Shown here: positions 1-64,000 of the stretch, one piece after another
Position numbering within the stretch: position 1 is the first letter of the stretch
How the letters are laid out: each line of letters begins with the position of its first letter
NCBI GenBank assembly: GCA_030041435.1
Contig: JASHNW010000069.1
Coordinates: 1 to 64,000 of the forward strand
DNA from: Acidobacteriaceae bacterium
GTDB taxonomy: Bacteria > Acidobacteriota > Terriglobia > Terriglobales > Acidobacteriaceae
Direction: 5' to 3'
DNA length: 64,000 bases
Program-made: the position numbers and the translations under genes
Notes under the pieces: generated by a model
Seen by the model: the letters and a program-made list of their open reading frames with translations, nothing else
What the model was told of the DNA's origin: nothing
The model's database searches: none

Positions 1-87
1 CCTTTCGGCCTTGAAGCCGAGCTGATCCTCGACAACGATCAACCACAGTTACAAATCCTCGAACCCGCTGTCTCCCATGCAGGATAA
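1..87 (+). CDS. C-terminal fragment of a probable LD-carboxypeptidase (S66 family)
   Basis: An open frame enters from the left edge and ends at TAA at 85-87. Its last residues, LILDNDQPQLQILEPAVS, resemble the usual end of LD-carboxypeptidases of the MccF/LdcA type (a short beta hairpin followed by LEPAV). The frame overlaps the start of mpl by 11 bp, so the two genes are probably translationally coupled. LD-carboxypeptidase trims murein tetrapeptide to tripeptide, which is the substrate of Mpl, so the context supports the call. Only 28 residues are visible and no catalytic residue can be checked, so the family assignment rests on tail similarity and neighbourhood. Confidence 0.55.
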   Translation, partial: PFGLEAELILDNDQPQLQILEPAVSHAG

Positions 88-1510
88 AAAACACATCCAC
101 CTCATCGGCATCTGCGGCACGGCCATGGCCTCGCTCGCTGGATTGCTGCAGCTCAAAGGCCATCGCGTAACCGGCTCCGACCAGGCCGCCTATCCGCCCA
201 TGTCGGACCTGCTTCGCTCGCTCGGCATCCCCGTCGCCGAACCATTCTCCGAAGCAAACCTCGCGCCCGCGCCCGGCCTGGTCATCGTCGGCAACGCCAT
301 CTCCCGCGGCAACGTCGAGCTGGAATACGTCCTCGACCGCCGCATCCCGTTTACCTCGCTCGCGCGCGTCCTCCACGACGAATTCATCCAGGGCCACGAA
401 TCCCTCGTGGTCGCCGGAACCCACGGCAAAACCACCACCACCAGCATGCTCGCCTGGATCTGCGAAGTCGCCGCGCGCCGCAACCCCGCGCTCGCGCCCT
501 CCTTCCTCATCGGCGGCGTCGCCGAAAACTTTGCAACCAGCTTCCAGTTGCGCCCCGGCCGTCCCTTCATCGTCGAGGGCGATGAGTACGACACGGCGTT
601 CTTCGACAAAGGTCCGAAGTTCATGCACTACTTTCCCGACGCGCTCATCCTCACCCACGTCGAGTTCGATCACGCCGACATCTATCGCGACCTCGACGCG
701 GTGAAGACCGCCTTCAAACGCCTCGTCAATCTGGTCCCGCGCCGCGGCCGCATCGTCGCCTTCGACGGTTCGCAGAATGTCTCCGAGTGCGTCAGCCACG
801 CCTTTTGTAACGTCGAACGTTACGGATTCGCGATCGACTCCGTCTGGCGCCTCGCCAATTTGCGTTTCGAGCAGGGAAGCAGCCACTGGACACTTTTTAA
901 CAATGGCGCAAAGTGGGCCGACCTCACTCTTCCCGTCGCCGGCGAGCACAACGCGCTCAACGCCACGGCCGCCGCGGCCCTGGCTGCCGGCCAGGGACTT
1001 CCTCAGGACGCCATCGTCGAAGCTCTGGCCACCTTTCGCAGTGTGCGCCGCCGCCTCGAAGTCCGCGCCGAGATCGACGGCGTCGCCATCGTCGACGACT
1101 TCGCTCACCACCCCACCGCGATCCGCGAAACCCTGCGCGCCCTGCGCTCCGCTTATCCCGGCCGCCGTCTCTGGGCCGTCCTCGAGCCGCGCTCCAACAC
1201 CCTCCGCCGCAATGTCTTCGAGCACGAACTGGTCGAAAGCCTCGCCCTCGCCGACCGCATCGTCCTCGCCGGCGTTTTTCACTCCGAAAAGATCCCCGCC
1301 GCCGAACGCCTTCACCCTGAAAATGTCGTTGCTGCCCTGACAAATGCCGGACGCGACGCTGCCCTCTGCCCAAATGCTGACGCCATTGTTACAAATATCG
1401 TTCCCCGCCTCGCCTCCGGCGACGTCGTCGCCATCCTCTCCAACGGCGGCTTCGATGGCATCTACGAAAAGCTTCCCGCAGCTTTGCGTGAGCGCTCGCC
1501 GAAGGCCTGA
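77..1510 (+). CDS. mpl: UDP-N-acetylmuramate:L-alanyl-gamma-D-glutamyl-meso-diaminopimelate ligase
   Basis: This 477-aa protein has the full Mur-ligase layout: an N-terminal Rossmann UDP-binding part beginning HIHLIGICGTAMASLAGLL, the ATP P-loop GTHGKTTTTS near residue 114, a central domain with EGDEYDTAFFDKGPKF, and a C-terminal domain with DDFAHHPTAI. The EGDEYDTAFF motif and the length are typical of Mpl rather than MurC. Mpl attaches recycled tripeptide to UDP-MurNAc in the cytoplasm, bypassing MurC, MurD and MurE. The ATG overlaps the end of the upstream probable LD-carboxypeptidase gene, and no separate ribosome-binding site is obvious, which fits coupled translation. A plsC-like gene follows after 3 bp. 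Confidence 0.95.
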   Translation: MQDKKHIHLIGICGTAMASLAGLLQLKGHRVTGSDQAAYPPMSDLLRSLGIPVAEPFSEANLAPAPGLVIVGNAISRGNVELEYVLDRRIPFTSLARVLHDEFIQGHESLVVAGTHGKTTTTSMLAWICEVAARRNPALAPSFLIGGVAENFATSFQLRPGRPFIVEGDEYDTAFFDKGPKFMHYFPDALILTHVEFDHADIYRDLDAVKTAFKRLVNLVPRRGRIVAFDGSQNVSECVSHAFCNVERYGFAIDSVWRLANLRFEQGSSHWTLFNNGAKWADLTLPVAGEHNALNATAAAALAAGQGLPQDAIVEALATFRSVRRRLEVRAEIDGVAIVDDFAHHPTAIRETLRALRSAYPGRRLWAVLEPRSNTLRRNVFEHELVESLALADRIVLAGVFHSEKIPAAERLHPENVVAALTNAGRDAALCPNADAIVTNIVPRLASGDVVAILSNGGFDGIYEKLPAALRERSPKA

Positions 1511-1513
1511 CCC

Positions 1514-2233
1514 ATGTTCGCCGCGATCGTCCTCTTCGCCACGTGGATCCTCCTCGGCATCCCGGCCGCGCTCCTCGGCATTCCGTTAGCGCTCGTCACG
1601 CGCGATATGGGACCCGTCTACCGCTGGTCCATGATCATCATGCGCATCGGCCTGCGCCTCGCCGGCATCCGCGTCGAGGCCCGCTGGACCGTCCCGCTCA
1701 ATCCTGCCCGCTGCTCGATCTTCCTCTCCAACCACGTCTCCAATCTTGACCCGCCGGTCCTGTTCCCGCTTCTCCCCGGCCGCGGGTCAGGGTTCGTCAA
1801 ACGTTCGCTCATGAAGATCCCTGTCCTCGGCTACGGCATGCAGCTCGCCGAGTTCATCCCGGTCGATCGCGACGGCCGCGTGGAGAGCGCAGCGGAAAGC
1901 GTGCAGACGGCGGCGCGCGTCCTCGCCTCCGGCCTGCACATTGTCTCGTTCGTCGAGGGCACCCGCTCGCGCGACGGCCGCCTGCAGCCTTTCAAAAAAG
2001 GCCCATTCTTTCTCGCCATGGAAACGGGTGCGCCCGTGATCCCGGTCTCGATTTACGGCACGCAAAGCATGATGCGGAAGGGCAGCATGAAGATCTTTCC
2101 CGGAACCGCACATGTCATCTTCCACGCGCCCATCCTGCCGCGCGACTATGCCACACGCGAGGACCTGTCGGAGGCCGTGCGCCAGGCGATAGCCTCCGGA
2201 TTACCGGAATGGATGAGAAATAACTCGATGTGA
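1514..2233 (+). CDS. 1-acyl-sn-glycerol-3-phosphate acyltransferase (PlsC/LPLAT family)
   Basis: This 239-aa membrane-associated acyltransferase begins with a hydrophobic segment (about residues 2-30), followed by the LPLAT signature NHVSNLDPPVLF carrying the HX4D catalytic pair. Further on are FVKRSLMKIPVLGYGM, the substrate-binding motif FVEGTRSRDGRLQPFKKG and the PVIPVSIYG block. The expected role is acylation of lysophosphatidic acid to phosphatidic acid at the inner membrane. It starts 3 bp after mpl and probably belongs to the same transcript. The exact acyl acceptor cannot be read from sequence, so related lysophospholipid or ornithine-lipid acyltransferase roles remain possible. Confidence 0.9.
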   Translation: MFAAIVLFATWILLGIPAALLGIPLALVTRDMGPVYRWSMIIMRIGLRLAGIRVEARWTVPLNPARCSIFLSNHVSNLDPPVLFPLLPGRGSGFVKRSLMKIPVLGYGMQLAEFIPVDRDGRVESAAESVQTAARVLASGLHIVSFVEGTRSRDGRLQPFKKGPFFLAMETGAPVIPVSIYGTQSMMRKGSMKIFPGTAHVIFHAPILPRDYATREDLSEAVRQAIASGLPEWMRNNSM

Positions 2234-2323
2234 CGCACACCGAGTGCCGGTACAGCATCACAGGCGAGACGCCGGTCAGCGCCACCCGAGGGGCGAACCG
2301 ATCTCCCCCTTACCCCGTCCTCC

Positions 2324-2386
2324 GGCTACCAGCTCTCCGCTCCCGGCTCCCAGCTCCCAGCTACCAGCTACCCGCTGTCCGCTGTT
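2324..2386 (+). repeat. Degenerate 7-bp tandem array (NGCTAYC class), 9 units
   Basis: Nine consecutive heptamers of the form GGCTACC, AGCTCTC, CGCTCCC, AGCTACC, CGCTGTC run without a phase break. The last unit abuts the stop codon (CTA, read as TAG on the minus strand) of the SPOR-domain gene. It lies between the convergent ends of the acyltransferase and SPOR genes. Each unit diverges slightly while the GCT core and the 7-bp period are kept. Similar arrays occur at 5500, 21678 and 39198. Confidence 0.8.
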
Positions 2387-3145
2387 CTACTTCACCACCG
2401 CGTTATACCCGTCGGCCAGCAGTCTCGACCGCATGTCGAATGCCTGGGCGCGCGTGGCAAAGGGTCCAATCTGCACGTGCAGCAGCGCATCCTGGGCCTC
2501 ATTGCGCACCACCACGTTGTAACCGCGCCGTTCGAGCGCGCTCACCAGCACGGTGGCATCCTGCTGCAGCCGGACTGCGGCAATCTGCACCATGTACGTG
2601 GTCGCCGGCGCAGGAGCGGCCACCGGCTGTACCGATCCGGTCTGCGCGGCGCCCGGCTGAACAGAAGTCGCCGGCGCTGGTTGTGCCGTCGCCCCAACCG
2701 GGTTCTTTACTGGCACAGCAGCCGTTGCCGCTGCCGGCTGAACCGCGGTTGCCGCCGGTGTTGCTGCCGGCGCAGGCGTAGCTGCCTGCGTTGCGTTCGA
2801 GGTCGTCGCCGCGTTGTCCGCACTCTGCGTGTCGTCCCCTGCAACAGGCGCCAGCGCCGGGGTTCCCGTTTGCTCAGCTGAAGGCTTCTTCAGATTGCTG
2901 CTCACCGCGGCGTTCGACGCGGCGGCTTCGTCCTGCGACGCGGCACGCGACCCGCCGCTCCGCCCTACCGAATACCCCAGCCCGAAGAAGATCCCGCAGA
3001 TCAGCACCAGGCCGAAGAAAATCCCCAGCAGCGACCGCATCCCCAGCGTGATCTCCGCCTCGTCGCTTTGTGCCCGGTTGCGGCGTCCCAGCCCGTGCCG
3101 TTCGCTCCCGGCATCGGCATTCCGCTCTTCGGTGATCAATCCCAT
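2387..3145 (-). CDS. SPOR-domain cell-envelope protein
   Basis: This 252-aa protein has a short cytoplasmic N-terminus, one transmembrane segment (about residues 36-58, LLGIFFGLVLICGIFFGLGY), a long Ala/Pro/Thr-rich linker (about 70-175) and a C-terminal SPOR domain (about 180-250) with TTYMVQIAAVRLQQDATVLV and HVQIGPFATRAQAFDMRSRL. SPOR domains bind denuded glycan strands at division septa, and this bitopic layout resembles FtsN/DedD-like proteins. GGGAG lies about 6 nt before the ATG. It is the last gene of a leftward run after the slipin gene (34-bp gap). The role in division or envelope maintenance is inferred from the domain. Confidence 0.88.
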   Translation of the reverse strand: MGLITEERNADAGSERHGLGRRNRAQSDEAEITLGMRSLLGIFFGLVLICGIFFGLGYSVGRSGGSRAASQDEAAASNAAVSSNLKKPSAEQTGTPALAPVAGDDTQSADNAATTSNATQAATPAPAATPAATAVQPAAATAAVPVKNPVGATAQPAPATSVQPGAAQTGSVQPVAAPAPATTYMVQIAAVRLQQDATVLVSALERRGYNVVVRNEAQDALLHVQIGPFATRAQAFDMRSRLLADGYNAVVK

Positions 3146-3179
3146 GTTGCACTCCCGCGTGATTACAAACCCGCCATTT

Positions 3180-3965
3180 CTATTTCTGTTCCGGTGGCGT
3201 CGCCGCCGGCGCGGCCGGTAACGCCTTTGACAGCAAAGACAGCAACTCCATCGGCAGCGGGAAGACGATCGTCGTGTTCTTCTCCACCCCGATATCGATC
3301 AGCGTTTGCAGGTACTTCAGCTGCAGCGTGTAAGGTTGCGTCGCCAGTTGATTCGCCGCCTCCACCAGCCGCTGCGCCGCAGCAAACTCGCCCTCGGCAT
3401 TGATGATTTTCGACCGCTTCTCGCGCTCCGCCTCCGCCTGCTTGGCCATCGCGCGCAGCATGGATTCCGGCAGGTCCACCTGCTTCACTTCCACGCTCAC
3501 CACCTTCACGCCCCACGGTTCCGTGCGCAGGTCGATGATGGTTTGGATACGCTGGTTCAGCACGTCGCGGTGCGACAGCAGCCCATCCAGTTCCACCTCG
3601 CCCAGCACGCTCCGCAGCGTGGTCTGCGCAAACTGCGAGGTCTGGTAAACGTAGTTCGAAACTTCGATCACCGCTTTCGCCGGGTCCATCACCCGCATCG
3701 TGATGACCGCGTTCACCTTAATCGTGACGTTATCTTTCGTAATCACATCCTGCGGCGGCACTTCCATCACTTCCTGCCGCAGCGAAACCCGCACGATCTG
3801 ATCGAATGGCCGAAATACGAAGATGATCCCCGGCCCCTTCGGCTCGGGCAGCGCGCGTCCCAGCCGGAAAATAACGCCGCGCTCGTATTCGCGCAGGATC
3901 TTGATGCAGTTCAGCAGATAGAGAATGACAATGGCCAGAAAAACAAGCAGCGGAATCCCAGGCAT
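3180..3965 (-). CDS. Slipin / SPFH (band 7) membrane scaffold protein
   Basis: This 261-aa protein has one N-terminal membrane segment ([18 protein letters not shown]), then a band-7/SPFH domain with [39 protein letters not shown] and [21 protein letters not shown] charged helical region ([20 protein letters not shown]) follows, then a hydrophobic C-terminal segment. This is the bacterial slipin p-stomatin type, which oligomerises in the membrane and is classically encoded beside an NfeD-family protease, as here (the NfeD gene ends 63 bp upstream). AAGGAG precedes the ATG. The likely role is membrane organisation or quality control together with the NfeD partner. Confidence 0.93.
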
Positions 3966-4028
3966 GTGATGGGCTCCTTGCGCCCGGCTGTCATTGTACC
4001 GCCGCGCACCCTGCAGCCCCGCACAAAA

Positions 4029-5462
4029 TCAGGCGGAAACACCCTCCCGTACCTTTGCGCCCACGGGGTGCCCGTTGCTGGCGTCCATCGGTGACAGCGG
4101 CTCTACCAGCAGTGTCAGCCCCCGCACCGACCGCACCCGCACCTGCTCGCCCGCCGCCACCGCAGACGCGGATTCTGCCTGCCAGATCTCTCCGTGCACC
4201 AGAATCTGTCCCTGCGGTGCGAGCGCCTGCTGCGCTACTCCCACAGCCCCTACCAAAGCCTCCGGCCCAACCATCACTTTATTGCGGCGCGCCCGCAGGG
4301 CGAGCCACGCCAGCAGCGATGTGATCGACCCGAACGCCAGTCCCGCTGCAATCGCGGTTGCATATTGCACCCGCATCTGTGGAATCGGCCCCGCCACCAG
4401 CGTCAGCAGTCCCAGCACCAGCGCCACTGTGCCGCTCAGCGCCAGCACCCCGTGGCTGGGGAACTTCGCCTCCAGCACCATCAGGATCAGCGCGCACACA
4501 ATCAGCGCCAGCGCCGTATATCGCACTGGCAGCAGGTTCAGCGAGAACAGCGCCAGCAGCACCATCAGCGTGCCCAGTGCGCCGGGAATAATCGTCCCCG
4601 GGACGTGGAACTCGAGATAGATCAGCAGTGCGCCGGCCAGCAGAATCAGCACGGCCACGTTCGGATCCATCAGCTGATCCATGATCCGCTCTCGCAGGTC
4701 CCGATCCACGCTCACCAGCTCCGCCCCGCGCGTGTGCAGCACCTGCGTCGTCCCGTTGAACCGCTTCACCGTCCGCCCGTCGATCGCGTTCAGCAGAACG
4801 GATTCGCTGGGCGCGATCACGTCGATCAGGTTCAGCTTCTGCGCTTCGTCGTCCGTGTACGACTTCGAGTTCGTCACCGCATCCTGCGCCGCGTTCACAT
4901 CGCGCCCGCGCAGCGACACGTACGACCGCAGGAACGCCAGCGCATCGTTCAGGATCTTCTCCTTCATCGTGTCGCTGACGCTGCCCACTTCAATCACCGG
5001 ATGCGCCGCGCCCGCCTCCGTGCCCGGAGCCATGGCCGCAATATCCGCCGCTTCCATAATGAAGAACCCGGCCGATCCCGCGCGGCTCCCCGCCGGAGCC
5101 ACATACACGATCACCGGAACCGGCGAAGCCAGAATGTCGGTCACCATCTGCCGCATCGAGTCCAGCAGCCCGCCCGGCGTATTCATCTCCACCAGCACTG
5201 CCTGCGCGTGCATCTCCGCAGCCCGATCCAGGCCCCGCTTCACGTAATCGGCGCTGATCGGCTGAATCGTGTCGTCCAGATGCAGCACCACAATCTTGCC
5301 CGACTGTGCCTGCGCCTCGCCGGACAAAAATCCCGTCATCAGTCCGCACAACAGCGCGAGGCTCAAGCAAATCGCTCTGAGCCCTGACCGCTGCAAGCCG
5401 AACCTTGCCTTGAACGCCGATCGCCGATCGCTGATCGCTCGCTTTTCCGCTGACCGCTTCAT
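4029..5462 (-). CDS. NfeD-family membrane-bound serine protease (ClpP-class, stomatin-associated)
   Basis: The ATG at 5462 with AAGAGGA upstream gives 477 aa; an in-frame GTG at 5498 would add 12 residues but has no ribosome site. Order of parts: a Lys/Arg-rich n-region, a signal/TM segment ending SGEAQAQS, then a ClpP-like protease domain with EMNTPGGLLDSMRQ, the nucleophile region PAGSRAGSAGFFIMEAADIA and the general-base region VTNSKSYTDDEA. Four or five TM helices follow (VAVLILLAGALLIYLEF onward), then a C-terminal OB-fold NfeD domain. The Ser/Lys dyad matches PH1510-type proteases that cleave stomatin/slipin, and a slipin gene lies directly downstream. Part of the n-region is encoded by 7-bp repeats (5415-5441). 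Confidence 0.9.
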   Translation of the reverse strand: MKRSAEKRAISDRRSAFKARFGLQRSGLRAICLSLALLCGLMTGFLSGEAQAQSGKIVVLHLDDTIQPISADYVKRGLDRAAEMHAQAVLVEMNTPGGLLDSMRQMVTDILASPVPVIVYVAPAGSRAGSAGFFIMEAADIAAMAPGTEAGAAHPVIEVGSVSDTMKEKILNDALAFLRSYVSLRGRDVNAAQDAVTNSKSYTDDEAQKLNLIDVIAPSESVLLNAIDGRTVKRFNGTTQVLHTRGAELVSVDRDLRERIMDQLMDPNVAVLILLAGALLIYLEFHVPGTIIPGALGTLMVLLALFSLNLLPVRYTALALIVCALILMVLEAKFPSHGVLALSGTVALVLGLLTLVAGPIPQMRVQYATAIAAGLAFGSITSLLAWLALRARRNKVMVGPEALVGAVGVAQQALAPQGQILVHGEIWQAESASAVAAGEQVRVRSVRGLTLLVEPLSPMDASNGHPVGAKVREGVSA

Positions 5463-5499
5463 CGCTGACCGTCCTCTTGCCGCCCGCTTCGGAGCCACC

Positions 5500-5555
5500 A
5501 GCTACCAGCTACCCGCTTCTTTCCGATCCCCGATCGCTGACTACTGATCGCTGTG
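5500..5555 (+). repeat. Degenerate 7-bp tandem array over the end of the TPR gene
   Basis: Units AGCTACC, AGCTACC, CGCTTCT, TTCCGAT, CCCCGAT, CGCTGAC, TACTGAT and CGCTGTG keep a 7-bp period. The stop codon of the TPR gene (CTA at 5541-5543, TAG on the minus strand) lies inside the array. A second short run of the same period (CGCCGAT, CGCCGAT, CGCTGAT at 5415-5435) lies within the 5' end of the NfeD gene. The array is more decayed than the one at 21678. Confidence 0.65.
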
Positions 5556-7166
5556 TTCCCGCCGGTCCAGCGCCAGCTTCATGCCCCGGGCGTTGGCATT
5601 GGCCGGGTCCACCTTCAGCGCGTTGCCCACGTCGCTCGCGGCTGCAACCAGCTGGTTGGCCTGCAAGTCCAGCCGTGCCAGCACCAGATACGCCGGCACA
5701 TTCGGCTGCAGCTGGATCGACGCCTGCGCCTCCTGGCGCGCCGCGTCCGGATCGCCATCCCGCTCCCGCACTGCGGCCAGCCCGGCATGCGCCGGCGCCG
5801 ACGAGGAATCCGCGGCCAGAGCATCACGATACTCCCGTTCCGCCTCCAGCACCAGCCCGCGCTGGAAGAACTGGTCGCCGTCCTTCACCAGCGCGGCCGC
5901 GCGTTGATCGGGCGGCATGGAAGCCAGCCGCATCTGCTGCACCTGCTCCAGTTCGAACGCTGCCTGCCGGAAGCCCGCCTCGCTGTATCCGCGCTTGATC
6001 CGCTCCAGCGGCCCCTGCGTGTCCGTAATGGCATGGCCCGGGTCGGGATTCGGCGTCGCCTGCGCCGGGTCCTTCAGCTGCGCCTCGAAGCTCTCCGCTT
6101 CCGTGTCCTGCGGACGCAGCTTCAGCGTCTCCTCCAGCTCCTGGAGCGCCCCGGCCGTGTCATTCTGGTGCGCCAGCGCAACCGCCAGATTGAAGTGATA
6201 ATCCGGGTCCCGCGGATCGGCCGCAATCGCCTGCCGAAACAGCGCGGACGCATCTTTCCCGCGCCGGCTCGCCGCCACGCCCTGGTTGTTCACCACCTCC
6301 GGCAGCGGCAGCCGCGTGCTCACAAAGGCGAACGCGTCCTCCGCCTCGCGATAATTCCCGGTGTAGAAGAACGCCAGCCCGCGATAAAAATCCGCCTCCA
6401 GCGCGTTCGGATTGTCCTTCGGCAGATGTCCCAGCGTCGCCGCCGCCTGGTCGAAGTCTTGGTTGGTGAAATACGCACGCCCCAGCGCCAGCCATGCCGA
6501 CGCAAACTGCGGGTCGAGCCGCACCGCTTCGCGCAGATGCTGGATTTGCTGATCCGGCGCCGCCGCCACCAGTCCCTCCATATAGTCCTCAAACGCATCC
6601 GCGTGCAGGTTGCGATCCGCGGCCAGGAACGTCTGCTCCTCTACCGCGTAGCTCGGATCCAGTTGCTTCGTCACCTGCCACGCCAGGCTGTTCAGCATGT
6701 CCAGCAAGTGATCCAGGTCTCCGTGTTGCTCGATCTGCGGTCCCAGCCGCAGCGCGGTCACGTCCAGAATCTCCGCATTCGCGGTCACCGCGTTGTTGGT
6801 CAGGGCGTAGGTGCCGAAAATCACATAATCGGCGTCCAGCGTTTGCGCCAGGCGGATCGCCATGGCCCGCGACGGCTGCAGGTTCAGCGGCAGCCCCAGA
6901 TGATCGAACGCATAGAGCCGATCCCCGCGCGAAATCGTCAGGAAGCCTGCCGAATCCAGCCGGCGGTTCAGAACGTTGGGAAACGCCTCCCCCATCCATT
7001 CCAGATTCGCCACCCCCGTCCTGTTCTCGAATGGCAGCACCAGCAGCAGCTTCCCGTGTGCCTGACCCGGCTCTGCGGGCTTGGACTCGGCCGGTTCCTG
7101 CGCGCAGGCAACGGCCGCAAACAGAACGATGACGAGGAGGGCGCGAAATCGACGAAAAACCTGCAC
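5541..7166 (-). CDS. Secreted TPR protein with N-terminal TolB/FlgO-like domain
   Basis: This 541-aa protein begins with a GTG start and a signal peptide (FRALLVIVLFAAVACAQEP, possibly a lipobox at AVAC). Next is a domain of about 130 residues with LLVLPFENRTGVANLEWMGE and DADYVIFGTYAL, a pattern seen in FlgO/TolB-N-like envelope proteins. The rest (about 200-530) is helical repeat with clear TPR signatures such as PQFASAWLALGRAYFTNQDF, DPDYHFNLAVALAHQNDTAG and SAPAHAGLAAVRERDGDPDA. It is first in a leftward run with NfeD, slipin and SPOR genes and probably acts as a protein-interaction scaffold in the periplasm. No enzymatic motif is visible. Confidence 0.82.
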   Translation of the reverse strand: MQVFRRFRALLVIVLFAAVACAQEPAESKPAEPGQAHGKLLLVLPFENRTGVANLEWMGEAFPNVLNRRLDSAGFLTISRGDRLYAFDHLGLPLNLQPSRAMAIRLAQTLDADYVIFGTYALTNNAVTANAEILDVTALRLGPQIEQHGDLDHLLDMLNSLAWQVTKQLDPSYAVEEQTFLAADRNLHADAFEDYMEGLVAAAPDQQIQHLREAVRLDPQFASAWLALGRAYFTNQDFDQAAATLGHLPKDNPNALEADFYRGLAFFYTGNYREAEDAFAFVSTRLPLPEVVNNQGVAASRRGKDASALFRQAIAADPRDPDYHFNLAVALAHQNDTAGALQELEETLKLRPQDTEAESFEAQLKDPAQATPNPDPGHAITDTQGPLERIKRGYSEAGFRQAAFELEQVQQMRLASMPPDQRAAALVKDGDQFFQRGLVLEAEREYRDALAADSSSAPAHAGLAAVRERDGDPDAARQEAQASIQLQPNVPAYLVLARLDLQANQLVAAASDVGNALKVDPANANARGMKLALDRREHSDQ

Positions 7167-7175
7167 GACAAGCTG

Positions 7176-7181
7176 ATTATA
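7176..7181 (-). promoter_or_regulatory. Candidate -10 element close to the TPR gene start
   Basis: Read on the minus strand, a perfect TATAAT is followed by nine bases and then the GTG start of the TPR gene. With usual -10 to start-site spacing, transcription would begin within about three bases of the GTG, suggesting a leaderless mRNA. That would also explain the lack of a Shine-Dalgarno sequence. No convincing -35 box is seen. Confidence 0.35.
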
Positions 7182-7263
7182 AGTCGCGCCGCCAGGCTCT
7201 TCCTCGCGTCGGTGCCCAGCAGAACCGGCGCCAGCCTCGCGACCCGGCCCGGATCTTCGCCTG

Positions 7264-7317
7264 GAGGCTGTTATTAACTTTCGCGCGGCCGGTCGTGGGA
7301 AAGTTAATAACAGCCTC
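7264..7317. repeat. Perfect 19-bp inverted repeat (stem-loop) with conserved loop
   Basis: The arms GAGGCTGTTATTAACTTTC (7264-7282) and its exact complement (7299-7317) flank a 16-base loop, GCGCGGCCGGTCGTGG. The right arm ends on the first base of the stop codon of the His-rich gene. No U-tract follows, so it is not a classic rho-independent terminator. A related structure with nearly the same loop lies at 45165-45217, so this looks like a dispersed palindromic family. Confidence 0.8.
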
Positions 7318-7517
7318 TATGCGTGCGTGTGCTCGTGATGGTCGTCGTGATCGTGTGGATGCGAGTGCGTCACCCCATCGTGCGTATGCTCGTGCGAGTG
7401 CGTTGTGCCCGGAGCCGGAGGGTTCGCATGGGTATGATCGTGGTGCCCGTCGTCGTGCGCATGTTCGTGCGTGTGCGTGACCGGCTCGTGAGTGTGCGTA
7501 GGTGCATGCTCCGGCAT
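7317..7517 (-). CDS. Small histidine-rich (metal-binding) protein
   Basis: The ATG at 7517 is preceded by GGGAGGA at good spacing and gives 66 aa. About a third of the residues are histidine, in HTHEPVTHTHEHAHDDGHHD-type runs with alternating His, Thr, Asp and Glu. There is no signal peptide and no hydrophobic segment, so it is probably cytoplasmic. Such His/Asp tracts chelate Ni, Zn, Cu or Co and resemble the His-rich tails of HypB, SlyD and cation-efflux loops. No metal transporter is adjacent, so the metal and role (storage, buffering) are unknown. The dense CAC/CAT codons make it low-complexity, but the ribosome site and stop favour a real gene. Confidence 0.68.
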   Translation of the reverse strand: MPEHAPTHTHEPVTHTHEHAHDDGHHDHTHANPPAPGTTHSHEHTHDGVTHSHPHDHDDHHEHTHA

Positions 7518-7792
7518 CGATTCCTCCCGCCTGCCGCCCGCCGCAATCCAGCCCGGCGCGGGCGATAACAGGCACCCCGGAGAGTAGCAGTCCGGCGGCA
7601 TCCCCGCCAACCCCACACGCGTAAGCTGCTCCCGGCGCGCGAGTCAGCCCCGCCCAAGCCCCGCCCAAAACGCGCGCTTCGCATTCCCCTGCTATCTCGC
7701 TCATCGAAGCCAGGCGCGGCTCCTGTGACGCGTGGCACAGACAGCAAACCCCTGAAGACTATCCTGCCAATGACAAAGATCGGGGGCATTCG

Positions 7793-8758
7793 ATGAAAGC
7801 CGTCCTCTATCACCGCCACGGTCCGCCCGAAGTCCTTCAGTACCAGGAGATCGACAAGCCCATCCCCGGCAACGAAGAAGTTCTCATCAAAGTACACGCA
7901 GCCGCCCTCAATCCACTCGATTGGCGCATGATGCGAGCCCCGGAATTCCTCATCCGCATCCTGGCGGCAGTAATGAAGTTCAAAATCACCCGCCCCGGCG
8001 TGGATGTAGCCGGCGTCGTTGAATCCGTGGGCAGCAACGTCACGCAGTTCAAGCCCGGCGACGCCGTATTCGGCACCTGCGACGGGGCCTTTGCCGAGTA
8101 TGCGTGCACACCCGAGTCACAGCTTGCCCCGAAGCCGCAGAATCTGACCTTCGAGCAGGCCGCCTCAGCCCCGGTTGCTGCTTTCACCGCCCTCCAGGGC
8201 CTGCGCGACAAAGGCCATGTCCAGCCCGGTCAGAGGGTCCTTGTCAACGGCGCAGCCGGAGGCGTTGGGACGTTCACCGTGCAGATCGCCCGATGGTTCG
8301 GCGCTGAAGTCACCGGCGTTTGCAGCGCGCGGAATCTCGACCTCGTCCGATCCATTGGGGCGGCTCACGTCATCGACTATGCCCGCGAGGATTTCACCAA
8401 ATCGGCGGAAAAGTACGACGTGATCTTCGATCTCATCGCGAACCATCCAGTGTCCGATTGCCGCCGCATCATGAGCCTCCACGGCATCTACATCGGCGCC
8501 GGAGCGTCCAAAATCGGGTTCTTCTCGATGCTCCGCGGCTTGTTCATGACCCTCGTGGTCACGCATTTCTCGACGCGCAAGATCGTCTCCTTCATGGCAA
8601 AATTCCGCCAGGACGACCTGCTCCTCATAACGAACCTCATGGCCACCGGCAAAATCACCCCCGTCATCGACCGCACCTACACCCTCGCCGAAGTCCCCGA
8701 CGCCATCCGCTATCTTGAAACCGGCCACGCGCGCGGCAAAGTCGTTGTCACGGTCTGA
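7793..8758 (+). CDS. Zinc-independent MDR-family oxidoreductase (quinone-reductase-like)
   Basis: This 321-aa protein starts MKAVLYHRHGPPEVLQYQEI and has the GroES-like fold of the medium-chain dehydrogenase/reductase family. The nucleotide-binding motif is NGAAGGVGTFTVQIARWFGA (residues about 148-167). The Cys/His zinc ligands of classical alcohol dehydrogenases are absent, as in quinone oxidoreductases that use NADPH. It is the same length as, and highly similar to, the gene at 9785. They share the start MxAxxYHR, the block IDYAxEDFT and the end AEVPDAIRYLETGHA. The substrate cannot be told; quinones, enals or other xenobiotic carbonyls are typical. Confidence 0.88.
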   Translation: MKAVLYHRHGPPEVLQYQEIDKPIPGNEEVLIKVHAAALNPLDWRMMRAPEFLIRILAAVMKFKITRPGVDVAGVVESVGSNVTQFKPGDAVFGTCDGAFAEYACTPESQLAPKPQNLTFEQAASAPVAAFTALQGLRDKGHVQPGQRVLVNGAAGGVGTFTVQIARWFGAEVTGVCSARNLDLVRSIGAAHVIDYAREDFTKSAEKYDVIFDLIANHPVSDCRRIMSLHGIYIGAGASKIGFFSMLRGLFMTLVVTHFSTRKIVSFMAKFRQDDLLLITNLMATGKITPVIDRTYTLAEVPDAIRYLETGHARGKVVVTV

Positions 8759-8768
8759 TTGTGTCCTG

Positions 8769-9021
8769 GGGTGTATCGACATATAGAAACGACCCGCGTT
8801 GGGAGCGAAAAGGGAGCCTCAATTAGGTTTGGGCAGATAAGGACGACCGTTCTGGTCTAAGGGCGAGTGGGTTTTCGCTCCCAACCCTGCGGGACGGGGT
8901 CCTTTTCGCTCATTCCTTCGTCGCTCGTCGCTAAGATATTTCAATATCTGCCACTCCTCGCTCGCTCGGACTGAGCGAAAATGCCTCCCAACGCGGGCCG
9001 TTTCTATATGTCGATACACCC
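8769..9021. mobile_element. 253-bp non-coding element with 37-bp terminal inverted repeats (MITE-like)
   Basis: The ends 8769-8805 and 8985-9021 are inverted repeats with one mismatch in 37 bases; each outer end reads GGGTGTATCGACATATAGAA inward. The interior holds a second inverted pair (GAGCGAAAAGG near 8804 and CCTTTTCGCTC near 8900). There is no transposase frame. It sits between the convergent ends of the first MDR gene and the DUF4142 gene, starting 11 bp after one stop and ending 6 bp before the other. A miniature transposable element is the simplest reading. A large structured bidirectional terminator is the alternative. No clear target-site duplication is visible. Confidence 0.7.
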
Positions 9022-9027
9022 TGGAGC

Positions 9028-9561
9028 TTACCGGCCCGCTTTCGCCGCCCCTCTGGGGGCTTCCAGCGCCTTGGCGCCATCCAGATGCTTCTGCAGCGTG
9101 GGCAGCGCCTGCGCTGCATAAGCCTTCAGCGCCGGATTCTCCGCATCCGACGACTCCTTCTTGTAGATGGCGATCGCCTTCGTGTGCCCCGCAACCATCT
9201 CCTGGATGTACTTCCTGTCGAACGCCGCGCCCTTCAGCTTCTGAAATGGATCGACCATCGCCCGGTCGTGCTCGGTGTCGATCGCCGTGGGCACCGTCAG
9301 GCTGGCCTCGTGCGCGGCGGCGATCAACTGTCCGTAATCGGCCGTGTGATCCGTCGTGAGCGTCTGGCCGTAATCCTTTACCCCCTGCGCGGACGCGCTT
9401 GTTTGCGCCAGTTGTCCCAGGTTGGCTTCCACCATGTCGGTCTGTGCGGCGAAATCGACAAACTGCTGATCGCTCATCGTTGCGCGCGCGGTCTTTTTCT
9501 GGGCCAGCGCGGGCAGCGTGCAAACTGCCACGCAGCAGACCGCTGCAATCATTCGCTTCAT
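9028..9561 (-). CDS. DUF4142 exported protein
   Basis: The ATG at 9561 with GGAG about 9 nt upstream gives 177 aa. It has a signal peptide MKRMIAAVCCVAVCTLPALA, then a helical DUF4142 domain (about residues 28-165) with DQQFVDFAAQTDMVEANLGQ, VKDYGQTLTTDHTADYGQL and DRKYIQEMVAGHTKAIAIYK. These proteins are ferritin-like four-helix bundles exported to the periplasm; several carry His/Asp residues at positions reminiscent of metal sites. The function is not established. It lies between two paralogous MDR genes, transcribed in the opposite direction. Confidence 0.88.
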   Translation of the reverse strand: MKRMIAAVCCVAVCTLPALAQKKTARATMSDQQFVDFAAQTDMVEANLGQLAQTSASAQGVKDYGQTLTTDHTADYGQLIAAAHEASLTVPTAIDTEHDRAMVDPFQKLKGAAFDRKYIQEMVAGHTKAIAIYKKESSDAENPALKAYAAQALPTLQKHLDGAKALEAPRGAAKAGR

Positions 9562-9784
9562 GTCATTTTCTCCATTCAGGAAATCGTTCGCTACCAACGG
9601 AGAGTTAGATGCATGCGGTCCGGACGCCGTACACGCCGTACACGCCGCACCCGCCACCATCCGCGGCTCGCGGCGCCCCGGCGTGCGGCTCCGTCTGTGC
9701 GACCGCGTCAGGCCCGGACTGTCTCCGCTACCAGAGTCCCCGAACGACTATTCTTCACTTGTCCCCCGAGAACGGAGCTTCCCG

Positions 9785-10750
9785 ATGCGCGCAATCGTGT
9801 ACCACCGCTACGGTTCTCCCGACGTCCTGCAGCTGGAACAAATCCCCACGCCCACACCCGCCGACACCGGCGTTCTCATCCGAGTCCGCGCCGCCTCCGT
9901 CAATCCCATCGACTGGCACTTCGTCCGCGGCATGCCCTATGGCTTTCGCATGATGTCCGGACTGCGGGTGCCCAAAGAAACACGGCTCGGCATGGATATT
10001 GCCGGCACGGTCGAAACCGTCGGCGCAGGCGTAACGCAGTTCAAACCGGGGGACGATGTCTTCGGTGTCTGCCGCGGGGCCTTTGCCGAATACGCCTCGA
10101 CCCCCGCCACCGCTCTTGCGCTAAAGCCAGCAAATCTCTCCTTCGCGCAGGCCGGCTCGGTCGCCGTCGCTGCCCTCACCGCCCTGCAGTCTCTGCGCGA
10201 CAAAGCCCACATCCGGCCCGGACAAAAGGTTCTCATCAACGGCGCATCGGGTGGCGTCGGCACCTTTGCGGTTCAGATCGCCAGGTCCCTCGGCGCCGAA
10301 GTCACCGGCGTTTGCAGCACGCGCAACGTCGGCCTCGTCCAGTCCCTCGGCGCGCACCGCGTCATCGACTACGCCCACGAAGACTTCACGCAGAGCGGCC
10401 AGCGCTACGACATCTTCGTCGATTGCATCGGCAATCACCCCTTGTCCGCGTGCCGGCGCATCCTCGCCCCCAAAGGAATGTGCATCGTGGTCGGCGGGCA
10501 AAGCGGGAAATGGGTCAGCCCCATGGATCGTCTCATCGCCGCGCGCGCCATGTCCTGGTTCGTCAGCCAGAACTTCGTGTCGATCATGGCCCAATGGAGC
10601 CAGTCGGGCTTGGCTTTCCTCGCCGGCCTCATGGCATCCGGCCAGGTGACTCCCGCCATCGACCGAACCTACAGCCTCGCCGAAGTTCCCGACGCCATCC
10701 GCTATCTCGAAACCGGCCACGCCCAGGGCAAAGTCGCCATCATCGTCTGA
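9785..10750 (+). CDS. Zinc-independent MDR-family oxidoreductase, paralogue of the 7793 gene
   Basis: The ATG at 9785 follows GGAG and gives 321 aa starting MRAIVYHRYGSPDVLQLEQI. The nucleotide-binding motif is NGASGGVGTFAVQIARSLGA. Length, order of motifs and many blocks (ARTL-type N-terminus, GAFAEYAxTP, IDYAHEDFTQS, AEVPDAIRYLETGHAQGK) match the gene at 7793, so the pair arose by duplication. The active-site region differs: residues 220-270 carry a distinct hydrophobic stretch, so substrate preference may have diverged. An NADPH:quinone reductase-like role is the family expectation. Confidence 0.88.
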   Translation: MRAIVYHRYGSPDVLQLEQIPTPTPADTGVLIRVRAASVNPIDWHFVRGMPYGFRMMSGLRVPKETRLGMDIAGTVETVGAGVTQFKPGDDVFGVCRGAFAEYASTPATALALKPANLSFAQAGSVAVAALTALQSLRDKAHIRPGQKVLINGASGGVGTFAVQIARSLGAEVTGVCSTRNVGLVQSLGAHRVIDYAHEDFTQSGQRYDIFVDCIGNHPLSACRRILAPKGMCIVVGGQSGKWVSPMDRLIAARAMSWFVSQNFVSIMAQWSQSGLAFLAGLMASGQVTPAIDRTYSLAEVPDAIRYLETGHAQGKVAIIV

Positions 10751-11007
10751 ACACCGCTGGCCCCTCAGCCGACATTTTCCGGCCGCCAGCATGCGCCACA
10801 ACCCATGTAGAATCAATCGGTTGCCCCGGTGTCTATCAAGCCTCGCACAACCCGTGCGGAATCAGCCCGTTGCCGCAGCCCCGCGGCGCCTGGCTGCCCC
10901 CTCCCCCTCGAACCCCTGCGAAATCTGTTGACTCCCCGCACGGCCCCTCATTACATTCGTGCAACCGGACAACGCTGCTCCATCCCCATCCTCACAGGCG
11001 GGCGATC

Positions 11008-13533
11008 ATGCGCTGCTTGCGTTTCCTTCTACTGGGCTCAGTAGTCCTGGCCTGCACTGCGATGCCCGCCGTCGCGCAGCTGCAGCTCCAGGCCGGCAGC
11101 CCCGCTGTCCTGCAGGCTGGCGCCGGCTCCGCTCGGTTCACTCTGCACAACGCCGGATCCGCTCCTGTCCCCCTCAGCCTGAGGGTCGGTGCCATCACCG
11201 ATGAAACCTCCCAGGTCGCGCTCAGCGCGCCCAAGGTCACCCTGCAACTGGAAGCCGCCGGCCAGCCTGTCCCCCCATCCATCGCCCCTCAGCAGAATCT
11301 GTACCTGTCGGCCGTCATCGCCAGCCTGACGAATTCCGCCGCCGCGCAAATCCGCATCTTCAACGGACTCGACCCCGTCGGCACGCTGGAAGCCGTTGCC
11401 GCGGATGCTCCGCTCAATATCTCCATCTCCGGAAATGGCTCCTCCGCCACCACGCCCCTGGTCTTCACCCATGACCGCAAGGCGTGGCTCACGCTGAAGA
11501 ACGGCGATCCCGAAGCCTACAACCTCAACTGGGTTTTCCATCTCCACGACATGGAGTCCTCTGGCGCCATCGTCCTCCCCGCCAATGGCTCCGTGGTCAT
11601 CTCCGTCGATCCTCAGGACGACGTCTACTCCTGGAGCGACTACATTCACCCCTCCGCGCGAACCGCATACCTGGTGCTTTCGCTGGTGCCCCCGGGCGCG
11701 GCCCCTAAACTTATCCTTCCCTCCCGCGATCTTCCTGTCGGCCTCACCATGCAGCGCACCACCGAGGCCAAAACAACCATCGGGTCCGATCTGTATGTCA
11801 TCGTCGCCCTTCTCATCGGTGGCTTCCTTTCCGTTTTGGTCACCGGAGTGCTCCCCGTATCCCGCCGCCGCTCCGCCTTCCGCACCCAGCTCGCCGATCT
11901 GGCCAACCGCACCAGCAGCGTCAGCACCCGCGTCGATTCCTACCTGCGTGTCCTGCTCCGCCTGGAACGGAAGAAGATCGATGCGGCCCTTACGCAAACT
12001 AAGTCGTTCTACCCCAGCGCCAGCAGCTCGCTCGACGATATCGGCGCCGACATCGATCGCCTGACCAAGCGCCTCACCGTCGCCGAGCGCATCGACGATC
12101 TCCGCCGCCGGCTCGAAGCGTCCTGGGCTACCGCGCCCCCGTCGGTGGTCGGCGACGTCGACGCGAAACTCCAGGCTGCCGCGGATTCCATGCACAGCTT
12201 CGCCCTTTCCGACGACAACGTGACCGCAGCCAGCGCCTGCCTCGATGCTGCGAATGCCTCTATGACCGCCACCAACAACTCCGCCGACCTGGCCGCCAGG
12301 ATAGCCGTTTCATTCAACGATCTGAAAACGCGCGTCAGCACCTTTGACCTCAAATTCGACGATCTGCGCAACGCGTTGCCCGGCGTATTCAAGGTTCTCG
12401 ATGAGCCCTTCGGTGAGGCGAAAAACATTACCCCGGCGATGCTCTACGGCATCGACCACAGCGTGGCCGCGATGAACCTTGCCCTCGATTACGCCGTCAT
12501 CCGGCAGACCGTCGTCGCGCAGCCGCAGGAGATCGTCCCCGTTCCAGCCAATCCCGTCTGCGAGAATGCAAAGCTGCATCAGCCCGAACTGATCGAACTG
12601 CTCAGCGCAAGGTTCTGGCAGTCCCTCCGCGAAGCCCGAACCCTCGTCCAGGAAATGCGCGAGAACATCTACGAGCAGGATGTTCTGGACCAGCTCCCGG
12701 ACCACGCAACACTGAGGTTCGAGACCCAGGAGGCCAGCCCGCATCGGCGCGACTGCGTCTCGGCGAAAGATGTCCTGGACCGGAGCCAGGAGAGTGCGAA
12801 ACTGACCTTCGATACGCAAAAGGCCCGCCCGTATTTGCCCGTCAATTTCTATATCGAGTTCAGAGATTCGAAATTCAAAGAGGCTGCAGCCCTCCACCGT
12901 CTTGCCTTCGAATGGGACTTCCCGAACCATCTCCAGGAAAAAGGCGCGAAGGTTTGCCACTTCTTTCTCGGAACCGAGTCGGAGTGTCCTCCCACCCGCG
13001 ATCCGGCGGCAAAGCCGGTCGGCGACGCCGCCGCGGAAACCTCACCGCAGCCTGACACCTCGCGAAGGCTGCCACTCAATCCCACCGATCTCGATTGGCC
13101 GGCCTTCCTCTCCTGGCTGTACGGTCGCCCGAGTCGCAGCCATACAGTCCGGGTGTGGGTCACCGTCCAGAAGAAAAAATCTCCCTCGCTGCCCATGTCC
13201 AGGGGTCTCGCTCAGGCGAATGCCGGTGCGGCTGGCTCCGCCCAGCCGTCGGGCGCCGCTGCGTCCTCTGCGCAGCCGGAGAGCGGCGCGCGCACCCTCA
13301 CCAACACCATCGAGATCCAGGGCGAGAGCCGCAATCCCGATCGTTCGCGCGCGCTCACGGAGTTGCTGCAGTTCTTCATCGCCTTCGGCGTGGCCCTTGC
13401 CGGATTGCTCGCCGGCGGCGTAGAGCAGCTGGGCAAACTCGACCTGATCCCTGCAACCTTTGCCATCGTCGGCCTCGGCTTCGGCGCGGACGCAGTCAAA
13501 AATCTGCTCACCCAGCCGGCGAAGAAGAGCTGA
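11008..13533 (+). CDS. Unrecognised 841-aa exported membrane protein with coiled-coil core
   Basis: The first plausible ATG gives 841 aa with a signal peptide (MRCLRFLLLGSVVLACTAMP, cleavage after AVAQ). Residues about 25-250 look like beta-rich Ig-like extracytoplasmic modules. A TM helix lies at about 260-282 (YVIVALLIGGFLSVLVTGVL), followed by a basic stretch SRRRSAFR. A long helical region (about 285-480) is consistent with coiled coil. Next come a charged segment with an internal near-duplication (see findings), a Ser/Ala/Pro-rich linker (about 735-765) and two hydrophobic C-terminal helices (about 787-835). I recognise no catalytic motif and no family. The topology suggests an inner-membrane protein with a periplasmic sensor part and a large cytoplasmic helical part. 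Confidence 0.8.
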   Translation: MRCLRFLLLGSVVLACTAMPAVAQLQLQAGSPAVLQAGAGSARFTLHNAGSAPVPLSLRVGAITDETSQVALSAPKVTLQLEAAGQPVPPSIAPQQNLYLSAVIASLTNSAAAQIRIFNGLDPVGTLEAVAADAPLNISISGNGSSATTPLVFTHDRKAWLTLKNGDPEAYNLNWVFHLHDMESSGAIVLPANGSVVISVDPQDDVYSWSDYIHPSARTAYLVLSLVPPGAAPKLILPSRDLPVGLTMQRTTEAKTTIGSDLYVIVALLIGGFLSVLVTGVLPVSRRRSAFRTQLADLANRTSSVSTRVDSYLRVLLRLERKKIDAALTQTKSFYPSASSSLDDIGADIDRLTKRLTVAERIDDLRRRLEASWATAPPSVVGDVDAKLQAAADSMHSFALSDDNVTAASACLDAANASMTATNNSADLAARIAVSFNDLKTRVSTFDLKFDDLRNALPGVFKVLDEPFGEAKNITPAMLYGIDHSVAAMNLALDYAVIRQTVVAQPQEIVPVPANPVCENAKLHQPELIELLSARFWQSLREARTLVQEMRENIYEQDVLDQLPDHATLRFETQEASPHRRDCVSAKDVLDRSQESAKLTFDTQKARPYLPVNFYIEFRDSKFKEAAALHRLAFEWDFPNHLQEKGAKVCHFFLGTESECPPTRDPAAKPVGDAAAETSPQPDTSRRLPLNPTDLDWPAFLSWLYGRPSRSHTVRVWVTVQKKKSPSLPMSRGLAQANAGAAGSAQPSGAAASSAQPESGARTLTNTIEIQGESRNPDRSRALTELLQFFIAFGVALAGLLAGGVEQLGKLDLIPATFAIVGLGFGADAVKNLLTQPAKKS

Positions 13534-13628
13534 TTCGCCGGGTGACCTGCGTCAGAAGTCGGTTGCGGCGTTGTTCTTTGGTTTGCATCAGGGCACGACG
13601 TCACCGCCGCCTCGCCCTCCGCACAGCG

Positions 13629-14417
13629 CTACCCGCGGCTCCACGTCTTATCCGGAGCATGGCACAGCGTCTCCAGCGGACAATCCACGCACCGCGGCTT
13701 CCGGGCAACACAAATCTGCCGCCCGTGATGGATCATCTCGTGCGAGAACGCGATCCACCGGTCCCTCGGGATCACCCGCATCAGATCCTCTTCCACCCGC
13801 TTCGGATCCTCCGCCCGCGTCAGCCCCAGCCGGTGGCTCAGCCGCAGCACGTGCGTGTCGACCACCACCCCCTCGGCCTTATGAAAGGCCACGCCCAGCA
13901 CGACGTTCGCCGTCTTGCGCGCCACCCCCGGCAGCGTCAGCAGCTCCTCCATCGTCTCCGGAACCTTCCCGCCAAAATCGCTCACCACCTTCTTCGCTGC
14001 TCCCGAAATCGACTTCGCCTTGTTGTGATAAAACCCCGTCGACCGAATCTCCTCCTCGATCGCGGGCAGGGAAGCCGCGGCAAACGCCGCTGGGGAAGGG
14101 AATTTGCGGAACAGGGAAGGCGTCACCATATTCACGCGCGCATCCGTGCACTGCGCCGAAAGAATCGTCGCCACCAGCAGCTCCCACGCATTGCGATGCT
14201 GCAGCGCGCACTCCGCATTGGGATACGCCGCCGCCAGCCGCCGCAGCAGCTCCGCAATCCGCTTTGCATCCGTGTCCAGCCCTGCGTCTTTCGCGCCCGC
14301 GGACTTCTTCCCCTGTGCCGCCGGCTTCTTGATCGCCCGCCCCGCCTTCCCCGCAGTCCGCGCCGCCTTCCCCGCAGACGCCTTCTTCGCCACCATCTTC
14401 TTCACCATGCCGAGCAT
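13629..14417 (-). CDS. nth: Endonuclease III (DNA glycosylase/AP lyase) with basic N-terminal tail
   Basis: Starting at ATG 14417 (or 14408) the protein is 262 aa. Residues about 5-45 form a Lys/Ala-rich tail resembling histone H1. The Nth core follows with LVATILSAQCTDARVNMVTP, the helix-hairpin-helix LLTLPGVARKTANVVLGVAF (containing the catalytic Lys in GVARKTANVV), the catalytic Asp in VVDTHVLRLSHRLGL, and the 4Fe-4S cluster Cys pattern CVARKPRCVDCPLETLC at the C-terminus. It excises oxidised pyrimidines in base-excision repair. It is divergent from the blaI-like gene; a longer reading frame upstream would run through that promoter and is unlikely. Confidence 0.93.
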   Translation of the reverse strand: MLGMVKKMVAKKASAGKAARTAGKAGRAIKKPAAQGKKSAGAKDAGLDTDAKRIAELLRRLAAAYPNAECALQHRNAWELLVATILSAQCTDARVNMVTPSLFRKFPSPAAFAAASLPAIEEEIRSTGFYHNKAKSISGAAKKVVSDFGGKVPETMEELLTLPGVARKTANVVLGVAFHKAEGVVVDTHVLRLSHRLGLTRAEDPKRVEEDLMRVIPRDRWIAFSHEMIHHGRQICVARKPRCVDCPLETLCHAPDKTWSRG

Positions 14418-14475
14418 TGTAGCCGCTCCCGCCCCTCGATCCGCGCCCCCCACCCCGCATCTCCTAAACTCATAG

Positions 14476-14505
14476 TTGACAACCTCGCTCCCTCCGGCGT
14501 ACAGT
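14476..14505 (+). promoter_or_regulatory. Candidate promoter of the blaI-blaR1 pair
   Basis: TTGACA at 14476-14481 and TACAGT at 14500-14505 are separated by 18 bases. They lie just upstream of the palindromic operator at 14505-14520 and the GTG start at 14532, the expected layout for an autorepressed BlaI promoter. Confidence 0.55.
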
Positions 14506-14520
14506 CCTAAGTTATTAGGA
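14505..14520. promoter_or_regulatory. Palindromic operator for the BlaI-like repressor
   Basis: TCCTAAGTTATTAGGA is a perfect 6+4+6 inverted repeat. It overlaps the end of the -10 box and supplies the AGGA of the ribosome-binding site of the blaI-like gene. Another TCCTAA half-site lies at 14462-14467. Binding of a BlaI dimer here would block both transcription start and early elongation. The sequence differs from the TACA/TGTA operators of staphylococcal BlaI. Confidence 0.6.
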
Positions 14521-14531
14521 GAAGCGCCGCC

Positions 14532-14915
14532 GTGGGCAAATCCCCGAAACCCCGCTTCACCCAGCTTGAGCTCCGCATCATGCAGGTCATCTGGCGCTGC
14601 GGCGCCTCCACCGTCGCCGCCGTCCAGGCCGAGCTCCGCCCGCCTCTCGCCTACACCACCGTTCAGACCGTCCTCAACATCCTCCACCGCAAAGGCAAGC
14701 TCCGCCGCGATCTTCAGGGCCGCGCTTACGTCTACTCCGCCAAAGTCACCCAGGCTCGCGCCCTCGGCCAGGGCGTCCGTGACCTCATCGACCGCATGTT
14801 CGGCGGCTCCAGCGAGGAGCTCGTCATGAGCCTGCTCAAAAATCGCCAGATCGACGCGGCAACCCTCGCCGAGCTATCCCGCCGCTTCAGCCGCACCGGG
14901 GAGGACGAAGCATGA
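14532..14915 (+). CDS. BlaI/MecI-family winged-helix repressor
   Basis: This 127-aa protein uses a GTG start about 11 nt after AGGAGA. The winged-helix DNA-binding domain spans about residues 8-75 with FTQLELRIMQVIWRCGASTV, YTTVQTVLNILHRKGKLRRD and GRAYVYSAKVT. The C-terminal dimerisation helices (about 80-120) contain LIDRMFGGSSEELVMSLLKN. BlaI proteins repress their own operon and are inactivated by proteolysis when the partner BlaR1/MecR1 sensor is triggered. The stop codon overlaps the start of the M56 peptidase gene in ATGA, so the two are coupled. No beta-lactamase gene lies nearby, so the regulated targets may be elsewhere or concern envelope stress. Confidence 0.92.
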   Translation: MGKSPKPRFTQLELRIMQVIWRCGASTVAAVQAELRPPLAYTTVQTVLNILHRKGKLRRDLQGRAYVYSAKVTQARALGQGVRDLIDRMFGGSSEELVMSLLKNRQIDAATLAELSRRFSRTGEDEA

Positions 14916-16240
14916 TCCGCCTCGAATCCTGCGCCCTCGCTTACTTCCTCAACTCCCTCTGGCAGGTTCCGCTCTTCTTTGCCGCCGGTTGGCTCGCCGC
15001 CCACGCTCTTCGCCGACTTGGTGCCGCCGCCGAGCACCGCCTCTGGGTCGGGGTCGTTCTTCTCCAGGCCGCCGTCCCCGCGCTCTCTCTTCTGCCCTTG
15101 CAGGGTCTGCCCGGCCTCCTCGCCTGGGGCAGTGCCCGCAGCCGCAACGGCCGCGTCACCATCTTCATGGGACCCGGTTCCGCCACCGGCGGCCTGCCTC
15201 TTCCGCCGGCGCTCCTCCACGCCGCCGCCTTCGTCTCGCTCGCCGCCGCCGCCTGGTTCGCCCTCCGCCTGCTCTGGCGCTGCCTCAGCCTCCGCGCTCT
15301 CTCCCACGATGCCCTCTTCGACGCGATCCCTGCCCCCGTCCTCAACCTCTGGCAGCAATGTTGCCGCCGTTTCGGACTCGCCCGCGCCACCCTCGCCGCC
15401 TCCCCGCGTCTCTTCGGCCCCGTCACCCTCGGCATTCGCCGCAGCCTCGTGCTTCTCCCTGTCCGCATGCTCGATGGCCTGCCCGACACCGATCTCCGCA
15501 CCATGCTGGCCCACGAGTGCGCCCACATCCGCCGCCGCGACTTCCTCCTCAACCTTCTTTACGCCGCCGTCGCCATCCCCGTCAGCTACCACCCGTTCCA
15601 CTGGGCCGCGCGCGCCCGCCTCGTCGAAACCCGCGAGATGGTCTGCGACCGCATCGCCGCCTGTCTTTGTGGCCGCCGCCACTACGCCCAGTCCCTCCTG
15701 CGCCTCGCCGCTCTGCTCGTCTGTCCTGTGCCGGCCGTGGTCCCCCAGGCCATCGGCATCTTCGACACCCGCACCCTGGAAAGGAGACTCATGAAACTCA
15801 CTGAAAACCACGCCCCCCTCGGAGCCGCGCGCCGCACCGCTCTCCTGCTGCTGTGCGCCTGCTTTGGCCTCGTCACCTGCGCCTCGGCTCTCGCCGTTCG
15901 CGTGCACATCGGCGGCCTCACCGCCGCGCTCGGCTCCAGCCACACAGCCCACGTCGTCCACGTCTCGTCGGGGGTTATGCAGGCCCAGCGCATCGGGGGC
16001 CCCATGCCCGTTTATCCACCGGATGCGAAGAAGGCCGGAATCGAGGGTACCGTCGTCCTTGCCGCCACCATCGGCACAGATGGTACGGTTGAGCACCTCA
16101 CCGTCCAATCCGGGCCCTCGGCGCTCCAGAAATCCGCTCTGGAGGCGGTCCGCCAGTGGACTTACAAACCTTTCCTGCTGAACGGCGAGCCGGTAGAAGT
16201 GGAGACCACCATCAACGTCGTCTATTCGCTGCAGAAGTAA
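14912..16240 (+). CDS. BlaR1-type M56 membrane metallopeptidase fused to a TonB C-terminal domain
   Basis: This 442-aa protein begins with TM helices (LNSLWQVPLFFAAGWLAAHA and a second near residues 35-65, a third near 100-125). Next comes the cytoplasmic-facing M56 peptidase domain with zinc motif HECAHIRRRD (H201, E202, H205). Another TM segment (about 310-330) is followed by a C-terminal TonB-like domain, GGPMPVYPPDAKKAGIEG to VRQWTYKPFLLNGEPVEVET. The penicillin-binding sensor domain of true BlaR1 is absent and the TonB domain takes its place. Such M56-TonB fusions are common in Acidobacteriota. The likely role is a transmembrane signal protease that cleaves the coupled BlaI-like repressor. 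Confidence 0.9.
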   Translation: MIRLESCALAYFLNSLWQVPLFFAAGWLAAHALRRLGAAAEHRLWVGVVLLQAAVPALSLLPLQGLPGLLAWGSARSRNGRVTIFMGPGSATGGLPLPPALLHAAAFVSLAAAAWFALRLLWRCLSLRALSHDALFDAIPAPVLNLWQQCCRRFGLARATLAASPRLFGPVTLGIRRSLVLLPVRMLDGLPDTDLRTMLAHECAHIRRRDFLLNLLYAAVAIPVSYHPFHWAARARLVETREMVCDRIAACLCGRRHYAQSLLRLAALLVCPVPAVVPQAIGIFDTRTLERRLMKLTENHAPLGAARRTALLLLCACFGLVTCASALAVRVHIGGLTAALGSSHTAHVVHVSSGVMQAQRIGGPMPVYPPDAKKAGIEGTVVLAATIGTDGTVEHLTVQSGPSALQKSALEAVRQWTYKPFLLNGEPVEVETTINVVYSLQK

Positions 16241-16244
16241 GCAG

Positions 16245-16898
16245 TCACTCGCGTGGCGAAGCCGCTCGAACCCTCGCCACAATCTCCACATAACCCCGTG
16301 CCATCGCCGTCACCCGCTCCGGTTCGCCCTCGGCGATGGCCTTCGGGTCCACAAGGTCGGCCCCCACACCCAGCGCCCGCGCTCCGGCCTTCAGGAAATC
16401 CGCGACCGTCTCCAGCGTCACCCCGCCCGTCGGAATGAGCGGCAGGTCTGGGAACGGCGCCAGCAGCGCCTTCACATAACTCGCGCCCCCCATCGCCGAG
16501 CAGGGAAAGATCTTCACATAGTCCCCGCCCGTCCGCCACGCTGTGATCGCCTCGGTCGGCGTCAAGGCTCCCGGGATCGAAACCTTCCTCATCGCCTTCG
16601 TCACCTTCACCACATCCTCATGAAAGCTGGGGCTCACCACAAACTCCGCCCCCGCATCGATCGTCGCCAGCGCCTGTTGCGCCGTCGTCACCGACCCGGA
16701 CCCCAGCAGCAGCCGGTCCCCGTACTCACTCTTCAGATCCTTCAGTAATCCGATCGCTCCCGGCACCGTCATCGTCACTTCCATCACCGTGATGCCGCCC
16801 GCCACCAGCGCCTCCACCAGCGCGTGGCCCTCCTCCGCCGATCGCGCCCGCAGCACCGGCACAATCCCCGCCCCCTCGATCCACTCCTGGGTTGTCAC
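16245..16898 (-). CDS. eda: KDPG/KHG aldolase (2-dehydro-3-deoxyphosphogluconate aldolase)
   Basis: A GTG at 16898 gives 217 aa, close to the usual 210-215; an alternative GTG at 16955 would add 19 residues not seen in the family. The class I aldolase TIM barrel shows GIVPVLRARS, GGITVMEVTMTVPGA with the proton-relay Glu, LLGSGSVTTAQQA, FVVSPSFHEDVVKVTKAM, the Schiff-base Lys in GDYVKIFPCSAMGG, and LPLIPTGGVTLE. It splits KDPG into pyruvate and glyceraldehyde-3-phosphate. It lies about 150 bp downstream of a KDG kinase gene on the same strand, so the two complete the lower part of a uronate or Entner-Doudoroff-type route. Confidence 0.92.
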   Translation of the reverse strand: MTTQEWIEGAGIVPVLRARSAEEGHALVEALVAGGITVMEVTMTVPGAIGLLKDLKSEYGDRLLLGSGSVTTAQQALATIDAGAEFVVSPSFHEDVVKVTKAMRKVSIPGALTPTEAITAWRTGGDYVKIFPCSAMGGASYVKALLAPFPDLPLIPTGGVTLETVADFLKAGARALGVGADLVDPKAIAEGEPERVTAMARGYVEIVARVRAASPRE

Positions 16899-17048
16899 CG
16901 CGCCCCCCCAATCCGGCCTGCGCCGGCCCTCGCCGGAGTGAGGTAACCACAACACCGATCCCCCATAACCATGTCGCCATTCCCCCTCAACGACCCCTGT
17001 CGCTGCAACGCCCGGACGGCTCGACTCCCCATTTCCGGTAACGCGACT

Positions 17049-18167
17049 TCATCGTGCGATCCTCGCCGGCCCGCCCTGCATCACGCGCACTACCTCCGCC
17101 AGCGTTGCCGTGCTGGTGTCGCCGGCCGTGGTCATCGCCAGCGCCCCGTGTGCCACGCCGCACTCGAGCGCCCACACCACGGGTTTCCCGGCGAGCAGCC
17201 CGTAGATCAGCCCCGACGCAAACGAATCTCCGCCCCCCACCCGGTCCAGGATCTCTACCTCCCGCTGCGGCACGAGCGCAATCTCATCCCCGCCGATGGC
17301 CCTCGCCAGGGCCATCGCCCCCCACAGGTTCCGCGTCGCCGAGTGTGCCGTTCGCAGCGTCGTCGCTGCCACCTTCAGATTCGGATAGGCCGCCGCCACA
17401 TCCCGCAGCATCCGCTCGTAGCTCGCCACCGGCAGCTCGGCATAATCCTCGCCCACGCCCTCGAGCGCAACTCCCAGCATCGCCGAGAAATCCTCTTCGT
17501 TGCCCACCAGCAGATCCACTTTCCGCACCAGCTCCCGATTCACCTCCTGCGCCCGGGCCTTGCCGCCGATGCTCTTCCACAACGACTCGCGATAATTCAG
17601 ATCGAACGAGATCGGCGTCCCGTGCCGCCTGGCCGCCTCCATTGCCTCCGCGGCCACCAGCGGCGTCGTCTCCGACAGAGCCGCAAAAATGCCGCCCGTG
17701 TGGAACCACCGCGCCCCGTTCCGCGGTCCGAATATCTCCTCCCAGTCCCAGTCGCCGGGCTGCGCGGCAGCAATCGCGGTATGCCCGCGATCCGAGCATC
17801 CCGCCGCCGCGCGCACGCCAAACCCACGCTCAGTAAAGTTCAGCCCGTTGCGCACCGCGCGGCCCACGCCGTCATACGGCGCCCATCGTACCAGTTCGAG
17901 ATCCACGCCGCCCTGCAGCATCAGATCCTCTACCAGCCGCCCAACGGGATTGTCCGCCAGCGCCGTCGCCACCGCCGTCCGCAGCCCAAAGCACCGCCGC
18001 AGGCCGCGCGCCACGTTGTATTCGCCGCCGCCTTCCCACACGCTGAACTGACGCGCCGTGTACACACGCCCTTCGCCCGGATCGAGCCGCAACATCACCT
18101 CGCCCAGGCTCACTGCATCCCACCGCACCGGGCCTTCCTTCAGCCGAATCGCTTCCATCCCATCCAT
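17049..18167 (-). CDS. kdgK: PfkB-family sugar kinase, probable 2-keto-3-deoxygluconate kinase
   Basis: The ATG at 18167 gives 372 aa, a little longer than typical KDG kinases. Ribokinase-fold marks are VSLGEVMLRLDPGEGRVYTA, the Gly-rich substrate loop WEGGGEYNVARGLRRCFG, ISFDLNYRESLW, and the C-terminal PfkB signature VGGGDSFASGLIYGLLAG with the catalytic Asp and anion hole. KdgK phosphorylates 2-keto-3-deoxygluconate to KDPG, the substrate of the aldolase encoded just downstream, so the context supports the call. An insertion with GWDWEEIFGPRNGARWFHTG-like residues is seen in a subset of the family. Other ketose kinases remain possible. Confidence 0.85.
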   Translation of the reverse strand: MDGMEAIRLKEGPVRWDAVSLGEVMLRLDPGEGRVYTARQFSVWEGGGEYNVARGLRRCFGLRTAVATALADNPVGRLVEDLMLQGGVDLELVRWAPYDGVGRAVRNGLNFTERGFGVRAAAGCSDRGHTAIAAAQPGDWDWEEIFGPRNGARWFHTGGIFAALSETTPLVAAEAMEAARRHGTPISFDLNYRESLWKSIGGKARAQEVNRELVRKVDLLVGNEEDFSAMLGVALEGVGEDYAELPVASYERMLRDVAAAYPNLKVAATTLRTAHSATRNLWGAMALARAIGGDEIALVPQREVEILDRVGGGDSFASGLIYGLLAGKPVVWALECGVAHGALAMTTAGDTSTATLAEVVRVMQGGPARIAR

Positions 18168-18275
18168 TCTCAGCGCACGCCGGCCAATCCGTCCCGTTTT
18201 CCGAGACAACCTGAGCGCCTCATGTCTCGCGTGGTTCGAGAAATGGGCCGGCGCACATCGCCCGCAGTGGTTTTT

Positions 18276-18324
18276 CCTAAACCCTATCCCCTAAACCCTG
18301 GCCCCTAATCCCCATACCCTCGCT
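18276..18324 (+). repeat. Telomere-like degenerate 7-bp array (CCTAAAC class)
   Basis: Units CCTAAAC, CCTATCC, CCTAAAC, CCTGGCC, CCTAATC, CCCATAC and CCTCGCT keep a 7-bp period. They lie between the divergent kdgK and TIM-barrel isomerase genes, 50 bp before the start of the latter. The unit matches the CCCTAAA array at 38738. Confidence 0.7.
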
Positions 18325-18374
18325 CCGGGTATCATGTCTGCTTGCGGCCACAGCCGCCCGGAGCTCGCGCCCCT

Positions 18375-19334
18375 ATGAAGGTCGGAGTCTTTACCCCGCT
18401 GCTCTCCCAGCTTCCACTCCCCGCTGTTCTCGACAAACTCAGCAAGCTCCGCATTGACACCGTCGAGCTCGGCACCGGCAACTATCCCGGCGACGCGCAC
18501 TGCAATCTTTCCATGCTCGACGAGCCCAAAGCCCTCGCCGAATTTCAGGGGATCCTCGCCGATCGCGGCGCCTCCATCAGCGCCCTCAGCTGTCACGGCA
18601 ACGCCCTCCATCCCGACCCCGCCCGCGCCAGGCACGACGCCGATGTGAGCCGCCGCACCGTCCTCCTCGCCGCAAAACTCGGCATTCCCACCGTCGTCGA
18701 TTTCTCCGGTTGCCCCGGCGACTCGCCCACCGCCACGCACCCCAACTGGGTCACCTGCCCCTGGCCGCCCGACTATCTTGATGTCCTCGAGTGGCAATGG
18801 GATAAGGTCGTCACCCCGTACTGGACCGAGCACGGTAAATTCGCCGCCGATTGTGGCGTTCAAATCGCCATCGAAATGCATCCCGGCTTCGTCGTCTACA
18901 GCCCTGAAACCATGCTGCGTCTCCGCGCGGTCGCCGGCCCCTCCGTCGGCGCCAACCTCGATCCCAGCCATCTTTTCTGGCAGAACATCGACCCCATCGC
19001 GGCCGTCCGCGTTCTCGGCGACGCCGTCTTCCACGTCCACGCCAAAGACACGCAGCTCTACCCCGCCAACCTGCCTCGCAGCGGCGTGCTCGACACCAAA
19101 CCTTACACCGACGAGCGCCACCGCGGCTGGATCTTCCGCACCGTCGGCTACGGCCACGGCGCCGAGTGGTGGAAGGAATTCGTCTCCACCCTCCGCATGT
19201 ACGGCTACGACGGCGTGCTTTCCATCGAACATGAAGACTCGCTCCTTTCCGCCGAAGAAGGCCTTAGCAAAGCCACCGCTTTCCTCAACGACCTCATCGT
19301 CCGCGATCAACCCGGCGCCGCCTGGTGGGTATAA
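18375..19334 (+). CDS. Sugar phosphate isomerase/epimerase (xylose-isomerase-like TIM barrel)
   Basis: The ATG at 18375 starts MKVGVFTPLLSQLPLPAVLD and gives 319 aa; an upstream TTG at 18342 is less likely. AP endonuclease 2-like TIM-barrel features are VELGTGNYPGDAHCNLSMLD, SALSCHGNALHPDP, the metal-ligand Glu in IAIEMHPGFVVYSPETMLRL, NLDPSHLFWQNIDP, VFHVHAKDTQLYPANL and LSIEHEDSLLS. These His/Glu/Asp residues are the divalent-metal site of ketose epimerases and inositol-type isomerases. It has no signal peptide, so it acts in the cytosol. It heads a plus-strand run with the Gfo/Idh/MocA dehydrogenase and MFS genes and probably shares their substrate. Confidence 0.88.
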   Translation: MKVGVFTPLLSQLPLPAVLDKLSKLRIDTVELGTGNYPGDAHCNLSMLDEPKALAEFQGILADRGASISALSCHGNALHPDPARARHDADVSRRTVLLAAKLGIPTVVDFSGCPGDSPTATHPNWVTCPWPPDYLDVLEWQWDKVVTPYWTEHGKFAADCGVQIAIEMHPGFVVYSPETMLRLRAVAGPSVGANLDPSHLFWQNIDPIAAVRVLGDAVFHVHAKDTQLYPANLPRSGVLDTKPYTDERHRGWIFRTVGYGHGAEWWKEFVSTLRMYGYDGVLSIEHEDSLLSAEEGLSKATAFLNDLIVRDQPGAAWWV

Positions 19335-19365
19335 GGCGCAAAACAGCAGGCAATTTGAACCTTCT

Positions 19366-20529
19366 ATGACCACAATCACTCCCATCCGCACTGCCATCTT
19401 CGGCACAGGCTTCATGGGCCGCGTGCATCTCGAAGCCCTGCGCCGCGTCGAGCACGTCGAAGTCGCCGCCATCGCCGGCCGCAACACCGTCGCCGCCCGG
19501 CAGCTCGGCTCGGCCTTCAACGTCCCACGCCTCAGCCCGGAAGCCGTCCTGAGCGACCGTACCATCCAGGCCGTCCACCTCTGCACGCCCAACGCGCTGC
19601 ATTTTTCGCAGGCCAAAGCAGCGCTCCTGGCCGGCAAGCACGTCCTTTGCGAAAAACCCCTCGCCATCTCTGCCGCCGAAGCCCTGGAACTCGTCGAACT
19701 CGCTTCTAAACGAGACCTGCGCAACGCGGTCTGTCACAATCTCCGCTGCTACCCCATGGTCCAGCAGATGCGCGCCATGCGCGACGCCGGCAGCCTCGGC
19801 GAAATCCTCGTCGTCCAGGGCGCCTATTCCCAGGACTGGCTCCTCTACGACACCGACTGGAACTGGCGCGTCGACTCCGCAGCCGGTGGCCCCTCCCGCT
19901 GCATGGCCGACGTCGGCTCCCACTGGTTCGACATAGCCGAACACCTCACCGGCCTCCGTGTCACCGCGCTCTGCGCCGACCTCCAGACCTTTCACAAGAT
20001 CCGCAAACAGCCTCGCGGTCCCGTCGAAACCTTCGCCAACAAGCTGGCCTCCGAATCCGACACCATCGACACGCCCGTCGACACCGAAGACATGGGCGCT
20101 GTGATCTTTCGCATGGGTCAGGCCCGCGGCTCCATGACGGCCAGCCAGGTCTCCGCCGGCCGCAAGAATCGCCTCAGCATCGAAATCTACGGCAGCAAAG
20201 CCGGCGTTGCCTGGGATCAGGAGCGCCCCGACGAGCTCTGGATCGGCCATCGCGACAGCGCCAACTGCATCATCGTCAAGGATCCTTCGCTCCTCAAGCC
20301 CGCTGCCCGCGCCTACGCCGACCTTCCCGGCGGCCACAGCGAAGGCTACGACGATACATTCAAGCAGCTCTTTCGCCGCTTCTATGCGTCGATCGCCGAC
20401 GCCAACGCCCCAGGCGACTACCCGCAGTTCACTGACGGTCTGCGCCAGCTCGTGATCCTTGAGGCCGAACTCGCCAGCAGCCGCACCCGCGCGTGGATCG
20501 ACCTGCCCGCTACAGAAAACGGCAACTGA
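19366..20529 (+). CDS. Gfo/Idh/MocA-family NAD(P)-dependent sugar dehydrogenase
   Basis: The ATG at 19366 gives 387 aa. The N-terminal Rossmann domain has RTAIFGTGFMGRVHLEALRR and the family motif HVLCEKPLAISAAEALELVE containing the catalytic EKP Lys. The C-terminal alpha/beta domain includes GGPSRCMADVGSHWFDIAEH, with the conserved Asp and His of the active site. Family members oxidise a hydroxyl of sugars, inositols or glycosides, often producing 3-keto or 2-keto intermediates. The gene sits 31 bp after a TIM-barrel isomerase and 13 bp before an MFS transporter, a frequent trio in carbohydrate loci. A clear ribosome site is not seen. The substrate is unknown. Confidence 0.9.
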   Translation: MTTITPIRTAIFGTGFMGRVHLEALRRVEHVEVAAIAGRNTVAARQLGSAFNVPRLSPEAVLSDRTIQAVHLCTPNALHFSQAKAALLAGKHVLCEKPLAISAAEALELVELASKRDLRNAVCHNLRCYPMVQQMRAMRDAGSLGEILVVQGAYSQDWLLYDTDWNWRVDSAAGGPSRCMADVGSHWFDIAEHLTGLRVTALCADLQTFHKIRKQPRGPVETFANKLASESDTIDTPVDTEDMGAVIFRMGQARGSMTASQVSAGRKNRLSIEIYGSKAGVAWDQERPDELWIGHRDSANCIIVKDPSLLKPAARAYADLPGGHSEGYDDTFKQLFRRFYASIADANAPGDYPQFTDGLRQLVILEAELASSRTRAWIDLPATENGN

Positions 20530-20542
20530 AAGGAAGCACCCC

Positions 20543-21676
20543 TTGTTGATCACTGCCGCAGTTGTCGCAATCTTTGTGTACGGCATGATGGCCGCGATGC
20601 TGGGCACCATCCTGCCCGACCTCTCCAGCCGCTTCCAGCTCACGCCGCGCCAGAACGGCACCATCGCCTTCGCCCAGGCCCTCGGCCTCATGCTGGCCTC
20701 GCTCGGCGTCGGCCCGCTGCTCGACGACTTCGGCAAGAAAGCCGGCCTGATTCTCGGCCTCGCCTGCATCGGTCTCGCTCTCAGTCTGCTGCCCCGGTCC
20801 ACCGGCTACCGCGGCATTGTCTTTTTGCTGTTCCTGCTCGGCGTGGGCGGCGGCATCGTCGTCACCGGAGCCAACGCACTCACCAGCGATGTGGGAGAAG
20901 CGCATCGCGCCATCGCGCTCAACCTGGTCAACCTCTTCTTTGGCCTCGGCGGCCTCGCCACGCCTTTCATCTCCGCCAATCTCTTCAGGCGCGACTGGGT
21001 CCGCCTCTGCTACACCATCGCCGGTCTTACTCTCGTCACCCTCGTCATTCAGGTGGCCGTCCATATGCCGCCGCCCACCGGCGCAGGCCGCTTCATCTTC
21101 TCGCATGCCGGCCCTGTGCTCGGGCGTCCGCTTCTGTTCCTGCTCGGCTTCTTCCTGTTTCTCTATGTTGGCTGCGAGGTCGGCGTCTGGAACTGGCTCG
21201 TGCGCCACCTCATCGCGCAGGGCGTTCCGGAATCCCACGCCCTCTACATCCTCTCCCTCGGCTTCGCCCTGGGCATGCTCATCGGCCGCGTCGCGGTCGC
21301 GCCCATTCTCATTCACGTATCCGCCGTGCGGGTCACGCTCTGGGCATCTGTAGCCATGGCGGTTACAACATTCCTCATGCTCCGCGTCCACAGGACTGCC
21401 GCGGCTGCCGCGCTCGTCTTCCTCGCCGGCCTCTCCATGGCGCCCGTCTTTCCCACCACGCTGGCCATCACGGCTACTGCCTTTCCCAGCATGACCGGCA
21501 CAGCTCTCGGCATCGTTATCACCTTTGGATGGGCAGGCCTCGCCCTCAGCTCCCGCGTCATCGGCAGCATTGCCGGCGCGGACGCGCGCCGCCTGCGTCA
21601 GGCTCTCCTCGTCATCCCCGCATCCGCCGTCATCATGATCGGCCTGAACCTGGCGATCATCTCCGCCCTGCGTTAG
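20543..21676 (+). CDS. Major facilitator superfamily transporter
   Basis: A TTG at 20543 (or 20546) preceded by AAGGAAG gives 377 aa starting LLITAAVVAIFVYGMMAAML. Eleven to twelve hydrophobic helices are visible, including GIVFLLFLLGVGGGIVVTGA, AIALNLVNLFFGLGGLATPF, LGRPLLFLLGFFLFLYVGCE and ALGIVITFGWAGLALSSRVI. The pattern resembles the FucP/GlcP (sugar:H+ symport) branch of the MFS. It closes the plus-strand isomerase-dehydrogenase run and probably imports the sugar handled by those enzymes. The TTG start is chosen because no ATG precedes the first membrane segment. The 7-bp array at 21678 begins two bases after the stop. Confidence 0.87.
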   Translation: MLITAAVVAIFVYGMMAAMLGTILPDLSSRFQLTPRQNGTIAFAQALGLMLASLGVGPLLDDFGKKAGLILGLACIGLALSLLPRSTGYRGIVFLLFLLGVGGGIVVTGANALTSDVGEAHRAIALNLVNLFFGLGGLATPFISANLFRRDWVRLCYTIAGLTLVTLVIQVAVHMPPPTGAGRFIFSHAGPVLGRPLLFLLGFFLFLYVGCEVGVWNWLVRHLIAQGVPESHALYILSLGFALGMLIGRVAVAPILIHVSAVRVTLWASVAMAVTTFLMLRVHRTAAAAALVFLAGLSMAPVFPTTLAITATAFPSMTGTALGIVITFGWAGLALSSRVIGSIAGADARRLRQALLVIPASAVIMIGLNLAIISALR

Positions 21677-21677
21677 C

Positions 21678-21824
21678 CGCGATCCACTATCAGCTATCAG
21701 CTATCCGCTACCCGCTACCCGCTATCCGCCATCTGCCATCCGCCATCCGCCATCCGCCATCAGCTATCCGCCATCCGCTATCTGCCATCAGCTATCTGCT
21801 ATCCGCTATCCACTGTCCGCTACC
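21678..21824 (+). repeat. Long 7-bp tandem array (NGCYATC class), 21 units
   Basis: Twenty-one heptamers, mostly CGCCATC, CGCTATC, AGCTATC, TGCCATC and CGCTACC, run with no phase slip over 147 bp. The array begins two bases after the MFS stop codon and its last full unit contains the stop (CTA at 21820-21822) of the convergent exported isomerase gene. Variation is concentrated at positions 1, 4 and 6 of the unit. It fills the whole gap between the two genes. Confidence 0.9.
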
Positions 21825-22722
21825 CGCTGAAGTTCTTCAGCCAATTCGCGTCAACCTGCAGCGCGGCCATCGGCGCCATATCCGGAAACGCCTCCTGCTC
21901 CACGTAAATATGCCGGATGCTGGCCTTCTGCGCCGCCGCAAAAATGCTTTTGTAGTCGATGCTCCCCTGGTTCATCTCCGTCGAAACCGGCTCTTCGCCC
22001 GGCTTCCACCCCTCCAGCTTGAACTCCTTCACGTGCAGCTGCGTGAACCGCGTCGGATACTTCGTCAAATAGTCCTCCGGCCTCGCGCCGCCAATCACCA
22101 CCCACCCGCAATCCATCTCCATCGTCACCAGGTGCGGGTCGGTGTTCTTCAGAATGATGTCGTAGGGCCGCACGCCGCCTTCCTTGTGGTGGAACTCCAC
22201 GAAGTGGTTGTGGTACCCAAAATGAACCCCCGCCTCCCTGACCTTCCTCCCAATCTCGTTGAACTGGTCCGCATTCCACTTCCAGTCGTCCAGCGAAACC
22301 GCCTCCATCGTCGCGTTCCAGCTCAGCCCTTTCGCGCGCGATGGGTCCCGCATCATCGGCGCGGAGCAAATGATGTACCGCAGTCCCAGGTCCTTCGCGT
22401 AGTGGATAATCTCGTCCAGCTGCGGCTTCAGCTGCGCCAGCGCATAGTGGGCGCTCACGCACCGCAACCCGGCATCCGCCATGGCCTGCTTCACATCCGC
22501 TGCCGAGTGATCGAAAAAGCCCGCTGCCTCCACGTCCTGGTAGCCCATCGCCGCCAGTTGCTTCAGCGTTCCCGCATAATCCTTCGGCAGAAAGTCCCGC
22601 ACCGAGTAAAGCTGCAATCCCACCGGCAGCCCCAGCGGATTCGCCAACGCGCTCCGCGCCTCCAGCATGGCCGCGCACGCCGCCGCCGTCTTCACAAACG
22701 TCCGTCTCGAAACTACAGCCAT
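21820..22722 (-). CDS. Exported sugar phosphate isomerase/epimerase-like TIM barrel (Tat signal)
   Basis: This 300-aa protein starts MAVVSRRTFVKTAAACAAML, a twin-arginine signal (SRRTFVK) with cleavage near ARSALA. The xylose-isomerase-like barrel follows with GLQLYSVRDFLPKDYAGTLK, YQDVEAAGFFDHSAADVKQA, VHFGYHNHFVEFHHKEGGVR (likely metal ligands), TMEMDCGWVVIGGARPEDYL, FTQLHVKEFKLEGW and RHIYVEQEAFPD. Location outside the cytoplasm argues against a phosphorylated substrate. Recent work on related exported barrels points to keto-sugar or glycoside chemistry, but this is inference. It lies 23 bp downstream of the GH79 gene and is probably cotranscribed with it. Confidence 0.9.
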   Translation of the reverse strand: MAVVSRRTFVKTAAACAAMLEARSALANPLGLPVGLQLYSVRDFLPKDYAGTLKQLAAMGYQDVEAAGFFDHSAADVKQAMADAGLRCVSAHYALAQLKPQLDEIIHYAKDLGLRYIICSAPMMRDPSRAKGLSWNATMEAVSLDDWKWNADQFNEIGRKVREAGVHFGYHNHFVEFHHKEGGVRPYDIILKNTDPHLVTMEMDCGWVVIGGARPEDYLTKYPTRFTQLHVKEFKLEGWKPGEEPVSTEMNQGSIDYKSIFAAAQKASIRHIYVEQEAFPDMAPMAALQVDANWLKNFSG

Positions 22723-22745
22723 CGTGTCGTCCCTTTCATGTCCGC

Positions 22746-24302
22746 CTATTTGTAACCGTCAATGTGAAAAGTCACCAGCGCCGCGCTCCCCGGCGGCAAT
22801 TCAATCTGCGCCAATCCCTCGTGAACCGGCAACTCTTCCTCGGGCGCCGCGTTCCACGTCCCGCTGCCGCCCACCGGATTCTCCCCCAGCGTCACGTCCT
22901 GCGTATCGTCCAGCCGTGCAGCGGCCAGGCGCAGCGCCCGCGCGCGAGTCGCCTGTTCGCCGCAGTCGATGGTCAGTTGAATCGACCGGTCGTCGTGCTT
23001 GTTGAAGAGAACCGCCTTCACCGTGCCGCGCGGCATCTCGCCATCGTTGATCACTCCGTACGCCTTCAGCAGAGGTGCCGCATCCTGGTTGTCAAGCCGT
23101 GCATCGATCAGATGCCCCGGCCCGGCCTCGGCAAAAAGCAGCATGCCATAATAAATCGGTCGCGCCGTAAAGCCGTTCGCCACCGTCCCCGCAATCGGCG
23201 TGTACCAGCCATACCCGCCGCCGTGAAAGTTAATCCCCACTCCCCCGGCAGCCGCCAGTTGGTACATCAGATCCGCACCCCACAGCGCTGATGCGAATGT
23301 GTCGCTCACGCCCCGCTTGCCGCCCTGGTAGCACGAATTCGTCTCCGCCAGCCGAAACGGCAAATTCGACTCCGCCTTTGTCTCCGCCATCCCCTGAAAT
23401 TCCGCCCTCAGCTGCGCACTCGGCTTCAGCAGCCGCTCGATCGTCATCGACGGATTTTCCGGCGGACCCTCCGCATAATAATGCTGCGAAAGAAACGCCA
23501 CCTCGCTCTTAAATTGCCTCGCAAACGGCACCAGCCACTCGTTGTTGAACGCCGTGTCCGGTCCCGCAAACGGCGCGTTCGGCACCTTCTGCCGGATCAC
23601 CTCGTAAAAGTGCTGCCATTCCTGCGCAAACTGTGCAAAGTTGTAATCCGGCTTGCGCAGCCCGTTGCGCGAAAACAGATCCGGCTCATTGCAAAGCTGG
23701 AACGCGATCAGCCTGTCGCCCATCGTCCGCATCGCAAAGTCCGCTTCCGCCGCGGCCGTCTCCGCGGATTCCGTCCCCATATTCAGCCCGTAGATCAGTT
23801 TCCATCCCGTGGCATCGATGAATCCGCGCAGGTTCCTCACCGCTTCGGGCGTAATCTTCTTCGGCGGTGGCGGCTTGTGCCCCTTGTCCGGCCCCACCGC
23901 CTGCTCAATCACGTTCGCCTCGTTCTCCTGCTGAATCGCGGCGCTTTCCTCCGGCGTCATATCCGGCGCCCAATAGCAGTACTCGCTCGTGTTGCCGCCG
24001 ATACGCAGCACCCCGGATGCCCCCAGCCGCCGCACGAACCCAATCAGCTCGGTATTCGTCGGAGCGAAGAATTCCGGCTCGCTCAGTTGCGCGCTCTCAT
24101 AACTCAGCCCGGCAAAGTCCGCCGCGATCGGGTTGCCCAGCTTCTTCGCATCGAGCGTCAGCCGCAGCGATACAGAAGAGGCGCTCTCCGCAAATCCCGT
24201 CCGCCCGCACAGCGCCGCACCCGACGCAAACACAGAAGCCCGCAAAAATGCCCTGCGATCCATGGCCGCCATTCGACCACACCCCTCCGCTGGCTGCAAC
24301 AT
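22746..24302 (-). CDS. GH79-family glycoside hydrolase (probable beta-glucuronidase)
   Basis: The ATG at 24302 follows TGAGGAGAG and gives 518 aa; ATG 24272 is an alternative. A Tat-like signal (MDRRAFLRASVFASGAALC) precedes a (beta/alpha)8 barrel. The acid/base Glu lies in QLCNEPDLF (E206) and the nucleophile in RLAETNSCYQGG (E320). Their spacing of 114 residues equals, as I recall, the E173/E287 spacing of the Acidobacterium capsulatum GH79 enzyme. A C-terminal beta domain ends in LPPGSAALVTFHIDG. The enzyme should release glucuronate or a 4-O-methyl derivative from glycosides outside the cytoplasm. It shares a leftward run with the exported isomerase, downstream of the TonB receptor. Confidence 0.85.
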   Translation of the reverse strand: MLQPAEGCGRMAAMDRRAFLRASVFASGAALCGRTGFAESASSVSLRLTLDAKKLGNPIAADFAGLSYESAQLSEPEFFAPTNTELIGFVRRLGASGVLRIGGNTSEYCYWAPDMTPEESAAIQQENEANVIEQAVGPDKGHKPPPPKKITPEAVRNLRGFIDATGWKLIYGLNMGTESAETAAAEADFAMRTMGDRLIAFQLCNEPDLFSRNGLRKPDYNFAQFAQEWQHFYEVIRQKVPNAPFAGPDTAFNNEWLVPFARQFKSEVAFLSQHYYAEGPPENPSMTIERLLKPSAQLRAEFQGMAETKAESNLPFRLAETNSCYQGGKRGVSDTFASALWGADLMYQLAAAGGVGINFHGGGYGWYTPIAGTVANGFTARPIYYGMLLFAEAGPGHLIDARLDNQDAAPLLKAYGVINDGEMPRGTVKAVLFNKHDDRSIQLTIDCGEQATRARALRLAAARLDDTQDVTLGENPVGGSGTWNAAPEEELPVHEGLAQIELPPGSAALVTFHIDGYK

Positions 24303-24392
24303 TGCTTCTCTCTCCTCATTATTTATTCTTGCGCGCAAAACAAACGCAGTGGAGCCTTCGCCCCACTGCGCGGAAATTAAGTCTGCACGTGC

Positions 24393-27300
24393 TTAGAAGA
24401 GGAACTTCCCACCGAACTGCAGTTCGCGCGGATCGTAAGTACTCGTGACCTGCCCGTAGGTGGTGTCGCCCGTGCCCGTGTCGATGGAATTCCATTCCGT
24501 GTGGTTGAAGGTATTGAACGATTCGACCCGCAGCTGGAAATGCGGACCTTCTGCCCGCGATGTCAGACCGAAGTCCTTATACGCCGACAGGTTCCAGTTG
24601 AACAGCCCGGGACCGACGATTGCATCCTTGCGTGCGTTGCCGAATCCCTCATTGCCGCCCCCGGCCCACGGCGCAGTCGGTGCCGCGAACGATGAGGTGT
24701 TGAACCAACCCGCCTGCCTCTTCTGGTAGCTCACCGGCCCCACCACGTTCGGCCGGTTGGCAGTGTTGCCGCCCAGCCCCAGCGTGTCCGGGCCGTTGTA
24801 GTAGATGTTCACCGGCGATCCCGCTTCAGCCTGCGTTACGCCGGACACTTCCCATCCCCCCAGCGTCTCGCGCAGCAGGTCGCTCGAGTGCATAAAGAAG
24901 GGCAGGTCGTAAATGTAGTTAGCGTTCAGGATATGCCGCCTGTCGAAGTTACCCGACCCGCGGTCGTATTTCGGATCGTAGGGATCGGAGAGTGTTCCCC
25001 CTGTTCCCGCCTCGGTCGAAGTCGTGAGGTCGGCGCTCTGAATGTCGATCTCATGCGAATACGTGTAGGCCAGCTGCACCGACAAGCCATGCCGATTGTC
25101 CATGCGCAGTGCCGCCTGCAGCGAGTTGTAGTTGAAGTTCGTCGCGTTCTCCTCCTGCCGCATGTTGCTGTACCCCAGATAGGGACGGTAGAGGTTCGCG
25201 TTCGCATTCAACCCGTTCTTGCCTCCCGTCGCCACCGCCTCGCGCTCAGCAACCGCGCTCAGCGGCAGATCGTTGATCTCCCGCAGGTCGTCCTGGTTCC
25301 ACCCTTCCGAGCCCACATACTGTACGGCCGCCACCACCGCGGGAGCCAGCTGATGCTGGATGCCCAGGCTGTACTGCGCCGTACCCGGATTCGGATAGTA
25401 GTAGCTCAGGTTGCTCATGCTCGCCGCAGCTACCGGAGCCGTCGACGACGCGCCCGTCAGATCGTTGGTGTGCGGATCGGAAAAGTAAACGTCGTTTACG
25501 CTCGGCTGATACGAGAACGGCGGGTTGGTGCTTAGGTTGTAAATGTCGTTCCCCTGCACCCGCTCGTAAAAGATGCCCGCGCCTCCACGCAGAACCGTCT
25601 CGCCGTTTCCGGCAAAGTCGTACGCAAAACCGATGCGCGGCTCCACGGTAAAGTAATCGTTCTTCACCAGCCCTCGCGGCACGCCGTTCATTCCCGCCAG
25701 TTCCATGCCATTGAGGTAGAAAGTATTGCCGCCTGCCGTGGAAAGTCCGGCGCTGGGGCCCGAGCAGCCAGGATCGAGTGCCGACGTGCAGATCGTTCCA
25801 GCGCTCGAGAAGCTGGCGGCGTCCGCGGAGTTGTAGGCCGCGGGGTTGAAGTTCGACACCTGGTTGTTCTTCTCATAAACATGGGGCAGCGCGTCGTAGC
25901 GTAACCCCAGGTTCAGAGTCAGCCGCGGCAACAGGTGCCAGTTATCCATGGCATAGAACGAATAGGTGTTGTTCAGCCAGTGATCCGTTTGCAGCGACTG
26001 CAGCTGGGCATACGAGCTGGCGAATCCCAGCAGGAAGTTCACGTAAGAGTCCCCGGAAAACTGCGACCCGTTGAAGGTGTAGTCGCCTTCCGTGTCCGCC
26101 TGCTGCTGCTGGTTCTTGTCTTCGCGCATGTAGGAGAACCCGAACTTCAGCGCGTGCTTGCCCCTGGTCCAGGTCAGGTCGTCGCGCAGCTGGTAATCCA
26201 GGAAGGAGTTATGCCACGGCCAGTAAATCACCGACCAGGTGGTGTTCAGCGGCCCCCCGCTGAATCCAACCTGTGGCAGCCGGTTCTCGGCGTTGTTGCC
26301 GTTGAAGAATCCCGTCGCGCTCCATCCCGAAGGTTCTGCGTACGTTCCCGCCGGCTTCACGTTGATAGTGTTACCGTTCACGTACAGACCCGTCTCGTTC
26401 AGTATTGTCGGCGAAATGGTCTGTGTCAGCCGCACCGCTGCGCCCCACGACGGGTTATTGAATACGTCGCCTACCGTCGTATAGTTGTCGCCGCTCCACA
26501 TGGTGGGGAAGATCGTCTGCGACATCGCATCGTGAATCCAGCTCCCCATCAGGTGGTACTTATCGGTGAAGTTATGGTCCACCCGAATCACGTCCTCACG
26601 CACAAACGTCGGCTGCTTCGGCGAAGCAATGTAGTTATCGCTCCCCGAGTTAGGCTTCGGAATAGCCCCGGTGCCCATAAACAGTACCGCGTTGGGGTCG
26701 AGCAGGTTCGCCGGAATCACGTTGCCGGGGAACGGCTGCCCAGGCGTCAGGTTATCCGCCGTGTATGTTGCCAGCTTGGCGGGATCGCTCGTCGCCGGAA
26801 CGATGGGCGTCTTGCCGTTGTTCCACGGAGTGTAGGTAAGCGCCGAGCCGGAGGTCGGGAAATCGTTCTCCGGAACCGTCGGCGTTACCGAGGCGTTCGC
26901 CCCCTGAATGTAGCGGCGCCACTCCTCGTTCACAAAGAAAAACGTCTTCTGCTTCGATTCGTTGTAGACGTGCGGAATCCACAGCGGCCCGCCAAGGTTG
27001 CCGCCGAAAATATTCAGCCGCAGCTCCGGGCTCGCCTGATGGTTCTGCTTGAAGAAGTAGTACCCGGAGTCGAAGTCGTCGTTGCGATCGAATTCCCACA
27101 CCCCGCCGTGAAAGTGCTGCGACCCGCTTTTCATCTCGATCAGCACCGTGCCGCCGGAAGATATGCCGTAGTCGGGTGGATAGTTGCTGGCCAGCACCTG
27201 AAACTGCGCGATCGCGTCCGGAGAGGGAAGTGCGTCCAGTTTTCCGCCCGATCCCCGGTCGTATACCTCTCCGCCATCGACCAGAAAGTCGTTATGGTCG

Positions 27301-27878
27301 GGGCGCATGCCGTTGAAGCTGATAGTCGCCGTGCTGGTCTGCGCAGCGACGCCGTTGAAGGACGGCAGATTGCTCGAGACGCCGGTGCCCAGAGTCGTCA
27401 GGCTGGTGATATTGCGCCCGTTCGTCGCGATCTGGTTTACCTGCGCGCCGCTGATCAGCGTGCTGACTTCGTTAGTCTCGGCTTGCACCTGCAGGGTGTT
27501 CGCTTGTACGGTCACCGTCTGGTTGTTCGCCCCGACCCTAAGCTGCGCGTTCTCCTGGAGCGTCTGCGCCACGTCGACGACGATGCTGGTCCTCTTGTAT
27601 GTCTCGAAGCCCGGAGCCGTCACTGTCAGCGTGTAATGCCCGATCGCCAGTCCTGGGATGTTATAAAGACCGCTGTTGTTGCTGACCGTAGACTGCCGCC
27701 TGCCCGTTTCATCCTGCGTTGCCGTCACCTTTGCATTCGGGATCACAGCGCCGCTCGGGTCGGTCACCGTACCGGTGATTGCCGAGCTTACCTGTGCCCA
27801 CGATGGAGTGCTGAACAATAACATCGCCACAGCGGCGACGCACAGACAGGGTACTAGCCTTCTGATTCGATTTGACAT
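24393..27878 (-). CDS. Oar-like TonB-dependent receptor with carboxypeptidase-regulatory N-domain
   Basis: The ATG at 27878 lies 6 nt after GGAGG and gives 1161 aa; an upstream frame start at 27899 lacks a ribosome site. Parts in order: a signal peptide (LVPCLCVAAVAMLLFSTPSWAQ), a carboxypeptidase-regulatory-like beta sandwich (about 30-115, ITGTVTDPSGAVIPNAKVTA), a plug domain (about 120-260, ending in SFNGMRPDHNDFLVDGGEVY) and a 22-strand barrel up to the terminal FGGKFLF. It is an outer-membrane receptor for large ligands driven by TonB. Huge Oar-like receptors of this type are expanded in Acidobacteriota. Its position upstream of the GH79 and exported isomerase genes suggests glycan or glycoside uptake. 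Confidence 0.93.
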   Translation of the reverse strand: MSNRIRRLVPCLCVAAVAMLLFSTPSWAQVSSAITGTVTDPSGAVIPNAKVTATQDETGRRQSTVSNNSGLYNIPGLAIGHYTLTVTAPGFETYKRTSIVVDVAQTLQENAQLRVGANNQTVTVQANTLQVQAETNEVSTLISGAQVNQIATNGRNITSLTTLGTGVSSNLPSFNGVAAQTSTATISFNGMRPDHNDFLVDGGEVYDRGSGGKLDALPSPDAIAQFQVLASNYPPDYGISSGGTVLIEMKSGSQHFHGGVWEFDRNDDFDSGYYFFKQNHQASPELRLNIFGGNLGGPLWIPHVYNESKQKTFFFVNEEWRRYIQGANASVTPTVPENDFPTSGSALTYTPWNNGKTPIVPATSDPAKLATYTADNLTPGQPFPGNVIPANLLDPNAVLFMGTGAIPKPNSGSDNYIASPKQPTFVREDVIRVDHNFTDKYHLMGSWIHDAMSQTIFPTMWSGDNYTTVGDVFNNPSWGAAVRLTQTISPTILNETGLYVNGNTINVKPAGTYAEPSGWSATGFFNGNNAENRLPQVGFSGGPLNTTWSVIYWPWHNSFLDYQLRDDLTWTRGKHALKFGFSYMREDKNQQQQADTEGDYTFNGSQFSGDSYVNFLLGFASSYAQLQSLQTDHWLNNTYSFYAMDNWHLLPRLTLNLGLRYDALPHVYEKNNQVSNFNPAAYNSADAASFSSAGTICTSALDPGCSGPSAGLSTAGGNTFYLNGMELAGMNGVPRGLVKNDYFTVEPRIGFAYDFAGNGETVLRGGAGIFYERVQGNDIYNLSTNPPFSYQPSVNDVYFSDPHTNDLTGASSTAPVAAASMSNLSYYYPNPGTAQYSLGIQHQLAPAVVAAVQYVGSEGWNQDDLREINDLPLSAVAEREAVATGGKNGLNANANLYRPYLGYSNMRQEENATNFNYNSLQAALRMDNRHGLSVQLAYTYSHEIDIQSADLTTSTEAGTGGTLSDPYDPKYDRGSGNFDRRHILNANYIYDLPFFMHSSDLLRETLGGWEVSGVTQAEAGSPVNIYYNGPDTLGLGGNTANRPNVVGPVSYQKRQAGWFNTSSFAAPTAPWAGGGNEGFGNARKDAIVGPGLFNWNLSAYKDFGLTSRAEGPHFQLRVESFNTFNHTEWNSIDTGTGDTTYGQVTSTYDPRELQFGGKFLF

Positions 27879-28314
27879 GCAGACCTCCGAAACAGACATT
27901 CTGGGGTTGGATTGTTTTTATTTCCGGCTTGTGCCGGCTTTTTAAGTGCTGCCTTGCAGTTTTACTTCACATAAAACATCACTGTCAAATAATGCGGCTT
28001 TTCCAATTTAGTAAAAATGCCAATACTCAAGCGTTTTAGTTGTGTGTCGAGTGCGCAGACATGGGTCGGTCCTCTCAACCGGTGTAATCCGTAACACCTA
28101 AGTCATGGATAAATCGAAAGGTAATAGAAGGGAAGGTAACTATAACAAAGCACGCGCCTGCGAAATCCACATAAGAAGACATGCTCTGCTTATGGAAGAG
28201 GCTGTGTCCGCTCGATCCGGATCACCGGCAAGAAAGATTCAATGCAGAGGGTCGCTCACATGCGCCGCGCGCGGACAATGTCGCGCCATTCTGCGCCACG
28301 CGCAGTCGGGGATT
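27879..28314. other. 436-bp intergenic region upstream of the TonB receptor gene
   Basis: This AT-richer stretch has no convincing gene. On the minus strand TTGACA (complement of 27983-27988) is followed after 17 bases by GTAAAA, a possible promoter for the receptor. CCGGC (27924-27928) and GCCGG (27933-27937) can form a small hairpin in the leader, next to T/A runs. The part from 28105 to 28314 is open on the plus strand, but only as the start of a frame antisense to murB. Confidence 0.4.
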
Positions 28315-29370
28315 TCACCCGGCCGATCGAGCCTGCCCGTCCCCGCCGAAGCCGACCAGCACCGGCTCCGGCTCCAGGCGAACCTGGAATTTCGCTTCCA
28401 CCGACGCTACGATCTGATCGCGCAGCGCCACAACCCCGCGCGCTGTCGCGCCGCCGCGATTGATCAGCGCCAGAGCGTGGCGGCTGGAGACCGCCACGTC
28501 GCCCAGCACGTACCCCTTGTGATATCCCGCCTGCTCCACCAGCCAGGCCGCAGGAATCTTCACGAATCCCCGCGTAGCCGCATAACGCGGCACCGCAAAG
28601 GCCGCTGTCGCTGCGATCTCGTCATACATCTTCTCCGGCACCACCGGATTCTTGAAGAAGCTTCCCGCACTGCGGCAATCCGCTTCGCCCTCCACCAGCA
28701 GCATGCCCTTCGCGTGACGGATCTCCCGCACCGCGGCTGCTGCCTCCGCCAGCGTTGGCGGCGTGGCGCGCCCCGCGAAATACCGCTTCAGGTCCGCATA
28801 CGAAAGCACCGGATTCGCGTTCCTGCGCAGGCGCAGGCTCACCCGCGTCACAACAAAGCGCCCGCGATGCGACGAGTTGAAGATGCTTCTCCGGTACGCA
28901 AACCCGCACGCCGCCGCGGGCAACTCGGAGAACGTCAGGTGGTTCAGATCCAGCACCCGCACCGACGTGATCGTCCCCGAAACCTCCTGCCCGTAAGCGC
29001 CCACGTTCTGCACCGGCGTTCCTCCCACGCTCCCCGGAATCCCGGCCAGGCACTCCAGGCCCCCATAGCCCCGCTCGATCGCCAGTGAAACAAAGTCGTC
29101 CCAGTTCTCGCCCGCGGCAGCGTGGAACATGTCGCCCTTCTGTTCAACGCCCTTCAGCGCAATGTGCAGCACCAGCCCAGGAAAGCCCTCATCGGCCACC
29201 AGCAGGTTGCTGCCGCCCCCCAGCACAAACAGCGGAGCGCCACGCTCCCGCGCAAAACGCACCGCCTCCACCACCGAGTTCTCGTCTTCGGCCTCGGCAA
29301 ACCAACGCGCCGGGCCGCCGATGCTGAAGGTTGTGTACGGCGCCAGCGCAACTTGTTCCCGCAACTGCAT
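28315..29370 (-). CDS. murB: UDP-N-acetylenolpyruvoylglucosamine reductase
   Basis: The ATG at 29370 gives 351 aa starting MQLREQVALAPYTTFSIGGP. The FAD-binding domain shows LFVLGGGSNLLVADEGFPGL, the AIERGYGGLECLAGIPGSVG motif and PVQNVGAYGQEVSGTITSVR. The MurB C-terminal domain has RRSIFNSSHRGRFVVTRVSL, the catalytic Ser in CRSAGSFFKNPVVPEKMYDE and PAAWLVEQAGYHKGYVLGDV. It reduces UDP-GlcNAc-enolpyruvate to UDP-MurNAc with NADPH. The YRRSxF region marks a type I MurB. It is divergent from brxA with a gap of about 100 bp. Confidence 0.95.
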   Translation of the reverse strand: MQLREQVALAPYTTFSIGGPARWFAEAEDENSVVEAVRFARERGAPLFVLGGGSNLLVADEGFPGLVLHIALKGVEQKGDMFHAAAGENWDDFVSLAIERGYGGLECLAGIPGSVGGTPVQNVGAYGQEVSGTITSVRVLDLNHLTFSELPAAACGFAYRRSIFNSSHRGRFVVTRVSLRLRRNANPVLSYADLKRYFAGRATPPTLAEAAAAVREIRHAKGMLLVEGEADCRSAGSFFKNPVVPEKMYDEIAATAAFAVPRYAATRGFVKIPAAWLVEQAGYHKGYVLGDVAVSSRHALALINRGGATARGVVALRDQIVASVEAKFQVRLEPEPVLVGFGGDGQARSAG

Positions 29371-29471
29371 CTGAAAGAGGTTATCAGGATGGTGGCATCT
29401 ACCGGGTCCTCCCCGTACAATGAAAGAGACCACGCGACTTCGTCGACCGTGGCACCGGAGGAGTGAAGAGA

Positions 29472-29897
29472 ATGTATCCCGAGATCATGCTCATCCCGAT
29501 GCGCGAGGAACTGACCCGCGCCGGCATCGAGGAAGCACGCACCGCTGAGGCCGTCGACGCCGCCCTGGCCCGTCCCGGCACCACCCTGGTGGTTGTCAAT
29601 TCCATCTGCGGCTGCGCTGCCGGCAAAATGCGCCCCGGTGTGCGCCTCGCCCTGCGCAACCAGGTTACGCCCGATCACTCCATCACCGTCTTTGCCGGCC
29701 AGGATCGCGACGCCACCGAGCGCGCCCGCTCCCACTTCGAGGGCCATCCGCCCACCTCCCCCGCCGTTGCCATTTTGCGCGACGGCAAGCTCGTGTACCT
29801 CATGCAGCGGTTCATCATCGAAAACAGCACCCCCCAGGCCATTGCCCAGGAGCTCTCCCGCGCCTTCGACGAGCTTTGCGCGCAGCAAACGGCATAA
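29472..29897 (+). CDS. brxA: BrxA/BrxB-family bacilliredoxin
   Basis: The ATG at 29472 follows GGAGGAG and gives 141 aa starting MYPEIMLIPMREELTRAGIE. The thioredoxin-like fold carries the family CGC motif in VVNSICGCAAGKMRPGVRLA, with HSITVFAGQDRDATERARSH and SPAVAILRDGKLVYLMQRFI downstream. In Firmicutes these proteins remove bacillithiol from S-bacillithiolated proteins. In organisms without bacillithiol the thiol partner is unclear, and general disulfide reductase or isomerase activity is possible. It is closed by the hairpin terminator at 29916. Confidence 0.93.
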   Translation: MYPEIMLIPMREELTRAGIEEARTAEAVDAALARPGTTLVVVNSICGCAAGKMRPGVRLALRNQVTPDHSITVFAGQDRDATERARSHFEGHPPTSPAVAILRDGKLVYLMQRFIIENSTPQAIAQELSRAFDELCAQQTA

Positions 29898-29915
29898 GTT
29901 TTTTGCACTGATACA

Positions 29916-29943
29916 AAAAGGCTGCGCCCGCGCGCAGCCTTTT
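29916..29943. terminator. Bidirectional rho-independent terminator
   Basis: A perfect 12-bp stem (AAAAGGCTGCGC pairing with GCGCAGCCTTTT) closes a 4-base loop. A-runs and T-runs on both sides let it work for brxA on the plus strand and for the converging diguanylate cyclase gene on the minus strand, whose stop lies 30 bp away. Confidence 0.88.
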
Positions 29944-29973
29944 CTCCGCCTGCCCTTTTCCCGCACGCTCCGC

Positions 29974-31146
29974 TCAGTGCACGCTCAGGCTCCCGTATCC
30001 CGCGCTGCGGTGCACCGTCACCAGGTTGCGCCCGTCTCTCTTTGAGCGGTACAGCGCCTGGTCGGCGCGGTGCAGAAACGCACCCGCCGACTCTCCCGGC
30101 AGGTTCACGGCAACGCCAAAGCTGGCTGTCAGGCTCACGCATGCGGGCAGATCCCGCAACGCTTCGATGTCGCGCCGCAGCCGCTCCGCCACCTCTTCTG
30201 ACTGCTCCAGGCTGGCATCCCGCAGCAGGATCACAAACTCCTCGCCCCCGAATCGCGCCAGAACGTCCGAAGGCCTGGTCCCCACGCGCAGCGCGCTCCC
30301 GATGCGCCGCAGTACGTCGTCTCCCACCAGATGCCCGTGTTCGTCGTTCACCTGCTTGAAGTAGTCGATATCCAGCAGCACCATGCCCAGCAGGCTTCTC
30401 GACTGCTCGCAGCGCCGCATTTCACGCCGCAAAATCTCCTCGAACGCCCCCCGGTTCAGCAGCCCCGTCAGGCTGTCGGTTTGCGCGGTCTCCTGCAGTT
30501 CCTGCCGGTGGACACAAAGCGACAACCAGGCCAGACCCACCACGTTGCTCAGGGCCACAATCATGCTCAGATAGCTGAACCCGGCATCCACCATGTCCGG
30601 ATGGAGGAAATTTGGATTCCGCCCGTACGCCGCCCCCAACGTACCCCACGCGATGTTGACCCCAATCGCCCCGTTGGCCAGCCATCCGCAGGCCCGCGCC
30701 GGATAGCGCAGACCTGCCCGCCCCTGCCGGAAGAGTGTGATGGACACCATGGCGAAGATCGCGGCCAGCACCACGCAATGTATCTCCCGCCGTCCCGCCG
30801 CGGAATTCGATCCGTACGTGAACCAAAGGAAAGGCGGCAGTGCCGCCGCGCACACCGCAACCGCCCAGGGCAGAAAGCGCCGCCCCGCCTCCAGAATCTC
30901 TGCCGCTGCGCAGTACAGAAAGATCGCGCCCGCAAATAACAGGTAGTTCGCCGCAACCGTGGTTAAGATGGCTGGCGCCCGCAAGCGCAGAGCCAGCAGC
31001 AACAGCCCGCACAGCCCGCACAGAATGAACCGGCGCAGATCCCGCAGCCCGCGCAAATCCGGCGCGCTCCGTCGAATAACCTCGAATCCCAGCAGCACCA
31101 TCAGCAGGGCCGCGGCATAGGCGCACATCAGATACGGCGTGTACAT
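29974..31146 (-). CDS. Membrane-bound diguanylate cyclase (GGDEF)
   Basis: The ATG at 31146 gives 390 aa. The N-terminal half has about six TM helices (MYTPYLMCAYAAALLMVLLG, FILCGLCGLLLLALRLRAPA, PWAVAVCAAALPPFLWFTYG and others to about residue 205). A short linker leads to a GGDEF domain (about 220-385) with LTGLLNRGAFEEIL, DIDYFKQVNDEHGHLVGDDV and the active-site GGEEF at residues 300-304. An RPSD inhibitory site sits five residues before it, so the enzyme should make c-di-GMP and be subject to product inhibition. The membrane part lacks a known sensor motif, so the signal is unknown. It converges on brxA. Confidence 0.93.
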   Translation of the reverse strand: MYTPYLMCAYAAALLMVLLGFEVIRRSAPDLRGLRDLRRFILCGLCGLLLLALRLRAPAILTTVAANYLLFAGAIFLYCAAAEILEAGRRFLPWAVAVCAAALPPFLWFTYGSNSAAGRREIHCVVLAAIFAMVSITLFRQGRAGLRYPARACGWLANGAIGVNIAWGTLGAAYGRNPNFLHPDMVDAGFSYLSMIVALSNVVGLAWLSLCVHRQELQETAQTDSLTGLLNRGAFEEILRREMRRCEQSRSLLGMVLLDIDYFKQVNDEHGHLVGDDVLRRIGSALRVGTRPSDVLARFGGEEFVILLRDASLEQSEEVAERLRRDIEALRDLPACVSLTASFGVAVNLPGESAGAFLHRADQALYRSKRDGRNLVTVHRSAGYGSLSVH

Positions 31147-31367
31147 GGACCTTCCGTCAGACGCCTCCGGCCGCCAAACGCTCGCGGCCGAAACCCGCAA
31201 AGGGTTCCTTCGGTCCGCGCAGCTCAGGGGAAAAGTGTTTTTAGAATGTCACAAGTCCCCGACCCCGGTCATCCCAAAAGCTCACCCGGGTACCACATTT
31301 GCCTGCTCCTGCCGCCGCCGCTGCAGTCCATTCGTGCCGCGCGCGATTCCCGCCCGCATGGGTCACA

Positions 31368-31934
31368 ATGAAAACTGTGCCTCGCCGCATCGTCCTCATC
31401 TCCGGCCCGCCCGGCTCCGGCAAAACCACCATCGCTCGCCCCCTCGCGGAAGCTCTCGGTTTTGCCCTCCTCACCAAAGACGACATCAAGGAATCGCTCT
31501 TCGTCTCGCTTAACGGCCTTCCTGGCGATCTCGGTTTTTCCCGCCGTGTCGGTGCTGCCGCCATGGATCTCCTCTGGGCCCTCGCGCCCCACTGCCCCAG
31601 CGCCATCCTCGAAGCCAACTTCCGCACGCAGAGCGCCTGCGAACGCGAAAAGGTGTCAGCCCTCCTCAGCGAATCCAACACCGGGCTCGTCGAGGTTCAC
31701 TGTCGCCTGCCCCTCGAAGAGGCCGCGCGCCGCTACGCCGAGCGAGCTCGCATCGTGCGCCATCACCCCGCCCACGTGCTGCAGGAAATGTCCCTCGACC
31801 AGCTCGCCGAATACGCACAGCCCTTCGCCCTCTGCCCCGTCATCGAGGTGGATACGCGCGAGGCTGTCGACATCGATGTACTCACGGCTCGCATCGGCAG
31901 CATTTGGAGAACAATTGGCCGAAACTTGAGTTGA
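31368..31934 (+). CDS. P-loop small-molecule kinase (AAA/CPT-like)
   Basis: The ATG at 31368 gives 188 aa. The Walker A motif is ISGPPGSGKTTIARPLAEAL, followed by LLTKDDIKESLF (a catalytic-Asp region typical of CPT- and shikimate-kinase-like folds). AILEANFRTQSACEREK resembles a Walker B/lid region, and ARRYAERARIVRHHPAH supplies Arg residues of a lid. This resembles chloramphenicol phosphotransferase-like or gluconate kinase-like proteins that phosphorylate small molecules. It lies upstream of vapBC, but a 46-bp gap and a possible separate operator make a shared transcript uncertain. The substrate is unknown. Confidence 0.8.
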   Translation: MKTVPRRIVLISGPPGSGKTTIARPLAEALGFALLTKDDIKESLFVSLNGLPGDLGFSRRVGAAAMDLLWALAPHCPSAILEANFRTQSACEREKVSALLSESNTGLVEVHCRLPLEEAARRYAERARIVRHHPAHVLQEMSLDQLAEYAQPFALCPVIEVDTREAVDIDVLTARIGSIWRTIGRNLS

Positions 31935-31944
31935 TCGAAAACAG

Positions 31945-31963
31945 CATGGTAGATATCATGGTA
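31945..31963. promoter_or_regulatory. Candidate operator of the vapBC pair
   Basis: Two direct CATGGTA copies (31945-31951 and 31957-31963) are spaced 12 bp apart around a central GATATC palindrome. They lie 17 bp before the vapB start. Toxin-antitoxin promoters are usually autorepressed at such short repeats by the VapBC complex. Confidence 0.4.
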
Positions 31964-31980
31964 TGCATTGGGAGATAGGT

Positions 31981-32223
31981 ATGCGCGCGAAGGCCAGAGT
32001 TTTCAAAACCGGACGAAGCCAGGCGGTTTGCCTGCCCGCGGCCTTTCGCTTCGACACCGCTGAGGTCTACGTGCGTCGGGATCCCAGGACCGGGGATGTC
32101 ATCCTCTCCCGAAAGCCGGCGAACTGGAGCGATATCTTTGCCGCATTGGATCGGGCTGGTGCGCCGGATGACTTCATGTCGGACCGCGACCAGAGCCTTT
32201 CCCAGGAGCGTCCCGAAGTCTGA
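31981..32223 (+). CDS. vapB: VapB-type antitoxin (AbrB-like)
   Basis: The ATG at 31981, after GGGAGATAGGT, gives 80 aa beginning MRAKARVFKTGRSQAVCLPA. This N-terminus is the swapped-hairpin AbrB/MazE-like DNA-binding fold of VapB proteins (KTGRSQAVxLP is diagnostic), followed by YVRRDPRTGDVILSRKP. The acidic C-terminal tail (about 50-80) should wrap the toxin. The stop TGA overlaps the ATG of the PIN-domain toxin gene, giving tight coupling. It should neutralise VapC and repress its own promoter as a complex. Confidence 0.9.
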   Translation: MRAKARVFKTGRSQAVCLPAAFRFDTAEVYVRRDPRTGDVILSRKPANWSDIFAALDRAGAPDDFMSDRDQSLSQERPEV

Positions 32224-32654
32224 TGGCCGCCGTGCGGTTCATGCTCGACACAAACACCGCCAGTTATATCCTCAGGGGCCTGTCGCCGCGCGGCCGCAAA
32301 AGAATGGCAAATCTCCGCGAGGGGGAGGACGTCTGCATCTCTGCGATCACAGAAGCGGAAATTCGTTACGGCCTGGCCAAACGAGCCGTGAAAGCGGAGT
32401 TCCGAGTCGAGGTTGAGAGATTTCTCGATGCGATCGATGTGCTGCCATGGTCATCCGACGCTGCGCGGGTCTACGCAAGCCTGCGCGCGGATCTTGAAAA
32501 GGCGGGGAGAACTTTGAGCAACCTCGATATGCTCATCGCTTCTCATGCCGTCGCATCTCGCTGCACGCTGGTCACGAATGATCGAGCCTTTCAAAATGCC
32601 GCGCACGTTTTGAAAATCGTAAGCTGGGCGGACGATCTCCCTCTGCGAACGTAG
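32223..32654 (+). CDS. vapC: VapC-type PIN-domain ribonuclease toxin
   Basis: This 143-aa PIN-domain protein keeps all four acidic metal ligands: D9 in MLDTNTASYI, E44 in ITEAEIRYGL, D102 in SNLDMLIASHA and D120 in VTNDRAF. These coordinate Mg or Mn for RNA cleavage; many VapC toxins cut initiator tRNA or the sarcin-ricin loop. The start overlaps the vapB stop by one base. All catalytic residues are intact, so the toxin looks functional. The next gene, proS, starts 82 bp downstream and is probably independent. Confidence 0.93.
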   Translation: MAAVRFMLDTNTASYILRGLSPRGRKRMANLREGEDVCISAITEAEIRYGLAKRAVKAEFRVEVERFLDAIDVLPWSSDAARVYASLRADLEKAGRTLSNLDMLIASHAVASRCTLVTNDRAFQNAAHVLKIVSWADDLPLRT

Positions 32655-32736
32655 GTGGTCTGCCAGTTAGAATGATCCTTTGCGCGGAAATCGTCTCATC
32701 GCCGCGTCTTCTCCTCGGAAAGGCATATACGCACGC

Positions 32737-34524
32737 ATGCATCGCTGGTCGAAGCTCTTCATTCCTACCCTGCGCGAAGCTCCGGCCGACGCCGAAGTCG
32801 CCAGCCACAAATTCCTCGTCCGCGCCGGCTACATCCGCCAGCTCGGCGCCGGCATTTATTCCTACCTCTTCCTCGGCCAGCGCTCCATCGACAAGATCGT
32901 CGACATCGTGCGCGAAGAGATGGATCGCATCGGCCAGGAATTCCTCCTGCCCACCATCCATCCCGCCGACCTCTGGCGTGAGTCCGGCCGCTGGACCATC
33001 ATGGGCGACGCCATGTTCCGCCTCCAGGACCGCAAAGGCGCGGACCTCTGCCTCGGCATGACCCACGAAGAAGTCGTCACCGACATCGCCCGCAGCGAGC
33101 TGCGCAGCTACAAGCAGCTCCCCCAAATCTGGTATCAGATCCAGACCAAGTTCCGCGACGAGCCCCGCCCCCGCGCCGGTCTCCTCCGCGTCCGCCAGTT
33201 CATCATGAAGGACAGCTACTCCTTCGACCTCGACGACGCCGGCCTCGATCGCAGCTACGATCTGCACGACGCCGCCTACCGCGCCATCTTCACCCGCTGC
33301 GGTCTCCAGTTCGTTGCCGTCGAAGCCGACTCCGGCGCCATGGGCGGCTCCCGTTCGCAGGAATTCATGGTCTACACCGACGCCGGCGAAGACCTCATCG
33401 CCAGCTGCGCCGCCTGCGGTTACGCCGCCAACCTCGAGAAGGCCACCTCCCGCCTCGCTCCCGTCAACGATATGGCGCCCACCGGCGACGGCCAGGTCGA
33501 GATTGTGCACACCCCCGGACAGGCCGCCATCGCCGACGTCACCAAATTCTTCAACATCGAGTCCAGCTCCGACATCAAGTGCGTCGCCTATATGGCAAAG
33601 GTCCCTCAATCGGCGAGCGACGCCAAAAAGCCCTCACCGGAGGTGCAGTCCGCCTGGCAGCCTGCTGCCGCATTCCTCCGTGGCGACCACTTCGTCAACG
33701 AAACCAAGCTCCTCAAAGTCCTCGGCGCCACTGAGCTCCGCCCCATGGTCGCCGAAGAGCTCGAGCAATGGATGCACGCACCCGCCGGCTACCTCGGCCC
33801 CGTCGGCCTCGATCCCGCGCAGACCATCAACGACACCAGGCTCAATGTCGTCCTCGATCCCGGCCTCCAGAACCGCCACAACCTCGTCTGCGGAGCCAAC
33901 CAGCTCGACTACCACTACCGCAACGTCGTCCCCGGGCGCGACTTCACCTGGACCGTCGTCGCCGACATTCGCAACGTCCTCGAAGGCGAAGGCTGCCCCG
34001 TCTGCGGCCAGCCCCTCAAAGTCGCCAAAGCCGTCGAAGTCGGCCATATCTTCAAGCTCGGCGACCGCTACACCAAAAAGATGGGCGTCCGCGTCCTCGA
34101 CGCCAACGGCAAAGAGGTCACCCCTGTCATGGGCTGCTACGGCATCGGCGTCGAGCGCATCCTCGTCGCCGCCATTGAGCAGGGCAACGACGCCAACGGT
34201 TTTTGGCTCCCGCGCTCCATCGCGCCCTTCGATGTCGTCGTCACCGTCACCAACGTCGCCGACGCATCCCTCAAATCCGCCGGCGAGCAAATCGCCGCCG
34301 CCCTTGAATCCGCCGGCTTCGATGTCCTGCTCGACGACAGAGACGAGCGCGCAGGCGTAAAGTTCAAAGATGCGGACCTGATCGGCGTCCCCTATCGCGT
34401 AACCGTAGGCAAAAAGGCCGCCGAAGGCAAAGTCGAGCTGGTCGTCCGCTCCGGCGCAGCCTCCCGCGACGTGCCCATATCCGGCATCGCCGCGGAGCTT
34501 ACCCATGCAACCTCCGGCAGCTGA
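32737..34524 (+). CDS. proS: Prolyl-tRNA synthetase (bacterial type)
   Basis: The ATG at 32737 gives 595 aa starting [20 protein letters not shown]. It is the bacterial-type class II synthetase: motif 1 region [18 protein letters not shown], motif 2 with [20 protein letters not shown], the inserted YbaK-like editing domain (about residues 230-400, with [20 protein letters not shown]), motif 3 with [15 protein letters not shown], and the anticodon-binding domain starting [13 protein letters not shown]. It charges tRNA-Pro in the cytosol. The zinc-like Cys pairs [13 protein letters not shown] and CPVCGQPL flank the editing insertion. The start is chosen by family alignment; an upstream in-frame ATG at 32680 adds a non-family tail. 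Confidence 0.96.
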
Positions 34525-34802
34525 AAGGAGGGAATCATCGGCAGCGATTCCTGGCAGAATCGTCTTTCCTGAAGAATGTGTCACGTCGAACACGGCGTGT
34601 CGCCCCGCACACGGCACGGGTTTTTCGCGGCGCTTCGAGCCTTTGTTTTCAGCAGCTCGGAAATGGCCCTCGCGATGCACTTTCCCGTGTGCAGGAGTTC
34701 GAGGCATCGGCCTCCGGAAGACGCCATCGGGCTGGCAGGGCGGTTGCTTACGCCCAATCCCGCATCCGATTCGTCTGAACCTATGGAAGGGGTAAACAAA
34801 AT

Positions 34803-37424
34803 TTGGCGGTAAAGGTAAAAGTTCCCCGCTACTCGGTCAGCATCACGGGGCGCAAAGTCCTCATGGTCCTGGCCATGGCGGTCACTGTCGCGCTTTTGCT
34901 GGGCGGTATCGTTTTTTCGTTCTATTGGACCAAGTACGGCCAGGTGGTGGACAACCGGCTGAAGACTCCGCTCTTCACGCAAACCGCAAAAATCTATGCT
35001 GCGCCGCCTGAAGTCCGTCCCGGCCAAAAACTCACCGCCCAGGATGTCGCCCAGGAGCTCCAGCAGGCTGGCTACACCGTCGACGGGCAGGGAACTGCTT
35101 CACCGATGGGCACCTTCACCGCCACCGGCATGTCGGTCACCGTCCATCCCGGACCCCAGTCCTACCACGCCCAGGACAGCGCCACCATCAGCTTCTCCGG
35201 CGGAGCCGTCTCCGAGATCGCCGACAGCAATGGCCAGCAGCTCGCCGCTTATGAGCTGGAGCCCATCCTCGTCACCGGCCTCTCCGACGCCAGTCACGCC
35301 AAGCGCCGCCTCATTACCTACGACGATCTCCCCCCCTACCTTGTCCCCGCCGTCACCGCCATTGAAGACCGCCGCTTCTTCGAGCATGGCGGCCTCGACT
35401 ACTGGGGTATCCTCCGCTCCGCCTTCAACGACCTGCACCCCAATCACCACTATGTCGAGGGCGCTTCCACCATCGACATGCAGCTCGCCAAGATGTTCTT
35501 CCTCACCCCCGAGCGCACCTTCCGCAGGAAGTTCCTCCAGGTCGTCATCACCCTCCAGCTCGAGCACCGCTTCACCAAGAAGCAGATCTTCCAGATGTAC
35601 GCCAACGAGGTTCCCCTCGGCCAGCGCGGCAGCTTCTCCATCGATGGCTTCGGTGAAGCCGCCCAGGCCTACTACGGCAAGGACGTCAGCCAGCTCAGCC
35701 TGCCCGAGTGCGCGCTGCTGGCCGGCGTCATCCAGAGTCCCAGCTGGCTCAACCCCTACCGCCATCCGGAGCGCGCCCTTGAGCGCCGCAACCTCGTCCT
35801 CGACGCCATGGTCGACACCGGCGCCATTTCCAAAGCTCAGGCGGAGCAGGCTAAGGCTGCGCCCCTCGACGTCGTCCCCGGCGCCTTTGATGCCGGCGAG
35901 GCTCCCTACTTCGTCGATCTGGTCCGCGATCAGCTCATCCAGCGCCTGGGCGACGCCGACTACAACCAGCAGGGCCTCCGCATCTACACCTCCCTCGATC
36001 CGCAGCTCCAGCAGATTGCGCAGACCGCCGTTGCCGACGGCATGAAGCATGTCGATGATCTCGTGCGTGCCCATTTTGCGCGTCTGGCGCGCATCGCCGA
36101 GCGCAAGGGTGAAGCCGCGCCTCCCATCGTCTATCCTCAGGTCGCGCTGGTGGCGCTCAACCCGCATACCGGCCAGGTGCTGGCGCTGGTCGGCGGCCGC
36201 AACTATGGCGTCAGCCAGTTCGACCACGCCGTCTCCCACCGCCCCACCGGCTCCATCTTCAAGCCCTTCGTTTACGCCGCGGCCTTCAACACCGCTCTCG
36301 CCGGTACCCCGCTCACCAACGCCAACGGCGCCAGCGCGGTCTTCACACCGGTCACCATGCTGCACGACGCGCAGACCGACTTCGCTTACGGCAACAATCA
36401 GGTTTACTCACCGCACGACTTCGAAGACAAATATTACGGCGATATCCCGGCCGTCGAAGCGCTCTACCGCTCCCTGAATAACCCCACCATCGCACTCGCC
36501 GAAATGGTAGGCCTTGACAGTGTTGCAGCTCTGGCTCGCGACGCGGGCATCACCACCGTCGAGCCCACTCCCTCCATGGCCATCGGCACCTATGGCGCCA
36601 CGCCCCTGCAGATGGCCGGCGCGTACACCATCTTCGCCAACGGCGGCATCAAAATCGATCCCTGGCTGCTGGCTTCTGTCCGCGCTCCCAACGGCGACGT
36701 CATGGCCGACTACGCGCCTCAAACCAAGCCCATCCTCGATCCCCGCGCCGCCTACCTCACCCTCAGCATGATGGAGCAGGTCGTCAACAACCCGCACGGC
36801 ACCGGCGCCGGAGTGCGCAATATGGGTTTCACCTCTCCTGCCGCGGGAAAAACCGGCACCTCGCACGATGCCTGGTTCGCCGGCTTCACCAGCAATTTAC
36901 TCTGCGTCGTCTGGGTTGGGAATGACGACTACAGCCAGCTCAACATCGAAGGCGCTTTCGCCGCCGGCCCCATCTGGGCAGACTTCATGAAAAACGCGGT
37001 GAAGTTGCCGGAATACTCTGACACCAAAGACTTTGTTCCTCCCCCCGGCGTCGTCCAGGTGCGCCTCGACGACACCACTAACCTGCTCGCCGACGACTCT
37101 TGCCCCGACGATTACACCGCCGCCTTTCTCGACGGCACCCAGCCCACCGACACCTGCGATCATTCGATGGGCGATCAGCGCAACATCTTCCAGAAGATCT
37201 TCGGCCTCGGCCAGCGTCCCGTGAATCCGGCTCCTCCTGCGCCGCGTGTTGCGCAGCCGTCGCCACCGCCCCGTCCCCAGGCCGCGCCCGCGCAGCCCGT
37301 CCAGGCGCAGGACCAGGCTGACGATCTGAACCAGAATCAAAAGAAGAAGAAGCGCGGCTTCTGGGCGAAGCTCTTCGGCAAGAAGGACGACAACAAGACG
37401 CAGGAGCAGAACCCGCCGCAATAA
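34803..37424 (+). CDS. Class A penicillin-binding protein (glycosyltransferase/transpeptidase)
   Basis: A TTG at 34803, with GGAAGGGG upstream, gives 873 aa. A TM anchor (VLMVLAMAVTVALLLGGIVF, about 19-42) precedes a UB2H-like segment. The GT51 glycosyltransferase domain (about 165-345) shows AVTAIEDRRFFEHGGLDYWG, EGASTIDMQLAKMFFLTPER and PECALLAGVIQSPSWLNPYR. The transpeptidase domain carries the active-site SIFK (S484), SLN in YRSLNNPTIAL and KTGTS at K683. A Pro/Gln/Lys-rich tail (about 795-873) is low complexity. It polymerises and cross-links peptidoglycan at the outer face of the inner membrane. UB2H suggests a PBP1B-like protein that may need an outer-membrane activator. Confidence 0.94.
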   Translation: MAVKVKVPRYSVSITGRKVLMVLAMAVTVALLLGGIVFSFYWTKYGQVVDNRLKTPLFTQTAKIYAAPPEVRPGQKLTAQDVAQELQQAGYTVDGQGTASPMGTFTATGMSVTVHPGPQSYHAQDSATISFSGGAVSEIADSNGQQLAAYELEPILVTGLSDASHAKRRLITYDDLPPYLVPAVTAIEDRRFFEHGGLDYWGILRSAFNDLHPNHHYVEGASTIDMQLAKMFFLTPERTFRRKFLQVVITLQLEHRFTKKQIFQMYANEVPLGQRGSFSIDGFGEAAQAYYGKDVSQLSLPECALLAGVIQSPSWLNPYRHPERALERRNLVLDAMVDTGAISKAQAEQAKAAPLDVVPGAFDAGEAPYFVDLVRDQLIQRLGDADYNQQGLRIYTSLDPQLQQIAQTAVADGMKHVDDLVRAHFARLARIAERKGEAAPPIVYPQVALVALNPHTGQVLALVGGRNYGVSQFDHAVSHRPTGSIFKPFVYAAAFNTALAGTPLTNANGASAVFTPVTMLHDAQTDFAYGNNQVYSPHDFEDKYYGDIPAVEALYRSLNNPTIALAEMVGLDSVAALARDAGITTVEPTPSMAIGTYGATPLQMAGAYTIFANGGIKIDPWLLASVRAPNGDVMADYAPQTKPILDPRAAYLTLSMMEQVVNNPHGTGAGVRNMGFTSPAAGKTGTSHDAWFAGFTSNLLCVVWVGNDDYSQLNIEGAFAAGPIWADFMKNAVKLPEYSDTKDFVPPPGVVQVRLDDTTNLLADDSCPDDYTAAFLDGTQPTDTCDHSMGDQRNIFQKIFGLGQRPVNPAPPAPRVAQPSPPPRPQAAPAQPVQAQDQADDLNQNQKKKKRGFWAKLFGKKDDNKTQEQNPPQ

Positions 37425-37650
37425 CCGCAGCGGCTGCGTCCGAACTGCCGTCCGCTGCTAACCGCGGGAGCGGCGTTCTCGAAAACGCCCCCGGTCAGAT
37501 GCCGATGCGCGCGCAATCGGCTCGCACCGAATTGGGGGCGTGCGCTTCTTGTCGAAAGTAAATTGCGTTGATGGCTGCCGGAGCCTTTACAAAAAAACAG
37601 ATCCCGGCCGCAGTTCTGCAGTAGAATAAGCGTCCCCCAAAGGAGATGCT

Positions 37651-38685
37651 ATGTTTCCCATCTCTGCTGCCGATGCCATTTCTCCCGCGGTCCGGCGAAC
37701 CAGGGACTTCCTCTTCCGGCCCTTCCGGCCCGGCACGTATGTCAAGCTGTGTCTCGTCGCTCTTCTCACCGAAGGCATCGGGGGAAATTTTTCGAGCCAC
37801 GGTGGTCGCGCCTCGAACCGTGCTCCCAGCCTGTCTTCGCCGTTCGCACTCACACCGGAATCCATCGCTGCGCTGGTGGCGGTGTCGCTGTTGCTCGTGC
37901 TGCTGGTTCTCTTCCTGTATTACCTCGTCACGCGCCTGCGCTTTGCTTACTTTCATTGCCTCATTCACAACACCAGGGAAATTCGCCCCGGGTGGCATCT
38001 GTATCGCGCGCAGGCGGTGCGCTTTTTCTGGCTGAACCTGGTGGTGGGATGCTGCTTTCTGCTGCTCATCGCGCTGGTCGCGCTGCCCTTCGCAGCCGGG
38101 TTTTGGGGCCTGTTTCGTAACCTTGCTGCAGGCGGCCATCCCGATGTCGGATCGATCCTGGCCCTCGTTCTGCCTCTCGTTCCGATCATCCTCCTGGTCG
38201 TCCTGGCCGCATTTGCCGTCGACGTGGTTCTTCGCGACTTCGTATTGCCGCACTACGCGCTGGAGAACGCAACGGCCGGCCAGGCATGGGCCGCCGTGTG
38301 GGCCCGCATCAGGGCGGAAAAGGTCCCGTTCTTCCATTACGCTTTGCTGCGCGTCGTCCTGCCGCTCGTCGCCCTGATCGCACTCTTCATCGTTCTCATC
38401 CTTCCCACGATCATCTTTGTCGCTCTTGTTGCCGCCATCGAAGTCGGAATTCACGCGGCCTTTTCGGGCGCCAGCGGCGCAGCCGCCGGCATGGGAATTA
38501 TTCTTGGGGTCCTGGTGGGCGTGGTTGCGTTCGCAGTCGCAGTGCTGGTTTGGATCGGTTTCGGCGGGCCGGTCAGCACCGCCATCCGGGAGTATGCGCT
38601 GTTGTTCTACGGCGGCCGCTACCAGCCCCTGGGCAACATTCTCTCGCCGCCGGGCCCAGGCATGAATGCACCCGGAATGGCATGA
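37651..38685 (+). CDS. Multi-pass membrane protein of unknown function
   Basis: This 344-aa protein starts after AAAGGAGATGCT. Six hydrophobic segments are visible, among them IAALVAVSLLLVLLVLFLYY, FFWLNLVVGCCFLLLIALVA, ILALVLPLVPIILLVVLAAF, LPLVALIALFIVLILPTIIF and GMGIILGVLVGVVAFAVAVL. The cytosolic N-terminus MFPISAADAISPAVRRTRDF and the DFVLPHYALENATAGQAWAA loop resemble a family of acidobacterial and archaeal membrane proteins with an exposed amphipathic start. There is no transport or enzyme motif. It stands alone between the PBP gene and the YjbQ-like gene. The call is limited to topology. Confidence 0.8.
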   Translation: MFPISAADAISPAVRRTRDFLFRPFRPGTYVKLCLVALLTEGIGGNFSSHGGRASNRAPSLSSPFALTPESIAALVAVSLLLVLLVLFLYYLVTRLRFAYFHCLIHNTREIRPGWHLYRAQAVRFFWLNLVVGCCFLLLIALVALPFAAGFWGLFRNLAAGGHPDVGSILALVLPLVPIILLVVLAAFAVDVVLRDFVLPHYALENATAGQAWAAVWARIRAEKVPFFHYALLRVVLPLVALIALFIVLILPTIIFVALVAAIEVGIHAAFSGASGAAAGMGIILGVLVGVVAFAVAVLVWIGFGGPVSTAIREYALLFYGGRYQPLGNILSPPGPGMNAPGMA

Positions 38686-38737
38686 GCCGCGCCACCCATA
38701 TCCCCGGTGCCGCGGATGCGTGAGCCGCGCGTACTGG

Positions 38738-38793
38738 CCCTAAACCCTAAACCCTATACCCTAAACCCTATACCCTATACCCTATACCCTGTA
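38738..38793 (+). repeat. Telomere-like 7-bp array (CCCTAAA/CCCTATA), 8 units
   Basis: Eight uninterrupted heptamers (CCCTAAA twice, then CCCTATA, CCCTAAA, CCCTATA three times, CCCTGTA) end seven bases before the ATG of the YjbQ-like gene. CCCTAAA is the sequence of plant-type telomeric repeats, but the context is clearly bacterial and interstitial. The same class occurs at 18276. It lies where the promoter or leader of the next gene should be. Confidence 0.92.
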
Positions 38794-38800
38794 CGTACCC

Positions 38801-39190
38801 ATGCCCCCGCTTACCGTCGCCACCCACCGCAAGCGCGAAATCCTCGACATCACCAAGCAGGTTGAATCCCTCCTGCCCGACGCCACCGGCATCTGCTGCC
38901 TCAATGTGCTGCACACCACCGCGGCCCTGACCACCGCCGACCTCGACCCCGGCACCGATCTCGACATGCTCGACGCCTTCGAAGCCATGATGCCGAAGCT
39001 CCGTTACCGGCATCCGCACAATCCGGCGCACGTGCCCGACCATATCCTCTCGTCCCTGATCGGCACCGCGCTCACCCTGCCCGTCGAATCAGGGGCGCTC
39101 GTCCTCGGCGCCTGGCAGCGCATCATCCTGGTCGAGCTCGACGGACCCCGCCAGCGCAACCTCACCATGCACTTCCTCAAAAGCAACTAA
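38801..39190 (+). CDS. YjbQ-family (secondary thiamine-phosphate synthase-like) protein
   Basis: This 129-aa protein has the UPF0047/YjbQ fold: REILDITKQVESLLPDATGI, CCLNVLHTTAALTTADLDPG, MPKLRYRHPHNPAHVPDHIL and GAWQRIILVELDGPRQRNLT. The conserved His, Asn and Glu/Asp residues line a small pocket. E. coli YjbQ has weak thiamine-phosphate synthase activity in vivo, but the physiological role is not settled. The start directly follows the telomere-like array, and no ribosome site is visible between array and ATG, so the leader may be unusual. Confidence 0.92.
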   Translation: MPPLTVATHRKREILDITKQVESLLPDATGICCLNVLHTTAALTTADLDPGTDLDMLDAFEAMMPKLRYRHPHNPAHVPDHILSSLIGTALTLPVESGALVLGAWQRIILVELDGPRQRNLTMHFLKSN

Positions 39191-39197
39191 CACGACC

Positions 39198-39232
39198 AGC
39201 TACCGGCTCCCGGCTCCCAGCTCCCAGCTCCC
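39198..39232 (+). repeat. Short 7-bp array at the end of the CDGSH gene
   Basis: Five units (AGCTACC, GGCTCCC, GGCTCCC, AGCTCCC, AGCTCCC) are followed by GCTA, which holds the stop codon (CTA at 39234-39236) of the minus-strand CDGSH gene. The array fills the gap to the YjbQ-like gene stop at 39190. It belongs to the same class as those at 2324, 5500 and 21678. Confidence 0.8.
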
Positions 39233-39233
39233 G

Positions 39234-39476
39234 CTACATCTTCACCGGAAAGTTCGGATCCCCCTCGGCCGTTACTGCCGCTTCCGCCGCCTGGAAGCCC
39301 ATCTTCGAGTGCGTGCCGTCGCAGAACGGCTTATTCGTCGACGCGCCGCAACGGCACAGCGAGAATGCTGGTTTGCCCGTCAAATCCCACTCCCGCCCCT
39401 CGGCATCCACCAGCTTGACCGGTCCCTCGACACGGTAGGGACCATTCGGACGAACTGTGATCTTTACTTCCGACAT
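39234..39476 (-). CDS. CDGSH iron-sulfur protein
   Basis: This 80-aa protein follows AGGAGCTTACCC. It contains the mitoNEET-like 2Fe-2S motif in SLCRCGASTNKPFCDGTHSK, with three Cys and one His ligand (C-X-C-X9-C-X3-H pattern). The first half is a small beta domain (VKITVRPNGPYRVEGPVKLV). CDGSH proteins carry a redox-active, pH-labile 2Fe-2S cluster and take part in iron-sulfur transfer or redox sensing. There is no membrane anchor, so it is cytosolic. It is a single-gene unit between the YjbQ-like gene and the tRNA nucleotidyltransferase gene. Confidence 0.95.
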   Translation of the reverse strand: MSEVKITVRPNGPYRVEGPVKLVDAEGREWDLTGKPAFSLCRCGASTNKPFCDGTHSKMGFQAAEAAVTAEGDPNFPVKM

Positions 39477-39570
39477 ATGGGGTAAGCTCCTGATAAATAA
39501 ACAGATAGATATCGTAACAATTGCTCAGGGGAAAGCCCGCTGAGCCACTTGGCAGATGGCGAGCCGCCGC

Positions 39571-41472
39571 TCACCGCTTCTTCTTCTTATCGCTCTGATT
39601 CTTGCTGCTTGCGGTTGCCTTCGCTGCCTTGGCGGGCTTCTTCGCCGCGGGTTTCGGCGCAACCTTCACCGGCTTGCGGGCATGCGCGGCCGCCTGTTTC
39701 TTTGCAGCCGGCTTGGCGGCCGGTTTCGCAACCGCCTTTGCCGCAAGCGAAGCCACTTTGCTAACGGCCTTTGCCGGTTTCGCTTCCGGTTTCGCCTCCG
39801 GCTTGCTGCTGGCCTTTGGCGGAGCCTTCACCGCAGGCTGCGGCTTAGCTGCCGCTTTGATCTCGGGCTTCGAAGACGCTTTAGCATCCGCCTTAGCCGG
39901 TGCTTTGGCCGCAGCCTTTGCTTCGGCAGTTGGCTTCGGTGCCTCTTTCGCGGCCTTCACGGGTGCCGTCTTTTCAGGCTTGCCCGCCGTGGCCGCGGGC
40001 TTCGCGGCTGCGAGGGTCTTCGACGGAGGCAGGATTTCGATCTCGCCGCTCCGTACCGGCTCCTCGGTTTCCTCTTCCTCCTCGCCCTCTTCGGCCTCGC
40101 CCGCCCGCAGCGCCGGAATCTCCAATTCCTCTTCTTCCTCGAACTTCGGTTCGGCACGGCGCCCACGCGGACGGCGGATCACCACCGGCGGCGGTGGAGC
40201 GGGCGGCGAGTGCGGCTCCAGGAACGCGCGAATCTCTTCCTCGGTCTGCAACTTGCCGTCCATGAACTGGAAGAACAATTCTTCCGCGATCTTGCCGTAT
40301 TCCGGCAGCTCGGGCGTGATCCGCATCTCTGCCATGAGTGCAGTGGGAATCTTTTGACGAGCTTCTGGCCAAACGTTAAAGAAATTGTTGAACTTCTCCT
40401 TCACCGCCGCGTTCTTTGCGCTAAATGCCAGCCAGAGAACAGCTTCCGGCTCATAGTTCACCAAAAGCTTCCACGTTGCCGAGGGCGTCGACGCTCCCTT
40501 GCCCAGCAGTTCCTTCGAAAACTCCTTCGCCGAGTGCTCCAGATGGTTCCACTGGTCCACAAACCCCGTCCGCGGAAACAGCCGCTTCAGCCCCGAAAGG
40601 TCCTTTGGCGTCATCTTCGCAGTCAGCAGTTCGACGTGCGCTGCCGATGGATCGGGGTTCACCCCCAGCATCAGCAGCCGGATGAAGATCCGGTTCAGTT
40701 CGTCCAGCCCCTTCAGATCGGCCTTCGCGGCCGTCCACGCCGGATACAGAGCCTTCATCCACCCTTCGGCCTCCAGCAGTCGCAGGGCCTTGATGGGATC
40801 TTCCTCATGCGCAATCTCTTCCAGCTCGTAGCCCCGCGAGAAGGCGGATATCTGCTCGATCAGCCCCTCGTCGCGTGCATTCTCATAGCGCGATTTGGTG
40901 CGTGGGTCCATCTCCCAGCCGGTTCGCGCTATGAACCGCGCCGCGCGGATCATCCGCGACGGGTCCTCGATGAATCCGTAGTTGCTGGCCAGCCGCAGAT
41001 GGCGGGTCTCGATATCCGCAAACCCGTTCAGCGGATCGAGCAGCAATCCCCACGAGCCCTCGTTCAGCGAAATCGCCATCGCATTGGCGGTGAAATCGCG
41101 TCGCCGCAGGTCTTCGAGGATCGGCGCCCAGTGGTATACCGGCTTGCCGGGCTTGGGATACTCTTCGCGTCGCGCACTCGACACTTCGACCCGGACGCTG
41201 CCGGGAAACCAGAAGAAAAGCGTGCGGGAAGGCTCATGTTCGCCCCACAACTTCGCGCCAGCTTTCTCCAGCGGTTTCTTCAGCTTGAGAGCATTTCCCT
41301 GAACCGAAAAATCAAGATCGCGGACGGGAAATCCGCTGGTCAGGTCGCGCACCGCGCCGCCCGCCAGAAACACGGTCATCCCCGCGTTGCGGGCGGCGTC
41401 GCGTACTTCGCGAAGGGCGTTTTGCTGTGCGGGGGAGAGACGATTTTCGAGGAGATAAATGTAGTCGGGCAT
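39571..41472 (-). CDS. cca: tRNA nucleotidyltransferase/poly(A) polymerase-family protein with histone-H1-like tail
   Basis: This 633-aa protein has the class II nucleotidyltransferase head (residues about 1-135) with FLAGGAVRDLTSGFPVRDLD (GG motif and DLD metal ligands) and RRDFTANAMAISLNE. The RNA-binding neck and body follow to about 410 (IEDPSRMIRAARFIARTGWE and beyond). From about 419 to 633 the chain is low complexity: Pro-rich, then acidic (EEEEELEI, EEEEETEE), then about 160 residues of Lys/Ala/Pro (AAKPAAKPAAKKQAAAHARK) ending in DKKKKR. It should add CCA, or poly(A) in some members, to RNA 3' ends. The tail is far outside the family and probably binds nucleic acid. CCA versus PAP function cannot be told apart. 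Confidence 0.9.
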   Translation of the reverse strand: MPDYIYLLENRLSPAQQNALREVRDAARNAGMTVFLAGGAVRDLTSGFPVRDLDFSVQGNALKLKKPLEKAGAKLWGEHEPSRTLFFWFPGSVRVEVSSARREEYPKPGKPVYHWAPILEDLRRRDFTANAMAISLNEGSWGLLLDPLNGFADIETRHLRLASNYGFIEDPSRMIRAARFIARTGWEMDPRTKSRYENARDEGLIEQISAFSRGYELEEIAHEEDPIKALRLLEAEGWMKALYPAWTAAKADLKGLDELNRIFIRLLMLGVNPDPSAAHVELLTAKMTPKDLSGLKRLFPRTGFVDQWNHLEHSAKEFSKELLGKGASTPSATWKLLVNYEPEAVLWLAFSAKNAAVKEKFNNFFNVWPEARQKIPTALMAEMRITPELPEYGKIAEELFFQFMDGKLQTEEEIRAFLEPHSPPAPPPPVVIRRPRGRRAEPKFEEEEELEIPALRAGEAEEGEEEEETEEPVRSGEIEILPPSKTLAAAKPAATAGKPEKTAPVKAAKEAPKPTAEAKAAAKAPAKADAKASSKPEIKAAAKPQPAVKAPPKASSKPEAKPEAKPAKAVSKVASLAAKAVAKPAAKPAAKKQAAAHARKPVKVAPKPAAKKPAKAAKATASSKNQSDKKKKR

Positions 41473-41698
41473 GGTGCTGGTGTATTCTTCCCTGGGGCTC
41501 CGATCCCCGCCCCCGTTTGCCGGGAAACCATCCCTAACTGCCAGCGGTACAGCTACTTACAGGACAGAGGAGCCGCAATCCAAACTATCAATGTAACATA
41601 AGGAAGCCTGTGTGACTATGGCGTCTGCACTATTTTTGATGCGTTGTCGGCCGAATGTGCAACAATCCAGGTCTCATCCGCGAAAGTCCTGCTGACCC

Positions 41699-42208
41699 AT
41701 GTCCTCCAGCCGCAAAAAAGCGATCTTCCGCAAGTTCTCCCGAGACTGGCTCTCCGGCTACCTGCCGTCTGGCGAATTTGTCCATCAGGGCAGCGTCGAA
41801 ATGCTTGACCTGGAAGGGAAGATCGTCCGCTTCGCTATCGAGGACCTGAAGTGGATCTGCTATGTCCGCGACTTCAACTCCGGCGAGCTGAACAACCCCG
41901 AACGGCTCCTTCGCAAAACCTTCGCCGGACGTCCCCGCGGCGAGGGCCTCTTCGTCCGCGCGCGCCTGAAGGATGGCGATTTGGTCGAAGGCCTGGCGGC
42001 CAACGATGCCACCCTGGTTTCGAGCGACGGCCTCTTCCTCACCCCACCCGACCTGCGATCGAACACCCAGCGCCTCTGGATTCCCCGCACCTCGCTCGAG
42101 GAACTGGAAGTGGTTGCCGTGATCGGGGCAGCCCGCAGGAAAGAGCCTGCCAGCGTCTCCCGCGCAGGGGAGACTAGCCAGGAACAGCTGTTTGGAGATC
42201 AGGAATAA
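41699..42208 (+). CDS. Conserved-looking hypothetical protein, 169 aa
   Basis: Starting MSSSRKKAIFRKFSRDWLSG, the protein has a basic N-terminus and two small beta-rich segments: VHQGSVEMLDLEGKIVRFAI with KWICYVRDFN, and GLFVRARLKDGDLVEGLAAN with DGLFLTPPDLRSNTQRLWIP. The second resembles a PilZ- or SH3-like barrel and recalls the proteins grouped under DUF6982 in Acidobacteriota, though I cannot confirm that name. There is no signal peptide or TM helix. It is monocistronic between the tRNA nucleotidyltransferase gene (divergent) and a dehydrogenase gene. Function unknown. Confidence 0.78.
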   Translation: MSSSRKKAIFRKFSRDWLSGYLPSGEFVHQGSVEMLDLEGKIVRFAIEDLKWICYVRDFNSGELNNPERLLRKTFAGRPRGEGLFVRARLKDGDLVEGLAANDATLVSSDGLFLTPPDLRSNTQRLWIPRTSLEELEVVAVIGAARRKEPASVSRAGETSQEQLFGDQE

Positions 42209-42400
42209 CCGCGGGTAGAAACAGCTGTTCGTGCTCCGCTTCCGTCCAGTGCCCGGAGAGAGCTCCAACGATATTGCGCAAGCATTTGAAAACAAAGTGC
42301 ATGCAGGCAATCATTGCAGAATCATATGGATAGCCCATACTCCGGTTCCGTCAGACCGAGTAGAATCAAATGCTTACGGGAAAGTGACCGGAAGGCGAAG

Positions 42401-43282
42401 ATGATGATTGCATTCCTTGGTCTGGGCAGAATGGGCAGCGTCATAGCCCGCCACCTGATCCGCCACGGTGAAAACATCACCCTCTGGAACCGCACCGCCG
42501 CTCACGCCGAGCTTCTGGCGGCCGAGGGCGCCAAAGTGGCGAAAACCCCGGCTGAAGCGGTCTCTGCCTGCGACGTCGTCTTCACCATGCTGCTCGACGA
42601 TCCTGCCCTCGAACAGGTCATTTACGACGGCAAAGTGCTGGAGAGCCTGCCCAAAGGCGCGATCCACGTCTCGCTCAGCACCCTCAGCGTCCAACTCTCG
42701 CGCCGCCTCACCTCCGACCATGCCGCACGCGGCCAGCACTTCGTCGCCGCTCCCGTCTTCGGCCGCCCGCACATCGCCGAGCAGGCCAGGCTCTGGATCG
42801 CTGTCGGGGGCGCCCCGGAACCAGTCGGGAGAATCCGAGCGCTGCTCCAAGTCTTCAGCCGTGGCGTTACCGTCGTCTCGGACAACCCCTGGAGCGCCCA
42901 CGCGCTCAAGCTTGGCGGCAACTTCCTCATCACCGCCATGATCGCTTCGCTCAGCGAAAGCTTTGTCTACGCGGAGGCCCTGAGCATCGACCCCGAGATT
43001 TTCCTCGAGACCGTCAACAACGCCCTCTTCCAGTCGCCCTTCTGCGAGATGTACGGCAAGATCATGCTCCACCCGCCTGCGACGCCAGGAGCCACGATGG
43101 CCGTCGGCGAAAAGGACATGCGCCTCTTCCGTGAAGCCGCGCACAGCGAGCAGCTGTCGACGCCGCTTGCTGATCGCTTCTTCGCAACCTTCCATCGCGC
43201 CTTTGAAGCCGGCATGAAAGATCAGGACTGGGCTGCAGGGTACTACCGGCTGGAGAAAGGGCTCGACTCGCACAAGCCGTAA
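42401..43282 (+). CDS. NAD(P)-dependent beta-hydroxyacid dehydrogenase (HIBADH family)
   Basis: The ATG at 42401 follows GGAAGG and gives 293 aa starting MMIAFLGLGRMGSVIARHLI, the usual NAD(P)-binding start. VFTMLLDDPALEQVIYDGKV and HVSLSTLSVQLSRRLTSDHA follow, then FVAAPVFGRPHIAEQARLWI, the substrate-loop region. AHALKLGGNFLITAMIASLS carries the catalytic Lys (K in LKLGGNF). The C-terminal helical domain ends with EAGMKDQDWAAGYYRLEKGL. Family members oxidise 3-hydroxyisobutyrate, tartronate semialdehyde or related acids, and the imine-reductase-like GLYR branch is also close. The substrate is unknown and neighbours give no hint. Confidence 0.88.
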   Translation: MMIAFLGLGRMGSVIARHLIRHGENITLWNRTAAHAELLAAEGAKVAKTPAEAVSACDVVFTMLLDDPALEQVIYDGKVLESLPKGAIHVSLSTLSVQLSRRLTSDHAARGQHFVAAPVFGRPHIAEQARLWIAVGGAPEPVGRIRALLQVFSRGVTVVSDNPWSAHALKLGGNFLITAMIASLSESFVYAEALSIDPEIFLETVNNALFQSPFCEMYGKIMLHPPATPGATMAVGEKDMRLFREAAHSEQLSTPLADRFFATFHRAFEAGMKDQDWAAGYYRLEKGLDSHKP

Positions 43283-43344
43283 GGCCAGAGCAGACCTTTG
43301 CGCGGTCCGCACGGCAAAGCATATTCTCCGGAGGGCTTTCCGGG

Positions 43345-43878
43345 TTAGTAGTTGTCTCGCCTGCTGCCAAGCTGAACGGATATCGCGAGCGGCTTCTTCG
43401 CGAGCGCAACGGCGAGCATCAAGGCGAGCAGAAGCGCCGCGCCCGCCTCCAGAAACCATGTAATCGTGCTGGAAAAGAGGGCCCAGTCGTGCACGAAGGC
43501 CCGCTGGGGCGCGCCGGGATCGTAGACCACCGGAACCAACTGGCCGGGGTTGAAATCTCGGATGAAGCAAAAGGTGCGCCGGCCTCCGCAAAGGATGACG
43601 TAGTCCTCGGTAAAGACATGCGCAGCGCCGTCGCCGCTCGCGAACTGGATGGTTGGCGTCGAGGTGCGGCTCGGACTGAGGACGGTGCCGTCCGTTCGCA
43701 TCCACAGAAATCCGGTGAGCGCATACCGCGCAAAGCCGAAATTGACATACAAGAGGAAGAGGACGCCGCACAGCAGCAGCGCGCCGCCGAATAATGCCAG
43801 TCCGCGTTGATTCGAAGGCTGAGGCTTCACTCCATCCTGCGTCGCGACTCTGAACCTGGCATTGAAGCTGGATGGCAT
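43345..43878 (-). CDS. DUF3592 membrane protein
   Basis: This 177-aa protein has AAGGAAG before its ATG. A TM helix (LALFGGALLLCGVLFLLYVN, about 27-47) is followed by an extracytoplasmic beta domain with TPTIQFASGDGAAHVFTEDY and FNPGQLVPVVYDPGAPQRAF, the DUF3592 core. A second TM helix (TWFLEAGAALLLALMLAVAL, about 140-162) comes next. The role is unknown; such proteins are widespread and usually solitary. It converges with the dehydrogenase gene and lies at the right edge of the C-rich part of the window. Confidence 0.85.
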   Translation of the reverse strand: MPSSFNARFRVATQDGVKPQPSNQRGLALFGGALLLCGVLFLLYVNFGFARYALTGFLWMRTDGTVLSPSRTSTPTIQFASGDGAAHVFTEDYVILCGGRRTFCFIRDFNPGQLVPVVYDPGAPQRAFVHDWALFSSTITWFLEAGAALLLALMLAVALAKKPLAISVQLGSRRDNY

Positions 43879-44079
43879 GCTGCTTCCTTATCGATCGAAT
43901 GGCCGACCGCGATCTGGCAAGACCCTGAATTAACTCCTGAGAGGCACTCAGGGTACTATTTCCCGCGCGACCTGCTCAACCCAGATGAATCTCCTGAAGC
44001 AGGCCGGCTGAAATCGGCATCGATTCCTGCCGTTCAGATGGGGCGAGTGAACGTGGCTGGCGAAAATCGGGCAGGTGTC

Positions 44080-44293
44080 GTGACCAAGACGAAGGAAACC
44101 CGCGGTTGAAGGCGTGTTTCGCACACCTGGCAAAGCCTGCACAACGCGCGTTAATCGATAAGGAAATATTCTCGAAGCCGATCTCGCTGAACGGACGCGC
44201 GCTGAGATCGCGAAGATGCATGGTATCGGGCCCTCGGCATTGCCAATCATGGATCGGGCACTGGGTGATGCCGGGCTGAAATTCAGATCGTAA
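44080..44293 (+). pseudogene. Frameshifted small helix-hairpin-helix protein gene
   Basis: Three adjacent plus-strand frames together spell one protein. GTG at 44080 gives VTKTKETRG then stop at 44109. A second frame gives KACFAHLAKPAQRALIDKEI from 44109 to about 44168. A third gives LEADLAERTRAEIAKMHGIG and PSALPIMDRALGDAGLKFRS to TAA at 44291. LAKPAQRAL followed by LAxxTxAEIxxMHGIGPxAL is the pattern of small HhH proteins related to RNA polymerase alpha-CTD/DUF1801 tails. Two frameshifts break the frame, so it is probably dead. The rest of 43879-44404 shows no other gene. Confidence 0.7.
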
Positions 44294-44404
44294 TCGCTCG
44301 ACTCAAACCCTCCCACTGCCCAATCTTTTGAATGACGGGCTGCACCCACGATGCAGCAGCTTGCAATTTCTGGTTACGATGAACGTATGGGCAAGAGGAG
44401 CGAA

Positions 44405-45169
44405 GTGGAAGATCATGTCGTCTTCATCACCGGCGCCAGCTCCGGAATTGGGGCGGCCTGCGCTTTGGCTTTCGCGCGCGGGGGAGCGCGCCTGCTGCTG
44501 TCGGCGCGCCGCGTCGAGCGGCTGGAAGCGATGGAGGTGGAATTGCTCCAGGCCGGCGCCGCCGCCGTGCACTGTTTTCACCTGGACGTGCAGAACCGCT
44601 CAGCCGTTGAGCGAGCCATAGCGGACCTGTCCCAAGAGTGGCGCGCGATCGACGTGCTGGTGAACAACGCCGGATTGAGCCGCGGTCTCGACAAGCTGTG
44701 GGAAGGGAAGCCGCAGGATTGGGAAGAGATGATCGAGACCAACATCAAGGGCATGCTTTGGGTCGCGCGCGCGGTCGTTTCCGGCATGGTGGTACGGGGG
44801 CGCGGCCACGTGGTCAATCTGGGCTCAACGGCTCAGGATCTCGCGTACCCCGGCGGAGCGGTTTATTGCGGCACCAAGGCCGCCGTCAAACTCATCAACG
44901 ATGGACTGCGCCAGGACCTGATGGGAACACCGGTGCGCGTGACCAGCATCGATCCGGGCATGGTCGAAACCGAGTTCAGCGAGGTCCGCTTCCACGGCGA
45001 TGCAGCGCGGGCGGCGAAGGTCTACCAGAACATCACGCCCCTGACCGCGGACGATGTTGCCGATGCCGTGGTGTGGGCGGTGACCCGTCCGGCCCACGTC
45101 AATATCGCTCATGTCCTGATGACTACCATCGATCAGGCGAATTCGCTGATGTTCAATCGCCGCACTTAA
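44405..45169 (+). CDS. Short-chain dehydrogenase/reductase (YdfG-like)
   Basis: A GTG at 44405 four bases after AGGAG gives 254 aa starting just before the SDR motif HVVFITGASSGIGAACALAF. ATGs at 44351 and 44387 are in frame but lack ribosome sites. Also present are the NAG motif in IDVLVNNAGLSRGLDKLWEG, the catalytic Ser in VVNLGSTAQDLA, and YCGTKAAVKLINDGLRQDL with the YxxxK pair (Y and K four residues apart). IDPGMVETEFSEVRFHGD is typical of NADP-dependent 3-hydroxy-acid dehydrogenases such as YdfG. The TAA lies inside the stem-loop at 45165. Confidence 0.9.
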   Translation: MEDHVVFITGASSGIGAACALAFARGGARLLLSARRVERLEAMEVELLQAGAAAVHCFHLDVQNRSAVERAIADLSQEWRAIDVLVNNAGLSRGLDKLWEGKPQDWEEMIETNIKGMLWVARAVVSGMVVRGRGHVVNLGSTAQDLAYPGGAVYCGTKAAVKLINDGLRQDLMGTPVRVTSIDPGMVETEFSEVRFHGDAARAAKVYQNITPLTADDVADAVVWAVTRPAHVNIAHVLMTTIDQANSLMFNRRT

Positions 45170-45217
45170 AGGCTGTTGGTAGCTTTCGCGCCGGTCGTGG
45201 GAACGCCAGCTTTTAAG
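45165..45217. repeat. Stem-loop spanning two convergent stop codons, related to 7264
   Basis: The arms CTTAAAGGCTG (45165-45175) and CAGCTTTTAAG (45207-45217) pair with one mismatch and contain the TAA stop of the SDR gene and the stop of the convergent 83-aa gene. The interval CTTTCGCGCCGGTCGTGGGA nearly equals the loop of the structure at 7264-7317 (which has GGC inserted). This shared loop shows the two structures are related. Confidence 0.65.
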
Positions 45218-45464
45218 CAAGCCCTGCGAGCTTTGCTTCGATCTCGCTGAGCGCGGCTTCCAGAGCCGCGCGGCGAATGGGATTCGACGTCCGCTCATCG
45301 AGTATCCGCTCGCGCTGCAGTTCCAGCGACTGGCGTTGCCGCATGCGGGCCGCCTGCGCGGTAGCATCCTGCGCGCCGCCGTTGAGGTTCTGAGAAGGTT
45401 GCTGTTCTCCCGTTTTCTGCTCGACCTGTTCTTCGACGGATTTGCTTTCCCAGCCTCTGGCCAT
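45213..45464 (-). CDS. Small charged coiled-coil protein, 83 aa
   Basis: The ATG at 45464 starts MARGWESKSVEEQVEQKTGE. The C-terminal half, from QRQSLELQRERILDERTSNP to RRAALEAALSEIEAKLAGLA, is predicted helical with heptad-like Leu/Ile spacing. There is no signal peptide or TM segment and no clear ribosome site. Its stop lies in a stem-loop shared with the convergent SDR gene. Similar short ERILDExTNPxRRxALExAL proteins exist in Acidobacteriota to my recollection, but I cannot name a function. A longer frame upstream to 45647 runs antisense to the MDR gene and is unlikely. Confidence 0.7.
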   Translation of the reverse strand: MARGWESKSVEEQVEQKTGEQQPSQNLNGGAQDATAQAARMRQRQSLELQRERILDERTSNPIRRAALEAALSEIEAKLAGLA

Positions 45465-45531
45465 AGCTTTATGGTACCCCCTTCGGTCGACAGGATTGCA
45501 TCCGGCGCCAGGGTTGGGGCATCCTCGGTGC

Positions 45532-46545
45532 ATGAAAGCCTGGCGCATTGCGCACTTTGGCATCGAGAATCTGGAGCTTGTCGCCCTCCCCGATCCGCAA
45601 CCGCAACGCGGCGAGGTGCTGGTTAGAGTCCACGCCGTCTCTCTCAACTATCGCGACCTGATGGTCGTCGTGGGCAGATACAACCCGAAGATGCATCTGC
45701 CGCGCATTCCTTCGTCGGACGGAGCCGGCGAGATCGTCGCCATCGGCGAGGGCGTGACGCGCGTGAAGGTGGGCGATCGCGTCGCCGGCATCTTCATGCA
45801 GAACTGGATCGATGGGCCTGCTGACGCGGCGAAGATTCGCGGCGCGCTCGGCGGCGACATCGACGGCATGCTGGCCGAATACGTCGCCTTGAGCGAAGAC
45901 GGCGTGGTGCGCATTCCCGCGCACTTGTCCTTCGACGAAGCTGCGACGTTGCCTTGCGCAGCTGTCACGGCGTGGAACGCAGTGGTCCGTGCGGGCAGGG
46001 TCAAGGCCGGTGACACGGTCCTGATGCAGGGAACCGGCGGGGTGTCGGTCTTTGCCCTGCAGTTCGCGAAATTACTGGGTGCGCGCGTCCTTGGCATTTC
46101 GAGCAGTGACGAAAAGATCGAGCGCGCGAAGCACCTGGGTCTCGACGCCGCCGTTAATTACCGGCAGCATCCCGACTGGGACAAATGGGTGCTGGAGCAG
46201 ACCAGCGGCCGCGGCGCAGATCTGGTGGTGGAAGTGGGCGGCGCCGGGACATTTACGCGGTCGCTGCGCTCGATACGCATCGGCGGGGTGGTTGCGCAGA
46301 TTGGCGTTCTCAGCCAGTCAATTGAAGGTATCGAAATCCCGCTTTTACTGCATAAACAAGTGCATTTAAGGGGAATCTATGTTGGGTCGCGCGCAGATTT
46401 TGAAGAAATGAATCGGGCCATCGACCTTCATCAGCTGAAACCCGCGATAGATCAAGCAGTTAGCTTCGGAAACCTGCCGGACGCCCTCCGTCGCATGGAG
46501 ACTGGGGCGCATTTTGGCAAGCTTGTGGTGCAGGTTGGAGGTTGA
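45532..46545 (+). CDS. MDR-family NAD(P)-dependent alcohol dehydrogenase-like protein
   Basis: The ATG at 45532 gives 337 aa starting MKAWRIAHFGIENLELVALP. The GroES-like domain shows VHAVSLNYRDLMVVVGRYNP, PSSDGAGEIVAIGEGVTRVK and GMLAEYVALSEDGVVRIPAH. The Rossmann part has VLMQGTGGVSVFALQFAKLL and GLDAAVNYRQHPDWDKWVLE. The catalytic zinc Cys and His are replaced, as in the quinone-reductase-like branch with the NYRD motif. It differs from the 7793/9785 pair in length and motif details. It lies divergent from the 83-aa gene. The substrate is unknown. Confidence 0.88.
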   Translation: MKAWRIAHFGIENLELVALPDPQPQRGEVLVRVHAVSLNYRDLMVVVGRYNPKMHLPRIPSSDGAGEIVAIGEGVTRVKVGDRVAGIFMQNWIDGPADAAKIRGALGGDIDGMLAEYVALSEDGVVRIPAHLSFDEAATLPCAAVTAWNAVVRAGRVKAGDTVLMQGTGGVSVFALQFAKLLGARVLGISSSDEKIERAKHLGLDAAVNYRQHPDWDKWVLEQTSGRGADLVVEVGGAGTFTRSLRSIRIGGVVAQIGVLSQSIEGIEIPLLLHKQVHLRGIYVGSRADFEEMNRAIDLHQLKPAIDQAVSFGNLPDALRRMETGAHFGKLVVQVGG

Positions 46546-46632
46546 AAATTGTTGCGGAAGGGGCGACATTTTTGGTCTTTATGCATCTGAGAAGTGTGCG
46601 GAAATGCCGGAGCAAAAGGAGAGCATTGACGT

Positions 46633-46932
46633 ATGAACTGGATCACTGTCTGCCTTCGTGCGATCGTCAGTTTCTTTACCGAGATTCTGTTTGGCTGTAG
46701 CCACGCTCATCTGACGCGTCCCTTCACCATCAATGCGGAAACCTACATGGTCTGCCTCGATTGCGGAAAGCAGGTTTACTATTCCGCGCAGGAGATGCGG
46801 CCGCTGACCAGCGGAGAAGTGCGCAGGATGAAGGCCGCGCACGCAGGCGAGGTCAGAGTTGTGCCAAGGATGCCTTCCTCCGGGCCGCAGCTGGTGCCGG
46901 CCGGCGATCGCAAACCGAATATTGCTGCGTAA
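46633..46932 (+). CDS. Small zinc-ribbon-like protein, 99 aa
   Basis: The ATG follows AAGGAGAG by about 11 bases. The N-terminus MNWITVCLRAIVSFFTEILF may be a membrane-binding amphipathic helix. It is followed by a C-H-C-C arrangement in FGCSHAHLTRPFTINAETYM and VCLDCGKQVYYSAQEM, which suggests a one-zinc ribbon. The rest is Pro/Arg-rich. I recognise similar short proteins only as acidobacterial hypotheticals. It is closed by a strong terminator, so it is an independent transcript. Function unknown. Confidence 0.78.
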   Translation: MNWITVCLRAIVSFFTEILFGCSHAHLTRPFTINAETYMVCLDCGKQVYYSAQEMRPLTSGEVRRMKAAHAGEVRVVPRMPSSGPQLVPAGDRKPNIAA

Positions 46933-46954
46933 CCACCGGTAATCGGGATAGCAT

Positions 46955-46981
46955 AAGGAGCGCGAAGCTGCGCTCCTTTTT
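46955..46981 (+). terminator. Rho-independent terminator of the 99-aa gene
   Basis: AAGGAGCGC and GCGCTCCTT form a perfect 9-bp stem around a 6-base loop, followed by TTT (five T in total with the arm). It lies 22 bp after the TAA of the 99-aa gene. Confidence 0.85.
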
Positions 46982-47019
46982 GCATTTGTGGGTCTAAGAT
47001 AGAGTTTGTCTGCCGCCCC

Positions 47020-49179
47020 ATGTCCCGTGCCGCTATAACGCGCGTTATGTTCGCGATGCTCAGCCTCGCTGTAGCTGGGTGCGGAACCATGGACTTCCCC
47101 TCGGCGGCGGCCAATGCGGGCTTCTCGATCCATGCATCGGCGCAGTCCGTGGCGACGAATGGCGAGGTTGCGCTCAACGCTATCCTTCCGTCAGGCGAGC
47201 CGGCGGCGGTTACCTGGAGCATCGCGTTCGGGAACAATGCCCCCACGCTTGGCGAGGGGCACGTTGACGCGACTGGCATTTACACCGCGCCGGGATCCCT
47301 GTCCGCCGACGCCGTGCAGGTCCGCATCGAGGCGAAGCTGGAGAGCAATCCGGCGAGCGCCGCGTCGCTCACTCTGCAGGTTCATCCCGGTTTTGTGCAG
47401 CCGCTTCTGCCGCAGAATGTGGCTCTGACACCGGGAGCGACCGCAGAAGCGACAGCACAGATAGCGGAAGTCGACGCAGGCGAAGTGAAGTGGTCGCTCG
47501 GCACATCACCTTCGGGAGGGAAGTCGGCGCCCGGAGAACTCGGTACGCTGAACAGTTCCGGCTGCCGGCGCGGCTCGGACCGCTACACCACGTGCAGTGT
47601 GGTTTATGGCGCGCCGACTACGCTTCCGGCGCAGCAAGTCTATCTCATCGCCGCGATCAACGGGGCCACGGTAACCTCGCCGCTGCGTGTGCTGCTCGAC
47701 AATCGCGGAATTGTAAGCGATCCGGTTACAAATCAGTCGATCCAGACGGGCCCGGCAGCGCTGGGAACCTCCGGTGGCAACGACGGCGACTACGACACAT
47801 ACGAGGACAAGGACGGAAATTCGTATGTTGCCGATTGTTGCGGCGGCACGCTGGGCGCGCTGGTGGAAGACGAGCAGAAAAACCAGTACATCCTCAGCAA
47901 CAATCATGTTCTGGCTGAATCGGATCAGGGCCACGCGGGGGACACGATCGATCAACCGGCGCTGATTGACGGCGCCTGCACGCCACTCAGCCGCCCGGGA
48001 TCGACGCTGCATCCACTGGCCACGCTGAAGTATTTCGTCCCGCTGCAGTCGGCGCAGACGAATGTGGATGCGGCGCTGGCTCTGCCGGCTCCGGGAGCCG
48101 TCGATCCGACGGGCAGCATTCTCGAGCTCGGCGCATCGGGGCCGGAACACGCCCTGGCTGCGGCTCCGCCGATGGCCGGCCATGGCGAGGCGCTGACGGC
48201 GAGCGATCTCGGCATGGATGTGGTGAAAAGCGGGCGCACCACCGGTCTCACCTGCTCCAGCATCGACGCGGTCGCGCTCACGGTGAAGATCGACTACTAC
48301 AAGGATTGCGCGGAGACGCAGCCGTACACGACGAAGATCTTTACGAACCAAATCGGCATCGGCGGACCGCACTTCACGGACAGCGGCGACTCCGGCGCCT
48401 TAGTCCTTGATGCCAGCAACTCCGAAGCGATCGGTCTTTACTTCGCCGGTGGGACCGACGATGACGGCCATGGCCTGAGCGTTGCGAACCCCATCGGCGA
48501 TGTGCTGCGCGAACTGGGCGCGCAGGCGGGCAGCCGCATGAGCCTGGTTGGCACGACTACCCCTCATGCCATTGCGTGCCTCCGTTACGATCCGGCGGTG
48601 CCGCAGACCGCGCCTCATGTCTCGGCAGCGATGCTCGAAGAGGCGCAGTCCGTCGCCGAAGGGGCTGGGGCGGCGTTGCGTGGACCGGGCATTTTGGGCG
48701 AGGCCGCCGGCAGCAGCCTTGACAGTCCCGGCGATGCGGCTATCGATGTCTACGTGGATCGGCCGAACGCCGCAGTGCCGCAGACCGTCGGCGGCCTGCG
48801 GACCCAGGTCATCGTCACGGATGCAGCATCGGTTGCGCGCGGTGAACCGCCCGCGCTGCCCGCGCTCGAGCCGGGCATCCATTTACCGGCTGCCGTGCTC
48901 GCAGACGCGACCGCCGTGGAGCAGCGTGTGGCTCCGCAACTGATGGCCGATCCGGCGATCTTCGGTGTGGGCGTGACGCAAAGCCTCGACAATCCGTCGG
49001 AGGCCGCGCTGCTCGTGCTCGTCGATATCGGCCGGAATCCCCGCTCGATGCCGGTCGTGATCGGCGGCCTGCGCGTGCACTATCTGCGTCTGCATCGGTT
49101 CCACACCACGCGCGCCCGCGAAGCCGTCGCCGATCAGCCCTCGGCCTGTTCGCTGAAGGGATACATTCCCACTCACTGA
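47020..49179 (+). CDS. Secreted trypsin-like serine protease lipoprotein
   Basis: This 719-aa protein has a lipoprotein signal with lipobox LAVAGC (about residues 16-21). N-terminal Ig-like domains (about 30-230) contain VTWSIAFGNNAPTLGEGHVD. A chymotrypsin-like protease domain follows with a plausible triad: H296 in SNNHVLAES, D350 in TNVDAALALP and S458 in DSGDSGALVLD. After it, two similar modules (about 555-620 and 640-700) share SLDxPxxAA, VxVD and VGGLR/IGGLR. The order is reminiscent of trypsin-like enzymes found in outer-membrane surface lipoproteins. Two Cys in ADCCGG may form a disulfide. The substrate is unknown. Confidence 0.84.
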   Translation: MSRAAITRVMFAMLSLAVAGCGTMDFPSAAANAGFSIHASAQSVATNGEVALNAILPSGEPAAVTWSIAFGNNAPTLGEGHVDATGIYTAPGSLSADAVQVRIEAKLESNPASAASLTLQVHPGFVQPLLPQNVALTPGATAEATAQIAEVDAGEVKWSLGTSPSGGKSAPGELGTLNSSGCRRGSDRYTTCSVVYGAPTTLPAQQVYLIAAINGATVTSPLRVLLDNRGIVSDPVTNQSIQTGPAALGTSGGNDGDYDTYEDKDGNSYVADCCGGTLGALVEDEQKNQYILSNNHVLAESDQGHAGDTIDQPALIDGACTPLSRPGSTLHPLATLKYFVPLQSAQTNVDAALALPAPGAVDPTGSILELGASGPEHALAAAPPMAGHGEALTASDLGMDVVKSGRTTGLTCSSIDAVALTVKIDYYKDCAETQPYTTKIFTNQIGIGGPHFTDSGDSGALVLDASNSEAIGLYFAGGTDDDGHGLSVANPIGDVLRELGAQAGSRMSLVGTTTPHAIACLRYDPAVPQTAPHVSAAMLEEAQSVAEGAGAALRGPGILGEAAGSSLDSPGDAAIDVYVDRPNAAVPQTVGGLRTQVIVTDAASVARGEPPALPALEPGIHLPAAVLADATAVEQRVAPQLMADPAIFGVGVTQSLDNPSEAALLVLVDIGRNPRSMPVVIGGLRVHYLRLHRFHTTRAREAVADQPSACSLKGYIPTH

Positions 49180-49189
49180 ACGGAACCGG

Positions 49190-50617
49190 TCAGCTCTGCA
49201 GAGCCTCCACCACCTGCGGTGACGGAACCTCAGCGCGGAAATCCCCCTCCCACCGCGCGACCACAGCACAGGCCAGGCAGTTGCCCACCACGTTCACGAC
49301 CGTGCGTCCCATATCCATCAGCGCGTCGATCCCAAGAATGACCAGGATCGGCTCGACCGGCAGGCCGAAGATGGAGGCGGTTGCCAGCAGCAGCACCAGG
49401 CCGGCGCGCGGAACGCCCGCGACGCCCTTGCTGGTGAGCATCAGCGTAAAAAGCATGGCAGCCTGGCGGCCGAGGCTCATGTGGATGCCCGCCGCCTGCG
49501 CCGTAAAGATGGCCGCCAGCGACAAATACAGCGCCGATCCCGCGAGATTGAAACTGTAGCCGGTCGGAATCACAAAGGCGACAATGCGGCGCGGCACGCC
49601 GAACGCTTCCATCTCTTCCATGGCGCGGGGCAGTGCAGCCTCGCTGGTGCTGGTGGCAAAGGCGATCGTGGCCGGTTCGGCAATGGCGCGAAGGAACTCC
49701 CGCAGGGGGATGCGCGCGAGCAGCAGCACGGGCAGCATGCCGAGCAGCGCGAATGCGACCAGCGCGACATAGAGCGTGAGCAGCAGCTTGCCGAGGTTCA
49801 GCATGACGCCAAGCCCCGAGGTCGCCACGGTGTAGGCCAGCGCGCCGCCCACGCCGAGCGGCGCGGCGAGCATGACGATGTTGGTAAAGGCGAACATCGT
49901 CTCCGTCAGCGATTCGGCGAGTCGCATCATGGGCGCGCGCTTTGCCTCGCTTAACCGCCCCAGGGCCAGCCCAAACAGAATGGCGAAGACGACGACCTGC
50001 AGGATCTGATTCTCGGCGACGGCGCTGGCGATGTTCTCCGGAAACACATGGATCAGAAACTGCTGCCAGGAGAGCGACTGGGTCGCGCCGGAGGCGAGCG
50101 TTGCCGTGCTGCCTGCTGCGTGCGCGGCGGATAAGTCGAGTCCCACGCCGGCTCTTGAAATATCGATGGCCGCGAGCCCAATCAAAAGCGCAACCGTCGT
50201 CAGCACCTCAAAGTAGACGAGCGACTTCAGTCCCAGGCGGCCGACCGTACGCGCTTCGGCATGCCCGGCAATGCCGGTGATCAGGGTGCCCAGGATGAGC
50301 GGCGCGACGATCACCCGGATCAGCCGCAGAAAGATATCGCTGAGGACGCGGCTGGCCAGGGCGGCACGCGGCGCATCGACGCCCAGTTCAATGCCGGCGA
50401 TCATGGCGAAGAAGATCCAGGCCGTCAGCGACCGCCTGCGCGCTGCCGCGCCGGCGAGCAGGACCAGGGCAAGCACGCGCAACGCCACGGTCTCCGCACG
50501 CAACGCCGGCCAAATCGTCTGCGCAATCGCTCCGAGGGCGTAGAGCGCCAGTCCGGCAGCAACGACCGTTGCGACATTTCGCGTGCCCGCCGTGGAATTC
50601 GAAGCATCCGCGCTCAT
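49190..50617 (-). CDS. Dicarboxylate/amino acid:cation symporter (DAACS family)
   Basis: The ATG at 50617 gives 475 aa. Around ten hydrophobic segments are present, with the family core: FLRLIRVIVAPLILGTLITG, NIVMLAAPLGVGGALAYTVA, PATIAFATSTSEAALPRAME (the Ser-rich TxSSxx-like re-entrant loop), IVAFVIPTGYSFNLAGSALY, and ALMDMGRTVVNVVGNCLACA (the substrate-binding D and NxxG regions). This matches GltP/DctA transporters, which take up aspartate, glutamate, succinate or fumarate with H+ or Na+. It converges with the protease lipoprotein gene (10-bp gap). It probably supplies C4 acids; specificity is not readable. Confidence 0.93.
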   Translation of the reverse strand: MSADASNSTAGTRNVATVVAAGLALYALGAIAQTIWPALRAETVALRVLALVLLAGAAARRRSLTAWIFFAMIAGIELGVDAPRAALASRVLSDIFLRLIRVIVAPLILGTLITGIAGHAEARTVGRLGLKSLVYFEVLTTVALLIGLAAIDISRAGVGLDLSAAHAAGSTATLASGATQSLSWQQFLIHVFPENIASAVAENQILQVVVFAILFGLALGRLSEAKRAPMMRLAESLTETMFAFTNIVMLAAPLGVGGALAYTVATSGLGVMLNLGKLLLTLYVALVAFALLGMLPVLLLARIPLREFLRAIAEPATIAFATSTSEAALPRAMEEMEAFGVPRRIVAFVIPTGYSFNLAGSALYLSLAAIFTAQAAGIHMSLGRQAAMLFTLMLTSKGVAGVPRAGLVLLLATASIFGLPVEPILVILGIDALMDMGRTVVNVVGNCLACAVVARWEGDFRAEVPSPQVVEALQS

Positions 50618-50696
50618 GGATTGCCAGCATACCCTGTTTCGCGAGACTGTATCGCTCGCTTCTGCGTGCTTTATCCTGACCTCAGGATTGCCTGCC

Positions 50697-51236
50697 ATGC
50701 GAGTTTTAGCCGCTGCCGCCTTTCTTTCGTTGTTTGCCGTCTGTTTTCCTTCTCATGCGCAATTGCTCGATCCGCTGACGGCGAAACAGCCCTCCAGCCA
50801 GTCGGGTAATCCGCTGACGGATCCCGGTGTGACACCCGGCATCGAGTTTCTCTACAAACTGGAAGCGAAATTTGCAGCCGATACTGCGAAGGGCGGTGGC
50901 CCCGCCTTTGCCGCGTGGTTCGCACCCGATGCGGTGACCCTGGCCAATGGGAAAGCTCCGGTCATGGGGCACGACGCGATTGCAGCCGGGGCTACCTGGT
51001 CTCCGAATAGCTATCAGCTCACCTGGACGCCCGAGGGCGCGCGCATGGCGTCGAGCGGCGACATGGGTTTTACCTGGGGTCATTACGAAGGTGTCGCAAA
51101 GGACAACGAGGGGAATACCGTCAAAACATCCGGTCGTTACATGACGGTCTGGAAGAAGCAGCCGGACGGCACATGGAAGGTTGAATTGGATTCCAGCAAC
51201 GACGGTCCCCCGGCGGATTGCTGCAGCCTGCACTAA
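50697..51236 (+). CDS. Exported SnoaL/DUF4440-like protein
   Basis: The ATG at 50697 gives 179 aa with a signal peptide MRVLAAAAFLSLFAVCFPSHAQ. The mature part is an NTF2-like fold: FLYKLEAKFAADTAKGGGPA, FAAWFAPDAVTLANGKAPVM (motif of the DUF4440 group), LTWTPEGARMASSGDMGFTW and GRYMTVWKKQPDGTWKVELD. These proteins bind small hydrophobic ligands or act as enzymes, but most are uncharacterised. A C-terminal Cys pair (DCCSLH) is unusual and may bind metal or form a disulfide. It is divergent from the symporter gene. Confidence 0.88.
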   Translation: MRVLAAAAFLSLFAVCFPSHAQLLDPLTAKQPSSQSGNPLTDPGVTPGIEFLYKLEAKFAADTAKGGGPAFAAWFAPDAVTLANGKAPVMGHDAIAAGATWSPNSYQLTWTPEGARMASSGDMGFTWGHYEGVAKDNEGNTVKTSGRYMTVWKKQPDGTWKVELDSSNDGPPADCCSLH

Positions 51237-51383
51237 TCGTAACTTTCCGGCTGGTTACTGTACTCATTGGGTACATCGGGCACCTCGATAACCCGAACGG
51301 GTCACGCTGACGCATGCGGTTCTCTGTGAAAATCTTCCTGATCCAATGAGTTCGTCAAGGCCAACTGGAGTCCGCGGAGCGGC

Positions 51384-53024
51384 ATGACCTACGGGACGAT
51401 CCCTGCGCAGCAAGGCGAAGCGGAGCGGCTGAAATCCCTGCTGGCGTACGACATTCTCGATACGCCTCCCGATCCGGCCTTTGACGAGATTGTCCGCGTT
51501 GCTGCGCAGGTGACCGGCGCACCCTATGCTTACCTCGGTTTCCTCGACGCGAATCGGCTGTGGTTCAAGTCGCGTGTCGGATTCCCGGAGCCGGAGTTGC
51601 CGCGGGCTGCGACCGCTTGCCAATTCACCATTCTCGAAGCGGATCCGCTGCTGATTCCGGACGCGGCAGCCGATGGCCGCTTTCCGTCGACCGGCCTGCC
51701 TCTTGCTCGCAACCTCCACTGCCGCTCGTATCTCGGCGCACCCCTGCACAGCGCGACGGGTGCAGTGGGGACGTTGGCGGTCGCTTCTCCGCAGCCGGAT
51801 GCATTTACCGAAGAGCATGCATCGATCGTGGGTGTGCTGGCGCGACAGGTGATCACGCGGCTGGAGCATGCCATTCACGCGCGCGCCCAGGAGCGCGCCA
51901 TTCGCAGCCGCCAGCGCATCGAGCGTGCGTTGACCGTGGAACGCAACTTCGTCTCCGCGGTACTGGACTCGACGACCGCTCTGGTGCTGGTCCTGGATAC
52001 GGCCGGCCGCATCGTCCGCTTCAATCGCGCCTGTGAAGAGACTTCGGGATACACGTACGCCGAACTGGTGGGCCGCGCGTTTCCGCCCGAACTATTTTTG
52101 CCGGAAGAGCGTCCGCTGGCCACCGAACTGCTGCGGCGGGCCGGCAGCGGTTCCGTGGGCCAGCCCTGCGAGATGCAATGGATGTCGCGCGACGGCAGCC
52201 GTCGCTGCATTGCCTGGAACACCACGACGCTGACCGACGGCGTTGGCGAGATCAACTTCATTATCATGACCGGCGTCGACGTGACCGAGCAGCGCCGTCT
52301 GGATCGCATGAAAGACGAGTTCATCTCGACGGTGAGCCATGAGCTGCGCACACCGCTTACCTCGCTGCGGGCGGCGCTGGGCCTGATCGGCGGTGGGGTG
52401 CTCGACAAGCGCCCGGAAAAAGCCGTTCAGATGATGGACGTGGCGATCGGGAACTGTGACCGCCTGATTCGGCTCGTCAACGATATTCTGGACTTCGAAC
52501 GCATCGGCGCCGGGCGGCTTCCGATGAGCTTCCAGCAGGCCGATGCGCAGGGACTTCTCGAGCGCGCGGCCGGACTGCTGGACGCGAGCGCGCAGAAGGC
52601 GGACATTGCGCTGCGGATCGAAGCTGTTTCGATGAGCCTGTTGATCGACGAGGACCGGATCCTGCAAACGCTGGGCAACCTGATCGGCAATGCCATCAAG
52701 TTTTCCCCGCGGGGCTGCGAGGTTATTCTGCGCGCGCGCCCGCTGAGCGGATCGGAAGCCGTACTTTCCGTCGAGGATTGCGGCCGTGGCATTCCGCAGG
52801 AGAAGCTCGACCTGATCTTCGAGCGTTTTCAGCAGGTGGACGCGTCCGATTCACGCACCATGGGAGGCGCGGGGCTGGGCCTGGCGATTTGCCGCAACAT
52901 CGTGCGCCAGCACGGCGGGCGCATTTGGGCGGAAAGCACGGTTGGGCAGGGAAGCACATTTCACTTTACGGTGCCGCGAGCTCCCCGGCCTGCGCCGGCT
53001 GTACAGTCTGCCCCCGCGCAGTGA
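51384..53024 (+). CDS. GAF-PAS sensor histidine kinase
   Basis: This 546-aa protein is cytosolic (no TM). Domains in order: GAF (about 20-165, AFDEIVRVAAQVTGAPYAYL and SYLGAPLHSATGAVGTLAVA), a linker helix, PAS (about 190-305, LDTAGRIVRFNRACEETSGY), HisKA with the phospho-acceptor H319 in STVSHELRTPLTSL, and HATPase_c (about 420-535) with TLGNLIGNAIKFSP (N box), VEDCGRGIPQE (G1) and GGAGLGLAICRNIV (G2). GGAG lies 5 nt before the ATG. No response regulator is adjacent, so it is an orphan kinase. The GAF domain may sense small molecules or redox state. Confidence 0.95.
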   Translation: MTYGTIPAQQGEAERLKSLLAYDILDTPPDPAFDEIVRVAAQVTGAPYAYLGFLDANRLWFKSRVGFPEPELPRAATACQFTILEADPLLIPDAAADGRFPSTGLPLARNLHCRSYLGAPLHSATGAVGTLAVASPQPDAFTEEHASIVGVLARQVITRLEHAIHARAQERAIRSRQRIERALTVERNFVSAVLDSTTALVLVLDTAGRIVRFNRACEETSGYTYAELVGRAFPPELFLPEERPLATELLRRAGSGSVGQPCEMQWMSRDGSRRCIAWNTTTLTDGVGEINFIIMTGVDVTEQRRLDRMKDEFISTVSHELRTPLTSLRAALGLIGGGVLDKRPEKAVQMMDVAIGNCDRLIRLVNDILDFERIGAGRLPMSFQQADAQGLLERAAGLLDASAQKADIALRIEAVSMSLLIDEDRILQTLGNLIGNAIKFSPRGCEVILRARPLSGSEAVLSVEDCGRGIPQEKLDLIFERFQQVDASDSRTMGGAGLGLAICRNIVRQHGGRIWAESTVGQGSTFHFTVPRAPRPAPAVQSAPAQ

Positions 53025-53038
53025 AGCAACCCGGGCGG

Positions 53039-53764
53039 TCACGATTCCAGTTCGGAATCGGATGGCTGCGCTGGCGCTGGCCGAACAGCAGGCTGAGCCG
53101 GGCGGGGCTGGCTTCCGGAATGCGGAATCATCTGGTGCATGGTCACAATGAGCGCCACCGCGGCTGACGCACTGGAGCAGCGGTAGGCATGCGCGGTGCC
53201 CGCATCGAAGTATGCGCTGTCTCCGGCGCTCATCGCGTGGACGCGGTCGCCGTGTCGAATCTCGAGGTCGCCCTGCAGCAGGTAGAGAAATTCGTATCCG
53301 GGGTGAACGTGCGGGCGCACGTCCGCCGACTTCTTCGCGGGCACAAATTCTGCATAGTACGGATCGAGAAGCCGGTCCGGAACCATGTACGCCAGGCTTT
53401 CAAAGTAGTAGGTGGGGTCCTCGACGCCCGACTGCGGCAGCCGCACGCGTTCGCTGCGGCGGTGGATCCGGAACAGGGGGTGCGGTTCGGGTTCGAAGAA
53501 GTACGACAAATCGCGGCCGAAAACCATCGCGATACGCGCCAGGTTGCGCAGCGTTGGAACAACGCGCCCGGTCTCGAGTTGGGAAAGAAAGCTGGCAGAC
53601 AGCCCGGCGTGGCGTCCCAGTTCCACCAGTCCCATGGAGCGCTTGAGACGCAGCCTGCGGATGCGCTCGCCAATGCGCTTTTCTGCAATGAACGCGTCGG
53701 CCGATGGCGCGTCGGCCGGGGCCGAATCGAAGTGCGGTGCGGCTGGTTCGAGCTTGCTTTCCAT
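53039..53764 (-). CDS. XRE-type HTH regulator with C-terminal cupin domain
   Basis: This 241-aa protein has an N-terminal XRE helix-turn-helix (about 30-90, GERIRRLRLKRSMGLVELGR and GLSASFLSQLETGRVVPTLR). A C-terminal cupin domain (about 150-225) contains PHVHPGYEFLYLLQGDLEIR and SAGDSAYFDAGTAHAYRCSS, whose His residues are typical metal or ligand contacts. Such HTH-cupin proteins regulate carbon metabolism genes by binding a small acid. It converges with the histidine kinase gene (14-bp gap). Its target may be the divergent gene at 53931, about 165 bp upstream of its start. A Pro/Gln-rich C-terminal tail is low complexity. Confidence 0.93.
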   Translation of the reverse strand: MESKLEPAAPHFDSAPADAPSADAFIAEKRIGERIRRLRLKRSMGLVELGRHAGLSASFLSQLETGRVVPTLRNLARIAMVFGRDLSYFFEPEPHPLFRIHRRSERVRLPQSGVEDPTYYFESLAYMVPDRLLDPYYAEFVPAKKSADVRPHVHPGYEFLYLLQGDLEIRHGDRVHAMSAGDSAYFDAGTAHAYRCSSASAAVALIVTMHQMIPHSGSQPRPAQPAVRPAPAQPSDSELES

Positions 53765-53930
53765 GGCTTTGGCCCGCTGGTCGGCTGATTTTCTGCGATG
53801 GTTGAAGCTAACAAAATGTTCCCCAAATCACAAGAACTTTCGATAACGTGAATTGACGGCGGGCGCGGATTTGCGCAATTCCCTTCGCAATGTTCGGAGA
53901 TCACGCGTTGTTCTGGCGCGCGAGCAAGCC

Positions 53931-54842
53931 ATGACGAAGTCGATTCAGCGCGTTCTCATCGGCGGGGCTTCCGGCCTGATCGGATCGGCGCTGGCCGCCA
54001 CTGCGCGCCGGCAATCCATCGAGGTCACGCGCCTTGTCCGGCGACCCGCCTCAGACGCAACCGAAATTGCGTGGAATCCTGCCGATGGGGCGAACGCCGT
54101 CAATCCATCGCTGCTGGAGGGCTTCGATGGGGTGGTTCACCTCGGTGGCGCCAGCGTTGCGCGCCGGTGGACGGCGCAGCATAAGAGGGATATCGTGGAC
54201 AGCCGCGTCGCCAGCACGCGGGCGTTGTGCTCCGCGCTCGCTTCAACCCGGAATCGGCCAAAAGTCCTGATCGTTGCGTCCGGCGTGGGCATCTACGGCA
54301 ATCGCGGTGATGAAATTCTGACCGAACAGAGCGCGCCCGGGTCCGGATATCTTGCCGAGCTGAGCGTGGCATGGGAAGCAGCGGCGAAAGCTGCCGTGGA
54401 AGCCAGGGTCCGCGTCGTGCACCTGCGCCTTGGTGTGGTGCTCGATCGCGACGGAGGAGCGCTCGCGAAAATGCTCCCGGTGTTTCGCCTGGGATTGGGC
54501 GGCTGGCTGGGTTCGGGCCACCAGTGGATGAGCTGGATCAGCCTGGGCGATGTGCTGCGGGCGATCTTTTTCCTGATGGATCGCGACGACCTGGCGGGGC
54601 CGTTCAATGGGAGCTCGCCCAATCCGGTGACGAATCGAGATTTCACTCGCGCTTTGGCGCACGCTGTCCACCGTCCTGCGCTGCTCCCTGTCCCCGGAGC
54701 GGCCTTGCGGCTGATCTTCGGCGAACTGGCCGATGAGGCGCTGCTGGCCTCGCAGCGCGTCCTGCCGCAGCGCCTGCTGCAAGCCGGCTTCGTCTTTGCG
54801 GACGAGGAGATCGGGGCGACCCTGCGGGCTCTGCTAGGCTGA
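53931..54842 (+). CDS. TIGR01777-type NAD-dependent epimerase/dehydratase-like protein
   Basis: The ATG at 53931 gives 303 aa starting MTKSIQRVLIGGASGLIGSA, an atypical SDR Rossmann start with GGASGLIGS. Signatures of the family (YfcH-like) are GFDGVVHLGGASVARRWTAQ, LIVASGVGIYGNRGDEILTE, GSGYLAELSVAWEAAAKAAV and HQWMSWISLGDVLRAIFFLM, plus the C-terminal DUF1731-like helix ending PQRLLQAGFVFADEEIGATL. Function in bacteria is unclear; homologues (YfcH, SULA-like in plants) relate to cell division, photosystem or lipid matters. It is in frame with a downstream lipoprotein gene (6-bp gap), probably an operon with the FAH gene. Confidence 0.92.
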   Translation: MTKSIQRVLIGGASGLIGSALAATARRQSIEVTRLVRRPASDATEIAWNPADGANAVNPSLLEGFDGVVHLGGASVARRWTAQHKRDIVDSRVASTRALCSALASTRNRPKVLIVASGVGIYGNRGDEILTEQSAPGSGYLAELSVAWEAAAKAAVEARVRVVHLRLGVVLDRDGGALAKMLPVFRLGLGGWLGSGHQWMSWISLGDVLRAIFFLMDRDDLAGPFNGSSPNPVTNRDFTRALAHAVHRPALLPVPGAALRLIFGELADEALLASQRVLPQRLLQAGFVFADEEIGATLRALLG

Positions 54843-54848
54843 GAAGGC

Positions 54849-55964
54849 ATGAAGAGGTCGGCGTGGGCTGCGGCCGCATCAGGATGGCTGGTTGTGCTCG
54901 CTGGATGCGGGCTGGCGGGAAATCCCCAGCCGCCCACACTTTGGCTTCCCGAGCCGGTGAAGGATCTGGCCGCGGTGCGGGTGGGGAATGAAATCCACCT
55001 GCACTGGACCATGCCCAAAGACACCACCGACAAGGTCGTGCTGAAGGGCGACCAGGCTGCGCATATCTGCTGGACTGCAACTTCGGCGGAAAAGCCGACA
55101 GCGAGGCCGTTGCCCAGTACAGGCCTGCCCAACTGCGAGGCCGCCGGCGATAAGAGTTTCGCGCCGGACAAACCTGCGCAATTCACGGCGCAAATGCCGG
55201 CCACACTGCTCTCCGGGCCCTCCCGTGCCGTCGCGTATTACGTCGAGCTGCGCAATCACGCCGGCAAGACCGCGGGTCCGTCGAATCCAGCGTGGGTGGC
55301 GACGGGGACAGCTCCCTCAGCCGTGATGGACCTTCGCGCCGAGGCGAGTGCGGAGGGCATCGTGCTGCGCTGGCAGCCTGCTTCGCCACAGGCGGGCATG
55401 GTGCTCCGCATTGATCGCACCCTGGTTGCACAACCGGGCGCACCGAAACCGGGCGACACCAATGGGAATCCGCCGCCCGAGCAGCAAACGCTGGAAATCG
55501 AACTCGACAAAAGCGATCCAGGCCAGGCGCTGGACCACGATGCGGCGCTCGACCATACGTGGCGCTATACGGTCGAGCGGGTTCACCGTGTCGAGCTTAG
55601 CGGACACGCGCTGGAAGCAGCCGGTCTGCCCTCGCAGCCGGTTACGATCGTCGCGAAAGATGTCTTTCCGCCGGCGGTTCCGGCGGGTCTGGCCGTCGTC
55701 GTCGACGAAGACGCACATGCACTGGATCTATCCTGGACCCCGGACACGGAACCCGACCTTGTCGGCTATGTGGTGTACCGTCGCGACGTGACGGCAGGAT
55801 CCGCGCTGGAGCGAGTCTCCGGAAAAGTGCCAGTCGTGCCGCCGTCGTTCGAGGACAAGGACGTTGCCGCCGGCCATCGTTATGCCTATTCCGTCAGCGC
55901 CGTCGATCGGGACGGAAACGAGAGCGACCGCTCAGCCGATGTGGAAGAGGGACTGCCGCAATGA
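54849..55964 (+). CDS. Fibronectin type III lipoprotein
   Basis: This 371-aa protein has a lipoprotein signal with lipobox VVLAGC (about residues 15-20). It contains at least three fibronectin III-like beta sandwiches: about 35-150 (VKDLAAVRVGNEIHLHWTMP), about 155-270 (PSAVMDLRAEASAEGIVLRW) and about 275-370 (VPAGLAVVVDEDAHALDLSW and GYVVYRRDV). Such surface lipoproteins usually bind other proteins or glycans. It follows the TIGR01777 gene by 6 bp and precedes the FAH gene by 13 bp, so all three may be cotranscribed, though no functional link is apparent. Confidence 0.87.
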   Translation: MKRSAWAAAASGWLVVLAGCGLAGNPQPPTLWLPEPVKDLAAVRVGNEIHLHWTMPKDTTDKVVLKGDQAAHICWTATSAEKPTARPLPSTGLPNCEAAGDKSFAPDKPAQFTAQMPATLLSGPSRAVAYYVELRNHAGKTAGPSNPAWVATGTAPSAVMDLRAEASAEGIVLRWQPASPQAGMVLRIDRTLVAQPGAPKPGDTNGNPPPEQQTLEIELDKSDPGQALDHDAALDHTWRYTVERVHRVELSGHALEAAGLPSQPVTIVAKDVFPPAVPAGLAVVVDEDAHALDLSWTPDTEPDLVGYVVYRRDVTAGSALERVSGKVPVVPPSFEDKDVAAGHRYAYSVSAVDRDGNESDRSADVEEGLPQ

Positions 55965-55977
55965 TGGAGATTCGCCG

Positions 55978-56766
55978 ATGAAATACTGCCGCTTTCAGAC
56001 CAGCAACGGACCGCAATATGGTGAGGTCGTCGACCGCGCAGGTGTGTCGTGGATCGAGCGGCTGCTGCCGCCATTTCCTGAAGACCCATGGGTGAAACTT
56101 TCTGCCGACGCTTTCCAGCCGGTGCCTGTGGCGTCGGCAAGGCTGCTGGCGCCAGTGGTTCCGTCCAAGATCGTCTGCATCGGGCGTAATTACCGCGAGC
56201 ATGCCGCGGAATTGGGCAATGAGGTTCCGAAGGAGCCGCTGCTGTTTCTCAAGGCGCCTTCGTCCGTTATTGGCCCTGGAGACGCGATCCGCATCCCGGC
56301 GATTTCGCAGCGCGTCGATTTCGAGGGCGAACTGGCCGTGGTGATCGGCGAGCGCATCTCGCGTCTGGGTCCCGACGAAGATCCTCTGCCCTACATCCGC
56401 GGCTACACCATCGTGAACGACGTGACGGCACGCGACCTGCAGAAGTCCGATGGCCAGTGGTCGAGAGCCAAGGGATTCGACACCTTCTGTCCGATGGGGC
56501 CCATCGTGACCGACGAGATCGACCCGGCAGCGGGAATCGGGCTGGAGACGCGGCTGAATGGCGTTGCGAAGCAACAAGGCACCACGCGCGATCTGATCTT
56601 CGATATCGGGGCGCTCCTGCGCCACATCACCGCAGCCATGACGCTGCTGCCGGGGGATGTGATCCCGACCGGGACGCCGGCTGGGGTTGCGCCGATGAAG
56701 GCGGGGGATGTTGTCGAAGTCTCCATCGAGGGAATCGGCGCACTGACAAACCCAATCGTCGCGTAG
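55978..56766 (+). CDS. Fumarylacetoacetate hydrolase-family enzyme
   Basis: The ATG at 55978, nine bases after GGAG, gives 262 aa. The FAH core shows IVCIGRNYREHAAELGNEVP, LFLKAPSSVIGPGDAIRIPA, VDFEGELAVVIGERISRL (metal-binding Glu residues), YTIVNDVTARDLQKSDGQWS, GFDTFCPMGPIVTDEI and LPGDVIPTGTPAGVAPMKAG. Family members include acylpyruvases, 2-hydroxyhepta-2,4-diene-1,7-dioate isomerases and oxaloacetate decarboxylases. All metal-site residues are present, so it should be active on a 2-oxo or acylpyruvate substrate. Which one cannot be told without nearby aromatic-degradation genes. Confidence 0.9.
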   Translation: MKYCRFQTSNGPQYGEVVDRAGVSWIERLLPPFPEDPWVKLSADAFQPVPVASARLLAPVVPSKIVCIGRNYREHAAELGNEVPKEPLLFLKAPSSVIGPGDAIRIPAISQRVDFEGELAVVIGERISRLGPDEDPLPYIRGYTIVNDVTARDLQKSDGQWSRAKGFDTFCPMGPIVTDEIDPAAGIGLETRLNGVAKQQGTTRDLIFDIGALLRHITAAMTLLPGDVIPTGTPAGVAPMKAGDVVEVSIEGIGALTNPIVA

Positions 56767-56907
56767 CTTTTCGCTGGCTGCAGCATCTAAAACAAAGGAG
56801 GGTGGGTTTGCCCGGATTTCTTCACTCTTCGCAGCTGGTATTCCCGCCGGAGTGCCGGATGCCCGATAATAAATCGCACACTGCTGCGCGCAGATAAAGG
56901 GGGACGG

Positions 56908-57912
56908 ATGGCGAAATCACTGCTTGCACAACTCCGCGAAATAACTACGGTGGTTGCCGACACCGGCGACATCGAGGCGATTGAGAAGGTTCGTCCTCAG
57001 GACGCGACCACCAATCCGTCGCTGCTGACGGCAGCCGCACAGATGCCGCAGTACGGCAGAATCGTCGACGATACGCTGGTGGACGCGAAGAAGCGGCTGG
57101 GCGAGAACGCGAGCGACGGAGCGGTGACGAAGCTGGCCTTTGAGAACCTGGCGGTCGCGTTCGGCAAAAAGATTCTCGCCATCGTTCCCGGCCGTGTTTC
57201 GACGGAAGTGGATGCGCGGCTCTCTTACGACACCGAGAAGACCATGGAGCAGGCGCATTCGATCATTCAGAAGTACGAGAGCGCCGGTGTTTCGCGCCAG
57301 CGCGTGCTCATCAAGATCGCGTCCACCTGGGAGGGCATTCGCGCGGCCGAGAAGCTGGAAACCGAGGGCATCCACTGTAACCTGACGCTGCTGTTCGGCC
57401 TTCACCAGGCGATTGCCTGCGCGGAGGCGAAGGTCACGCTGATCTCGCCGTTCGTCGGGCGCATTCTCGACTGGTACAAGAAGGACACTGGGAAGGACTA
57501 TCAGGGCGCCGACGATCCAGGCGTGCAGTCGGTGACGAAAATCTACAACTATTTCAAAAAGTTCGGCTATACCACCCAGGTGATGGGCGCGAGCTTCCGG
57601 AATACTGGCGAGATTTTCGAGCTGGCCGGCTGCGATCTGCTCACCATTTCTCCGCACTTTCTGGAGGAGCTGGACGCGACCCAGGGCACGCTGGAACGCA
57701 AGCTCGATCCCGTTAAAGCTAAGTCGCTGCAGATCGAAAAAATCCCAATGGACAAGGCGACCTTCGACAAGATGCACGCTGCGGATCGGATGGCCAGCGA
57801 CAAACTCAGCGAGGGTATCGAAGGATTCAGCAAGGCTCTGGTGCAACTCGAGCAGTTGCTGGCGAAGCGGCTGGCGGAGCTGGAGGCCGAGAAGCCCGTC
57901 GGAGTGCGATAA
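56908..57912 (+). CDS. tal: Transaldolase (TalB type)
   Basis: This 334-aa protein has the classic TalB layout: [60 protein letters not shown], the Schiff-base Lys K136 in [30 protein letters not shown]-like [17 protein letters not shown], and [20 protein letters not shown]. It interconverts sedoheptulose-7-P/GAP with erythrose-4-P/F6P in the pentose phosphate pathway. The C-terminal region (about 290-334) is Glu/Lys-rich. It is a single gene with its own terminator at 57932. The length of 334 aa is a little over E. coli TalB (317). Confidence 0.96.
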
Positions 57913-57931
57913 ACTCAGACTGCATTTTCAA

Positions 57932-57964
57932 CAGGCAGCTCCCAGGGGGCTGCCTGATCGTTTT
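57932..57964 (+). terminator. Hairpin terminator after transaldolase
   Basis: CAGGCAGCTCC at 57932-57942 pairs with the GGGGCTGCCTG ending at 57956 (one G-U pair). A short TTTT run follows at 57961-57964. It lies 20 bp after the tal stop codon, in the gap before the convergent phosphoesterase gene. Confidence 0.7.
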
Positions 57965-57981
57965 GGCTCCTGCCAAGGTAC

Positions 57982-59244
57982 TTAGCTCGCAATGTGCGTC
58001 GCCAGCGTCACCGTTACGACGTCGTCGGGTGTTTTTGTTGTTCCGCCGTCGTACTCAGGATGGAATTCAATGCTCATGGTAGTTGCATTCACCACAATGC
58101 GCAGATAACCGTAGTCGGTGTCGTCGTAACTGTTCAGCGTGAGCGTATTGTCGATCTTGTAGGGCGTGCGCAGCGTTGAGGTCATCGATGCCAGCGGCGA
58201 ATGGCCGCCGCACCCCGCGACAATAAAGGGAATCGTCATCCCGTTGACGGTGCGCGTGTAGCGCTGGTAGTTATGCGCATGGCCCGACAGAACGGCATGC
58301 GGCCATACGCCGGCCGCGGTGCAGGCGCTGTCGATGTCCGCCAGCATCCCAGGACTGCCGCCGTGATCGGAACCGCCTGTAAAGGCTGGATGGTGCGTTG
58401 CGATGATGACGGCTCCTGCATACTTTTGCATTTTGATGCGCTGCAGGGCCGCGGTTAGAAAGCTTACTTGCCGCTGGTCAAGGGTGGGGTAGGTTCCGTT
58501 TTCGGAAGAAATGACACCCGGATCTTCGAGCACGTTGCTGTACAGCCCCAGGATGCGCACAAACGGCGCGTCGAATGTGTAATAGACTCCCGGCTGGATC
58601 ATCGTGGTGCGCAGCAGGCCACCCGAGTCGGGCGACTGTTGCGGTGTCGCAGTGCAGAAATTGCGCAGGAATGCTTCGAGCGTCGTTTCCGGATCGGCCT
58701 GCCACACCACACCATCGTGATTTCCCGGGATGGCGACGATTGGCGCAGGGTAATCGCGATACGGCTCGTAGAACTGATCGTAGTAGTAGGTCGCCTCGCC
58801 GAAATAGTACACCACGTCGCCCAGGTGATAGAAGAACGAGGGCAGGTCGGCGGCACTGTCCTCACTAAAATCAGTCACCATCTTATCCGCGACCAGGCTC
58901 TGCGTCCCCGGGCCTTTGACGCTGCCGGTGTCGCCCACGCAGTGAAAGACGATCTGGCCCGCCGCAGTGATCGCGCTGGTCTTCGACGCACCCTGGCTGC
59001 CGTACACCTGGGCCAGCGTCAGCACCGGTTCCACCGCATTGCCGGCTGGTTGCGGCACCGGCTCGACATTTTTGATGCCCTGATATTTCTGGTCGGTGAC
59101 CGGAGTCTTGAAACTGGTGGGGTCAGGTGATGGAGTTGGCTGCGCAAAGATCGGATCGCCCGCGGCGGCGGCGGATTTTTTGCTCCCGGCCGGTTTGGCG
59201 GGGTGCTTCGGCTTCCTCTGTGGGGACGGTTTCGATTTAGGCAT
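57982..59244 (-). CDS. Calcineurin-like metallophosphoesterase (purple acid phosphatase-like)
   Basis: The ATG at 59244, after AGGAG, gives 420 aa. It begins with a Lys/Pro/Ala-rich stretch (about 1-30) without a signal peptide. Metallophosphoesterase motifs follow: HCVGDTGSVKG (first Asp), FYHLGDVVYYFGE (GDxxY), VAIPGNHDGVVWQADPETTL (GNHD), IIATHHPAFTGGSDHGGSPG (H) and AVLSGHAHNYQRYTRTVNGM (GHxH). This order and the binuclear metal ligands match phosphatases near the purple acid group. Substrate and location are uncertain; the long N-terminal basic region is unusual for an exported member. It converges with tal. Confidence 0.9.
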   Translation of the reverse strand: MPKSKPSPQRKPKHPAKPAGSKKSAAAAGDPIFAQPTPSPDPTSFKTPVTDQKYQGIKNVEPVPQPAGNAVEPVLTLAQVYGSQGASKTSAITAAGQIVFHCVGDTGSVKGPGTQSLVADKMVTDFSEDSAADLPSFFYHLGDVVYYFGEATYYYDQFYEPYRDYPAPIVAIPGNHDGVVWQADPETTLEAFLRNFCTATPQQSPDSGGLLRTTMIQPGVYYTFDAPFVRILGLYSNVLEDPGVISSENGTYPTLDQRQVSFLTAALQRIKMQKYAGAVIIATHHPAFTGGSDHGGSPGMLADIDSACTAAGVWPHAVLSGHAHNYQRYTRTVNGMTIPFIVAGCGGHSPLASMTSTLRTPYKIDNTLTLNSYDDTDYGYLRIVVNATTMSIEFHPEYDGGTTKTPDDVVTVTLATHIAS

Positions 59245-59358
59245 CAGCGATCTCCTGCCATCAGGATAGGCGCTCTTTGCTGAAATCTATGTAAAGCGTC
59301 TGTGATTCGGCAGTGTCTCACGCTTTGGCAGCCACGCGCGAGACAATAACCATCGTTG

Positions 59359-60825
59359 TCAGATCCCGATGATCTGCCGTAAGTGGCGAACCGCCGCCGG
59401 CGCATCTTCCTCGCGTGTATTGGCGAATCCTAGGATGAAACCATGGCGCGGCCTTTCCCCGAAGTAACACCCCGAAAGAGGCCAGAGCCACAGCTTTTCC
59501 CGAGCCGCTCGCGTGGCAATCTCCACGTCGGAATAGCCTTCCGGCAGCGTGACGGTCAGGTGCATGCCCGCCTCGGCTCCGTGAATCTGGAAAAAGTCGC
59601 CAAACTCCGCGTGCAGGCTTTCCACCAGCGCGGTCCGCCGCGATTTATAAAGAGCGCGCATGCGGCGGATATGCCGGGCAAAATGGCCGGCATGCATGAA
59701 CTCGGTGAGGACTTCCTGGAACAGATAGGGCGGGAAGATATCCATGGTGAAACGAACCGCAGTGAATTGATCGACCAGGTCAGGTGGGATGACCATATAG
59801 CCGAGCCGCAAAGACGGCCGGAGCACTTTGCTGAACGTTCCGATGTAGATAACCGAACCGCTCGGGTCCAGACCCTGCAGGGAAGGGATCGGCATACTCT
59901 CGAACCGGTACTCGCTGTCGTAGTCGTCTTCGACAATCCACGCGGAGGATTGGCGCGCCCACTCCAGCAGCTGAAAGCGGCGGCCGGCGCTCATGGTGTA
60001 GCCGAGCGCGTAATGGTGAGATGGCGTGACGAAGGCGACGCGGGCGGCGGGGCATCGCTGGATGCCGGCGGCAACGTTCAGTCCCTCTTCATCGACGGGA
60101 ACCGGAATGGTTCGGCAGCCTGAACCATGCACAAGAGACCGCACCAGCGGGTAGCAGGGCTCTTCAATCCAGGCCGCGTCGCCGGAATCGAGAAGAACGC
60201 GCGTGGTGATGTCGAGAGCCTGCTGCGAGCCGGAGACGACCATAATCTGGCTGGGATCGCACCGGACCGCGCGAGCGGTGCGCAGATACGAGCAAATGGC
60301 CTCGCGAAATGGGCCGAGACCCAGAGGATGGATGTTGTCGGCGGGATGAAGACGAAATATCCGGCTATACCGGGCCAGCAGCTTCGACCACACTTCGAAG
60401 GGGAACTGATCCAGGGCGGGCTGATGGACGCCGAACGAACCCCAGCCATGCCGCCATGGATTCTGCTCGTAGGGAGGAAATAATCTGGAGCGACGCGAAG
60501 TGTGCCGCGGTGCGACCGGCGCATGGACCGAAGCCCGGATCTGGCCGCTTTGGCCGCGAAGCGAAGCGGAGACAAAAGTTCCCGAGCCCACGCGGCTTTC
60601 AAAATAGCCCTCGGCCAGCAACTGCGAATAGGCGTCCAGCACTGGAAAGCGGGAAATCGCGAGTTCGGCAGCCAGCGCGCGACTTGACGGGACCTGTTGC
60701 CCGGCAGCCAGGTCGCCGCGCAGAATGGCGTCGCGAAATCCAGCGTACACCTGCCGGTGCAAAGGCGTCGTGGCACTGCGATCGACGGAGATTACCGGAA
60801 GCAATCCTGCGGAAACATCGGCCAT
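59359..60825 (-). CDS. MocR-type PLP-dependent GntR regulator (PdxR-like)
   Basis: This 488-aa protein has an N-terminal winged-helix GntR domain (about 15-85, PLHRQVYAGFRDAILRGDLA and AISRFPVLDAYSQLLAEGYF). The class I aminotransferase domain follows (about 120-480), with HPLGLGPFREAICSYLRTAR, IMVVSGSQQALDITTRVLLD, YDSEYRF and the PLP Lys K333 in YIGTFSKVLRPSLRLG. MocR proteins control vitamin B6, GABA or amino-acid genes in response to PLP or amino acids. Its likely operator lies in its own leader (60862-60904), between it and the enoyl-CoA hydratase gene. The target may therefore include itself. Confidence 0.93.
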   Translation of the reverse strand: MADVSAGLLPVISVDRSATTPLHRQVYAGFRDAILRGDLAAGQQVPSSRALAAELAISRFPVLDAYSQLLAEGYFESRVGSGTFVSASLRGQSGQIRASVHAPVAPRHTSRRSRLFPPYEQNPWRHGWGSFGVHQPALDQFPFEVWSKLLARYSRIFRLHPADNIHPLGLGPFREAICSYLRTARAVRCDPSQIMVVSGSQQALDITTRVLLDSGDAAWIEEPCYPLVRSLVHGSGCRTIPVPVDEEGLNVAAGIQRCPAARVAFVTPSHHYALGYTMSAGRRFQLLEWARQSSAWIVEDDYDSEYRFESMPIPSLQGLDPSGSVIYIGTFSKVLRPSLRLGYMVIPPDLVDQFTAVRFTMDIFPPYLFQEVLTEFMHAGHFARHIRRMRALYKSRRTALVESLHAEFGDFFQIHGAEAGMHLTVTLPEGYSDVEIATRAAREKLWLWPLSGCYFGERPRHGFILGFANTREEDAPAAVRHLRQIIGI

Positions 60826-60861
60826 TTGGACGAATAGTAGTGGTTATGCAGGATTTCGAGC

Positions 60862-60904
60862 AAGTGGTCATGCTGAGATGCCACTTGACGGCAAAAAGTG
60901 GTCA
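60862..60904. promoter_or_regulatory. Repeated operator-like sites upstream of the MocR gene
   Basis: AAGTGGTCA (60862-60870), its inverted partner CCACTTGAC (60881-60889, one mismatch to the complement TGACCACTT arrangement) and a second AAGTGGTCA (60896-60904) lie within 43 bp, directly upstream of the MocR regulator start. MocR proteins bind direct plus inverted repeats of this kind. The second neighbour, enoyl-CoA hydratase, ends at 60941. Confidence 0.5.
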
Positions 60905-60940
60905 GAATCGAGCGATGCGGAGGGCGGTTGCCCCCGGTTA

Positions 60941-61777
60941 TCATCCATGCCCGACCGTGTCCTTCGTGGGCATGGCCGACGGCCAATGCGGGTCGCGCTT
61001 CTCCAGGAAGGCAGCCACACCCTCTTTGAAGTCCTCTGTCGACCGCGCCTGCACGTTGGCCAGAATCGCCGTTTCCACGTCGTCAGGCAGCGACCGATCC
61101 GAGAAGCGGTTCAGCAGGCGCTTGGTGGCCTGCATGGCACAGGGGCTGTTGCGCAGCAAACGCAGGGCGAGCGCACGCGCCTCCCGCATCAACTCGGGCT
61201 CGGGGACGATCCGCGTCACCAGCCCCAGCGATTCAGCCTCCGCCGCACTCAGCAGCCGGCCGGTCAGCAGCAAATCGCGGCTGCGTTTATCGCCGATCTG
61301 AGTACGCAAAAACGCTGCCACAATCGCCGGCACGAAGCCAATGCGGACTTCGGTATAGCCAAACTTTGCCTCAGGCACAGCCAAAGTAAAGTCGCAAAGC
61401 GTGGCAATGCCCATGCCGCCGGCAATTGCCGGTCCGTTGACGGCGGCGATGGTTGGTTTCGGGCAGGTGTACACGGTGCGCAGGAGCGTGGCGATGTTTT
61501 CGGAATCTGTCTGGCTTTCCTGGGCGAAGCGCGGGTCGCTGCACGGGGTCTGGGTCATGGCCCGCAGGTGTTCGAGATCGAGCCCGGCGCAAAATGCCGA
61601 GCCGGCGCCGGTGAGAATGATGACGTGGCATTCATGGCTTGCGGCTGCGGCTTCCAGTGCCTGCGTCAGATCGTCGATGAGCTGCGGAGTGAGCGCATTG
61701 CGCTTCTCCGGACGGTTGAGAAGAATGGTTTGAACGCCCGCATCGGTGTGGACATGCAGAGTGGAATAGTGGGTCAT
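60941..61777 (-). CDS. Enoyl-CoA hydratase/isomerase (methylglutaconyl-CoA hydratase-like)
   Basis: This 278-aa crotonase-fold protein shows AFCAGLDLEHLRAM (oxyanion hole region), PTIAAVNGPAIAGGMGIATL (GMGIA oxyanion motif), the catalytic Glu in AKFGYTEVRIGFVPAIVAAF and RDLLLTGRLLSAAEAESLGL. AKFGYTEVRIGF with the following hydrophobic stretch matches methylglutaconyl-CoA hydratases and related crotonases better than classical enoyl-CoA hydratase (where a second Glu is expected; here it is Asp in RDLLLTG). It may act in leucine or fatty-acid degradation. The gene lies 116 bp upstream of the MocR regulator on the same strand. Confidence 0.88.
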   Translation of the reverse strand: MTHYSTLHVHTDAGVQTILLNRPEKRNALTPQLIDDLTQALEAAAASHECHVIILTGAGSAFCAGLDLEHLRAMTQTPCSDPRFAQESQTDSENIATLLRTVYTCPKPTIAAVNGPAIAGGMGIATLCDFTLAVPEAKFGYTEVRIGFVPAIVAAFLRTQIGDKRSRDLLLTGRLLSAAEAESLGLVTRIVPEPELMREARALALRLLRNSPCAMQATKRLLNRFSDRSLPDDVETAILANVQARSTEDFKEGVAAFLEKRDPHWPSAMPTKDTVGHG

Positions 61778-61888
61778 GACAACCTCGGCAGCGACTCAAG
61801 ATGGTACCGCTTCCGGGTGCTCACCGCCAGAGAATCGCGGCGCAGCCGATCCGCCGGCGTCGGCTGCGCTGCAGGGGGGCGCTCAACG

Positions 61889-62179
61889 TTAGCGCCAGTG
61901 GCCGTCGACCCAATACCAGCCACCACGATCGCGCCGCCAGTGTCCGGGAACCCACACCGCATGCGGGCGCGGCGGAGCAGCCCAGTAGCCACCCGCCCAA
62001 ACGTAGGCGTGCCCGTCCCAGCGGTGGTGTCCGCCAACCCAAACCCAGCCGGGGTGAGGCCGCGGTCCGGGATGCTCGACGACCACGGGCGGCGGAGCGA
62101 CACCTACATACACGCGCTGCGCATAAGCCGCAGGCAGGCTGAGCAGTGCAGCGGAGGCGAGCAGGAGAAGTTTCTTCAT
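61889..62179 (-). CDS. YXWGXW-repeat (BcpO-like) exported protein
   Basis: The ATG at 62179 gives 96 aa. A signal peptide MKKLLLLASAALLSLPAAYA is followed by a Pro-rich stretch and then tandem Trp/Gly-rich repeats: GWVWVGGHHRWDGHAYVW, WAGGYWAAPPRPHAVWVPGH and RRDRGGWYWVDGHWR. The GHW/GYW motif repeats every 15-20 residues. These small secreted proteins are common in Acidobacteriota and Proteobacteria near envelope genes; function is unknown. A longer upstream frame (to 62314) runs into the SAM hydrolase 3' region and lacks a start with a ribosome site. Confidence 0.85.
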   Translation of the reverse strand: MKKLLLLASAALLSLPAAYAQRVYVGVAPPPVVVEHPGPRPHPGWVWVGGHHRWDGHAYVWAGGYWAAPPRPHAVWVPGHWRRDRGGWYWVDGHWR

Positions 62180-62310
62180 GACGAGAGTTGTCCTTTCAGT
62201 GTTGAGAGCGGATTTCCGATGCGGCCGGCGATCATGTCGCCTGCCGCCCTCATCGCATCGAACACGGCATGGGCCCGGTGGTTGCGCTATCTTAGCGCAA
62301 ACTGTTTGCA

Positions 62311-63219
62311 TCACGGTTTCCGGGGAATCAACAGCTGTGCTGGTGGAACGATGCGATAGGTCTCGGCAAAGTTGCCCTGATCGACCGCGAGCGAAAGGCG
62401 CCCGCGCGAGTCGATATAAAAGAGCGGTTGGCCGATGGGCACGTCGCTGAATGTCTTGTGAAAGGGAATGCTGTAGGATTTTCCATTCAGCGTCACCGGC
62501 ACCAAGTCGCCCAGGTGATAACCGAGCTGGGCGAATACCGATTGCGGAATGTTGAGGATCAAATTGCCGAATGGTCCATCCGTGCCGATCACCTCGCCGT
62601 GCAGCCCCTTTGCATCGATGGTCGCGGTATGCAGATCGAGCCGAACGAGTTTTGCGACGTCCAGTGCCGGACCCGCCTGAGTCCAGTCGTCGCCGCGCGC
62701 CAGGTGCGCGCCTGCCGGCGAGAAGATATCGCGCCCATGAAATGTCGATGACAGCCTGGAACCAATCATCCAGTCGGGATTCGTGATTTCCCGCGCTGCT
62801 TCGATGCCGTCACGATCCTGTACGAGCGTGAGCAGCCCGTTATCCGGTACGACGAAAAACTGTCCCACTTTCGATTTCGCAATGATCGCTTTGCGTGAGC
62901 TGCCTACGGTGGGATCGACCACGCCGACGAAGACCGCATCCTTCGGAAAGTACGGCGCCGATCCAGCCAGGAAGCGCGCTCCTTCGGCGATGTCGAAGGG
63001 CGTTACCTGGTGCGTGATGTCGATGACCCGCACGCCCGGAGCAATCCCCTCCATGACCGCTTTGCAGATGCCAATCGCATCGTCTTTCACGTCGAAGTCG
63101 GACATGAAACCGATGACGTGCATCGGCTGCGGTGTCGGCGCGGGGGCCCGATGGCATGCGGCGATGTTGAAGGCGGACAGGCCCGCAAGAACTGCGGCCA
63201 GAGAGCTGCGCAGGGTCAT
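62311..63219 (-). CDS. SAM hydrolase/adenosyltransferase-family (DUF62) lipoprotein
   Basis: The ATG at 63219 follows AAGGAG and gives 302 aa. It starts MTLRSSLAAVLAGLSAFNIA with AC directly after, a lipobox-like signal. The SAM hydroxide adenosyltransferase fold follows: VIGFMSDFDVKDDAIGICKA (the N-terminal Asp motif), VRVIDITHQVTPFDIAEGA, FVVPDNGLLTLVQDRDG, STFHGRDIFSPAGAHLARG and VIGTDGPFGNLILNIP (C-terminal beta barrel). These enzymes split SAM to adenosine and methionine; related ones are fluorinases. An exported form is odd, because SAM is cytosolic. The D..D and substrate residues look intact. Confidence 0.9.
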   Translation of the reverse strand: MTLRSSLAAVLAGLSAFNIAACHRAPAPTPQPMHVIGFMSDFDVKDDAIGICKAVMEGIAPGVRVIDITHQVTPFDIAEGARFLAGSAPYFPKDAVFVGVVDPTVGSSRKAIIAKSKVGQFFVVPDNGLLTLVQDRDGIEAAREITNPDWMIGSRLSSTFHGRDIFSPAGAHLARGDDWTQAGPALDVAKLVRLDLHTATIDAKGLHGEVIGTDGPFGNLILNIPQSVFAQLGYHLGDLVPVTLNGKSYSIPFHKTFSDVPIGQPLFYIDSRGRLSLAVDQGNFAETYRIVPPAQLLIPRKP

Positions 63220-63285
63220 GCGATGCTCCTTCGAAATCAGAGTTTCGAGGAATGTAGCACAAGCGGCCGCCAGGCGGGAGGAGGA

Positions 63286-63885
63286 TCAGCGGCCCAGCAG
63301 CGCCCACGCGATGACGGTATTACCCGCCATACCGCTCTGCTTTTCGGTCTCCGCATTCAGCGACGCTTCCACCTCGTCGGTTTCGAGGTAGACTTCGCAG
63401 GCGGCGATGGTAGCCGGGTCCGCGCCCACGAAGCATAACTCGCACACGCCGAGCCCTTCTTCCGTTCGCAGCGGAGGGCCAAAAATGCGGCATGTCATCG
63501 GGCGGGCCGCATACAGATCGCAAAGACCGGTCGCGGGATCGAGGACAGGGCAGAGTTCGTCATTAGCGAAGTTGTCGAACTCCTCATGGCGATCAGGGTC
63601 CAGAATACCCGTGGCCGCATCGCCGGGAAACTCCGGCGTAAGACGCGCGACCGCCTGCTGCGCGCGCTGGCGAACCGCTGCTGCCTTCTCCGCATCCGTG
63701 CTTTCCAGCGCGGCGAAACCTTCGCGCAGCCGTGCAGCATCCAGTTGCGAGATCGGGAAGACGCCCATGCAGCACTGGGTGCAGCCCGGAGCGCATTTGA
63801 GCCAGGCTCCGGAACGTCGCGCAGCGTCGGCTGTCGCCGCGTCGACAATCTGCACCAGTTGAGCGTCTCCTGAGGGAAGCGTCAT
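63286..63885 (-). CDS. YkgJ-family cysteine-cluster protein
   Basis: The ATG at 63885 gives 199 aa starting MTLPSGDAQLVQIVDAATAD; an upstream frame to 63999 lacks a good start. Cys clusters are AWLKCAPGCTQCCMGVFPIS and NDELCPVLDPATGLCDLYAA, with PMTCRIFGPPLRTEEGLGVC and ELCFVGADPATIAACEVYLE further on. The CxxCC-like first cluster and the TCRxFG context define the YkgJ/DUF3796-type zinc- or iron-binding proteins (CxxxCxxCC). The metal and role are unknown. The gene is near the right edge and probably monocistronic; its 3' end lies 67 bp before the SAM hydrolase gene start. Confidence 0.9.
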   Translation of the reverse strand: MTLPSGDAQLVQIVDAATADAARRSGAWLKCAPGCTQCCMGVFPISQLDAARLREGFAALESTDAEKAAAVRQRAQQAVARLTPEFPGDAATGILDPDRHEEFDNFANDELCPVLDPATGLCDLYAARPMTCRIFGPPLRTEEGLGVCELCFVGADPATIAACEVYLETDEVEASLNAETEKQSGMAGNTVIAWALLGR

Positions 63886-64000
63886 GGCGTCAGGATAGCG
63901 GAGAGCGGGCGCCGATGATTTTTTCGTAATTCGAGAGAGACATGCTCCCTGCAAGCTCTGTGGAGCATCATGCCATGGAAAAAGTTGCGATAAACCCACC

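Follow-up and report, generated by a model that had tools for sequence, protein, structure and literature searches.

Intergenic arrays of 7-bp units in the genome of this acidobacterium meet genes preferentially with one end, lose uniformity away from that end and follow the GC skew of their surroundings in orientation. Taken together, the period, the polarity, the gradient of decay and the orientation by strand seen in this genome, and in its genus to the extent sampled, are best read as directional slippage. On balance we lean slightly towards a polar, strand-dependent 7-bp slippage that is halted by selection at gene edges, its strand and replication steps being those we infer; the TAG stop codon that an isomerase gene shares with one such array would then be a by-product.

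A phase-constant heptamer array between two convergent genes

In the window, i.e. the whole 64,000-nt stretch of DNA that was analyzed, a first-pass annotation had placed a heptamer array of constant phase at 21678–21824, between two convergent genes of which one, a putatively exported isomerase gene, ends inside it. The array is real and its limits were right to within a few bases (Table 1): TRF reported a period of 7 with 82% matches, 0% indels and a score of 157, and 119 of 145 positions were identical at lag 7. Against its lag-7 score of 80, none of 100 order-3 Markov shuffles of the window exceeded 15. NGCYATC describes 15 of the 21 units; the six exceptions (CCGCGAT, CCACTAT, CCGCTAC three times, and CCACTGT) deviate by substitution only, so that phase is indeed kept without slip among differing units. 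It consists of head-to-tail 7-bp units without indels, as do the bacterial heptameric intergenic simple sequence repeats (SSRs), and is by kind an ordinary repeat of heptamers.

The plus-strand MFS_1 transporter gene ends in a TAG (21674–21676) directly before the first base of the array and adjoins the 3′ end of its G-rich strand, which is presumably the older end. At the G-rich 5′ end, the TAG of the minus-strand isomerase-like gene (21822–21820; AP_endonuc_2) forms part of an array unit, which agrees with both the convergent arrangement and the gene end within the array. The minus strand of the array holds 16 stop triplets distributed over all three frames, the plus strand none. Three units had been said to present a stop in every frame; the frames are covered by the array as a whole, but only 7 of 19 three-unit windows carry a stop in each, because GCCATC units read GATGGC.

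Table 1. Coordinates of genes, heptamer arrays and the skewed domain in the window
Feature	Position	Strand	Details
Strongly skewed domain	1..43000	.	Most genes with a GC3 skew between –0.25 and –0.6, on either gene strand; boundary near 43 kb approximate
Heptamer array, GCTCCCA/GCTACCA types	2306..2385	+	1 bp from next gene edge, TAG stop
Short heptamer array, CGCTGAT type	5412..5439	+	
Degenerate heptamer array, CCTAAACCCTATCC	18276..18320	+	Scored as period 14
MFS_1 transporter gene	20459..21676	+	ORF; Pfam MFS_1, E=2.6e-25; gene finder start 20576
Heptamer array, unit CCGCTAT/CCGCCAT	21677..21828	C-rich strand = +	21.7 copies; TRF
Xylose-isomerase-like TIM-barrel gene	21820..22722	–	ORF; Pfam AP_endonuc_2, E=1.2e-10
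Heptamer array, CCCTAAA/CCCTATA	38738..38794	+	6 bp from predicted start codon
Heptamer array, GCTCCCA type	39195..39232	+	1 bp from TAG stop codon

A family of heptamer arrays in the genome

Triples of NGCYAYC matched 85 times in the 5.77-Mb genome (overlapping matches counted), the pattern read backwards not once. We scanned 838 kb of this genome—the window, 31 stretches around arrays and nine picked regardless of arrays, such that 31 of the 40 fetched stretches had been selected for GCYAYC arrays—at a threshold of 15 with periods 3 to 25 competing. Period 7 yielded 68 arrays and period 14 nine, the latter all intergenic, vs. 34 arrays (10 intergenic) for the remaining periods together, each of which contributed 0–11 arrays with 0–5 intergenic. 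An order-2 Markov control gave no array. When only period 7 was scanned for, 74 arrays were found, or 72 once neighbors were merged. With GCTATC-type arrays at 41 places by BLAST and 65 of the 68 period-7 arrays intergenic, the family matches dispersed, mostly extragenic heptamer SSRs.

Units range over GCTATCC, GCTCCCA, CCTAAAC, CTGATCG and CTGTGCT and, as judged by eye, merge into one another within arrays, the longest of which comprise about 35 units (L235:193–440). The nine stretches chosen blind to arrays (180 kb) contained none of period 7. Contigs C117, C23 and C108 gave 32 arrays per Mb, a value that overstates the genome-wide density, since these contigs were known to bear arrays and the blind stretches held none. 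By gap type, 68 arrays divided into 11 convergent, 37 tandem and 20 divergent cases, for 15.5, 75.1 and 39.9 kb of intergenic DNA, respectively; on this informal comparison of counts, array numbers are roughly proportional to the available DNA, and a preference for convergent gaps was discarded. Three arrays fell within predicted genes (L259 1751–1781, L254 5428–5492 and L251 13049–13080) and may represent gene-calling errors or in-frame tolerance.

Arrays approach genes with the 5′ end of the G-rich strand

Gene edges were taken from a small Markov gene finder, and arrays were oriented by their G-rich strand, with d5 and d3 denoting the distances of its 5′ and 3′ ends to the nearest gene. The de-duplicated 1.214 Mb contained 75 arrays, 71 of them between two genes, three inside genes and one at an edge. 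Among the 71, the median of d5 was 11 bp and that of d3 79 bp; 35 arrays came to within 10 bp of a gene with the G-rich 5′ end and five with the 3′ end. In total, d5 was smaller than d3 in 54 of 71 cases (p=1e-5), and the direction of the gene made no difference. Results were similar with a reversed scan and with thresholds of 12 and 22.

In a set of 68 arrays, G-rich 5′ ends lay within 10 bp of 25/31 stop-side and 9/37 start-side edges, G-rich 3′ ends within 10 bp of 5/28 and 0/40, respectively; stop-side edges are thus the closer ones. The expectation that arrays keep to gene ends therefore stands by half: one array end does tend to a gene edge, but start-side edges are included. Two opposed arrays shared a gap in three cases, each time with the G-rich one preceding the C-rich one, which is the order that growth of either array toward the gene next to it would produce.

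Pooled over nine congeners, the rule was followed by 21 of 27 arrays at threshold 12 and by seven of nine at threshold 15 (Wilcoxon test of end distances: p=0.07, n=27, and p=0.43, n=9, respectively). In arrays free of TAGC, polarity was seen in only 14 of 23 (p=0.40; within 10 bp, 8 vs. 2).

Uniformity declines away from the gene

Lag-7 identity was 0.841 in the half of the array at the G-rich 5′ end, i.e. the gene side, and 0.785 in the opposite half (n=53, p=6e-4). The gradient was present in arrays that kept a distance of more than 20 bp from genes at both ends (0.849 in the near vs. 0.766 in the far half; n=18, p=0.008) and not significant in those touching a gene (0.832 vs. 0.802; n=26, p=0.15). 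Past the 3′ end, some periodicity remained, with 0.327 identity at lag 7 vs. 0.267 for lags 5, 6, 8 and 9 (p=4e-12). The corresponding signal beyond the 5′ end was weak (0.290 vs. 0.266, p=0.06), as was the gene-side residual of arrays with both ends more than 30 bp from genes (0.286 vs. 0.258, p=0.05). Congener arrays had no significant uniformity gradient (n=6, p=0.31; n=8, p=0.69).

Array orientation follows local GC skew

The C-rich strand of an array tends to be the one on which its surroundings, too, are rich in C, with orientation agreeing with local GC3 skew in 68 of 75 cases and in 62 of 67 where the absolute skew exceeded 0.15. Per stretch, orientation correlated with GC skew (rho –0.85) and not with gene strand (rho –0.08); both orientations occurred in 6 of 19 stretches with several arrays. 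Agreement was complete in TAGC-free arrays (23/23) and amounted to 9 of 12 in congeners. Arrays discordant with the skew still had the G-rich 5′ end nearer to the gene (6/6 of those between two genes). The skew link suggests that slippage takes place mainly in one strand of the replication fork, whichever of the two this is.

GC3 skew in this genome reaches about 0.5 or more either way, independently of gene strand, and is organized in domains that extend over tens of kb and are set off by changes of sign or drops to zero; on contigs C117, C23 and C108 the sign changes more than once. All period-7 arrays of the window fall in its strongly skewed domain and all are C-rich on the plus strand; genes beyond 43 kb have GC3 skews of –0.12 to +0.17. 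Over 5-kb bins, the median absolute GC3 skew was 0.42 with arrays vs. 0.19 without (17 and 102 bins, p=3e-5), and skewed stretches lacking arrays also occur (e.g. L264 and L268). Strong skew that is independent of gene strand was further observed in congeners G006 and G008, and a weaker one in G003. Numerous inversions with respect to replication could account for the domain-wise skew.

No skew flip was found at dnaA, and an origin there was rejected as the source of the skew. In strongly skewed surroundings, 289 of 518 genes lay on the G-rich strand (p=0.009), as did 51 of 97 genes over 1.5 kb. These counts fit weakly with the G-rich strand being the leading one; the constant sign at dnaA does not bear this out. 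In small samples, array density tracked absolute skew across genomes untidily, with values per Mb and skew of 42 and 0.39 in G008, 38 and 0.37 in G006, 32 and 0.22 in G000 (three contigs), 15 and 0.27 in G002, G005 and G011 together, 14 and 0.17 in G009, 13 and 0.28 in G004, 0 and 0.28 in G001, and 0 and 0.19 in G003.

Stop codons and the orthologous gap

Stop codons within 14 bp of an array were considered touched and comprised 15 TAG, nine TGA and three TAA (n=27), compared with 286, 437 and 227, respectively, for all predicted genes (n=950). TAG is hence over-represented (p=0.005 against the rest), in part as expected, many arrays having been selected with a pattern that contains TAG. A stop triplet recurred 7 nt downstream in 23 of 949 genes, vs. 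2–13 genes at lags 4–6 and 8–10.

The isomerase gene was found next to the MFS gene in five of 11 congeners. In G002, G003, G005 and G006, the two genes end 3–24 bp apart with no array between them; no array was found in the gap of G011 either, but that sequence has Ns. By eye, the isomerase C-terminus reads FPG followed by TGA in G003 and G005, and FSG followed by TAG here. On this ground we dropped the notion that the array remodeled the C-terminus; the change may have been confined to the stop codon and one or two others. Judging from these gene ends, the array appears to have advanced roughly to the ancestral position of the isomerase stop, which is now one of the array's own TAGs.

GC skew of the MFS gene, taken in the direction of that gene, was –0.42 to –0.58 in G002, G005, G006 and G008, –0.19 in G004, –0.15 in G011, about 0 in G003 and G001, and +0.32 in G007. 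Such differences among congeners could stem from rearrangements relative to replication.

Directional slippage and alternative explanations

In the model towards which we lean, backward slippage of the nascent C-rich strand would make new units, mostly on the last units copied, and the array would lengthen toward the gene as older units are pushed away and decay. Insertions of 7 bp in the coding region would shift the frame and be removed; growth would come to a halt where the array meets a stop codon, or some bases short of a start codon. An array bearing TAG could take over a stop codon at little cost, which may be the route by which the isomerase's TAG came to lie in its array. The first-pass annotation had offered, as one of two options, that arrays spread by slippage and are tolerated at gene ends. 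This option gains support here and is sharpened by the end polarity, the strand rule and the decay gradient.

Orientation could also be acquired passively, if arrays grew without strand preference and their units adopted the skewed local composition, replication strand having no part in it. We regard this as unlikely, if far from negligible, and it is compatible with polar growth. It would sit well with the skew agreement being equally strong in arrays free of TAGC and with the same skew at third positions of the surrounding genes; however, it leaves end polarity and decay gradient unexplained, as it does the near-gene G-rich 5′ ends of the skew-discordant arrays. The other option of the annotation, selection keeping the array because it ends the isomerase gene with stops in all frames, strikes us as very improbable despite the three-frame stops of its minus strand and the excess of TAG among touched stops (15/27). 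All-frame stops on the G-rich strand, which is the sense strand for a touched stop, were not enriched in stop-touching arrays (17/27 vs. 24/44 for the others, p=0.62), and 24 of 75 arrays had them on neither strand. Moreover, arrays also touch start-side edges (9/37 within 10 bp), and the orthologous gap does without an array in four congeners, as well as in the fifth with its Ns.

That heptamer blocks are a dispersed element, copied between places by transposition, recombination or reverse transcription, appears improbable as well. The 41 genomic places with GCTATC-type arrays and the recurrence of the same heptamer across many phyla would speak for such copying, but many different heptamers share the one period, and congeners G003, G006 and G008 have other heptamers or none, GCYATC quadruples occurring in 0 of the 11 congeners. 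Still less is to be expected of a role in transcription or nucleic-acid structure, be it Rho entry on C-rich RNA, a terminator hairpin or a quadruplex. The plus strand after the MFS stop is C-rich, G-poor and weakly folded, and several other arrays (GGGAGCT and TTTAGGG types) have G-runs every 7 bp. Yet for 25 of the 30 stops that arrays touch within 10 bp, the sense strand is the G-rich one, contrary to a rut site, and the Rho-site reading was rejected on this count. Neither strand of the array at 21677–21828 folds better than shuffled sequence (z +1.59 and –0.18), no Rfam model matched at E≤1 within 20400–23000, the G-rich strand of this array has only three GGG, and arrays touch starts, too.

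In a genus whose arrays seem to have a growing end, trail off into a decaying tail and are oriented along with strand composition, the site and strand of the next unit can be predicted. Directional slippage could also offer a plain route by which genes gain new stop codons without selection for them.

Relation to described heptamer repeats

Heptameric STRR repeats are known from cyanobacteria. The arrays share with them the tandem 7-bp unit as a favored longer period; the partial accounts consulted describe no polarity or skew rule for STRR. Among the matches listed in the literature on repeats, skew, stop codons and slippage, there was no published account of heptamer arrays in Acidobacteriota; tandem repeats and GC skew are mentioned in the excerpted Solibacter genome paper (PMC3174227).

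Heptamer repeats with gene-edge placement are, however, already known. According to the excerpts of Rehm 2015 (PMC4692102), GGGAATC and GGGGA(C/T)T heptamers of Xanthomonas and Nostoc lie within 50 bp of stop codons, overlaps with the stop included, and have the 5′ end of the G-rich strand near the ORF irrespective of ORF orientation, with no leading/lagging preference in Xanthomonas. The position rule is therefore not new: the G-rich 5′ end is nearest to the ORF here, too (54/71; medians 11 and 79 bp), which at 21677–21828 is the isomerase side. Also common to both, as far as those excerpts go, are a 7-bp unit, mostly intergenic and dispersed location, variable copy number and stop overlaps. 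In the same excerpts the repeats have one consensus with G-runs, quadruplexes were shown and four units are preferred; here there are many heptamers, some with G-runs, lengths extend to about 35 units and orientation is tied to local GC skew. With three GGG in 152 nt, the array at 21677–21828 lacks the G-run in every unit that goes with quadruplex formation in the Rehm type. In its excerpted form, Rehm 2015 describes the preference for period 7 and the placement at one gene side and leaves both without an answer. As regards phase variation, in which a change in copy number would switch a gene, the neighbors of the array at 21677–21828 encode a transporter and a sugar-isomerase-like enzyme.

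For TAACTGA heptamers, the excerpts of MacGregor 2015 (PMC4679880) report that the stops they carry limit gene-end overlap to at most 18 nt. These repeats of Beggiatoaceae, Cyanobacteria and Bacteroidetes resemble the present arrays in being 7-bp, intergenic and equipped with one-strand stops that limit such overlap. They are described there as one fixed heptamer with 2–6 copies in the genome studied by MacGregor and as many as 43 in others, located for the most part directly before start codons, unlike the drifting heptamers here, which occur at both start and stop edges. The present units (GCTATCN, GCTCCCA, CCTAAAC, etc.) are not a fixed TAACTGA upstream of starts, and stop-side edges are the closer ones. 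The first-pass annotation's statement that it knew of no described equivalent with this stop-codon placement thus fails, as overlaps with gene ends or stops are reported in the excerpts of both papers (PMC4679880, PMC4692102).

Heptamer arrays in other genomes and phyla

Among 61 genomes searched, GCYATC quadruples were found in five, namely the source genome and four others, none a congener. The reversed pattern, used as a control, was likewise found in 5 of 61, four of them congeners, and marks other heptamers there. GCTATC quadruples occur in many phyla, in at least 119 stretches.

As a tentative generalization, which we would sooner doubt than adopt, bacterial heptamer arrays might arise by directional, strand-specific 7-bp duplication at the replication fork, with growth at one end that continues up to the next gene, takeover of stops where possible and a decaying tail. 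Array orientation and tails would in that case be a record of past replication direction, in a genus with many alternating GC-skew domains. Among the matches listed, GCTATC arrays of other phyla had no skew link (65 of 126 agreeing) and touched genes with the opposite end (median d3 19, d5 97; n=81). Gene edges for this comparison came from models pooled by GC class, and 45 of the 126 arrays were left out as intragenic or without two flanking genes. Generality of the position and skew rules across phyla thus failed for the matches listed, and any general theory must accommodate these arrays, which break both rules as stated.

For instance, in the Moorena loci among L072–L184, the 5′ end of the GCTATC strand of GCTATCA arrays was nearest to the gene in 10 of 11 of the matches listed; these arrays touch genes by the end opposite to that of the acidobacterium. 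In the stretches L069–L187 from many phyla, which were fetched for the heptamer, intergenic arrays other than the seed ones were mostly of period 7 (at least 120), followed by periods 14 (13) and 8 (10). Lastly, the placement in Acidobacteriota rests on ADOP-family permeases, which numbered 57 above the curated cut-off in the acidobacterial genome and occurred in 0 of 14 control genomes; five of the 57 lie in a row at C105:90848–103449.
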